NCBI GenBank assembly: GCA_021779135.1
Contig: JAJYBH010000021.1
Span: forward strand, 1-34,166
DNA length: 34,166 bases
Source of the DNA: Deltaproteobacteria bacterium
Lineage (GTDB): Bacteria; Desulfobacterota; Desulfuromonadia; Geobacterales; Pseudopelobacteraceae
Reading direction: 5' to 3'
The notes under the pieces: model-generated
What the model saw: only the letters and a program-made list of their open reading frames with translations
Database searches by the model: none
Told to the model about the DNA's origin: nothing
Position numbers and translations under genes: made by a program
Shown here: positions 1 through 34,166 of the stretch, in pieces
How positions within the stretch are numbered: position 1 is the first letter of the stretch
Layout: the number at the start of each line of letters is the position of its first letter

Positions 1-258
1 ATGTGGTGGAATATGGTGATTTTCGGCAAGGTAACCGATTGATTTTCGGCATTCTGCATGGGTGCTTGGGATGCCGCATAATGATAAGCTTCCCGAAGAC
101 GGACGTGTAAAGTCGAGCAGCATCTTAACGATCGTCGTCTTTCCGGCACCATTGGGTCCTAGCAGAGCAAAATACTCACCTGTCTTGACAGAGAAGGAGA
201 CATCGTCAACAGCCGTAAGAGATTCGTATCGTTTGGTAACGTTTTTTAATTCAATCAT
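1..258 (-). CDS. ABC transporter ATP-binding protein, N-terminal part (cut by window edge)
   Basis: The first 86 residues of an ABC-type ATPase read from 258 leftwards and run off the window. They begin MIELKNVTKRYESLTAVDDV, the usual first strand and A-loop region of an exporter or gliding-type ATPase. A perfect Walker A motif, GPNGAGKTT, lies at about residues 35-43. A D-loop-proximal stretch reads MLLDFTRPSSGSLSLCG, with the Q-loop region still to come (GYLAEN, so possibly A/E instead of the usual Q at that point). The family hydrolyses ATP to drive a membrane partner that is not visible here. The ATG at 258 fits the family start. The substrate cannot be told from this fragment; ATPases of this form are often paired with ABC-2 type permeases. 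The family assignment is firm, the role is not. Confidence 0.88.
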   Translation of the reverse strand, partial: MIELKNVTKRYESLTAVDDVSFSVKTGEYFALLGPNGAGKTTIVKMLLDFTRPSSGSLSLCGIPSTHAECRKSIGYLAENHHIPPH

Positions 259-496
259 ATAATGGACTCTTATAAATATTGGGAGAAGTCTCCGTCAGCA
301 GGGGAGTTTGGAATAATTATCGGCATGCTCTTTGAATTGCAGGCTAATATTGAAATGTGACAACTGGTCCTGAATTGTCCCGAAAGTTGACATACTGCGC
401 ATTTTGTTTCGATAGAGGGAGTGGAAGGCCCCGCGGCCAAAGATGCTGCGAGGGACAGCAACGATTATTTTTGTAATGCAGAACATACCTTGTGCA
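259..496. other. Region without a recognisable gene
   Basis: Between the ABC ATPase start and the membrane-protein remnant there is no open frame with a convincing ribosome binding site or recognisable product on either strand. It probably contains the ATPase promoter and decayed sequence. Confidence 0.4.
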
Positions 497-748
497 TACG
501 CCTATCCAGCGGAAGATGAACACAAAAGCTGAGGCAAAAAGGCAATTATAACCAAAGCACTGCCAGCGTCCATGCTCCAGCCAACTGGAAAGCCAGCGTA
601 GCGCCAGCAAACCCGCCAGAAAACTGAATCCCATTCCTATCACACTGGGGAGAAAAAGACTAACCAGATGCGTTGCAGGCTGTTGTGTGTGAGTTTGTGA
701 CTTCAGGATCCGCAGGACTTCGCGGAGACTGACGCCAGCAAAAACCCG
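497..748 (-). pseudogene. Remnant resembling C-terminus of undecaprenyl-diphosphatase (UppP/BacA)
   Basis: An open stretch on the minus strand reads LREVLRILK, then two hydrophobic helices (SLFLPSVIGMGFSFLAGLLA and CLFASAFVFIFRWIGV) joined by RWLSSWLEHGRWQCFGY. The order of helix, short basic linker with F-G-Y, then final helix resembles the end of UppP, which recycles undecaprenyl pyrophosphate at the inner membrane. UppP is normally about 270 residues; only about 84 are recognisable. A stop lies just upstream in frame (749-751) and a non-homologous tail continues to a stop at 344. No ribosome binding site is seen. I read it as a decayed gene fragment. The homology is recalled by eye and is only moderately sure; it could be another small membrane protein. 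Confidence 0.4.
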
Positions 749-785
749 CTAAACTTCCTTTCCCAGAGCATTTCGAATTTAGGCC

Positions 786-821
786 AAAAAAATGGGGAAA
801 CCCTTGCGGATTGCCCCATTT
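786..821 (-). terminator. Rho-independent terminator of rplM-rpsI
   Basis: On the minus strand, about 30 bases after the rpsI stop, an 8-bp arm AAATGGGG pairs with CCCCATTT. They enclose a 16-base loop, and a run of T follows directly. The position fits the end of the ribosomal operon. Confidence 0.75.
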
Positions 822-849
822 CGTGAATTTGCTGCAGACCTGCGGTGGT

Positions 850-1242
850 TTAGCGCTTGGAGAACTGGAAGCGTGCGCGGGCTGCCTTGCGGCCATATTT
901 CTTACGCTCTTTCACGCGTGAGTCGCGGGTGATGAAGCCGGCCTTCTTGAGGTCGCCGCGCAATTCGGGATCGCTAGCCAAGAGAGCTTTGGTGATACCG
1001 TGGCGGATTGCTCCGGCCTGCCCAGAGTCGCCGCCGCCCTTGACGGTTACGAAGATATCAAACTTGCCGATGTTCTCGGTCAGTTCCAGTGATTGCTGTG
1101 CGACCATCTTCGATGTGTCACGCCCGAAGTATTCATCCAGGGTTTTGTTGTTGACGGTAATTGCGCCGGCGCCCGGTTTGAGCCACACCCTGGCTATTGA
1201 TGTCTTGCGCTTGCCTGTTCCGTAAAAACTTACAGCTGCCAT
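850..1242 (-). CDS. rpsI: 30S ribosomal protein S9
   Basis: Small-subunit ribosomal protein uS9, whose basic C-terminal tail reaches the P-site tRNA. The 130-residue length is standard. The protein opens with [16 protein letters not shown], carries the [13 protein letters not shown] motif in the middle, and ends in the highly conserved tail RARFQFSKR; the terminal K-R is the universal S9 ending. The ATG at 1242 is preceded by AGGAG at good spacing. It lies 21 bases after rplM in the usual rplM-rpsI operon and is followed by a hairpin terminator. Certain assignment. Confidence 0.98.
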
Positions 1243-1263
1243 ATCGTATCTCTCCTTGGAGAA

Positions 1264-1692
1264 TTAAAGTGTCAGATTCTTTGGTTGCTGAGCGTCGTGT
1301 GGGTGATTGGCACCCGCATATATTTTGAGCTTCTTGAGCATATGCCGCGAAAGCTTGTTTTTGGGAAGCATACCCTTGACAGCACGCTTGATAAGATCGG
1401 CGGGCTGTTTCTCGATAAGTTTGCCGGCAGTGATCTCCTTGAGGCCACCCGTAAAACCGGAGTGGTTGTAGTAGATCTTGTCGGCCAGCTTGTGGCCGGT
1501 CAGGGCAATCTTCTCGGCGTTTACCACGATGACGAAGTCACCGGTGTCAACGCTGGGAGTGTAGATGGGTTTATTCTTGCCGCGCAGAATGTTGGCCACC
1601 TGGGTGGCAAGCCTCCCAAGAACCGCATCCTGTGCATCGACCAGATACCAGTCCCGCTTCACATTTTCGAGTTTTGCAACTTCTGTTTTCAT
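1264..1692 (-). CDS. rplM: 50S ribosomal protein L13
   Basis: Large-subunit protein uL13, an early assembly protein that binds 23S rRNA. The start chosen is the ATG at 1692, giving 142 residues, the normal family length, beginning [20 protein letters not shown]. An earlier in-frame start (1707) would add five residues and lacks a better ribosome site; GAGGA lies just before 1692. Family signatures seen: [31 protein letters not shown], and the C-terminal [17 protein letters not shown]. First gene of the rplM-rpsI operon, read from the promoter near 1746-1774. Confidence 0.98.
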
Positions 1693-1745
1693 AGCTTCCT
1701 CACACACTGCACACGACAGATCATGGTATTTTTTCGAAGAGGTGT

Positions 1746-1774
1746 AAATTACTTAAAATTATCCCGCATGTCAA
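1746..1774 (-). promoter_or_regulatory. Sigma70-type promoter of rplM-rpsI
   Basis: On the minus strand TTGACA (1774-1769, consensus -35) is separated by 17 bases from TAATTT (1751-1746, -10). This lies about 55 bases upstream of the rplM start, typical for a strong ribosomal-protein promoter with a short leader. Confidence 0.65.
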
Positions 1775-1813
1775 GGAGAAAAATATTTCCCCCTCGCTAC
1801 AGAGTGAACGAGG

Positions 1814-1842
1814 TTGTCTTGCAGGTCGATTCATGCTACAAA
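1814..1842 (+). promoter_or_regulatory. Possible promoter of the gatCAB operon
   Basis: TTGTCT (1814-1819), a 17-base spacer and TACAAA (1837-1842) lie about 50 bases before gatC in the divergent intergenic region. Each box matches consensus only partly. A short palindrome, CATGCTACAAAGCATG, overlaps the -10 and might be an operator or chance. Confidence 0.35.
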
Positions 1843-1891
1843 GCATGCTCCACTGTTACCTATTTAACGGATGTTAGCGGAGCTCGTCATT

Positions 1892-2179
1892 ATGAATATC
1901 AGTGTTGCGGTTGTGGAGCATGTCGCTCGACTGGCCCGGCTGGAGTTGAGCGAGGAGGAGAAAAACCTCTTTGCCGGCCAGATGGGAGCCATACTCGGCT
2001 ATGTCGAAAAGCTCAGGGAACTGGATACGGAGGGCGTCCTGCCGACCTCCCATGCCGTCCCGATGGAGAACGCCTTTCGTGAGGATGCCGAATGTCCGTC
2101 GATCGGTATAGAGAAAGCGCTGGCCAATGCCCCGGACCGAGTGGGCAGTTTTTACCGGGTGCCCAAAGTCATCGAATAA
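1892..2179 (+). CDS. gatC: Asp-tRNA(Asn)/Glu-tRNA(Gln) amidotransferase subunit C
   Basis: Small, non-catalytic subunit that wraps around GatA and tethers it to GatB in the amidotransferase, which makes Gln-tRNA(Gln) and/or Asn-tRNA(Asn) from misacylated precursors in the cytoplasm. The 95 residues carry the family core VEHVARLARLELSEEE near the start and the ending DRVGSFYRVPKVIE. The start at 1892 (MNISVAVVEHVARL) matches family N-termini and has GGAG nine bases upstream; a farther upstream ATG at 1871 would add seven unrelated residues. First gene of gatC-gatA-gatB, 29 bases before gatA. Confidence 0.96.
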   Translation: MNISVAVVEHVARLARLELSEEEKNLFAGQMGAILGYVEKLRELDTEGVLPTSHAVPMENAFREDAECPSIGIEKALANAPDRVGSFYRVPKVIE

Positions 2180-2208
2180 ATCAGAACTGAATCGGAGACC
2201 CTGTCCGT

Positions 2209-3666
2209 ATGGATATATTGGATCAGAGCATACATGAACTGCACCAGAGGTTAAAGTCGAAAGAAATCTCTTCGGTCGAGACGGCCAGGGCCATGCTGGC
2301 CCGCATAGAGTCGGTGGAGCCGCAGATCGGCTCGTTTATCACGGTTACGCCCGAACAGGCCCTGGCCGACGCCGAGGCGGCCGACCGGCGGATCGCGGCC
2401 GGTCAGATGGACGTGCTGACCGGCATCCCGCTAGCCCTCAAGGACATCTTTCTGACGGAAGGGATCCGCACAACCTGCGGTTCGCGCATCCTGGACAATT
2501 TTGTGCCTCCCTACAGCGCCACATCCTGGGAAAAGCTCAAAGAGCGGGGCGTGGTACTGTTGGGCAAGCTCAATCAGGACGAGTTCGCCATGGGTTCCTC
2601 CAACGAATCCAGCGCCTACGGGACGGTCCGCAATCCCTGGGATACAGATCGTATCCCAGGAGGTTCCTCGGGCGGCTCAGCGGCCGCTGTTGCCGCCCGC
2701 CAGGCCACGGCCACCCTGGGCACCGATACCGGCGGCTCCATCCGCCAGCCAGCCTCGCACTGCGGCTGTGTCGGCCTGAAGCCGACCTATGGCCGCGTGT
2801 CGCGCTACGGTGTGATTGCCTATGCCTCGTCGCTTGACCAGGTCGGACCCTTGACCCGCGATGTGACTGACAGCGCCATCATGCTGGGGGCGCTGGCCGG
2901 TCACGACCCCAAAGACTCGACCAGCGTCAACACCCCGGTCCCGGATTATTCCGCCGCTCTGACCGGCACTATCAAAGGGCTTCGCATCGGTTTGCCCCGG
3001 GAGTATTTCATTGAGGGACTTGACCCGGATGTGCACAAGGCCATGGATGCCGCCATCGAGTCCTATCGACGACTGGGGGCCGAGTTCGTTGACATCTCCC
3101 TGCCGCATACCGATTACGCGGTGGCAACCTACTACCTGATCGCTACTGCCGAGGCCAGCTCCAACCTGGCCCGTTACGACGGCGTCCGTTTCGGCCACCG
3201 TGCAGAAGGTGCGGCAGGGCTGCTCGACATGTACACAAAAAGCCGCAGCGAGGGTTTCGGGGCCGAGGTCAAGCGCCGCATCATGCTTGGCACCTATGCG
3301 CTTTCCTCCGGCTACTATGATGCCTACTACGTCAAGGCCCAGAAGGTGCGAACTCTGATCATGCAGGATTTTATCTGCGCCTTCGAGGCGGTGGATGTGA
3401 TTCTCACTCCGGTGGCACCGACACCGGCCTTCAAGATCGGCGAAAAGGTCGCTGACCCTTTGCAGATGTACCTGTCCGACATCTTTACGATTCCGGTCAA
3501 CCTGGCCGGCACCTGCGCCATGTCGATCCCGGCCGGAATCTCGGCCTCCGGTCTGCCCATCGGTCTGCAACTGATCGGCAAGCCCTTTGGCGAAGAGACT
3601 ATTCTGCGGGCAGCCCACGCCTTCGAGCAGGCCACCGAGTGGCACACCCGAAAGGCGGTGATCTGA
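2209..3666 (+). CDS. gatA: Asp-tRNA(Asn)/Glu-tRNA(Gln) amidotransferase subunit A (glutaminase)
   Basis: Amidase-signature enzyme that releases ammonia from glutamine for transamidation on GatB. It has 485 residues, normal length. The Ser-cisSer-Lys catalytic triad is visible as K78 (PLALKDIF), S153 (GGSSGG) and S177 ([10 protein letters not shown]). The surrounding amidase signature, [18 protein letters not shown] and [14 protein letters not shown], is intact. The C-terminal part has [13 protein letters not shown] and [15 protein letters not shown], typical of GatA. The stop overlaps the gatB start by one base, so translation is probably coupled. High confidence. Confidence 0.98.
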
Positions 3667-5108
3667 TGCGATTCCAACCGGTCATCGGTCTTGAGGTCCA
3701 TGTCCAGCTCAAGACGAGTACCAAGATCTTCTGCGGCTGCTCCACCTCCTTCGGCTCCCAGCCCAATTCCCAGACCTGTCCGGTTTGCCTGGGGCTGCCC
3801 GGAGCGCTGCCGGTGTTGAACAAGAAGGTGGTCGAGTTCGCCATCAAAGCCGGGCTCTCCACCAACTGTTCCATCACGCCCCGCAGCGTCTTTGCCCGAA
3901 AAAACTATTTTTACCCCGACCTGCCCAAGGGGTACCAGATCAGCCAGTTCGAGGATCCGATCTGTCAGCACGGCTGGCTTGACATTGACGTGAACGGCGA
4001 GACGAAGCGGATCGGCATCACCCGTATCCATATGGAGGAAGACGCCGGCAAGCTGGTGCATGGAGATGTTTCCGGACTGGAAGAAGGTTCGGGGGTTGAT
4101 TTGAACCGGGCCTGCACCCCGCTTCTGGAGGTTGTTTCCGAACCGGACCTGCGCTCTTCTGATGAAGCGGTGTCATACCTGAAACAGCTGCATCAGATCG
4201 TGACCTGGCTCGGCATCTGTGATGGCAACATGGAGGAAGGGAGTTTCCGCTGCGACGCCAATGTGTCGGTCATGCCGGTGGGGTCGGCTACGCTCGGGAC
4301 GCGGGCCGAGATCAAGAATGTCAACTCCTTCAAATTTGTCAAGCAGGCCATTGAGTACGAAATCCAGCGTCAGATCGAGTTGATAGAGGATGGTGGCACG
4401 GTGGTGCAGGAGACGCGCCTGTTCGATCCGAACTCCGGGAAGACCCGCTCCATGCGCGGCAAGGAAGAAGCCCACGATTATCGCTACTTCCCCGATCCCG
4501 ATCTGGTGCCGCTGGTGATCGACGAAGCCTGGGTGGAGCGAACGCGCCACGGGTTGCCGGAACTTCCGGAACAGAGGCGGCAGCGTTTCATGACGGACTT
4601 TGCCCTGTCCGACTACGATGCCGGCGTGCTGACCGCCAGCCGGGAACTGGCTGATTATTTCGAGTCGTGCGTGTCCCTCGATGTGAATGCCAAGTCGGTC
4701 TCCAACTGGGTGATGGGCGAAATCACCCGCAGTTTGAATGACTCCGGGACATCGATCGCGCAATGCCCGGTTACGCCGCCTCTGTTGGTGGGGTTGCTCA
4801 AGCTGATCGATGGGGGGACCATTTCCGGCAAGATCGCCAAAACGGTCTTTGACGAGATGTGGCGAAGCGGTAAGGACCCGGCAGTTATCGTAGAGGAGCA
4901 GGGTCTGGTTCAGGTTTCCGACAGCGGCGCCATCGAGGCGATCATTGACGAAATTCTGACCCGGGAGGCCGGACAGGTGGAGGAATACCGCTCAGGCAAA
5001 GACAAGCTGTTCGGTTTTTTTGTGGGGCAGGTCATGAAGGCCAGCAAGGGTAAAGCCAATCCGGCCGTGGTGAATGAACTGCTGCTGGGCAAACTCAAGG
5101 GCAGGTAG
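3666..5108 (+). CDS. gatB: Asp-tRNA(Asn)/Glu-tRNA(Gln) amidotransferase subunit B
   Basis: Subunit that binds the misacylated tRNA, activates the side-chain carboxylate with ATP and transfers ammonia from GatA. The ATG at 3666 overlaps the gatA stop and gives 480 residues starting [20 protein letters not shown], the canonical opening. The zinc-binding cysteines are visible as FCGCS near residue 23 and [10 protein letters not shown] near residue 40. Further family motifs are [37 protein letters not shown] and [13 protein letters not shown]. The C-terminal YqeY/tail domain ends [16 protein letters not shown]. Complete and intact. Confidence 0.98.
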
Positions 5109-5118
5109 TGGGGGCGGT

Positions 5119-5481
5119 ATGAGTGCAACTGTCATGATTGTCGATGATGCCGTATTTATGCGCAACATCCTGCGCGCCATCATCAAGGACAAGGGCTACA
5201 CCGTGGTGGCCGAGGCGGCCAGCGGCATCGAGGCCATGAAATTCCTCCCCGTCCATAATCCGGATATAATTATCCTGGACATCATCCTGCCGGATACAAA
5301 CGGTCTTGACCTGTTGGAGTCCATACTCAAAATCTGTCCCGGGACCAAGGTGATCGTCTGCTCGTCCATCAGTCAGGAGCCGATCATCAAGAAAGCTTTG
5401 GATCAAGGCGCCAGGGCTTTTATCCAGAAACCATTCACGCCGGAAAAGGTTCTCGATGCCTTGGAGTGCCTGGAGGCGTAA
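5119..5481 (+). CDS. cheY: CheY-like single-domain response regulator
   Basis: A 120-residue stand-alone receiver domain that would be phosphorylated by a partner kinase and signal by protein contact; there is no output domain. The acidic pocket is D9-D10 (IVDDA), the phospho-acceptor is D54 (IIILDIILPD), the switch Ser lies in VIVCSSIS and the conserved Lys in IQKPF. I chose the ATG at 5119 (MSATVMIVDDA) because the receiver fold starts there; it is preceded by a G-rich Shine-Dalgarno-like GGGGCGG. It sits 10 bases after gatB and 3 bases before a cheA, so the pair probably works together. Confidence 0.93.
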   Translation: MSATVMIVDDAVFMRNILRAIIKDKGYTVVAEAASGIEAMKFLPVHNPDIIILDIILPDTNGLDLLESILKICPGTKVIVCSSISQEPIIKKALDQGARAFIQKPFTPEKVLDALECLEA

Positions 5482-5484
5482 GCA

Positions 5485-7113
5485 ATGGACATGTCCCAGT
5501 ACCGGGATCTGTTTGTCTCCGAGTCCCGAAATCACCTTGCCACCTTCAACGAACTGATCGTTCAACTCGAAGACAATGTCTCCGACCGGACGATCGTAGA
5601 TGAGATGTTTCGCCATGCCCACTCCCTCAAGGGGATGGCCGCAAGCATGCACTACGACGCTGTCGCGACCCTGGCCCACCGCATGGAGGACCTGCTCGGC
5701 AGGGTGCGCGGCAATGAATTTGAATTTTGCCCGGCCCTGGCCGATATCCTCCTGGAAGGGAGTGATCTCCTCTCCGGCATGGTTTCTGCCATTGAAAACG
5801 GAGAAGGCAGACAGCCGGATGCAGCCGGGCTGATCGAACGCCTGGTTTCGTTCACGCCCGGCTCCTCGAAAGGCGCGCGGACGCCGGAGCCCCCGCCAGT
5901 TGGTGCGGGTTCCGAGGCTACGGCGGGTGATGCATCGAGAGCAAGTCACCAGTTTCGCAATTCGGACTCTTTCAAGAGTGTTCGCGTCAAGACCGAGACA
6001 CTGGATCAGTTGGTGAATATCACCGGGGAACTGATCACTACCCGCCATCGCCTTATGGACCGCGTCCGCGGTTATGCCGCTCCGGCGCTGGACGAGCCTC
6101 TGCAGCAGCTTTCTGCCCTGCTGCGTGAACTGCGTGACGAGGTGTTCAAGGCCCGCATGCTCCCCTTTGCCGTTGTTGCAGAACGTTTTCCCCGCCTGGT
6201 GCGCGATCTGGCCCGCGCACAGGGCAAGAACGTCTCCCTGAGGATCGAGGGCAAGGAGATCGAGCTCGACCGGGGGATCCTGGAGGAAATTACCGAACCC
6301 CTGGTGCATATCCTGCGTAATGCCGTGGACCACGGTCTGGAAGACCCTGAGGCCCGGGCTGCTGCCGGGAAACCCACCGGTGGTGTTGTCACGGTTACCG
6401 TTGCCAGGGACAAGGATCATGTAATTATCACGGTTGCCGATGACGGCTGCGGCATGGACCCCGCACGACTCGCTCGGAAAGCGGTTGAGAAAGGGATTAT
6501 CACGGCGTCGCAGGCGCATGACATCTCCCGCCAGGCGGCCCTGATGCTGGTCTGCGCCCCGGGGTTTTCGACGGCCGCGGAGGTCAGCGATATATCCGGG
6601 CGGGGTGTCGGCATGGATGTCGTCAGAACCGCCGTCCATGTCTTGGGCGGAACCCTGGCGATCGAATCGCGGGCAGGTCAGGGGAGCCGCTTTATACTGC
6701 GGCTGCCGATTACGGTCTCCATCATCCATGCCCTGCTGGTGGAGTGCGGTAATCTGACCCTGGCTTTTCCGGTCAATACCGTATCCCGCACCATCGAACT
6801 CAGGCGTAGCGACATCTTTGAGGAGGCCGGGCGCAAGGTTTTTACCCTGGAGGGGCGCAACATTCCTCTCAAAAGCCTCAACCGCCTTCTCGATCAGCCG
6901 TTGCCTCGGGGGGCGGCCTCAATCGTCCCGGCGGTCGTGAGCGAGGCCGGTGGCGACATGGCCGGCCTGGCAACCGACAGATTTCTGGGCCAGGAAGAGA
7001 TTTTTGTAAAGCCGCTCGGCATTCCGCTGAGCCGCATGAAGAACCTCACCGGTGGGGCTATCACCGGCAGCGGGAGTATCGTGTTCGTGGTGGATGCCAG
7101 CACCCTTATCTGA
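5485..7113 (+). CDS. cheA: Chemotaxis-type histidine kinase CheA (short form)
   Basis: Cytoplasmic histidine kinase of 542 residues, shorter than typical CheA (about 650). Domains in order: HPt (1-110) with phospho-His H46 in HAHSLKGMA; a short linker of about 45 residues rich in Pro, Gly and Ala, with no room for a P2 CheY-binding domain; dimerisation helices from about 170 (VKTETLDQLVNITGELITTR); HATPase domain with the N-box HILRNAVDHGLED, the G1 box DDGCGMD and the G2 box DISGRGVGMDVV; and a C-terminal CheW-like domain. The start has GGAGG upstream. There are no che neighbours other than the CheY before it (no CheW, MCP or CheR/B), so it may serve a receptor array encoded elsewhere or a non-motility pathway. 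Confidence 0.95.
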   Translation: MDMSQYRDLFVSESRNHLATFNELIVQLEDNVSDRTIVDEMFRHAHSLKGMAASMHYDAVATLAHRMEDLLGRVRGNEFEFCPALADILLEGSDLLSGMVSAIENGEGRQPDAAGLIERLVSFTPGSSKGARTPEPPPVGAGSEATAGDASRASHQFRNSDSFKSVRVKTETLDQLVNITGELITTRHRLMDRVRGYAAPALDEPLQQLSALLRELRDEVFKARMLPFAVVAERFPRLVRDLARAQGKNVSLRIEGKEIELDRGILEEITEPLVHILRNAVDHGLEDPEARAAAGKPTGGVVTVTVARDKDHVIITVADDGCGMDPARLARKAVEKGIITASQAHDISRQAALMLVCAPGFSTAAEVSDISGRGVGMDVVRTAVHVLGGTLAIESRAGQGSRFILRLPITVSIIHALLVECGNLTLAFPVNTVSRTIELRRSDIFEEAGRKVFTLEGRNIPLKSLNRLLDQPLPRGAASIVPAVVSEAGGDMAGLATDRFLGQEEIFVKPLGIPLSRMKNLTGGAITGSGSIVFVVDASTLI

Positions 7114-7220
7114 CGATCCGAAACGGCGGCGGTACACCACGGTCAAAAGCGGTTGCGCTACCTGTGTGCATGTGGCACATTGACCGGCGGGAAAATTGTC
7201 TGCAGCAAAAGGTGTCTAAC
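7114..7220. other. Short spacer cheA-lolA
   Basis: There is no hairpin terminator and only a weak promoter-like TTGACC near 7179. The region separates the signalling pair from the lolA-like gene. Confidence 0.3.
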
Positions 7221-7940
7221 ATGAAAAAAATGATATGCGTTGTGATCTCTCTGTTGATTTTGGGGCTGCTTAGCGCGCCGGTATGGGCCGCGGAAAAGAA
7301 GGCTGCCTTGAAGGATGTGGTTTCGGCCCTGGAAAAGGGGTATGCGTCGTTGCAAGACGTTCAGGCCGATTTTGTACAAAAAACGGTCATTGCCGGCATT
7401 AACCGCGAACAGAGGGGTAGTGGCGTGCTGTTCCTGAAAAAACCGGCCTCGGCTACCGCCATGTTCCGTTTCGACTATACCAGGCCGAAACAGCAGATAA
7501 TCTCCAATGGCAAGCAGGTCTGGTTTTACCTGCCCGAGAACAGGCAGGTGATGGTCAGCAGCGTAACTGACATGTTCAAGGGGGGCAATTCCATAGCCCT
7601 GAATTACCTGACGGGGCTCGGACATGTTTCCCGGGATTTCACAGCCAGCTTTGCGCGAAATCCTCGGGATAAAGCCGGCAATTATCAGCTTGAACTGCTG
7701 CCCAAGGCCCCTTCCGCCGTGCTGGCGAAGCTTCAGTTGACCATCTCGGCCGCGGCCGTGGAGAATTTTTTACGGGATGGCAACGTGCGGGATATCTTCC
7801 CGGTGGTGGCCTCTGTTATCCACGATGCCGGAGGCAATCAGACCCGGATCGAATACAGCCGCGTCAGAGTCAACAAGGGGCTGTCTGACAGCACATTCAG
7901 CTTCAAGATCCCGCAGGGGATCGAGGTCGTTAAACCATAA
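7221..7940 (+). CDS. lolA: Outer-membrane lipoprotein carrier LolA-like protein
   Basis: Periplasmic chaperone that takes lipoproteins released by the LolCDE ABC transporter to the outer membrane. It has 239 residues. The N-terminus is a clear signal peptide (MKKMICVVISLLILGLLSAP, then VWA, with cleavage likely after VWAA/before EKK). The mature part has the LolA features: a lead helix with YASLQDVQADFVQKT, the strand GSGVLFLKKP, then MFRFDYTRPKQQIISNGKQVWFY and the PENRQVMVSSV turn, and a late strand NQTRIEYSRVRVNKGL. The ATG at 7221 was preferred over upstream starts because it begins the signal peptide and has AAAGG in front. A firm family assignment. Confidence 0.92.
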   Translation: MKKMICVVISLLILGLLSAPVWAAEKKAALKDVVSALEKGYASLQDVQADFVQKTVIAGINREQRGSGVLFLKKPASATAMFRFDYTRPKQQIISNGKQVWFYLPENRQVMVSSVTDMFKGGNSIALNYLTGLGHVSRDFTASFARNPRDKAGNYQLELLPKAPSAVLAKLQLTISAAAVENFLRDGNVRDIFPVVASVIHDAGGNQTRIEYSRVRVNKGLSDSTFSFKIPQGIEVVKP

Positions 7941-7955
7941 CAGAATAACAGGTAG

Positions 7956-8016
7956 AGGTTAAGGTAGAGACTGAGAGGTGCAAGTGTCTCGCCTTCCTCA
8001 ACCTCTACCTTAACCT
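7956..8016. repeat. Long perfect inverted repeat between lolA and yajQ
   Basis: A 14-bp arm, AGGTTAAGGTAGAG (7956-7969), is repeated as its reverse complement at 8003-8016. Further partial pairing inside (TGAG 7972-7975 with CTCA 7997-8000) gives a long imperfect hairpin. There is no T-run after either arm, so it is not a standard terminator. The left arm also contains a tandem AGGTAGAG/AGGTTAAGG pattern. It ends about 24 bases before the yajQ start and so would sit in the leader of that mRNA. Confidence 0.7.
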
Positions 8017-8039
8017 GAATTATTTCTGGAGGTTAACAC

Positions 8040-8525
8040 ATGCCGTCATTCGACATTGTTTCAAAGGTTGATATGCAGGAGGTCGATAACGCCGTCAATC
8101 AGGCGGTCAAGGAGATCGGCCAGCGCTACGACTTCAAGGGCTCCAAGAGCCAGATCCTCCCGGAAAAGGATTCGGTCAAGGTGCTGGCGGACGATGACTA
8201 CAAGCTGAAGGCGGTTATCGACGTGCTGCAGTCCAAATTCCACAAACGCAACATCTCCATCAAGGCACTGCAGTACGGCAAGGTCGAGCCGGCTTCGGGC
8301 GGCCTGGTGCGCCAGATCATCACGGTCCAGCAGGGCATATCCAAGGAAAAAGGCAAAGAAATCATTGCCGTCATCAAGGAGGCCAAGCTCAAGGTGCAGG
8401 CCCAGATACAGGATGATCAGGTACGGGTGACCGGCAAGAACCGCGACGATCTGCAGGAGGCGATCCAACTTCTCAAAGGCAAGGATCTGGATGTCGAGAT
8501 GCAGTTTACGAATTTCAGGGATTAA
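8040..8525 (+). CDS. yajQ: YajQ family cyclic-di-GMP/nucleotide-binding protein
   Basis: Small cytoplasmic protein of the UPF0234/YajQ family. Some members bind cyclic-di-GMP or nucleotides; the role in this lineage is not established. The 161 residues are the normal length and begin [20 protein letters not shown]. The hallmark [11 protein letters not shown] follows near residue 34, and the pairs [16 protein letters not shown] and [20 protein letters not shown] are the core of the two RNP-like folds. The protein ends [12 protein letters not shown] strong GGAGG lies 8 bases before the ATG. It is followed closely by rimO and is probably cotranscribed. Confidence 0.96.
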
Positions 8526-8540
8526 TGGAGTGAGGATACT

Positions 8541-9886
8541 TTGAGCGCTACCGTAAAGCAGAAAGTCAGCATGGTCAGCCTGGGCTGCCCAAAAACCTGG
8601 TGGATGCCGAAGTCATGCTGGGTGTGCTCTCCAAGCAGGAGTACGAGATAACCATGGACGAGAAGGATGCCGATGTCATCATTGTCAACACCTGCTCGTT
8701 TATCAAAGAGGCCAAGCAGGAAAGCATCGACGCGATTCTCGACCTGGCCGAACGCAAGCATGACGGCCGCTGCCATACCCTGATCGTTTCCGGCTGCCTG
8801 CCCCAGCGCTACCAGGAAGAGCTGGCCCAGGAACTGCCCGAGGTCGACATCTTCATCGGCACCGGTGACTACCCGCGCATTGCCGAGATCCTGGCCGAGA
8901 AAGGCGCTACGGAAGGCCAGTTGCGCTACGTCGGTGATCCGGATTACATCTATGACGAATCCCTGCCGCGCCTCAACTCATCCCCGGCCTGGTTTTCGTA
9001 TCTGAAGATCGGCGAGGGGTGCTCCAACTGCTGTTCGTACTGCATCATTCCGCGGTTGCGCGGTGCCTATCGCTCCCGCCCGCTGGACGCGCTGGTGGCT
9101 GAGGCCGAGATGCTGGTTGCCCGTGGCGTCAAGGAAATCAACGTGATTTCCCAGGATATTACCCGCTATGGCAGCGATCTGGACGACGGGTCCACGCTGG
9201 AGACCCTGGTGCGCCGTCTGGCCGCCATAGAGGGTCTGCGCTGGATCCGTCTTTTGTATGCCTATCCCGACGGCATCACCGACAGCCTGATAGAGTTGAT
9301 CCGTGATGAGCCCAAGGTCTGCAAATACCTCGATATTCCGATCCAGCACATCAGCGACCCTGTGCTCAAGGCCATGAAACGCCGCAGCGGCGAACAGCAG
9401 ATCCGCGATCTGATCGCCAAGCTGCGCAGCCGGATCCCCGGCATTGCGCTGCGCACATCGTTGATTGTCGGTTTTCCCGGTGAAACCATTGAAGACTTCT
9501 CCAACCTGATGCAGTTCGTCGAGCAGACCCACTTCGACCGCCTGGGGGTATTCTGTTATTCCAGGGAGGAGGGTACTCCGGCGGCCGAGATGCCCGAACA
9601 GGTCTCCGAAAGGGTCAAGCGTGAGCGTTATCGCAAGCTGATGCGCGCCCAGGGCCGGCTTTCGTTCCGCCGCAACCGGGCTCTGATCGGCCAGACCGAA
9701 CAGGTAATTGTCGAGGGTTACAGCGAAGAGACCGAACTGCTCCTCAAGGGGCGCTCGTCCCGCCAGGCCCCCGATATAGACGGCCAGGTCTACATCACGT
9801 CCGGCACTGCTGACGTGGGCGATATAGTAACCCTCCGCATCACCGACTCTTCCGACTACGACCTGATTGGCGAGATAGTCGATTGA
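8541..9886 (+). CDS. rimO: Ribosomal protein S12 methylthiotransferase RimO, with apparent frameshift near N-terminus
   Basis: Radical-SAM enzyme that adds a methylthio group to the aspartate of ribosomal protein S12. The second cluster motif is intact (GCSNCCSYC, a CxxxCxxC), and N-terminal-domain cysteines appear in VNTCSFI and VSGCLPQRY. The C-terminal TRAM domain ends with [20 protein letters not shown]. The true start is probably TTG at 8541 with GAGG upstream, reading [18 protein letters not shown]. There the frame breaks: the expected [10 protein letters not shown] continues in another frame from about 8596, because the run at 8591-8595 has five A where six would keep the frame. As written, an intact open frame exists only from a GTG at 8600 and lacks the first cluster-ligand Cys (SLGC). 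This is a sequencing error, a real mutation or slippage. Confidence 0.9.
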
Positions 9887-9914
9887 CCCGTTTTTTGGCT
9901 GTCAGGCTTTTGGC

Positions 9915-9943
9915 TTGACAATACGGCAGTTTCCTGCAATATT
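9915..9943 (+). promoter_or_regulatory. Possible sigma70-type promoter of dksA-like gene
   Basis: A perfect TTGACA (9915-9920) is followed after 17 bases by AATATT (9938-9943), a partial -10 match. It lies about 50 bases upstream of the ATG at 9994, after the end of rimO. Confidence 0.45.
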
Positions 9944-9993
9944 GTGCCCCCATTTTCCGGATAAATTGACTGGTAGCACACGGGAGCACATAC

Positions 9994-10434
9994 ATGGCGA
10001 CTAAGCCGAAGAAACAGAAGTGGAAGGAAATACAGGATATTCTCCTGCAGATGAAAGAAGATACCCTGCGCGAGATATCCAAATCGCTCAAAAACGGCGC
10101 TGATATGACTCTGATCAGTGAACCGAGTGGTGATATCTATGATCAGGCCTCTTCGGAGCGTGACCGGGAACTCGGCCTGTTGCTTGGTGACCGCGAGCGG
10201 GAGAAGGTGCACGCCATCGACGAGGCCCTGTTGCGAATCAAAGAGGATGAATACGGAATTTGCGAAGAGTGCGAAGAGGAGATCCCCTTGGGGAGGTTGA
10301 AAGCCTTGCCCTTTGCGCGCCATTGCGTCAAGTGCAAATCAGACCTGGAAAAACTTCAGGCACAGACCAAGCGTTTTGAGGAAGACCGGGCCTACCGCGA
10401 AATCCCGCTCGGATCCGAGGAGGAGGACTCCTAG
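9994..10434 (+). CDS. dksA: DksA/TraR family zinc-finger transcription regulator
   Basis: RNA-polymerase secondary-channel factor that works with ppGpp on rRNA and amino-acid promoters in characterised relatives. It has 146 residues. A charged coiled-coil N-terminal half carries the tip motif DIYDQASSERDREL, with the two acidic residues that reach the polymerase active site. The C-terminal zinc finger is CEEC...CVKC within GICEECEEEIPLGRLKALPF. The start fits DksA length, though the ribosome site (CGGGAGCACATAC before the ATG) is only moderate. It is convergent with the next gene: its TAG at 10432-10434 shares the palindrome CTAG with the stop on the other strand. The finger keeps all four cysteines, so it is classical rather than a Cys-less paralogue. 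Confidence 0.9.
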   Translation: MATKPKKQKWKEIQDILLQMKEDTLREISKSLKNGADMTLISEPSGDIYDQASSERDRELGLLLGDREREKVHAIDEALLRIKEDEYGICEECEEEIPLGRLKALPFARHCVKCKSDLEKLQAQTKRFEEDRAYREIPLGSEEEDS

Positions 10435-11570
10435 CCCCTGCGCCCTGCCAGGGCGGAAACCATTTTCAGCACGAGGCTCCGTCGAACCCGCATGGAATCG
10501 TGGGGACAGAGTTCGCGGCAGCACCAGCAACGTATGCAGCGCCCTTGATCAACGGTCAGGGCGCTGTTTTTTATTTCTATGGCCTCGGGCGGACAGGCAT
10601 CCCGGCATACTCCGCACAGTACGCAGGACTGCCGGTCGGCAATCGGAAACGCTGTCAACTGCCGCTTGATGATAGTACTTAAAAATTTCGGAAGGCCGAA
10701 CTGCACATCCAGCCCAACGGGCAGCCTGAATGGAATAGTCCGGAAACTTTCCAGGGATGCGCCACTGATTTCTATCTCCTCCCACGAGGTCCCGGCAAGC
10801 CCCATGCGCCGTGCCTCGCGTTCCACATGCAGCAGCTCTCCGGGGATGCCTGCCAGGCGTCCCGCCACCACGTCAATTGCCACCGGATTAACACCGGCAA
10901 TCAATGCCCCCACCTGCAGGGGATCGCCGCTTCCCGGCCCATTGCCTTCCATGGCGACAATCGCATCCACGATATTCAGTGCCGGCTTTTTCAGCAGGTA
11001 AATCTCCAGCAGCAGCCGTGCAAACTGCTCCCGCGATGCGCCGGCCTTGAGGTGCCAGCCGGCTTTTTCCGCCCCGACCACGGCGCCGAACAGATTCTTT
11101 ACGGCACAGGTCATGGTCATCATTTCGTGGGTCTTGAGCTTGGGCAGGTTTATGACCTTGTCCGCCTCCCAGTAAGTCCTGGCCAGGGTGATGCGCCGAA
11201 AGGTGCCGCTTCCCGGCAGATCGACCGTGTCATCGAATTCAACCAGTTCCGCGCCGCTCTCTGCCGCCGCCCGGGCAATCCCGCTCCTGTCGGCAACCCG
11301 CTGAAATCCTCCGATGCCCGGGCTGTCGCCAATCAGCACCCGGCCACCCGCTTCCCGGACCAGTTCGGCAACGACGCGCACTATGGCCGGATGGGTTGTC
11401 ACGGCCTGTTCGGGTGATTTAACTGAGAGCATATTCGGTTTGAGCAGCACCCGTTCGCCAGGTCTGACAAATGACCCTATCCCGCCGAGCGGTTCGAGCA
11501 GCGACAGGATCGCGGCCCGTACTCGGGAAATTTCATAATTATCGCATCTCGCCAGGACTATCCGGTTCAT
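10431..11570 (-). CDS. DUF362 protein with C-terminal 2[4Fe-4S] ferredoxin domain
   Basis: 379 residues on the minus strand. Residues 1 to about 300 are a DUF362 domain: GERVLLKPNMLSVKSPEQAV, HPAIVRVVAELVREAGGRVL and GDSPGIGGFQ, then KVINLPKLKTHEMMTMTCAVK and IVDAIVAMEGNGPGSG. The C-terminal 60 residues are a bacterial ferredoxin with two cluster motifs, CVLCGVCRDACPPEAI and CIRCWCCRELCP. Proteins of this build are common in anaerobic bacteria and archaea and are thought to be redox or metal-related, but the reaction is unknown. The start at 11570 (MNRIVLARCDNYE) has GAGGA five bases upstream; frames farther upstream add a non-conserved leader. Convergent with dksA. Confidence 0.93.
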   Translation of the reverse strand: MNRIVLARCDNYEISRVRAAILSLLEPLGGIGSFVRPGERVLLKPNMLSVKSPEQAVTTHPAIVRVVAELVREAGGRVLIGDSPGIGGFQRVADRSGIARAAAESGAELVEFDDTVDLPGSGTFRRITLARTYWEADKVINLPKLKTHEMMTMTCAVKNLFGAVVGAEKAGWHLKAGASREQFARLLLEIYLLKKPALNIVDAIVAMEGNGPGSGDPLQVGALIAGVNPVAIDVVAGRLAGIPGELLHVEREARRMGLAGTSWEEIEISGASLESFRTIPFRLPVGLDVQFGLPKFLSTIIKRQLTAFPIADRQSCVLCGVCRDACPPEAIEIKNSALTVDQGRCIRCWCCRELCPHDSMRVRRSLVLKMVSALAGRRG

Positions 11571-11694
11571 TGTGATCCTCTGCATCGTTCTGAAAAAAAA
11601 GTCTGGGGTTGCTAGGCCCAGCGTATCGCATGGCGCCGACAAGCGCAAGACAGTATGAGCCGCAACAATAATCAAAAAAATACAGATAAAAATG

Positions 11695-11723
11695 TTGACT
11701 TGATACGCATGCTGCGGTATAAG
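11695..11723 (+). promoter_or_regulatory. Promoter of tRNA-Lys
   Basis: TTGACT (11695-11700), 17 bases, TATAAG (11718-11723), then 12 bases to the first base of mature tRNA-Lys. The geometry is that of a strong sigma70 stable-RNA promoter. Confidence 0.75.
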
Positions 11724-11735
11724 ATCAATTCTTTC

Positions 11736-11811
11736 GAGCCGCTAGCTCAGTCGGTAGAGCACCTGACTTTTAATCAGGTGGTCGTTGGTTCGACCCCAAC
11801 GCGGCTCACCA
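11736..11811 (+). tRNA. tRNA-Lys (anticodon UUU)
   Basis: A 76-base cloverleaf. The acceptor stem GAGCCGC pairs with GCGGCTC. The D-arm has GCTCAGTCGGTAGAGC. The anticodon stem CCTGA/TCAGG encloses loop CTTTTAA with anticodon TTT at 11769-11771. The T-arm is CGTTGG TTCGACC CCAACG. The CCA end is encoded (11809-11811). It has its own promoter and a perfect hairpin terminator. Confidence 0.98.
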
Positions 11812-11819
11812 AACATCAC

Positions 11820-11853
11820 AGGCATCTATCCCGAAGCGGATAGATGCCTTTTT
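11820..11853 (+). terminator. Rho-independent terminator of tRNA-Lys
   Basis: A perfect 12-bp stem, AGGCATCTATCC (11820-11831) with GGATAGATGCCT (11838-11849), six-base loop, then TTTTT. It starts nine bases after the tRNA. Confidence 0.9.
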
Positions 11854-11927
11854 GTTATAGACGCAGATGTCACTCTCACCACCCCTTGTGCCGGATGCGG
11901 AAAAAAACGTGTAGCGCTAAAAAAATA

Positions 11928-11956
11928 TTGACTCCAGGAATTTCTTCCGGTATATA
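11928..11956 (+). promoter_or_regulatory. Promoter of tRNA-Glu
   Basis: TTGACT (11928-11933), a 17-base spacer and TATATA (11951-11956). The tRNA begins 68 bases later, so a leader is processed off. Confidence 0.65.
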
Positions 11957-12024
11957 TTCACGTCTATCGCGCCTGCTTTGGGCCAAGGACCGCTTCGGCG
12001 GAACAGGTGTGATATCAATCAAAC

Positions 12025-12102
<78 letters not shown>

Positions 12103-12110
12103 ATCATATG

Positions 12111-12196
12111 TCCGGCACAGTCCGGCTTGATATAAAAGGCCCTGAGAAATCAGGGCTTTTTTGTTTTTGCTTGTCCAGCACAGTCCGCCTTGATAT
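12111..12196 (+). repeat. Pair of 23-bp direct repeats flanking a hairpin, next to tRNA-Glu
   Basis: TCCGGCACAGTCCGGCTTGATAT (split here for reading as TCCGGCACAG plus TCCGGCTTGATAT) at 12111-12133 recurs at 12174-12196 with two mismatches, 63 bases apart. They bracket the terminator hairpin. Their place between the tRNA 3' end and the integrase suggests integrase or excisionase binding sites, or traces of an earlier integration. Confidence 0.6.
12139..12162 (+). terminator. Rho-independent terminator after tRNA-Glu
   Basis: GCCCTGA (12139-12145), loop GAAA, TCAGGGC (12150-12156), then TTTTTT. A perfect 7-bp stem with a stable tetraloop, 36 bases after the tRNA. Confidence 0.85.
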
Positions 12197-12217
12197 GATG
12201 GAATCCAGTTATTTTAA

Positions 12218-12262
12218 GGGTGTTTCTGGGGGTGTTTCAAAAAACCCTCAAAATGGACACCC
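12218..12262 (+). promoter_or_regulatory. Repeated GGGTGTTTC motifs upstream of the integrase (possible arm-type sites)
   Basis: GGGTGTTTC occurs at 12218-12226 and 12230-12238 in direct orientation 12 bases apart, and a related inverted GACACCCTC occurs at 12254-12262. Short G-rich tandem motifs of this type lie between the attachment site and the gene of many P4-type integrases. Binding is inferred only. Confidence 0.4.
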
Positions 12263-12279
12263 TCAAAAAGGGGGATGCC

Positions 12280-13545
12280 ATGCCTAAACGGATTCTGCCA
12301 CTTACTGATCTGCAGGTCAAAACAGCAAAGCCGAAAGCAAAAGAATACAAGCTGACTGATGGCGGCGGATTATATCTGCTGATTACACCCAGTGGCGGGA
12401 AGCTCTGGCGCTTCAATTACCGCTTTGACGAAAAATACAAAACCCTCTTTCTTAAATCCTACCCCGAAATTACCCTTTCTGATGCAAGAACAGCCCGCGA
12501 TGATGCACGAAAGCTTCTAGCAAATGGCGTAGATCCTGGCGCTATCATCAAAGCTCAAAAAGAGCAAACGCAGATCCAGTCGGAAATTTCTGCCAACACG
12601 TTCAAAAAAGTTGCTCGTGAGTGGTTGCAGAAAAATTCCCCCGCTTGGAGCGAGAGTCATATCAAAACCATTACCAGCCGTCTTGAGCGTGATGTTTACC
12701 CGGCTTTTGGTGATAGAGCTGTCACCAGCATCACCCGTAACGATGTAAAGACTCTTATGGAAAAGGTTGAAGCCCGGGGAACGATTGAAACTGCTGACAG
12801 GATCAAGCTATATTGTCGGCAGATTCTGCGTTACGCCCTCAATAACGGTTTGATAGAAGCAAATCCAGTTGATGATATGAAGGACATACTGACAAAACGT
12901 AAGTCGGGACATCACGCCGCATTAACAGATCCGAAAGAGGTTGCATCGCTCCTCCGAGCCATCGATGGTTTTGAAGGATCATTTGTCGTCAAATGTGCGC
13001 TGAAATTGGCTCCGCTGCTTTTTGTTCGTCCTGGAGAATTGCGGCAGATGGAGTGGAACGAGATTGATTTCGAATTACTTGATGGTGGTTCACCGGAATG
13101 GAATATACCTGCTCATAAAATGAAAATGAAAGAGCCTCACGTTGTGCCACTTTGCAAACAAGCTGTTGCGATACTGAGGGAACTACAGCCAATAACCGGG
13201 AACGGAATATATGTGTTCCCCAACGGGCGCACGACAGAGCGCCCCATGAGTGAGGTCGCATTGCTGGCAGCTCTACGACGGATGGGATACTCCAAAGAGG
13301 AGATGACACCGCATGGGTTTCGAGCCATGGCCAGGACAATACTTGACGAAGTTCTGCAATTCAGGCCTGATTTCATTGAACACCAGCTTGCACATGCTGT
13401 AAAAGATCCGAACGGCAGGGCTTACAACCGTACTGCGCACCTTGCAGAACGCAAGAAGATGATGCAGGCGTGGGCGGATTACCTCGACAATATAAAGAGC
13501 GGAGCAAAAGTCATCCACCTGTCTGACCGGGTTTCCCATGGTTAA
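12280..13545 (+). CDS. int: P4-type tyrosine integrase
   Basis: Site-specific recombinase, 421 residues, of the P4/CP4-57 type that inserts islands into tRNA genes. The N-terminal DUF4102 arm-binding domain reads LTDGGGLYLLITPSGGKLWRF and TLFLKSYPEITLSDARTARD. A core-binding SAM-like domain covers about residues 105-200. The catalytic domain shows the first Arg in FVRPGELRQMEW, the H-x-x-R box in TPHGFRAMART, and the C-terminal HQLAHAV then RAYNRTAHLAERKKMM with the nucleophilic Tyr in AYNR. The ATG at 12280 was chosen because family proteins begin just before LTDLQVKTAKPK; an ATG at 12253 is also possible. Adjacent to tRNA-Glu, its likely target. Confidence 0.95.
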   Translation: MPKRILPLTDLQVKTAKPKAKEYKLTDGGGLYLLITPSGGKLWRFNYRFDEKYKTLFLKSYPEITLSDARTARDDARKLLANGVDPGAIIKAQKEQTQIQSEISANTFKKVAREWLQKNSPAWSESHIKTITSRLERDVYPAFGDRAVTSITRNDVKTLMEKVEARGTIETADRIKLYCRQILRYALNNGLIEANPVDDMKDILTKRKSGHHAALTDPKEVASLLRAIDGFEGSFVVKCALKLAPLLFVRPGELRQMEWNEIDFELLDGGSPEWNIPAHKMKMKEPHVVPLCKQAVAILRELQPITGNGIYVFPNGRTTERPMSEVALLAALRRMGYSKEEMTPHGFRAMARTILDEVLQFRPDFIEHQLAHAVKDPNGRAYNRTAHLAERKKMMQAWADYLDNIKSGAKVIHLSDRVSHG

Positions 13546-13664
13546 TGACGCGCCTGACGGATTGTTTCTAGATGCCACTGCACTATTCAAATTGATTCGG
13601 TCCGTGAGGAAGCTAAGTTTCTGATCTCGCGATCTGCTTAAAGTCTCCCAAGTAAAACATCAAC

Positions 13665-13702
13665 GGCCATCACCTCGAAACGGGGTGGTGGCCATTTTTT
13701 TT
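13665..13702 (+). terminator. Rho-independent terminator after integrase
   Basis: GGCCATCACC (13665-13674) pairs with GGTGGTGGCC (13684-13693) with one wobble, followed by A and eight T. It isolates the integrase transcript from the replication-type operon. Confidence 0.8.
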
Positions 13703-13866
13703 AATTTTTTTATTCATTAAATATCGGTGTGTTACGCGATAAATGATGAAAAAAATGGCTCGGAAGGCCGTCAGGACACTCCCCCCCTATAGATTATTAT
13801 AGTGAGCGGTGTAATCCGAGTGAATCCGGAGATGCCCGATAATCCCAAAAGTACCACGGAGGTTTT
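13703..13866 (+). promoter_or_regulatory. Regulatory gap before the alpA-primase operon
   Basis: An AT-rich stretch followed by small palindromic features, for example CTATA at 13790 region mirrored by TATAG six bases later, and two similar half-motifs AATCCGAG/AATCCGGAG before the gene. The cluster probably contains the promoter and operators of the operon starting at 13867. No gene is seen. Confidence 0.35.
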
Positions 13867-14094
13867 ATGCACAGAACATTGCTGCCCGAGACCGGCTTTG
13901 TCCGGCTGCACAACATCATCGGCAACGCCAAGGCCAATCCGCCCATCCCACCCCTATACCCTGTGAGTCGTTCGACTTGGTGGGAGGGTGTGAAGTCCGG
14001 GCGCTATCCTCATCCGGTAAAGCTCGGTCCCCGGATAACAGCCTGGCGGGTTGAGGATATTCGATCACTGATCGAAGAGCAGTCGAGGGGGTAA
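13867..14094 (+). CDS. AlpA-family MerR-like DNA-binding regulator
   Basis: A 75-residue helix-turn-helix protein of the AlpA type, used by P4-like elements to activate integrase/excision or to act as excisionase. The core pattern is a first strand with FVRLHNIIG, then YPVSRSTWWEGVKSGRYPHPVKLGPRITAWRVEDIRSLIEE. This is the AlpA signature: S-x-S-T-x-x-x-x-x-x-G-x-x-P, then the R-x-x-x-W turn. CGGAGG is upstream. It is followed directly, with no gap, by the primase-like gene (TAA then ATG), so they are one operon. Confidence 0.88.
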   Translation: MHRTLLPETGFVRLHNIIGNAKANPPIPPLYPVSRSTWWEGVKSGRYPHPVKLGPRITAWRVEDIRSLIEEQSRG

Positions 14095-16431
14095 ATGGTG
14101 AGTGTAGAACATTTTATCGAAACCATCCGAAGTGCCACAGGATGCGCACCCTCCATTTCTGAAATCGTGCCGGGGAAAATGATCAGATTCGCCACCAGTG
14201 ACCGGAGAGGCGATGATTCCGGTTGGTGCAAAATCTTCGAGGACTACGAAAGCGGCGTCTTCGGCTGCTGGCGGCAGGGAATATCAGATGACTGGCAGGC
14301 AAATACAGTCAGGAGTCCCGAGGAACACGCGGCTTTTCAGGTCCGAGTGAAACAGGCAAAAGCCGAAGCCGCCAGCATTGAGACAGAGCTCAGGGCCAAG
14401 TGCCGGGATAAATCTGCAAAACTCTGGGAAAAAGGTCGCGATGTTGAGGCACGACATCACTACCTGGCGGCAAAGAATATCAAGCCTTATGGAAGCAAGC
14501 AATTGGGGCGATTACTCATGCTCCCGGTACGGGACATCAATGGTGTGCTTCACGGTCTACAATTCATCATGCCGGATGGGACCAAACGTTTCAAAAGCGG
14601 CACCGCCGTAACCGGCTGCTACCATGCCATCGGTAAGCCGAATGGGAAGATCCTTATTGCCGAGGGTTATGCCACCGGTGCCACCCTGCACGAGATCACC
14701 GGCCATGCCGTAGCCTGCGCATTCTCTGCAGGCAATCTGAAACCGGTCGCCGTGGCTCTCAGGGAAAAGTATCCCGATACGGTTCTGGTCATTTGTGCCG
14801 ATGATGATCATCTCACCGAAGGCAATCCCGGTTTGACCAAAGCAACTGAAGCCGCGCGGACAGTCGGCGGCCTGCTGGCTATTCCCCGTTTCCCCGCGAC
14901 AAGGAAAGCCGGCGATACCGACTTCAACGACCTGACTCGCCTGACAGGACCGGAAACGGTTGCCGCCCGTATCGAAGAGGCTGCAGTGCCTGCCGATGAG
15001 ATCCCGTCTCCGGTTGAAACTGAAAATACTGGTTACCCGCTTGATGCAGTCATTCAAAGACTATCGAAGCTCTCCCCGTTGCAGTATGACCAAATACGTA
15101 AACAGGAAGCAAAGAGCCTCGGTGTCCGGCCTGTCACCCTGGATGCCGTTGTCCGGGATGCCCGGAAAGGTCCGGCCGCTGAAGAACTCCCCTTTACCGA
15201 GGTCGAGCCATGGCCCGAAGCGGTCGACCCGGCGCAGCTGCTGACCGAGATTGCCGCCACGGTCAGGCGATTCATCGTCTGCGACCTGGATACCGCCTAC
15301 GCCGTCGCTCTATGGGCCTCCATGACCTGGTTTATCGAAGTAGTCCAGGTTGCACCGCTGGCGGTCATCACTGCACCCGAGAAGCGCTGCGGCAAGTCCC
15401 AGCTCCTCTTTCTTCTGGGGAGACTAGCAGCCCGGGCGATCACTACCAGCAGCATTTCACCGGCGGCCTTGTACCGGACTATTGATGCCTGGTGTCCAAC
15501 TCTATTGATCGACGAGGCCGATGCCTTTATGCGGGACAACGAGGAACTGCGCGGAATACTCAACAGCGGCCACACCAGGGAGAGCGCCTATGTCATCCGC
15601 ACCGTCGGTGACAGTTTCATCCCGACCAAGTTCAATACCTGGGGAGCAAAGGCCCTTGCCGGCATCGGTCATGTCGCCGATACCCTCATGGATCGGTCCG
15701 TCATTTTCGAGTTACGGCGCAAACTCCCCCATGAAAAGGTTGAGCGTATCCGCTATGCCGAACCCGGCCTGTTTGATGAATTACGCTCCAAACTGGCACG
15801 ATTTGCCGAGGATTACTGCGATCAGGTGCAACAGGCCCGGCCTCCGCTTCCCCACAGCCTGAATGACAGGGCCCAGGATAACTGGGAACCGCTGCTGGCC
15901 ATCGCCATGGCAGCGGGCAACGAATGGTTGCAACTTGGCACCACGGCAGCGCTTAAACTGTCCGGAAGCGACAGTAATGCACAGACGGTCGGAACGGAAC
16001 TGCTGGCCGACATCCGGGAGATCTTCGGCGATGACCGGGACCGAATCACCACGGCAGAGCTGATTCGGCTGTTGTGCACCGACGGAGAGAAACCCTGGGC
16101 GACCTTCAACCGGGGCAATGCAATTTCCCCGCGACAGGTGGCGAAGCGTCTCAAGGAATACGGCATTATTTCACATACCATCCGCATCGGGATCGAGACC
16201 GCCAAAGGGTACACCGCTGATCAATTCAGAGAAGTTTTTTCACGTTATCTGCCTATTACTCCCGAATTATCCGTAACAACGTCACAAACCAGTAACCATG
16301 CGGCTTTAGCTGTTACGGATAATCCGGCACGTTACCCTGACGAAATACAAAGCGTCACACGTAAACCCGCAGCTGGTGCGGGTTGTGACGTTGTTACGGA
16401 AAAAAGTCCGAAACGGAAGCATTTGTTTTGA
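14095..16431 (+). CDS. Toprim plus DUF3631 (helicase/primase-like) replication protein
   Basis: 778 residues with two modules. Residues about 100-310 contain a Toprim domain: ILIAEGYATGATLHE (catalytic Glu) and VLVICADDDH (DxD). This is the type found in phage and plasmid primases; a possible zinc-ribbon-like start region (GVFGCWRQG) has too few cysteines to be a normal zinc finger. Residues about 390-620 are a DUF3631 P-loop ATPase with Walker A ITAPEKRCGKSQ, Walker B LLIDEADAF, and a sensor region TFELR/VIFELRRKLPHE. A late helical part carries RQVAKRLKEYGI, a winged-helix-like element. It probably primes or unwinds DNA for autonomous replication of the excised element. GAGGGGG precedes the ATG. 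Confidence 0.85.
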   Translation: MVSVEHFIETIRSATGCAPSISEIVPGKMIRFATSDRRGDDSGWCKIFEDYESGVFGCWRQGISDDWQANTVRSPEEHAAFQVRVKQAKAEAASIETELRAKCRDKSAKLWEKGRDVEARHHYLAAKNIKPYGSKQLGRLLMLPVRDINGVLHGLQFIMPDGTKRFKSGTAVTGCYHAIGKPNGKILIAEGYATGATLHEITGHAVACAFSAGNLKPVAVALREKYPDTVLVICADDDHLTEGNPGLTKATEAARTVGGLLAIPRFPATRKAGDTDFNDLTRLTGPETVAARIEEAAVPADEIPSPVETENTGYPLDAVIQRLSKLSPLQYDQIRKQEAKSLGVRPVTLDAVVRDARKGPAAEELPFTEVEPWPEAVDPAQLLTEIAATVRRFIVCDLDTAYAVALWASMTWFIEVVQVAPLAVITAPEKRCGKSQLLFLLGRLAARAITTSSISPAALYRTIDAWCPTLLIDEADAFMRDNEELRGILNSGHTRESAYVIRTVGDSFIPTKFNTWGAKALAGIGHVADTLMDRSVIFELRRKLPHEKVERIRYAEPGLFDELRSKLARFAEDYCDQVQQARPPLPHSLNDRAQDNWEPLLAIAMAAGNEWLQLGTTAALKLSGSDSNAQTVGTELLADIREIFGDDRDRITTAELIRLLCTDGEKPWATFNRGNAISPRQVAKRLKEYGIISHTIRIGIETAKGYTADQFREVFSRYLPITPELSVTTSQTSNHAALAVTDNPARYPDEIQSVTRKPAAGAGCDVVTEKSPKRKHLF

Positions 16432-16459
16432 CGGAGGCTGATTTGCTGGAGGTGTCACC

Positions 16460-16927
16460 ATGAGGGCACGGGTCATTGAATCGTTCCAAACGAAAAAAGG
16501 GCTGATCCCTGCGGGCAGGATTATCGAGATCCCACCGGTGCTCCTGGAAAAGTTGCAGGGGACAGTCGAGGCGATTCATTCACCGGTTGCTGACGTGAAA
16601 CCGGAACCTGAAGCATGGTTGACCGAATCCGGTGAGCTGAGAACCCGGGGAGCGTTTGACAATCTGGCGGCAGAGATCGTCCGGTTGACGGCTGACAATC
16701 TGTTGTTACAACGTGAGCTGCTTATCCGGCATTGTCAGTCGTATGACCGGCGGCATTTCGGTCGCCTCTGGGCAGAGTGGGAGGAACGTGCCGCTATCAT
16801 GGAACATGACGGCGGTTTGTCTCGTGAGGATGCCGAGTACCAAGCTGCAAGCCGTTTGCACTTACTGGCATTCATGGATGTTCGCGCTGCCGCGCGAAGC
16901 GGAAACAGAGAGGTTTTCCATACGTAA
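16460..16927 (+). CDS. Hypothetical element protein (155 aa)
   Basis: I do not recognise this protein. It starts MRARVIESFQTKKGLIPAG, with GGAGG upstream, so the start is well supported. The first 45 residues resemble a small beta-rich module; the region ELRTRGAFDNLAAEIVRLTA is predicted helical. A C-terminal helix has AEYQAASRLHLLAFMDV, a stretch that I have the impression occurs in other small phage-island proteins. It lies 28 bases after the primase and before the recombinase module, so it probably belongs to the replication/mobility operon. No catalytic motif is visible. Confidence 0.7.
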   Translation: MRARVIESFQTKKGLIPAGRIIEIPPVLLEKLQGTVEAIHSPVADVKPEPEAWLTESGELRTRGAFDNLAAEIVRLTADNLLLQRELLIRHCQSYDRRHFGRLWAEWEERAAIMEHDGGLSREDAEYQAASRLHLLAFMDVRAAARSGNREVFHT

Positions 16928-16994
16928 CGGTTTCGGGGTTTGCAGTTGTTCGATTTCAACAGGTTTTTCCGGTTTTTGCCTTACCCCCTCTTTT

Positions 16995-17030
16995 TCCGCG
17001 CTGTGTCAGTATTCACATACACAGCGCGGA
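16995..17030. repeat. Perfect 12-bp inverted repeat
   Basis: TCCGCGCTGTGT (16995-17006) and its exact reverse complement ACACAGCGCGGA (17019-17030) are separated by 12 bases. A T-run lies before the left arm but not after the right arm, so it does not fit a terminator on the plus strand; on the minus strand the hairpin would be followed by A. Position: the gap between the small element gene and the recombinase pair, next to replication functions. Confidence 0.7.
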
Positions 17031-17087
17031 GAGAGAACCGGAGCTGGTTTTCAGGATTTGACGCACCACTACAGGGAGGACAGCCAA

Positions 17088-17384
17088 ATGAGCAAGAACC
17101 ACGAGACATTTAACGCGCAGGCCGAGGTCGAACGCATTCGCATCAGGCGCACCGAAGCGCGGCGCAAGCTGTATCGCAAGAGCCGACTCGACAAATATCG
17201 CGCTGAGTTGGTTGCCATGAAACAGGCCGGAGCATCCTGCGCCGACCTGGTGGAGTGGCTCAGAGTGAATCACCGCTGCAAGGTCAACCGCAGTTCCATT
17301 GACCGTTACCTGAAAAAACTGCCGGAGTTGCATGCGGCAACAACTGACGTACAAGAAGTGACCCAGTCTGAGGAGGACCACTGA
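17088..17384 (+). CDS. Small charged protein upstream of recombinase
   Basis: A 98-residue protein starting MSKNHETFNAQAEVERIRIR with GGAGG upstream. It is very basic in the first half (RRTEARRKLYRKSRLDKYRAEL). The second half looks like a helix-turn-helix: MKQAGASCADLVEWLRVNHR then KVNRSSIDRYLKKLPEL. It resembles the small DNA-binding partners often encoded before integrase-like genes of such islands. Its stop overlaps the next start (ATGA), so the pair is translationally coupled. A DNA-binding role is inferred from shape only. Confidence 0.75.
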   Translation: MSKNHETFNAQAEVERIRIRRTEARRKLYRKSRLDKYRAELVAMKQAGASCADLVEWLRVNHRCKVNRSSIDRYLKKLPELHAATTDVQEVTQSEEDH

Positions 17385-18274
17385 TGCCCAGTTTTCGATC
17401 ACCGAAGGCACAATCTGTTCACGCCGTCTCGCAAAAGGTCGCCCTCGGAAAAGCGCGTCACGATCACCGGGATGACGGCAAGATCCACAGTGTCGGTACG
17501 GCCCGGGGCTATGGGAATTCACTCAACGGTAGCGCCAGGTATATGCGGGACAACCGGCTGGGAGATCTCCGCAGCATGACCCGAGATATTGCCATGCAAT
17601 ATCTCACCTACCGGGCCGCGATAGTTTCCCAGAAAACCCTGGACCTTGACCGCCAGGCGCTCCAGATGCACTTGGGGATAAAGCTCGATGTCATCAAGAG
17701 CGAGAAGGAAACCCACCTCTCCACCCGCAGCTATACTCAGGCGCAGATCGAGCACATTTCTTCCGCCCAGTCGGAGCGAAACAGCCTGGCAACACGGATT
17801 GCCTATTGCGCCGGTTTGCGGGCACATGAACTGCTGACTATCAGGCCGGTCAGCGAACAGAAGGCTTCGACACACCGGGAGTGGAGTGCAGACCGCTTCA
17901 CTGGCAGGGAGGGTGAGCGCTACACGGTGGAGGGGAAAGGCGGATTGATCCGAGAGGTCCTGCTGTCGAAGGAGTTGGCAGCACAGCTGGAGGCAACCCG
18001 TCTTGTCGAACCGCGACCGGTAGTTGATCGGGGAGTGAACTACACCCAGCACTACGACATCGGAGGCGGACGGGCTTGGAGTCAGACCTTTTCGGCTGCC
18101 AGTCAGCGGGAACTTGGTTTTTCCACCGGGGCTCATGGCCTGCGCCACAGCTATGCCCAGGAGCGGATGGGGGAATTGCAGAGATACGGTATGAATTACG
18201 ATGATGCAAAAGGAACAGTTGCCCAGGAGGTCGGGCATTTTGCATCGGATACTACGGAGGCATATTTAAGATGA
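17384..18274 (+). CDS. Second tyrosine-recombinase/integrase-like protein
   Basis: 296 residues, with a SAM-like N-terminal core-binding region (RYMRDNRLGDLRSMTRDIAMQYL). The catalytic domain shows the first Arg in AGLRAHELLTI, the H-x-x-R box in TGAHGLRHSYAQER, and a C-terminal GHFASDTTEAYLR with the nucleophile Tyr two residues from the end. All key residues of the family can be placed, although the segment between (about 190-240) is unusual. This is a different branch from the tRNA-Glu integrase and could resolve dimers or move a sub-element. Its stop overlaps the next gene start by four bases. Confidence 0.85.
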   Translation: MPSFRSPKAQSVHAVSQKVALGKARHDHRDDGKIHSVGTARGYGNSLNGSARYMRDNRLGDLRSMTRDIAMQYLTYRAAIVSQKTLDLDRQALQMHLGIKLDVIKSEKETHLSTRSYTQAQIEHISSAQSERNSLATRIAYCAGLRAHELLTIRPVSEQKASTHREWSADRFTGREGERYTVEGKGGLIREVLLSKELAAQLEATRLVEPRPVVDRGVNYTQHYDIGGGRAWSQTFSAASQRELGFSTGAHGLRHSYAQERMGELQRYGMNYDDAKGTVAQEVGHFASDTTEAYLR

Positions 18275-18864
18275 AAATACTGAGGATCGTATTGTATGCG
18301 TCAATAGCAATCACATTTTGCTGGTTGACGTGGTGGGTGCTGCCAAGTATCGCATTTGTCTACTTGGAAGAAAAGGGGAAGCCATTGCCAAATTCCGGAC
18401 TGGTCATGGTTGGCTATGATCAATCGAAGATTACCGGGCATCGGGTTGTTGTAAGTATAGACTCCGGATGGTCTGCATTATGGGCAGGCTGGCCCTGCAT
18501 CCTCGTCGGCGCTCTTGCCGGTCTGGGAGGCGGCTATGTGCTTGGTGATGGGGCACGACGGGTTTTTGCAGTTGATACGGCCTCCAAAGAGGCCATCGAA
18601 ACCGCGAAAGAGTATGAAACGAGCGCCACCCTGAAATTGGCATACTGTAAATCTCAGGAACAAAAACTGAAAGACGGGTTTGCGAAACTTGCAGCAGAAA
18701 ATGATGCTCTTGTCAGGCAGCGCGTAGAAATGCGTAGAGAAAAAGATCTGTTTGAAAAAAAGGTTAAGAATTCCGATTCAAATGAATTGAACAAGGCCAA
18801 AACGGCAATCCAGAGGCTGGAAAATAAAATTGATAAATTAAAAGAAAAATCAGTTGACGACTGA
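18271..18864 (+). CDS. Membrane protein with C-terminal coiled coil (unknown function)
   Basis: A 197-residue protein, not recognised. It has an N-terminal hydrophobic helix (about residues 5-30), then a soluble loop, then a second hydrophobic, glycine-rich helix (about 72-95, LWAGWPCILVGALAGLGGGY). A long charged helix follows (about 100-197) rich in K, E and A that looks like a coiled coil (EQKLKDGFAKLAAENDALVR and IQRLENKIDKLKEK). Two membrane spans with a coiled-coil cytoplasmic tail. It overlaps the recombinase stop by four bases, so it is expressed with it. The AT-rich 3' half differs from the GC-richer recombinase. Confidence 0.8.
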   Translation: MKILRIVLYASIAITFCWLTWWVLPSIAFVYLEEKGKPLPNSGLVMVGYDQSKITGHRVVVSIDSGWSALWAGWPCILVGALAGLGGGYVLGDGARRVFAVDTASKEAIETAKEYETSATLKLAYCKSQEQKLKDGFAKLAAENDALVRQRVEMRREKDLFEKKVKNSDSNELNKAKTAIQRLENKIDKLKEKSVDD

Positions 18865-18889
18865 CAGAACTGGGGATAATTCTATCTAC

Positions 18890-19183
18890 TATATACAATG
18901 CACCGTGGCGTTATGTCTCTCTTGAGACACACGGAGGCCAGCAGAGCCGACCTTATGGGTAAATCTGCAGGTTCTATCCAGACCGGTACATAGTGCAAAA
19001 GGATAGCAGCGGTGAACAGTCCCACGCTGAACAATAAGGGGGCGAATCGGGAAGGTGACTTCTCGCGGTGGCATAAGGCCATCGGCCTCGGCAGCAATAG
19101 CTGACCGTATGGCAATCTAACGCGACGCAAATCCAGAAAACACAGCAGATCTTGAAATGGGGCTCCTTACCGGGAGCCTTTTT
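18890..19183 (+). ncRNA. Candidate structured noncoding RNA (unproven)
   Basis: A gene-free stretch after the membrane protein. A possible promoter is TTGACG (18854-18859) and GATAAT (18875-18880), with a short 15-base spacer. There are small hairpins, e.g. TGTCTC (18914-18919) with GAGACA (18924-18929), and GAAG/CTTC around 19050. It ends in a clean terminator at 19161-19183. No credible open frame runs through it. It may be a regulatory RNA, a fragment of a structured ribozyme such as a group II intron, or only decayed sequence. Confidence 0.22.
19161..19183 (+). terminator. Rho-independent terminator
   Basis: GGCTCC (19161-19166), loop TTACCG, GGAGCC (19173-19178), then TTTTT. A short but GC-rich perfect stem. 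There is no annotated gene immediately upstream, which suggests a noncoding transcript ends here. Confidence 0.65.
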
Positions 19184-19217
19184 CATTTTCAGGCGTATGG
19201 TGAATGGGAGAGTATTA

Positions 19218-19373
19218 TGGTGGCTGTTTTGGATACCAATTGGGTGCCAAATATGGCGCCGTTTTCGCCACCTTCCGTCAATGCCGCATTTTTGGGTACA
19301 AAAATGGTACCTTCAATAAGGCATTGCTGCTTTGGTGGCTTTTTAGTATCCAAAAAAGGCTCCAAATATGCCG
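19218..19373. repeat. Imperfect direct repeats of about 41 bp
   Basis: Copy A at 19218-19259 starts TGGTGGCTGTTTTGGATACC and ends CCAAATATGGCGC. Copy B at 19333-19373 starts TGGTGGCTTTTTAGTATCC and ends CCAAATATGCCGC. Between them lie related pieces (TTTTTGGGTACAAAAATGGTACC, 23 bases in all, read in two parts as TTTTTGGGTAC and AAAAATGGTACC). The block lies between the terminator and the Fic gene. An 80-codon open frame crosses it on the other strand but looks like a by-product of the repeats. Confidence 0.5.
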
Positions 19374-19406
19374 CAACGCTAACACTGTCGCTCTTTGCTT
19401 GACCCA

Positions 19407-19516
19407 TCGGCAGCTTAATCGGCAAATACATTCGAGCACAAGTGAGTTTGCTTGCAATTAATTCAATACAGTTGTACTGTTGCGCACATAAGTGACCGGC
19501 AGATAAATCGGCAATA
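19407..19516 (+). repeat. Direct repeat of CGGCAG-TAATCGGCAA upstream of fic
   Basis: CGGCAGCTTAATCGGCAAATA (starting near 19408) resembles CGGCAGATAAATCGGCAATAA (starting near 19497). The second copy overlaps the spacer just before the ATG at 19528. Such a pair could be operators for autoregulation of the Fic gene. Confidence 0.35.
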
Positions 19517-19527
19517 AGGAACGCGCC

Positions 19528-20742
19528 ATGCCCAACTCAATCAGTCAGATGACCCCACTGCTTCCGGAACGGGCCGATGATCTTCAGGATCTGGCCTTGG
19601 AGGTAGTTCAGCGCTCGGCCTCTCTCGGTACCAGGCAGCACCCTATCACCCTGCATACCCTGCGTGAACTACTCAGGATCATCAACAGCTATTACTCCAA
19701 CCTGATTGAGGGGCACAACACCCACCCCTACGATATCGTCAGAGCCATGCAGGAGCAGTACGACACCGAACCGGCCAAGCGCAACCTGCAACTGGAAAGC
19801 GTGGCCCATATCTCAGTACAGCGGCAGATGGAAGTATTATTGCAAGGAGAAGCGCCGCCCAATATCGCCGGGCAGGAGTTTCTCTGTTCGCTGCATCGGG
19901 AGTTTTTCAAGCTGTTGCCGGAAGAATTTCAGGTCATGACCAATCCGGATACCGGCCGGGAAAGCCGGGTAGTGCCGGGTGAATTGCGCACACAACCGGT
20001 CAAGGTCGGACAGCATCAACCGCCAGGGCATGACAGCCTGGGCACATTCATGATACGGTTCGGCGAATCGTATGCTCCCGAAAGGCATCATGGCGCTGCC
20101 AAGCTGGTGGCGGCGGCAGCGGCCCATCACCGGCTGATGTGGATACATCCGTTCCTGGACGGCAACGGCAGGGTTGCCCGCCTGTTCACCGAGGCCTACC
20201 TGCACCGGATTCCTGTCCATGGCTTTGGCCTCTGGTCAGTTAGCCGCGGCCTTGCCCGGAGGAATGCCGATTATAAAGCGGCACTGACCTGGGCCGATGC
20301 ACCACGCAGAAATGACCTGGACGGCAGGGGCAACCTGTCAAATGAGGGACTGGTAAAATTCTGTCGGTTCTTCCTTGAGATCTGCCTCGATCAGGTGGAG
20401 TACATGAACACCCTGTTGCAACTGGACGGGCTGGTGGAGCGGGTCAGAAGCTATGTGCAGTTGCGCGGCACCGCCATGATCCCCAATCCGCCCGGCATGG
20501 ACAATCTCCGCCCGGAAGCTGGCAGAATGCTGCAAGAGATCCTGCTACGGGGCGAAGCGCCACGGGGATCGGTCATCGAGGAATCCGGCCTGAAAGAGCG
20601 GACCGGTCGCAACTTGCTGGCTCAACTGGTGGCCGAGGGGCTGCTGGTTTCCGACACTCCCAAGGGTGAAGTGCGGATTGGCTTTCCGATTCATGCTGCC
20701 GGCTGGTTTTTCCCTGAGCTGTATCCGGTGCTGTCGCGGTAG
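19528..20742 (+). CDS. Fic-domain (AMPylation-type) protein with winged-helix C-terminus
   Basis: 404 residues. A complete Fic active-site loop HPFLDGNGRVARLF is present (about residues 208-221); the catalytic histidine starts the motif. Near the N-terminus YYSNLIEGHNTHP contains SNLIEG, which fits the autoinhibitory motif [S/T]xxxE[G/N], so the protein is probably self-inhibited (class II-like). The C-terminal 100 residues look like a winged helix (ILLRGEAPRGSVIEESGLKE then LVAEGLLVSDTPKGEV), suggesting DNA binding or autoregulation. In characterised relatives Fic proteins attach AMP to target proteins. AAGGA lies before the ATG at 19528. Target unknown. Confidence 0.88.
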   Translation: MPNSISQMTPLLPERADDLQDLALEVVQRSASLGTRQHPITLHTLRELLRIINSYYSNLIEGHNTHPYDIVRAMQEQYDTEPAKRNLQLESVAHISVQRQMEVLLQGEAPPNIAGQEFLCSLHREFFKLLPEEFQVMTNPDTGRESRVVPGELRTQPVKVGQHQPPGHDSLGTFMIRFGESYAPERHHGAAKLVAAAAAHHRLMWIHPFLDGNGRVARLFTEAYLHRIPVHGFGLWSVSRGLARRNADYKAALTWADAPRRNDLDGRGNLSNEGLVKFCRFFLEICLDQVEYMNTLLQLDGLVERVRSYVQLRGTAMIPNPPGMDNLRPEAGRMLQEILLRGEAPRGSVIEESGLKERTGRNLLAQLVAEGLLVSDTPKGEVRIGFPIHAAGWFFPELYPVLSR

Positions 20743-20788
20743 GACTTTCAACTGTAAATGTTTCTGATAAGAGAAATCGGTTGCATGT

Positions 20789-20826
20789 GTTCTCAAAATG
20801 ATTGCAAATGCAGCTGCTATGAGAAC
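20789..20826 (+). promoter_or_regulatory. Inverted repeat GTTCTCA / TGAGAAC before Bro-N gene
   Basis: 7-bp arms at 20789-20795 and 20820-20826, separated by 24 bases, 11 bases before the start codon at 20838. A possible operator for autoregulation by the antirepressor-like product. Confidence 0.3.
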
Positions 20827-20837
20827 GGAGCTGATTC

Positions 20838-21674
20838 ATGAACATCACACCGGTAAACTTCGAGGATTACGACATCCGCAGGGTTTACGACGAGAAGACC
20901 GAAACCTGGTTTTTCTCTGTTGTGGACATCATCCGGGCCTTATTGCAGCAGCCGGACTTTCAGTCCTCCAGAAAGTACTGGAACAAGCTGAAAGAGCGGT
21001 TAAACAAAGAAGGAAGTGAGTCGGTGACAAATTGTCACCGACTGAAGCTGGAAGCGGCTGACGGGAAGAAATACCTGACCGACGTCGCCAGTCCCGAAGT
21101 ACTGCTTCGTCTGATTCAGTCTGTTCCCAGCCCCAAGGCTGAGCCGATCAAACTCTGGCTGGCCAAAATCGGTTATGAGCGGATGCAGGATATGGCTGAC
21201 CCGTCCCGCTCGCTTGACCGCGCCAGGGAATACTGGCAGCAGCACGGCAGAAGCGAAAAATGGATTCAGCAGCGGATGACCGGACAGGAGACCCGCAACA
21301 AGCTGACCGACTACTGGAAAGAGCACGAGATCAGGAAAGAATCGGAATTTGCCATCCTGACCGACATCATTCACCGGGAATGGGCGGGGCTCAAGGTACA
21401 GGAGCACAAGTCGCTCAAAGGGCTTAAGAGTCAGAACCTGCGCGACCACATGAGCGAGGCGGAGCTGATCTTTACCGCTCTGGCGGAGCTTTCTACCCGC
21501 CAGATTGCCGAGACCATGAATGCTACCGGCATGGAAGAGAATAAGGTTGCAGGGAAAAAGGGTGGCGGTATCGCCCGCAAGGCCCGCCGGGATCTTGAGG
21601 AGAAGACCGGCAGAAGTGTTGTCACCGGAGAGAATTTTTTGCCGCCGGGAAAGAGAACGCTGATCGATGAGTAA
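20838..21674 (+). CDS. Bro-N domain protein (phage-antirepressor-like)
   Basis: 278 residues. The N-terminal 100 residues are a Bro-N domain: IRRVYDEKTETWFFSVVDII, then WNKLKERLNKEGSE and KKYLTDVASPEVLLRLIQSV, the DNA-binding module of phage antirepressors. The middle and end belong to the family that continues PIKLWLAKIGYERMQDM, AREYWQQHGRSEKWI, RKESEFAILTDIIHREW and MSEAELIFTALAELSTRQIA, and closes with NKVAGKKGGGIARKARRDLE. Its cellular role is not established. ACGGAG precedes the ATG. It sits between Fic and the Vsr-methyltransferase run and ends six bases before vsr, so it may be cotranscribed with the defence genes. Confidence 0.87.
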   Translation: MNITPVNFEDYDIRRVYDEKTETWFFSVVDIIRALLQQPDFQSSRKYWNKLKERLNKEGSESVTNCHRLKLEAADGKKYLTDVASPEVLLRLIQSVPSPKAEPIKLWLAKIGYERMQDMADPSRSLDRAREYWQQHGRSEKWIQQRMTGQETRNKLTDYWKEHEIRKESEFAILTDIIHREWAGLKVQEHKSLKGLKSQNLRDHMSEAELIFTALAELSTRQIAETMNATGMEENKVAGKKGGGIARKARRDLEEKTGRSVVTGENFLPPGKRTLIDE

Positions 21675-21680
21675 TGAGAA

Positions 21681-22181
21681 ATGACAGATAGTCTCGCCCC
21701 GGAAAGGCGCTCCTGGAACATGAGCCGGATTCGTGGTAAGGATACGAAACCGGAAATTGCCGTAAGGAAAGCACTTCATGCGGCAGGGTACCGTTTCAGA
21801 CTCCATGTGAAAGAACTGCCTGGAAAGCCGGATATAGTTTTGCCGAAATGGAAGACGGTTGTATTTGTTCACGGATGTTTCTGGCATAGTCATGACGGGT
21901 GTAAGGATGCAACAATCCCCAAAACCAAAACAGAATGGTGGGTCGAAAAATTAGCGAAAAATAAAATACGAGACACCTTAAACTGTGAGGCACTCGTACG
22001 AGCTGGCTGGCACATCTTGATAGTTTGGGAATGTTCATTCAAGCAGTCTTCAGAATTTTCAGATATAGAGCGATTCAAAGAGATAGCTTCCGGCTTTATT
22101 GTAAATGGTTCAGATGTATTCGAAATTTCATACCATAACATGACTTCAAGTAACGTTTTGTGTAATAAAAAAGCGAGATGA
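21681..22181 (+). CDS. vsr: Very-short-patch repair endonuclease Vsr
   Basis: 166 residues. Vsr nicks T:G mismatches that arise when 5-methylcytosine deaminates, so it usually accompanies an m5C methyltransferase. The family opening RSWNMSRIRGKDTKPEIAVR is present, with KALHAAGYRFRLHVKELPGKP and the active-site strand PDIVLPKWKTVVFVHGCFWHSH. The zinc-type Cys/His cluster CFWHSHDGC and the following TEWWVEKLAKN and HILIVWECSF are also typical. The stop overlaps the methyltransferase start (ATGA). Intact. Confidence 0.95.
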   Translation: MTDSLAPERRSWNMSRIRGKDTKPEIAVRKALHAAGYRFRLHVKELPGKPDIVLPKWKTVVFVHGCFWHSHDGCKDATIPKTKTEWWVEKLAKNKIRDTLNCEALVRAGWHILIVWECSFKQSSEFSDIERFKEIASGFIVNGSDVFEISYHNMTSSNVLCNKKAR

Positions 22182-23785
22182 AAGAAGCTATGACTACAAA
22201 AAATATGAAGAATCCCATTCCAATAAAAAAAACAATCTCAAAGAAAGGCGGACTGATTAACCGTGATGTCAGTAATAATTCGCTCGAGAATATATCTGAA
22301 ATCCAGGTCGTTCAAGAAACCGACAATGAAGCCAAATTGACAGCTAAACTTATCAAAAAGAAACTTGCGGCGGCGCGGAGTCGGGGGGAGTTCAGAACTG
22401 TCGATTTATTCGCCGGATGTGGTGGCCTCAGCCTCGGTTTCGACCGCGCAGGTTTCCGGTCAATATGCGCAGTTGAGTTAAATGATGATGCACGAAAATC
22501 TCACGAACTTAACTTTGGCAGCGGCCCTTTAGCTGAAACCTACAGATCCTTTGCAGATATCAAAAGTACCGAACCAGAAGATGCCGTTGCACATATCAGA
22601 AATTCTGTGAATTCAACTGAGTTAGCTGCTGATATAGTAATTGGCGGGCCACCATGTCAAGCGTTCTCCAGACTTGGCCGTGCTGCACTTTGGAGCCTGG
22701 CGGGTGAAAAATTTGCTCATGAACATGATGAACGGGCAACCATGTATCACTATTTTCTGCACTACGTTGCCACGTTGAAACCCCTGGCTTTTGTGATGGA
22801 AAATGTACGCGAAATCGGCAAACACGTTGGGAAAAATATTGCTGAAGAAATTGCTGTGACAGCAGAGGCATTGGGCTATACGACCAACTACACTCTTCTA
22901 AATGCAGTATGGTTTGGTGTGCCACAGCTGCGCGAGAGGATGTTTATTATTGGTATTCACAAGTCGCTTAAAAAGCAGCCTGTTTTCCCATCAATACAGT
23001 TTGGATATGATCTGCCAGTTGGATATTCGACTTCACGAGCAGGTGAAGGTTCACCTGAGGTTTGCTTACCTTGTGATCACTATGTTGACCACTGCGAAAA
23101 AACAACAAACCCGCTTCAAGCGACCTCTGTTTCAACAGCTTTTGCCGACCTGCCACCAATACTTCATCATCTTGACGGGCGCAGGGGGAAGGGACATCCA
23201 AGAAGTGTTTCAAATCTAGTTGAATACGAGAAAAAAAGTAATTGGTTTACCAAAGAAATGAGAACATGGCCTCGCTTTGAAAATAAATCAAAACTTTTTA
23301 CCGGTCATATTATTCGTTACACACCAAGGGACTACGAAATTTTCAGAAGAATGCCACATGACGGAATGTATCCGGAGGCATTAATAGTTGCAGAAGAGAT
23401 ATTTCAGGAACGGTTACAATCGTACGAACTGGAATCTGGAAAAACAATAAAACCGGGTAGTGAAGAGTGGGAATCCATAAGAAAAGCAGTTGTACCACCC
23501 TATAAGGACGGAAGGTACCCCAACAAGTTCAGAAAGATGTCGCCTGAACATCCTTCAAGGACTCTTCCTGCACACATAGGAAAAGACTCCTACTCACACA
23601 TTCACTTTGATAGTGACCAAGCACGAGGTATATCGCTACGTGAAGCGGCAAGAATTCAATCGTTTCCGGATGCATTCAATTTGGCAGGCAGTATGAATTC
23701 ACAATTAAAGCAAATTGGGAATGCGGTACCTCCCTTGCTTGCCTATGCCGTTGCACAAGAAGTCAGGAGAGCTCTAATAGACTGA
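22178..23785 (+). CDS. DNA (cytosine-5) methyltransferase 1
   Basis: Large m5C methyltransferase, 535 residues. A 70-residue charged N-terminal leader precedes the catalytic domain. Motif I is DLFAGCGGLSLGFDRAGF (about 75), motif IV with the catalytic Cys is GGPPCQAFSR (about 158), motif VI ENVREIG (about 207), motif VIII QLRERMFIIG (about 250), and motif X QIGNAVPPLLAYA (about 511). Residues about 255-480 form the long target-recognition region. Base composition is clearly AT-richer than the McrC-like gene. The start overlaps the vsr stop; a second ATG at 22190 is also possible. It should protect one strand of an asymmetric site if the system is LlaJI-like. Confidence 0.95.
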   Translation: MKEAMTTKNMKNPIPIKKTISKKGGLINRDVSNNSLENISEIQVVQETDNEAKLTAKLIKKKLAAARSRGEFRTVDLFAGCGGLSLGFDRAGFRSICAVELNDDARKSHELNFGSGPLAETYRSFADIKSTEPEDAVAHIRNSVNSTELAADIVIGGPPCQAFSRLGRAALWSLAGEKFAHEHDERATMYHYFLHYVATLKPLAFVMENVREIGKHVGKNIAEEIAVTAEALGYTTNYTLLNAVWFGVPQLRERMFIIGIHKSLKKQPVFPSIQFGYDLPVGYSTSRAGEGSPEVCLPCDHYVDHCEKTTNPLQATSVSTAFADLPPILHHLDGRRGKGHPRSVSNLVEYEKKSNWFTKEMRTWPRFENKSKLFTGHIIRYTPRDYEIFRRMPHDGMYPEALIVAEEIFQERLQSYELESGKTIKPGSEEWESIRKAVVPPYKDGRYPNKFRKMSPEHPSRTLPAHIGKDSYSHIHFDSDQARGISLREAARIQSFPDAFNLAGSMNSQLKQIGNAVPPLLAYAVAQEVRRALID

Positions 23786-23836
23786 CAAAATGAGTTTAGA
23801 AGATCATTTCAACACGAGAAGGTCGGGATAATCAAA

Positions 23837-25693
23837 ATGGCTAAAACTGGAACCAATGCAGATTTTCGTCGTAGAACGCTAACATTAGCGACACCTTTAC
23901 AGAGCTCCGGCATCCGTGAGTGTTACGGGACCTCCAATTCTGCAAAGTTTGTAACAGGCGGTTTTCTTTGTGGCATTCCGAACCTTGACAATCTTGATGA
24001 ATCGGTTGGAGCTCTTTGTGTGTTCTCTCGAATTCAACTTGGCCCGGAATCTGAATTGCACACAGCTATCCTTATTCGACAGGATCTCAATACGCTGCTG
24101 GTGCGATTAAATGCAATGATTTCAAACCCAGTTGGCGAATCATTCGGCATCAGGAATCAAAACTGCGCAATTTTCCTTGCTACTGACGGTAAACTTTATC
24201 CACATAATAAAGCTAAAGATACATTTGCCCTTACAGATGAAGTACTTGCCCAACTTGGCCCAGGAGTGGTTCCAGACGCATTATTCTGGTCCATTTACGG
24301 TAATGAGACCGAAGCAACTCGGGGGGCTATTTCTCAGTTAGAAAAGCTAATTGGGCGCGAAAAACTTTCTAAGATTGAAAACTTGAATACGCTACTGCCT
24401 CTACCGTATCCGAACGCTTCGTTTGCTTTTAACAATTCAATTATAGAAGCAATTTTGCAATCTTTGGATGACGCAGCTCTTATTGTTGATGCAAATCTAC
24501 TGAAACGATTTACTGCGTCACTGATAAGCAAGCGCTTTCTTGTCCTTACAGGTCTTGCCGGTTCCGGTAAAACGAAGATCGCCCAGGCTTTCGCCCGCTG
24601 GATCACTCCCGATACGGGCTGGATCGATGATGCCGACCATTCGCAGGGTAAGAACCCCAACCCCTTTTACGCTCTTGTTCCGGTCGGTGCCGATTGGACC
24701 GGCAATGAGAACATCATCGGCTACCCGAACGGCCTGGAAGCTGGAGTTTACATAACCAAGCCCCCTCTTGAACTGATCCGCCACGCTCTTGACCCGGCAA
24801 ATGCTGCTATCCCGCACTTCCTGATCCTGGACGAAATGAACCTCTCCCATGTGGAGCGCTATTTTGCCGACATGCTTTCGGCGATAGAATCCGGCGAGAA
24901 AATACCGCTGTACGAGGGGACGGAGCGTATGGCTGACGGCGGGGCGGTGCCGCGCAAGCTGCGTCTGCCGGACAACCTGTTCATCATCGGCACGGTAAAC
25001 GTGGACGAGACGACCTACATGTTTTCTCCAAAGGTGCTGGACCGCGCCAATGTCATCGAATTCAGGATGGAGCCTGCCGAGCTGGCAGCGTTTCTCGGCT
25101 CGCCCAAGGCCCCCAGACTTGAGGAGCTGGACGGCAAAGGAACCGGTTTCGGCAGCGGATTTGTAGAGGCTGCCGGCGACAAGGGGCGGGAAGTCCCTGC
25201 TGTTGTTAAAGCGGACTTTGAAGGCGAGATGTTGCTGCTCTTCAACCTGCTGCGCGAGCATAACGCCGAATTCGGCTATCGCACCAGCTACGAGACTGCA
25301 CGTTTTATTCATTTTTACAATCAGCTTGGCGGTTATGCAGACGATAACGGCGACTGGTTCGACGGCGCCATGGATGCGGTCGTTGTCCAGAAGATTCTTC
25401 CCAAGCTGCATGGCTCACGGTCAAAGCTGGAAGGTCTGTTGTGGGCGCTGGCCTGGGCCTGCGGGGCGGAGCGCATTGACCGGGACGGCAGAAATTTTAC
25501 CGCACAGCTTCGTGAGGCAAGCCAGGCGCAGGATGAGGCGAAGTACGGGCCGGAGCTGCTCTGGTCAACGCTTGCGGCAATCAATGCCGATGATCCGGCT
25601 GCTGCGGCACGCTATCCGTTGAGCTTTGACAAGGTGATGCGGATGTGGCGGAAGCTGGTGCGCGATCAGTTTGTAACCTTCTCCGAGGCATAG
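23837..25693 (+). CDS. McrB-like AAA+ ATPase (restriction motor, R1-type subunit)
   Basis: 618 residues. The N-terminal 220 residues are AT-rich and have no motif I recognise; in McrB-type proteins this part recognises the DNA target. The AAA+ domain of McrB type follows: Walker A LTGLAGSGKTK (about 237-247), Walker B FLILDEMNLSHVERYFAD (about 328), and the sensor region FIIGTVNVDETTYMFSPKVLDRAN (about 385, shown here only in part: GTVNVDETTYMFSPK and LDRAN). The Walker B Asp-Glu and the NVDET signature fit McrB/LlaJI.R1. The ATPase is expected to use NTP hydrolysis to drive the nuclease. The GC content jumps near 24,540, in the middle of the gene. Followed after one base by the McrC-like gene. 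Confidence 0.9.
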   Translation: MAKTGTNADFRRRTLTLATPLQSSGIRECYGTSNSAKFVTGGFLCGIPNLDNLDESVGALCVFSRIQLGPESELHTAILIRQDLNTLLVRLNAMISNPVGESFGIRNQNCAIFLATDGKLYPHNKAKDTFALTDEVLAQLGPGVVPDALFWSIYGNETEATRGAISQLEKLIGREKLSKIENLNTLLPLPYPNASFAFNNSIIEAILQSLDDAALIVDANLLKRFTASLISKRFLVLTGLAGSGKTKIAQAFARWITPDTGWIDDADHSQGKNPNPFYALVPVGADWTGNENIIGYPNGLEAGVYITKPPLELIRHALDPANAAIPHFLILDEMNLSHVERYFADMLSAIESGEKIPLYEGTERMADGGAVPRKLRLPDNLFIIGTVNVDETTYMFSPKVLDRANVIEFRMEPAELAAFLGSPKAPRLEELDGKGTGFGSGFVEAAGDKGREVPAVVKADFEGEMLLLFNLLREHNAEFGYRTSYETARFIHFYNQLGGYADDNGDWFDGAMDAVVVQKILPKLHGSRSKLEGLLWALAWACGAERIDRDGRNFTAQLREASQAQDEAKYGPELLWSTLAAINADDPAAAARYPLSFDKVMRMWRKLVRDQFVTFSEA

Positions 25694-25694
25694 C

Positions 25695-28196
25695 GTGGCT
25701 GCTGAAGCGCGACAGCGTGAATGGGTCGAGTGCAGGACCCCGGAGGGGCGTCTGCTGGCAACAGTCGAAATTGTGACACTTGCCAAGACAGAACCTTCGT
25801 CTGTCGCGCAGAAATCGCTGGTGATGTTTTCTGCCGAGGAGGCGGGACGGAATAGTGAGGAACGCCTGCAGCTGCGGGAACGCGGTCGCTACGAATACCG
25901 CCTGAAACCTGCTGAAGGGGCATGGGACGACCTGGCGCTGCTGCCGCATCGCGGAGTTCAGCCGAGCCCTGTTCTGGAAGAACGGGGAGACCGGGGTTTG
26001 ATCGAACCGCAGGATTACTGCGGTTTGCTGCCATTGACGGTCATCCGCCGCAATGATCCGGCCTTGAGGCCGGTGGCACGCGGCAGTGTTGAAGTCCGTT
26101 CCGTCAAACTCGGCTACCGGGAACATTACCGGGGAATGCTGTCATTCATTTCAGACAGGTGCGCCGGTCTGCTCATGGACTGCCGCGCCCCCACCCGCCT
26201 GAAACTCGATACTCTCTGGCAGAAAGACTCCCGCATCCTGGAGCAGCAGCTCGAATTTCTGCGGCATACCCTGGAATCATCTCCATTCCGCGCCGCTGTG
26301 GATGAGATCCTGCGCAATCCCCATCGGCGACTTGAGGACAACCGCGAAGAGCGGGACATCTCACGACCTTTCAAGCCGGGCAGGGATTTTGCGCGGCAGG
26401 TTGCCACGGCGGCACGCCGCGTTTCAGTGCCCGAATCCCATCCTCTTTATTCCACCAACATCCGCTCCCTCCCAGCCCGGGTCTCCGTTCAGTCGCACAC
26501 CGACTTTCTTGATACGGCAGAGAACCGCTTTATCAAAATGGTGCTGGCCGAGTTCCGCGACTTTCTCGCCGATGTGGTATCACACCTTTCACGCAAACCT
26601 GCAGACCTTGAAAAACCGGAAACACGCCGGCTTCTTGGTGATGCGAACCGGCTACGCGGTATGCTGGAAACGCAGCTTGGGCGCAGCTTTCTCCCGGATG
26701 TCTCGGCGCCGGTTGTCGTGCCGATTGGCAGCCCTGTATTGCAGCGCAAGGCCGGCTATAGGGAGTTGCTGCATTTCTGGCTGCAGTTTCATGCCGGGGC
26801 TCAGCTGGTATGGGAAGGCTCTGCGGATGTGTTCCATGCCGGTGCCCGTAACGTGGCGACCCTGTACGAATACTGGCTGTTCTTTCAGCTTGAAAAACTT
26901 TTCCGGCAAAGGTTTGCCTGCGAACAGCCGCTTCATTCGATAATTGTGAATAAGGACAAAGCGCCCCCGCAATTGATGCTCAAACGCGGCGTGGAGTTGA
27001 GGACGCCGGTTGCCGGCGTATGGTCCAACAAGGCGAGCCGCCGGCTGAAAGCGGAGTTCCACTTTAACCGCAAGTTTTCGCCACGATCTGAACAGGGCAA
27101 AGCCGGCAGCTGGACGCGCGGTGTGCAGCCGGATTACACCATCAGCATTTGGCCGGCTGAGTACTCAAGAGAAGAAGCAGAGCGGAACGAGCTGATGGCT
27201 CATGTCCACTTTGATGCGAAATACCGTATCGACAACATTCGCGAACTGCTCGGCGACTTAACGGACGATGAGGCATTCGAAAGAGATACGGAAGCCGCAC
27301 AGGAAAACCGCACGGCGGCAAAGTATTCCGATCTGCTGAAAATGCATGCGTATCGTGATGCCGTAAGGCGTACCGCTGGAGCATACGTCCTATATCCCGG
27401 CAACCCGGGCGATAACATATCCCCTTACAACTGCTTTCATGAAATTTTGCCGGGACTCGGAGCATTTGCCATCCGTCCGAATGCGGAAGGCGAGGCGGGG
27501 GGGATTGATTCAGTTGCCAAATTTCTCGACGATATCATCGAGCATCTCGCTAACCGCACCACAGCGCGGGAGCGTGTCACCTACCACCTTGCAGAAGCCT
27601 ATACAGCGAATGAGCAGCCGGTGAATTACGGGTCGATGGCCCTGTCAGAATCGGATATTTACGGTCGGGATTACCGCGCTCTGCCGCCTGCAGAAGAGAT
27701 GGTGCTGATCGCATGGTACGAAAACGCCGCCCAGCTTGCGCTTGCCCGTGATGAGAACGGATTCGTCTATGTGCGTCTTGGAAGGCGTCAAGGAGCACTG
27801 CATGTTCACCCCAACCTGGCTGGTGTACGGCGTATTGTCATGAGGACTCATGGCGGTGACGTGGCATCCGGGATGTTAAGCCTGCGCGAAAGCGGTTTCC
27901 GGATTTTCACGCGCTCACAGCTCCGGGTCGAATTGAAACAGCATGCCAAGGGACAGGGAGTTGCAGCCTGGGAAGCATTCGCCGGGCATGATGATGAAGA
28001 GCACATATATGCACTGTTCAAAACGGCCAGTGATCCTGCTTCAGAGTCTCAAGGCTGGCGGGGCGAGATGCTGATGGACGAGATTGAATGTTTTGAATCG
28101 GACGTGAGAAACAAACCGGTTGTAAATGTCGGCAGAACGTCGCCCTATCCGCGCATTTTGACACTTCGCGATGTGTTGAGGGCGAGAATTTATTGA
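25695..28196 (+). CDS. DUF2357/McrC-like PD-(D/E)XK nuclease subunit
   Basis: 833 residues, starting GTG at 25695 with GAGG upstream (the McrB-like stop is two bases away). The N-terminal half resembles DUF2357: HRGVQPSPVLEERGDRG, then LEFLRHTLESSPFRAAVDEI and VSVPESHPLYSTNIRSLPAR. A C-terminal PD-(D/E)XK nuclease core can be placed as QPDYTISIWP (about 478) and HVHFDAKYRI (about 505), giving D...DxK. The pair McrB-like plus DUF2357 is the R1/R2 pair of LlaJI and McrBC-like systems; this subunit is the expected endonuclease. High and even GC content unlike the methyltransferase 1 gene. Confidence 0.88.
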   Translation: MAAEARQREWVECRTPEGRLLATVEIVTLAKTEPSSVAQKSLVMFSAEEAGRNSEERLQLRERGRYEYRLKPAEGAWDDLALLPHRGVQPSPVLEERGDRGLIEPQDYCGLLPLTVIRRNDPALRPVARGSVEVRSVKLGYREHYRGMLSFISDRCAGLLMDCRAPTRLKLDTLWQKDSRILEQQLEFLRHTLESSPFRAAVDEILRNPHRRLEDNREERDISRPFKPGRDFARQVATAARRVSVPESHPLYSTNIRSLPARVSVQSHTDFLDTAENRFIKMVLAEFRDFLADVVSHLSRKPADLEKPETRRLLGDANRLRGMLETQLGRSFLPDVSAPVVVPIGSPVLQRKAGYRELLHFWLQFHAGAQLVWEGSADVFHAGARNVATLYEYWLFFQLEKLFRQRFACEQPLHSIIVNKDKAPPQLMLKRGVELRTPVAGVWSNKASRRLKAEFHFNRKFSPRSEQGKAGSWTRGVQPDYTISIWPAEYSREEAERNELMAHVHFDAKYRIDNIRELLGDLTDDEAFERDTEAAQENRTAAKYSDLLKMHAYRDAVRRTAGAYVLYPGNPGDNISPYNCFHEILPGLGAFAIRPNAEGEAGGIDSVAKFLDDIIEHLANRTTARERVTYHLAEAYTANEQPVNYGSMALSESDIYGRDYRALPPAEEMVLIAWYENAAQLALARDENGFVYVRLGRRQGALHVHPNLAGVRRIVMRTHGGDVASGMLSLRESGFRIFTRSQLRVELKQHAKGQGVAAWEAFAGHDDEEHIYALFKTASDPASESQGWRGEMLMDEIECFESDVRNKPVVNVGRTSPYPRILTLRDVLRARIY

Positions 28197-28235
28197 AATC
28201 ACCAGCCACAAAATGTACAGACGGCGACCATTTTC

Positions 28236-28267
28236 TTGACACAGCTCTATTATCTTGAAACTATAAA
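28236..28267 (+). promoter_or_regulatory. Weak promoter-like sequence before methyltransferase 2
   Basis: TTGACA (28236-28241) and TATAAA (28262-28267) have perfect boxes but a 20-base spacer, longer than the optimum. The 98-base gap is the only sizeable one in the last 8 kb, so a separate promoter is possible. Confidence 0.25.
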
Positions 28268-28294
28268 TTATTTTACCATTGGAACATCACTGAA

Positions 28295-29368
28295 ATGATT
28301 GGAATCGATTTGTTCTCAGGAGCAGGAGGAATGTCTCTCGGCGCCCAGCTTGCGGGTGTCAACGTGGAGTATTGCGTCGAGAATGATCCTCATGCTTTGG
28401 CAACATATATTTGCAATCATAGAGGGTCAAAAATATTTTCCGAAGATATCAGAAAATTGAAGGCCGAATGTTTAGGAGATGTTCTGAACTGCCGCAATGA
28501 GCCGCTGGTTGTATTCGGCGGCCCTCCATGCCAAGGGTTTTCTACTTCGAATCAGCGCACCAGATCGTCCGAAAATCCGAGCAATTGGCTTTTCGAAGAA
28601 TTTATCCGGGTTGTGAGAATGTGCAATCCGGACTGGGTTGTTTTTGAAAATGTTAAGGGAATTCTTGAAACTGAAGGCGGTAAGTTTTTCGAGTACACAT
28701 ACAACAAACTGCGGCGACTAGGCTACACTCTTTCGCATGAAGTTCTAAATGCCGCCGACTACGGAGTCCCTCAGGCAAGAGCGCGATTATTTATCATCGG
28801 AAATCGGCATGGAGTGAAGTTCAGTTTTCCAAAACCGGCGATGAAAAAGCATGTGACCGTATTCGATGCGATTGCAGACCTTCCCAGCCTCCCAAACGGT
28901 GCCGATATTGACTGGCACGATTACGCGAGCGAACCGAGGTCGGTATACGCCCGTAAAATGCGCGGCAGACTCAAGAAATCACCGAACCACATTGTCACGA
29001 AAAATGCGGACCATATTATTGAACGGTATAAGCATATCCCTCAAGGCGGTAATTGGGAAAATATCCCTAAGGAACTGATGCAGAACTACTCGGACGTCAC
29101 GCGATGCCATACTGGGATATATATGCGCCTTAAGGCGGATGAAACCTCTGTCGTAATCGGAAACTATCGAAAAAATATGCTGATACATCCCTGGGAAGAT
29201 CGCGGGCTTTCAGTTCGCGAAGCTGCCAGATTGCAATCCTTCCCGGATCATTACGAATTTAAGGGATCAATCGGATTCCAGCAGCAGCAGGTCGGCAATG
29301 CAGTGCCGCCTATTTTAGCAAAAGCAGTCTTTTGTTCGTTGCAAGCGCTTCAAAGCGATATGCCGTGA
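28295..29368 (+). CDS. DNA (cytosine-5) methyltransferase 2
   Basis: 357 residues, compact m5C methyltransferase. Motif I is DLFSGAGGMSLGAQLAG (near residue 5), the catalytic Cys in GGPPCQGFSTSN (about 77), motif VI FENVKGIL (about 117), motif VIII QARARLFIIGN (about 159), and motif X QVGNAVPPILAKAV (about 331). The target region between has RCHTGIYMRLKADETSVVIG. It is not a duplicate of methyltransferase 1, as the lengths and motifs differ. Two unlike m5C enzymes are needed when the recognition site is asymmetric, one per strand. Ends 12 bases before the next gene. Confidence 0.95.
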   Translation: MIGIDLFSGAGGMSLGAQLAGVNVEYCVENDPHALATYICNHRGSKIFSEDIRKLKAECLGDVLNCRNEPLVVFGGPPCQGFSTSNQRTRSSENPSNWLFEEFIRVVRMCNPDWVVFENVKGILETEGGKFFEYTYNKLRRLGYTLSHEVLNAADYGVPQARARLFIIGNRHGVKFSFPKPAMKKHVTVFDAIADLPSLPNGADIDWHDYASEPRSVYARKMRGRLKKSPNHIVTKNADHIIERYKHIPQGGNWENIPKELMQNYSDVTRCHTGIYMRLKADETSVVIGNYRKNMLIHPWEDRGLSVREAARLQSFPDHYEFKGSIGFQQQQVGNAVPPILAKAVFCSLQALQSDMP

Positions 29369-29380
29369 TCAAGGAGCATT

Positions 29381-30478
29381 ATGTCCTATATCTGGGAAAC
29401 ACTTGAAATTGAAGAAATAATCCTTGCGGCATTAATCCGTGATTTAGACAGAAGCCATGGCGACGACCGTTTTGGCTGCTATACGACTGTGCGGAAAAAC
29501 CTGCTGGAAAATGTGCTCGAAGAGATCAAAAAGATTCAGCCTGATATGACAGATCATGGTCCGAAACATATTAGAAATGTTCTTGAAAATATTCAGGACC
29601 TTCTTGGAGACAGCACAGGTAATTGGGACAGAGCAATTAAAAAACTTGAGCAAGGAGCCCTGAATGGCATGGAGCTGTATATTCTCGGACTTTCTGCTTT
29701 GTTCCATGATGTTGGGAATGTCTTTAAGAGAGAGGAACATCAAAAACAGATTGGCCCAATATATGATTATGTAAGACCGACGGTTGGCGGGAACCAAGAT
29801 TCAGAAGAAAAATCCATAATATTGGATATCTGTAAAGCCCATTGCGGAGACGGATTGGACGGAAGTAAAAATACCCTTGGCTTTGTAACCGACAGGTCAA
29901 AGCTGGCTCGGCAGGAAATCAGACCGAAGCTGCTCGCACCAATATTACGTTTTGCAGATGAACTTGCCGAAGGGGAGCAGAGAACATCTCACTACTTAAT
30001 CCAACGTCATAGTTATCCAGAAGGAAGCCTTAAATTCCATCAATATGCACTTTCAAGTAACGTAGATATAGATAGGGCTCATGGCAGAATCAGATTGAAA
30101 TATCATATTACACTGAGGTTGCCTCACGAATCTGAGACGGAAAGATTTCAACACCATGGGCCGCTTGTTTCTACAGACGATCTTGCAGGATTCTTGATGA
30201 TTGTTTATCACAGAATTGAGAAAGTGAATCAGGAAAGACAATATGCGAAATTTTATTGTCCGCTTCTGGAGCCTTTCAAGGAAACCTCTGCAACCTTTAA
30301 TTTTTGGTATAAAGGGCGTGAAATTCCTGTCGATCTACCTTCTGTGATCTTTTCAGACCTGGTTGTACCGGGAGATCCGCAAAAAACAGTAGTTGAACGT
30401 GACAATCAATATAATCCTGTTGATTTAATCGTCAGGCTTACAGAAGCTATGAATCGTATAGCCTCGCAGGAGGAATGA
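29381..30478 (+). CDS. HD-domain (phosphohydrolase-like) protein of the ThyX cassette
   Basis: 365 residues, with AAGGAG before the ATG. HD metal-binding residues can be placed in order: DHGPKHIRNVLENI (first His, about residue 56), LFHDVGNVF (His-Asp, about 107), AHCGDG (about 150) and ILRFADELAEG (final Asp, about 190). This is the H...HD...D pattern of HD phosphohydrolases, which cleave nucleotides or cyclic nucleotides. The C-terminal 170 residues are unassigned, with PLLEPFKETSATFNF and VVPGDPQKTVVER. Substrate unknown; a (d)NTP or a cyclic dinucleotide are possibilities. It begins the run of four genes with gaps of 8 bases or overlaps, 12 bases after methyltransferase 2. Confidence 0.85.
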   Translation: MSYIWETLEIEEIILAALIRDLDRSHGDDRFGCYTTVRKNLLENVLEEIKKIQPDMTDHGPKHIRNVLENIQDLLGDSTGNWDRAIKKLEQGALNGMELYILGLSALFHDVGNVFKREEHQKQIGPIYDYVRPTVGGNQDSEEKSIILDICKAHCGDGLDGSKNTLGFVTDRSKLARQEIRPKLLAPILRFADELAEGEQRTSHYLIQRHSYPEGSLKFHQYALSSNVDIDRAHGRIRLKYHITLRLPHESETERFQHHGPLVSTDDLAGFLMIVYHRIEKVNQERQYAKFYCPLLEPFKETSATFNFWYKGREIPVDLPSVIFSDLVVPGDPQKTVVERDNQYNPVDLIVRLTEAMNRIASQEE

Positions 30479-30486
30479 GGTGAGTC

Positions 30487-32223
30487 ATGCCTAATTACAA
30501 AAATCCGTTTGAGTATGAGCAGGCTACGAAACTTTCAACAGAAGATGTCCTCAAATATTATATTGAAGACTTTAATTATTCACGTTTTGTTTCCTCAAAA
30601 AGAAATATTTTCCTTGTCGGAGAGCGGGGAACTGGAAAGACCATGACTTTCCTGTATTACTCGCTACCCATTCAGGTTCAGAGAGTCTTAAAACATGAAA
30701 CAGAACTTGATCTGAGTCTAGTTTCAGTCTACATCCCCTGCAACACGCCACTCACGCACAGAAGAGAATATGAGCTTCTTGACCCATTGAACGCTTCATT
30801 GGCAAGCGAGCATTTTATGGTCGTTTCAATAATGAAAGAGGTGCTGGATTCGATATACAGTGTACCAGGAATCATTTCAAAAGACGAAGAGGAGATGCTG
30901 CGTTCAGAACTCGAGTATGCTTTACACCTTACCCTCCCAAGCAATATACCTTTTAAACGGGCACTCGATCTTGCCCTCGACAAAGCAAGCGTATCAGTTC
31001 AGGAGTCGCTGAATAGCGATGAAGACGACATAAAAAAATTATTTATGTCTTTCAATAGCGGCTTAAAACTTTTTCTGGTGTGCTTAAGACAAACAGAAAA
31101 GCTCAGAAACAGCCACTTCTCATTTTTAATTGACGATGCTCAGCTTTTCAATCCATATCAAAAAAGAGCCCTCAACTCTTGGATTGCCTACCGTGACAAC
31201 GCTCTTTTCAGTTTCAAAGTAGCAACTACGCGTGTTGAAGCACCATCATTCGAGACTTCATCGGGAGGCAGCATACTGGAAGGGCACGATTTCACGTGGA
31301 TAGAAATGGAGCAGCCTTATCAGAACAGGACTTCAGCATTTGGCAAGTTTGCACGGAGTATTGTGAACTCAAGGTTAGCTGCTATCGGTGTAACCAAAAT
31401 ACCGGAAGAGTTTTTTCCTGAAAACCCGGCATTCACCAAGGATATCGAAGAGGCAAAACGTAAGGCGCAAGAAGAAGCAGTAATAAAATACCCAGATGGG
31501 ACGCCCAAGCAAATAGCGGATTATATCTATAAATACACAAGGGCAATCTACTTCCAAGAACGTTCCCCGCGTGCAAATCTTCCGCCTTATTCAGGTTTTG
31601 ATCTTCTCACACATTTATCAACCGGTGTAATCAGAAATCTGCTGAACCCATGCTACCATATGTATGATCGAATGTTGTCTGAGATACAAAAAAAGCCTGA
31701 AAACGAAGCGATTCCGATTGACGAGATTCCTCCCAATATCCAGACAGAGGTTATTTTACAGCTGAGTAAGGAAAAATGGGAGTGGATTGCAAATAAATTG
31801 GACAACAGTATTGAAGGGTGCTCACGCGAAGTCGCAAAACGCGTTTATCAGCTCATGGACAACTTAGCGATTCTTTTCAAAAAAAGACTGAGGTCAAAAA
31901 TATCTGAGCCCCGAGCCGTTGAGTTTACAATTTCTGGATTTGACGAAAAGTCATATGCAGATCTCAGTGAAGTGCTGCTAGTTGCACAGAAGGCCCAGCT
32001 TATCTACACATATTGGAGTTCGGCTAAGGATAGTGGCAAGCGTGAACCCTACTATATGCCAAACAAGATGTTATGGCCCGAGCGTGGGCTAGATCCTCAT
32101 GGCCAGCATGCTCGTGTCTCCATTACTGCTCACAATTTACTGAATGCAGCGGTCAACAATATCGAGATACCATTCTCAGGAGATGACCAGGATGAACCCA
32201 CTCTGTTCACTACAGCAGTCTAA
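30487..32223 (+). CDS. ORC/Cdc6-like P-loop ATPase of the ThyX cassette
   Basis: 578 residues, 8 bases after the HD gene with GAGG upstream. The opening YKNPFEYEQATKLSTEDVLK with the following FNYSRFVSSKRNIFLVG fits the ORC-CDC6-like family named in protein databases. Walker A is GERGTGKT (residues 45-52), a probable Walker B is SFLIDDAQLF (about 216). A sensor-like KVATTRVEA follows, and the C-terminal half has helical and winged-helix-like segments (EKWEWIANKLDNSIEGC). Such ATPases act as switches or motors; here probably the energy-coupling part of the cassette. The next gene starts 32 bases before its stop. Confidence 0.85.
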   Translation: MPNYKNPFEYEQATKLSTEDVLKYYIEDFNYSRFVSSKRNIFLVGERGTGKTMTFLYYSLPIQVQRVLKHETELDLSLVSVYIPCNTPLTHRREYELLDPLNASLASEHFMVVSIMKEVLDSIYSVPGIISKDEEEMLRSELEYALHLTLPSNIPFKRALDLALDKASVSVQESLNSDEDDIKKLFMSFNSGLKLFLVCLRQTEKLRNSHFSFLIDDAQLFNPYQKRALNSWIAYRDNALFSFKVATTRVEAPSFETSSGGSILEGHDFTWIEMEQPYQNRTSAFGKFARSIVNSRLAAIGVTKIPEEFFPENPAFTKDIEEAKRKAQEEAVIKYPDGTPKQIADYIYKYTRAIYFQERSPRANLPPYSGFDLLTHLSTGVIRNLLNPCYHMYDRMLSEIQKKPENEAIPIDEIPPNIQTEVILQLSKEKWEWIANKLDNSIEGCSREVAKRVYQLMDNLAILFKKRLRSKISEPRAVEFTISGFDEKSYADLSEVLLVAQKAQLIYTYWSSAKDSGKREPYYMPNKMLWPERGLDPHGQHARVSITAHNLLNAAVNNIEIPFSGDDQDEPTLFTTAV

Positions 32224-33136
32224 AATACTTATTACCGTTGCTAGCTGGGAAGATCGGTTCCTGCTGGGAATTGTTCAGCTGATCGAAAAAGTTTCTCCTG
32301 CAAAAATATTGATGTTTCACTATAAAGAGTATGCTGATTGGTCAAAAGAAAATCGGGACAAAATTGCTGCTATCTGTGCCGAAAAAAATATAGATCTAGT
32401 AAATGACAAAGAACTTGCTTTCGGTTCACCTTTAGAATCATGGGTAAATTTAACCAGGGTAGTTGACAGCGTGATCAATCCAGGCGAATTGATCACGCTG
32501 GATATTTCTACAATGCCGCGGGAAACTATTTGGAGTATCTGTCATGTGTTAGCAAAACGCAACATATCCATTCAGTATACTTATCACAAACCTCAAAGTA
32601 GCAATGGCTATGCAGAATGGCTGAGCCGAGACCCAGGTAAACCTCGAATCCTCTATAAGCAAGCAGGTATCCAGCATTTAGGCAGGCCGACGCTGCTCGT
32701 CATTCAGACCGGATACGATGTTGAAAGAGCAAAACAATTGGAAAGATTCTTTGAGCCTGACAAAGTTCTTCTAGGTCTGCAAACCGGTGAGCAATTTGCT
32801 AACTCTGAACAAAACAGACAAAAGCATGAGAACGCATTTTCGAGCAGAAAAGATATCGAGTTATTCGATATCGATGGATATTCTCTGGAAGGAGTGTATG
32901 GCGCTATTGCAGATAAAATTTCCCCGTGTCTAGATGATTACAACATAGTGCTTTCGAGCTTAGGGCCAAAGATAGGGGCTCTTGCTTTGTTCAAAATAAA
33001 ACAAGCATTTTCGAATGTAGCATTATGCTACGCTCCGTCAAATGAATTTAACCGGGAATACTCCAAAGGCATAGGCGACTGCATTCATGGGGTTATAGAG
33101 GCTCAAGCGCCACTTGAACAGGAGATGACAACTTGA
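32192..33136 (+). CDS. Rossmann/CARF-like protein of the ThyX cassette (unknown)
   Basis: 314 residues, not assigned with certainty. The start ATG at 32192 has AGGAG nine bases upstream, inside the end of the ATPase gene (overlap of 32 bases). It opens with a beta-alpha unit, SKILITVASWEDRFLLGIVQ, and a second strand KILMFHYKEYADW. Then LITLDISTMPRETIWSICHV occurs, a strand-turn-helix like those of CARF/SAVED-type Rossmann domains in nucleotide-sensing proteins. A second part repeats the pattern (TLLVIQTGYDVERAKQLERF). A sensor for a nucleotide or cyclic oligonucleotide is my inference. No nuclease motif is visible. The ThyX start overlaps its stop by four bases. Confidence 0.7.
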   Translation: MNPLCSLQQSKILITVASWEDRFLLGIVQLIEKVSPAKILMFHYKEYADWSKENRDKIAAICAEKNIDLVNDKELAFGSPLESWVNLTRVVDSVINPGELITLDISTMPRETIWSICHVLAKRNISIQYTYHKPQSSNGYAEWLSRDPGKPRILYKQAGIQHLGRPTLLVIQTGYDVERAKQLERFFEPDKVLLGLQTGEQFANSEQNRQKHENAFSSRKDIELFDIDGYSLEGVYGAIADKISPCLDDYNIVLSSLGPKIGALALFKIKQAFSNVALCYAPSNEFNREYSKGIGDCIHGVIEAQAPLEQEMTT

Positions 33137-34035
33137 ACTGTGATGCAAACTCGGAGATCAGAAATCTTCTGGGGCAAAAAATCAACGTGTTAGATGATGG
33201 GTTTGTTCGCCTGGTTGACGTAATGGGAGATGATTCCTCTATTGTGCAAGCAGCTCGCGTATCCTACGGGGAAGGGACTAAGAAGGTCAGTGAGGACAAA
33301 GCTTTAATAAGGTATTTGTTACGACATCACCATACAACCCCTTTTGAGATGTGTGAAATTAAGCTACATGTGCGGGTGCCAATGGATTGTTGGCGTCAGT
33401 GGATTCGGCATAGGACTGCGAATGTAAACGAATATTCTACGCGTTACTCGATTGCAATTGATGCCGCACAGGCTACAGAACCAGAAAAATGGCGGCTTCA
33501 AGCTCAAGACAATCGCCAGGGGAGCGAGGGATATTTGCCGACAGAATCTGGCATTCGGTTGAGCCAAAGAGAGTCTGAATTGCACAATTCATGTCGCGAG
33601 GTTTATAAAGACCGCATAGAAGCTGGAGTTGCACGTGAGCAGGCCCGTAAAGATCTGCCACTGTCTACTTATACAGAAGCCTACTGGAAAATTGATCTCC
33701 ATAACCTCCTGCACTTTTTGGCTCTCCGAATGGATTCACATGCGCAATATGAAATAAGACAATATGCAAATACTATTGGGAATGAAATCGTCAGTAAATG
33801 GGTCCCTCATACTTGGGCTGCTTTTCTTGACTACCGGTTAAATTCGATATCGCTTTCAGGAACAGAAATAGGCTTTATGGTTCTATTGAATTCAGGAAAA
33901 CAGGATGTTTTACTGGAAAGCATGCGAGAAAAAGGCTGGATTAAGAAAGTCGACAACTCATGGAAGGCCACAAGAGAGGCTGAAGAGTTCGCTGCAAAGC
34001 TCATAACTCTTGGGCTGACTCCCCCATGGCAATAA
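33133..34035 (+). CDS. thyX: Flavin-dependent thymidylate synthase ThyX with C-terminal extension
   Basis: 300 residues; ordinary ThyX has about 215-250. ThyX makes dTMP from dUMP using methylene-tetrahydrofolate and FAD. The signature RHRTANVNEYSTRY (residue 92 on) contains RHR and the Ser that fits RHRX7S (about 102); the flanking VDVMGDDSSIVQAARVSYG and HHHTTPFEMCEI are typical. The late LALRMDSHAQYEIRQYANTI is the conserved FAD/substrate helix. About 60 further residues follow (TEIGFMVLLNSGKQDVLLES, EKGWIKKVD, a winged-helix-like look). The start is TTG at 33133 with AGGAG eight bases upstream; the stop of the previous gene is inside TTGA. Not part of a core folate operon here; it belongs to the defence-like cassette. 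Confidence 0.92.
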   Translation: MNCDANSEIRNLLGQKINVLDDGFVRLVDVMGDDSSIVQAARVSYGEGTKKVSEDKALIRYLLRHHHTTPFEMCEIKLHVRVPMDCWRQWIRHRTANVNEYSTRYSIAIDAAQATEPEKWRLQAQDNRQGSEGYLPTESGIRLSQRESELHNSCREVYKDRIEAGVAREQARKDLPLSTYTEAYWKIDLHNLLHFLALRMDSHAQYEIRQYANTIGNEIVSKWVPHTWAAFLDYRLNSISLSGTEIGFMVLLNSGKQDVLLESMREKGWIKKVDNSWKATREAEEFAAKLITLGLTPPWQ

Positions 34036-34088
34036 ACTCAAGCCATGGTGTCCGTCTTACGGGTATGTTACAAAGGCTCTTCAACGTT

Positions 34089-34166
34089 TCAAGTGGGTTG
34101 AGCATATAGCTTGTTGAATCTGAGCTTACCCGCAATGAGGTAGGCCATGGAAATCATGTTTCGAGG
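34089..34166 (-). CDS. Possible C-terminal end of a transposase (partial)
   Basis: On the minus strand, 25 residues run in from the right edge, including MISMAYLIAGKLRFNKLYAQ, then a stop. The hydrophobic-basic C-terminus in the orientation facing the island looks like a transposase end, but no catalytic part is visible. Weak call; the sequence beyond the window decides. Confidence 0.2.
   Translation of the reverse strand, partial: PRNMISMAYLIAGKLRFNKLYAQPT

Follow-up and report, generated by a model that had tools for sequence, protein, structure and literature searches.

The gene run at positions 21681 to 34035 of the window, that is, of the whole stretch of DNA analysed here (34,166 bases, an entire contig), probably consists of two neighbouring systems; we put the probability of this reading at about 0.8. 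System A (21681-28196) comprises vsr, M1, R1 and R2, and System B, called cassette B below (28295-34035 or beyond), comprises M2 and the HD-CE, ORC, CARF and ThyX genes. A sequence-only reading of this DNA had taken vsr-M1-R1-R2-M2 for one system of the LlaJI type. Its five genes were recovered from the ORF list of the window with the same coordinates and all on the same strand, and the association of McrB-like AAA+ and DUF2357/PD-(D/E)XK subunits with an adjoining m5C methylase and Vsr was confirmed by family matches, motifs and relatives. The analyses below led us to assign M2 elsewhere and to abandon the LlaJI membership.

Layout of the gene run

Between 21681 and 34035 all genes share one strand and are separated by short gaps (Table 1). 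The Vsr and M1 genes overlap by 4 bp, and R1 is one ORF (23837-25693, + strand). M2 is followed, after a gap of 12 bp, by the HD-CE, ORC-CDC6-like, CARF-like and ThyX genes, which continue on the same strand to the contig end. The span originally delimited had ended too early, the run extending past M2. An alternative, later ATG is present at 32192 in the CARF6-type gene. The promoter and terminator scan of the region yielded chance-level signals only and, together with the single strand, this makes a shared transcript across both systems possible.

Table 1. Features of Systems A and B in the window, with the matches on which their annotation is based
Feature	Position	Strand	Evidence
Vsr (System A)	21681..22181	+	PF03852 4.5e-31, TIGR00632 5.2e-42
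M1, m5C methyltransferase, 535 aa (System A)	22178..23785	+	PF00145 2.9e-57
R1 N-terminal part, ~residues 1-231, probable specificity domain (System A)	23837..24530	+	Pfam: none
R1 McrB-like AAA+ part (System A)	24530..25693	+	AAA_22 2.5e-4 (under cut-off), PADLOC PDC-M26A 2.2e-38, motifs, relatives
R2, 833 aa, GTG start (System A)	25695..28196	+	DUF2357 PF09823 2.6e-32, residues 101-362; PDDEXK_7 PF04411 2e-23, residues 389-570
M2, m5C methyltransferase, 357 aa (System B)	28295..29368	+	PF00145 1.4e-64
HD-CE phosphohydrolase-like protein, 365 aa (System B)	29381..30478	+	PF24391 1.5e-26
ORC-CDC6-like AAA+ ATPase, 578 aa (System B)	30487..32223	+	PF24389 5.1e-91
CARF6-type protein, 330 aa (System B)	32144..33136	+	PADLOC CARF6 PDLC01917 6.4e-30
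ThyX, 300 aa, TTG start (System B associate)	33133..34035	+	PF02511 3e-52

M2 and its conserved neighbours

Judged by the neighbourhoods of its relatives, M2 is a member of an M2-HD-CE-ORC/CDC6-CARF(-ThyX) cassette and not of vsr-M1-R1-R2. M2-family methylases (at least 46% identity) are accompanied by HD-CE, ORC and CARF genes in 13 of 15 distinct loci, namely the window, L134 (the same as L077), L135, L136, L137, L138, L140, L141, L122, L123, L125, L132 with L124 (one plasmid) and L154. L077 was not counted beside L134, nor was L139, which is identical to L138 over 13,053 bases. The other two loci, L155 and L157, encode an M2-family methylase without HD-CE, ORC or CARF. Six of the loci searched with the first cassette profiles had also served to build them; the searches were repeated for HD-CE and CARF with leave-one-out profiles, which found both proteins in 13/13 cassettes (E-values of 1.8e-51 and 1.3e-33 or better, respectively). 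BLAST detected neither R1 nor R2 in the other 14 M2-family loci within the flanks examined, which were short in L134 (1.7 kb left of M2) and L157 (0.9 kb). Within these flanks, then, all 12 other cassettes are devoid of R1 and R2, which accompany M2 in the window only.

In the tree, the M2 clade unites the 12 other cassette methylases with those of L155 and L157 (support 99/99). The best four plasmid matches of M2 (47-57%) coincide with the four records that carry the cassette, and the fifth stands at 38.8%; two of the listed matches below 40% were inspected. L135 has the cassette order of the window plus Vsr. Members of the cassette are located on plasmids, and also on contigs classed as viral. 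The M2-clade m5C methylase of L157 adjoins MzaB/C/D and AIPR genes and that of L155 adjoins HATPase and AIPR genes, which shows that M2-type methylases change partners.

HD-CE alone gave a match in 57 of the 297 genomes of the phylum, 22 of them above the cut-off. No ORC or CARF was found by profile in the nine HD-CE regions inspected, and M2-family methylases (46% or more) were absent from the inspected ORC-match regions. Weak ORC (1.5e-9) and CARF (7e-4) matches are neighbours in one genome (G085, locus L118), with no M2 or HD-CE match. Scans of viral sequences yielded no relatives of M1, of ORC, of the CARF protein or of the R1 N-terminus, and ORC gave no match in phages. We found no description of an m5C-HD-CE-ORC-CARF cassette among the papers listed in our searches of open-licence literature. 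CARF6 was probably defined in a CARF classification paper, in which cassette B may be mentioned. The separation of M2 from System A reveals a conserved, apparently unnamed cassette of an m5C methylase, an HD enzyme, an ORC/CDC6 ATPase and a CARF protein.

Proteins and possible function of cassette B

Residues H59, H63, H109, D110, H154 and D193 of the HD-CE protein are invariant in 13/13 cassettes. So are G45, G48, G50, K51 and D216-D217 of the ORC protein in 12/12, the Spirosoma copy, which is split by the record start, having been omitted. The product of the gene at 32144-33136, modelled from 32192 (pLDDT 86.4), is predicted to have a CARF fold: Foldseek ranked Cam1 first (8t66, 3e-6), followed by Csm6, Csa3 and Can2, with some non-CARF folds also listed. 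ThyX is present in 6 of the 13 cassettes. The window ThyX is 44-64% identical to those of the five other cassettes; with the ThyX encoded on contig C73 of the same genome it shares 26% identity over a stretch of 126 residues. It is a second, divergent copy of thymidylate synthase in this genome.

By analogy with Mza and BREX, we read cassette B as a self-marking conflict system, whose mechanism we infer in its entirety. M2 would mark host DNA, the ORC/CDC6-like ATPase would act as the switch and the CARF protein would sense a ligand, with the HD protein as the effector. As a tentative proposal, the M2-HD-CE-ORC/CDC6-CARF6 set, often with ThyX and sometimes with Vsr, may be an undescribed self-marking immune system in which 5-methylcytosine marks the host, the ATPase senses foreign DNA that is unmarked or replicating, the HD enzyme, controlled by a CARF ligand, attacks DNA or nucleotide pools, and ThyX restores host dTMP. 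That ThyX travels with a methylase cassette was unexpected and points to nucleotide metabolism within the mechanism. It is rather unlikely that cassette B serves a mobile element and not defence, with the ORC/CDC6 protein as a replication factor and ThyX supplying dTMP. ORC/CDC6 proteins include replication initiators, and the plasmid and viral-classed locations and the recurrence of ThyX would fit such a role in replication or nucleotide supply; nevertheless, CARF6 figures among the PADLOC models, and the M2 clade includes the methylases found with Mza genes (L157) and with HATPase and AIPR genes (L155), both points being associations only.

The likeness of the immune system proposed here to Mza lies in the Mza-type genes beside M2-clade methylases in L157 and L155, and in the Z1 genes beside the M1 relatives of L127 and L129. 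Mza systems contain HATPase, Z1 helicase, DUF4420 and AIPR proteins, whereas cassette B has HD-CE, ORC and CARF. No MzaB, MzaC, MzaD or AIPR partners were found among the cassette neighbours in the window, and HD-CE, ORC and CARF had no Mza match in PADLOC; for M2, the best 25 of its 62 PADLOC matches were considered. BREX and BREX-related systems are described in sections of PMC12839542 as combining a DNA methylase with an ATPase of the ORC/Cdc6 clade, a pairing shared by cassette B. Unlike BREX, however, cassette B has an m5C and not an N6 methylase, with HD-CE and CARF6 in addition. No PglZ, BrxA, BrxB or N6-methylase (PglX/BrxX) was recognised in the cassette proteins, four of which were searched with Pfam, PADLOC and NCBIfam and ThyX with Pfam.

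R1 and the exchanged catalytic block of System A

Comparisons of System A with its relatives revealed intact motifs, a chimeric R1, co-occurrence of the R1 N-terminus with M1, and exchange of the catalytic block. On compositional and similarity grounds, R1 is a chimera of an N-terminal part tied to M1 and an AAA+ part that belongs to a block exchanged between loci. Its GC content is 0.436 for residues 1-205 vs 0.568 for the remainder, and a GC3 change-point falls within R1 at codon 245 (2dlnL 73.8). A GC content of 43-44% is common to the R1 N-terminal part, Vsr and M1, vs 57% for the R1 AAA+ part and R2. The R1 AAA+/R2 block (~24530-28187) matches L005, L006, L007, L008 and L010 at the DNA level, with unlike R1 N-termini. 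The similarity common to the window and four relatives runs from 24529-24537 to 28183-28187, L010 having the same start, and stops at the end of R2. The R2 and R1 AAA parts of L005 are 94% and 90% identical to those of the window, and this locus has a different R1 N-terminus and a different methylase.

A phmmer search of 2,157 ORFs with the R1 N-terminal part retrieved, beyond itself, only the R1 proteins of plasmid loci L128, L131 and L133 (4e-16 to 1e-11), whose R2 proteins match the window R2 weakly (~21%, E 4e-4 to 4e-3). These three loci have the M1-R1-DUF2357-Vsr set with one annotated DNA methylase each. An M1-like methylase is adjacent in 5/5 plasmid records with an R1 N-terminal domain related to that of L133, two of which are plasmids of Rhizobium rhizogenes that score equally. 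The seven M1 rows form a clade (support 100/100), and a Vsr gene lies within the M1 cluster in all seven M1-family loci inspected, the window and six plasmid matches. The M1 relatives of L127 and L129 adjoin annotated Z1-type genes, and neither locus matched the R1 N-terminal domain; M1 is thus not dependent on that domain.

Walker A/B and NxD of R1 are invariant in 22/22 aligned relatives, as are P479, D480, D507 and K509 of R2 in 19/19. Against solved structures, the R1 profile matched the AAA chain of E. coli McrB (6hz4, 3e-5) and 6ut6 (4.1e-18), the latter including the N-domain of MrcB_N-bearing relatives, and the R2 profile matched no solved McrC structure. In a LlaJI-type R1, a B3 DNA-binding fold would be expected at the N-terminus. 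The profile of four R1 N-termini gave no meaningful match to solved structures, and the first 199 residues of the R1 model have a pLDDT below 50, with no usable fold.

The distribution of these genes bears on two further readings. One compound superoperon, with both methylases, R1-R2 and HD-CE/ORC/CARF/ThyX acting jointly, for instance in staged defence, would agree with the single strand and short gaps throughout, and McrBC relatives can share superoperons with CARF genes, as described in sections of PMC11090510. Such a unit is nevertheless improbable, with cassette B lacking R1/R2 in 12/12 other loci (flanks examined), System A occurring without B in L128, L131 and L133, and the two coinciding in the window only.

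Similarly slim are the odds of a true LlaJI type, in which M1 would methylate one strand of an asymmetric site and M2 the other, and R1-R2 would cut this site if unmethylated. LlaJI itself works in this way according to sections of PMC1459862, two unlike m5C methylases do stand on either side of R1-R2 here, and in L020 and L038, both relatives from Paenibacillus, a tandem pair of m5C methylases precedes R1-R2, with Vsr behind R2 in L038, which indicates that the LlaJI plan occurs within the R1-R2 family. However, the M2 family goes with HD-CE/ORC/CARF, the loci sharing the R1 N-terminus have M1 and Vsr with a single annotated methylase, and the shared DNA block finishes at the end of R2. R2 matched only DUF2357 and PDDEXK_7 in Pfam, and no match to PF09563 (RE_LlaJI), in which LlaJI R2 is placed by family name, was found genome-wide, the control search being positive in Bacillus subtilis. 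LlaJI identity was therefore rejected.

Restriction mode of System A

From its sequence, vsr-M1-R1-R2 appears to be sufficient by itself as a McrBC-like restriction-modification system, with M1 as its one m5C methylase. Kinship with plain McrBC, which the sequence-only reading had named as evidence that would count against it, was found in part: MrcB_N, the methyl-binding N-domain of McrB, is present at E 0.01 or better in 9 of the 20 R1 relatives scanned with Pfam (of 35 relative loci), L021 being just below the Pfam cut-off, but was not found in R1 of the window. Of the relatives without MrcB_N, 8/10 have an m5C methylase no more than 2 kb from R1-R2, vs 1/9 of those with it (Fisher p 0.0055, the loci being taken as independent though several Dyadobacter rows are related). 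L006, incomplete upstream, was omitted from this test, and the downstream flank is shorter than 2 kb in L018 and L027. Individual loci vary: L027 has MrcB_N yet also Vsr and an M1-like methylase, L010 has neither MrcB_N nor an m5C methylase in its flanks, and L014 has no more than an ORF that contains an SPPF motif. L008 (R2 74%, R1 AAA part 82%) has MrcB_N, and its R1-R2 flanks (2.1 kb before, 5.5 kb after) contain no m5C methylase. Relatives as close as this would suit a McrBC-like nuclease of type IV, active against methylated DNA and with the methylases as mere neighbours, but that is very unlikely and was rejected for the window R1, which has no MrcB_N match and whose N-terminus matches only R1s adjoining M1-like methylases, while methylase presence tracks MrcB_N absence and a nuclease against M1-methylated DNA next to M1 would be expected to kill the host.

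R1 of the restriction-modification system proposed here probably recognises the M1 site and leaves methylated DNA intact. M1 would methylate cytosine at C5 within its site, which is predicted to be palindromic because a single m5C methylase must serve both strands. The R1 N-terminal part may bind the same site if unmethylated, the NTP-driven AAA+ ring would engage R2, and the PD-(D/E)XK centre of R2 would cut the unmethylated DNA. Vsr repairs T:G mismatches that arise by deamination of 5mC, and here would mend those that follow deamination of M1-made 5mC. System A thus offers a DNA-level view of a McrBC-like motor-nuclease block that appears re-targeted by joint exchange of the R1 N-terminus and methylase. 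The same block is suggested to serve methyl-dependent (MrcB_N) and methyl-sensitive restriction, and the interconversion of these two modes is now open to direct testing by domain swaps.

Comparison with known restriction systems

System A shares with type IV McrBC its AAA+ motifs, the DUF2357-nuclease partner and the R1 profile match to E. coli McrB, and differs by an R1 without MrcB_N and by the presence of a methylase whose occurrence follows that of the R1 N-terminus. LlaJI (Lactococcus pNP40) is described in sections of PMC1459862 as an m5C system that restricts unmethylated DNA, with a McrB-like R1 that has a unique N-terminal half, a PD-(D/E)XK R2 of 48.8 kDa, two cognate methylases and the asymmetric site GACGC. 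System A R1 likewise combines a C-terminal McrB-like NTPase with a unique N-terminal half; unlike LlaJI, System A has one cognate methylase (by genomic association) and an 833-aa DUF2357/PDDEXK_7 R2. A Lactococcus record with two m5C methylases, considered as a LlaJI candidate, proved to encode a PLD-type enzyme.

Nearest in plan to System A is PcaRCI of Pectobacterium carotovorum RC5297, the likeness being one of gene plan. The main text of PMC8989522 describes it as a McrBC-like restriction-modification system with one Dcm-like methylase that restricts unmethylated DNA at CCNGG, from which the site of System A may differ, and mentions neither Vsr nor patch repair, in contrast with the Vsr of System A. 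Both have a single m5C methylase, an AAA+ subunit and a DUF2357 subunit in one cluster, and in both the DUF2357 subunit has long extensions, which in System A R2 flank the DUF2357 and PD-(D/E)XK nuclease domains on the N- and C-terminal sides.

Gene content of the region

The products of the five genes, i.e. Vsr, an m5C methylase (M1), a McrB-like AAA+ protein (R1), a protein with DUF2357 and PD-(D/E)XK domains (R2) and a second m5C methylase (M2), were confirmed at their positions. The sequence-only reading had taken them as one LlaJI-like system, vsr-M1-R1-R2-M2, with an added repair nuclease. The same-strand run goes on past M2, with an HD-CE gene 12 bp downstream, an ORC-CDC6-like ATPase gene 8 bp further, a CARF6-type gene overlapping the end of the ORC gene and then a ThyX gene. 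As the window is the entire contig, this second set possibly extends past position 34166. The sequence-only reading is partly supported. The comparisons favour a different partition of the region: one McrBC-like restriction-modification system with a single methylase and a chimeric R1 (system A), followed by another cassette, rare and seemingly without a name so far, to which M2 belongs (cassette B). The tRNA genes, tyrosine integrase and Toprim/DUF3631 gene upstream are probably the left end of an integrative island.

Features of the window and of related loci (coordinates refer to each record)
Feature	Record	Coordinates	Remarks
tRNA-Lys and tRNA-Glu, then tyrosine integrase	window	11736-13545	
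Toprim/DUF3631 protein	window	14095-16431	after the integrase
Segments common to window and L005	window	16878-18287; 18784-19131	74-77% DNA identity
Fic-domain protein	window	19528-20742	PF02661, 2.6e-14; upstream of Bro-N gene
Bro-N protein	window	20838-21674	PADLOC candidate PDC-S13, 4.4e-117; ends 6 bp before vsr
System A	window	21681-28196 (+)	vsr-M1-R1-R2
Cassette B	window	28295-34035 (+)	M2-HD-CE-ORC-CARF6(-ThyX)
Bro-N protein	L084	15121-15909	46% relative of the window's
R1-R2	L008, Geobacter MAG	2129-6530	R1 AAA part 82%, R2 74% identical to window
R1-R2 with two tandem m5C methylases	L020, Paenibacillus	5578-12217	
R1-R2 with two tandem m5C methylases	L038, Paenibacillus	5569-13078	also Vsr
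Cassette B variant	L138	1465-8042	
HD-CE protein	L077, viral contig	2743-3771	weak PADLOC Cas10 match (4e-4)
Arrangement akin to cassette B	L120, genome G105	326-6740	

M2 and its partners

HD-CE, ORC and CARF genes accompany M2 in 13 of the 15 distinct loci with M2 at ≥46% identity, and other partners do so in two. The window alone has R1-R2 beside M2 (1/15; flanks examined 0.9 to 9.5 kb, except for the Spirosoma cassette, which is split by the record start). Viral contig L077 encodes M2 (61%), HD-CE (31%), ORC (42%) and CARF (32%) in the order of the window, with R1 and R2 absent from the flanks examined. Among plasmids, the full set was reached through ORC matches in four records, from Rhizobium, Yoonia, Spirosoma and Agrobacterium, and exactly these four were the top records in the search with M2 (47-57%); the fifth (38.8%) adjoins a NotI-family enzyme. 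Scanning viral contigs with the M2 alignment yielded ten loci. Profile searches detected HD-CE, ORC and CARF in eight of them, L139 being identical to L138, and did not find them in the two whose M2-like methylase is <40% identical. The M2 reading frame is open in L141. Genome surveys with M2 (E 1e-70) were positive in 1/398, 1/345 and 1/297 genomes, the third positive being the genome of the window itself; the first hit (L154) carries cassette B, and in the second (L155) M2 (51%) adjoins HATPase and AIPR genes. In a faecal phage record (L157), M2 (52%) adjoins MzaB, MzaC, MzaD and AIPR.

Because six of the loci had trained the first profiles, the searches were repeated with leave-one-out profiles, which detected HD-CE (weakest 1.8e-51) and CARF (weakest 1.3e-33) in 13/13 cassettes and thus strengthen the assignment. 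In a 40-row tree, M2 shares a clade (99/99) with the methylases of L155, L157 and the 12 other cassettes, and M1 lies in a separate clade of seven (100/100). No R1-R2 methylase groups with M2, several of them being long branches of unsure placement. By gene association and phylogeny, we assign M2 to cassette B rather than to system A.

System A and the chimeric structure of R1

Six plasmid matches to M1 were examined. Three of them (L128, L131 and L133) harbour M1, R1-like, DUF2357 and Vsr genes with one annotated DNA methylase each; two (L127, L129) have M1 with Vsr and Z1-type genes, and L130 has Vsr-M1. From these arrangements, system A does not appear to need M2. The R1 N-termini of the first three show homology to that of the window (E 4e-16 to 1e-11), while their R2 proteins are barely recognisable (E 4e-4 to 4e-3). 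Among the 2,157 ORFs of the loci collected up to this search, the window R1 N-terminus matches only itself and these three; as a plasmid query it returned one record. All five plasmid records matching the L133 R1 N-terminal domain are also M1 matches, with domain and M1 side by side. The R1 N-terminus and M1 would read the same site.

Conversely, an R2-based search collected 35 relative loci, with R2 identity up to 94%. Where their R1 is complete, its BLAST alignment with the window R1 starts at residues 142-225, mostly around 200. The first invariant column among 22 aligned R1s is R224. At the DNA level, L005, L006, L007, L008 and L010 match the window over R1-R2 from 24529-24537 onwards, a start seven codons ahead of the P-loop glycine. 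In the first four the match runs to 28183-28187, the end of R2; the L010 alignment is in two pieces and ends at 27601. L007 additionally shares 135 bp within vsr. The GC content of Vsr, M1 and the R1 N-terminus is 43-44%, against 57% for the R1 AAA part and R2, with a GC3 change-point at R1 codon 245 (2dlnL 73.8). All five relatives measured (L005, L007, L008, L010, L014) likewise have a lower GC content in the N-terminus than in the AAA part. These boundaries show R1 to be a chimera. Since L005 shares upstream island genes with the window, the two are related islands with the same motor-nuclease block and different putative specificity modules.

Pfam scans of 20 R1 relatives identified MrcB_N, the domain by which McrB binds methylated DNA, in nine, including L021, just under the cut-off, and gave no match in 11. 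Within 2 kb of R1-R2, an m5C methylase is present in 8/10 loci without MrcB_N versus 1/9 with it (Fisher p 0.0055, treating loci as independent although some rows are related, and omitting truncated L006, whose record begins 158 bp before R1, so that any methylase gene further upstream would fall outside it). This split fits a suggestion put forward in O'Driscoll et al. (PMC1459862), that enzymes of this kind attack methylated DNA when working alone and unmethylated DNA when paired with methylases. The Geobacter locus L008 resembles the window closely but has an MrcB_N N-terminus; no m5C methylase was found in the flanks examined.

Comparison with LlaJI and PcaRCI

LlaJI is described as two m5C methylases, R1 and R2 with an asymmetric target (PMC1459862); binding by its R1 is attributed to a B3 domain (PMC12707154). 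For the window's R1, a profile of 4 N-termini gave no meaningful match to a solved structure, and the model of this part stays below pLDDT 50. Unlike LlaJI, system A has, by association, no second cognate methylase, and its R2, the one DUF2357 match in the window's genome, has no RE_LlaJI match; on both counts, membership of the LlaJI type is rejected. What stands of the LlaJI-type reading is the pair of McrB-like AAA+ and DUF2357/PD-(D/E)XK restriction subunits, with an m5C methylase and Vsr alongside. The nearest described plan is that of PcaRCI, compared by description rather than by sequence. According to PMC8989522, PcaRCI restricts unmethylated DNA and combines a single Dcm-like methylase for CCNGG with two further subunits, one AAA+ and one in which DUF2357 carries large extensions. 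The two-methylase form does occur among R1-R2 relatives, as the Paenibacillus loci L020 and L038 represent the LlaJI plan within the window's DUF2357 family. In L020, the N-terminus of R1 matches RE_AlwI weakly, below the threshold.

Proteins and variants of cassette B

HD-CE residues H59, H63, H109, D110, H154 and D193 are invariant in 13/13 cassettes, as are the ORC Walker A and B motifs in 12/12. The CARF protein gives a good model (pLDDT 86.4). Among solved structures Cam1 matches it best; Csm6, Csa3 and Can2 come further down the list, interspersed with several non-CARF folds. In the predicted mechanism, M2 would mark DNA, the CARF protein would sense, ORC would act as a switch and the HD protein would be the acting component. 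Alternatively, cassette B may serve mobile-element replication rather than defence.

Within the flanks examined, beyond which the remaining cassettes could have either gene, ThyX is present in 6/13 cassettes (window, L122, L125, L135, L138, L140; convergent on the opposite strand in L122 and L125) and Vsr near 4/12 others (L125, L135, L136, L140). Identity to the window's ThyX is 44-64% for the other cassette copies and 26%, over 126 residues, for the other ThyX encoded in the window's genome. In L138, whose gene order differs from the window's, HD-CE-ORC-CARF is followed by a 668-residue open frame with an M2-like C-terminal part and then ThyX. L120 encodes an m5C methylase (33%), a 407-residue protein without Pfam match, a 1,222-residue protein with an ORC-CDC6-like domain and Vsr, an arrangement akin to cassette B. 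The weak Cas10 match of the L077 HD-CE protein hints at a possible kinship with the Cas10 HD domain.
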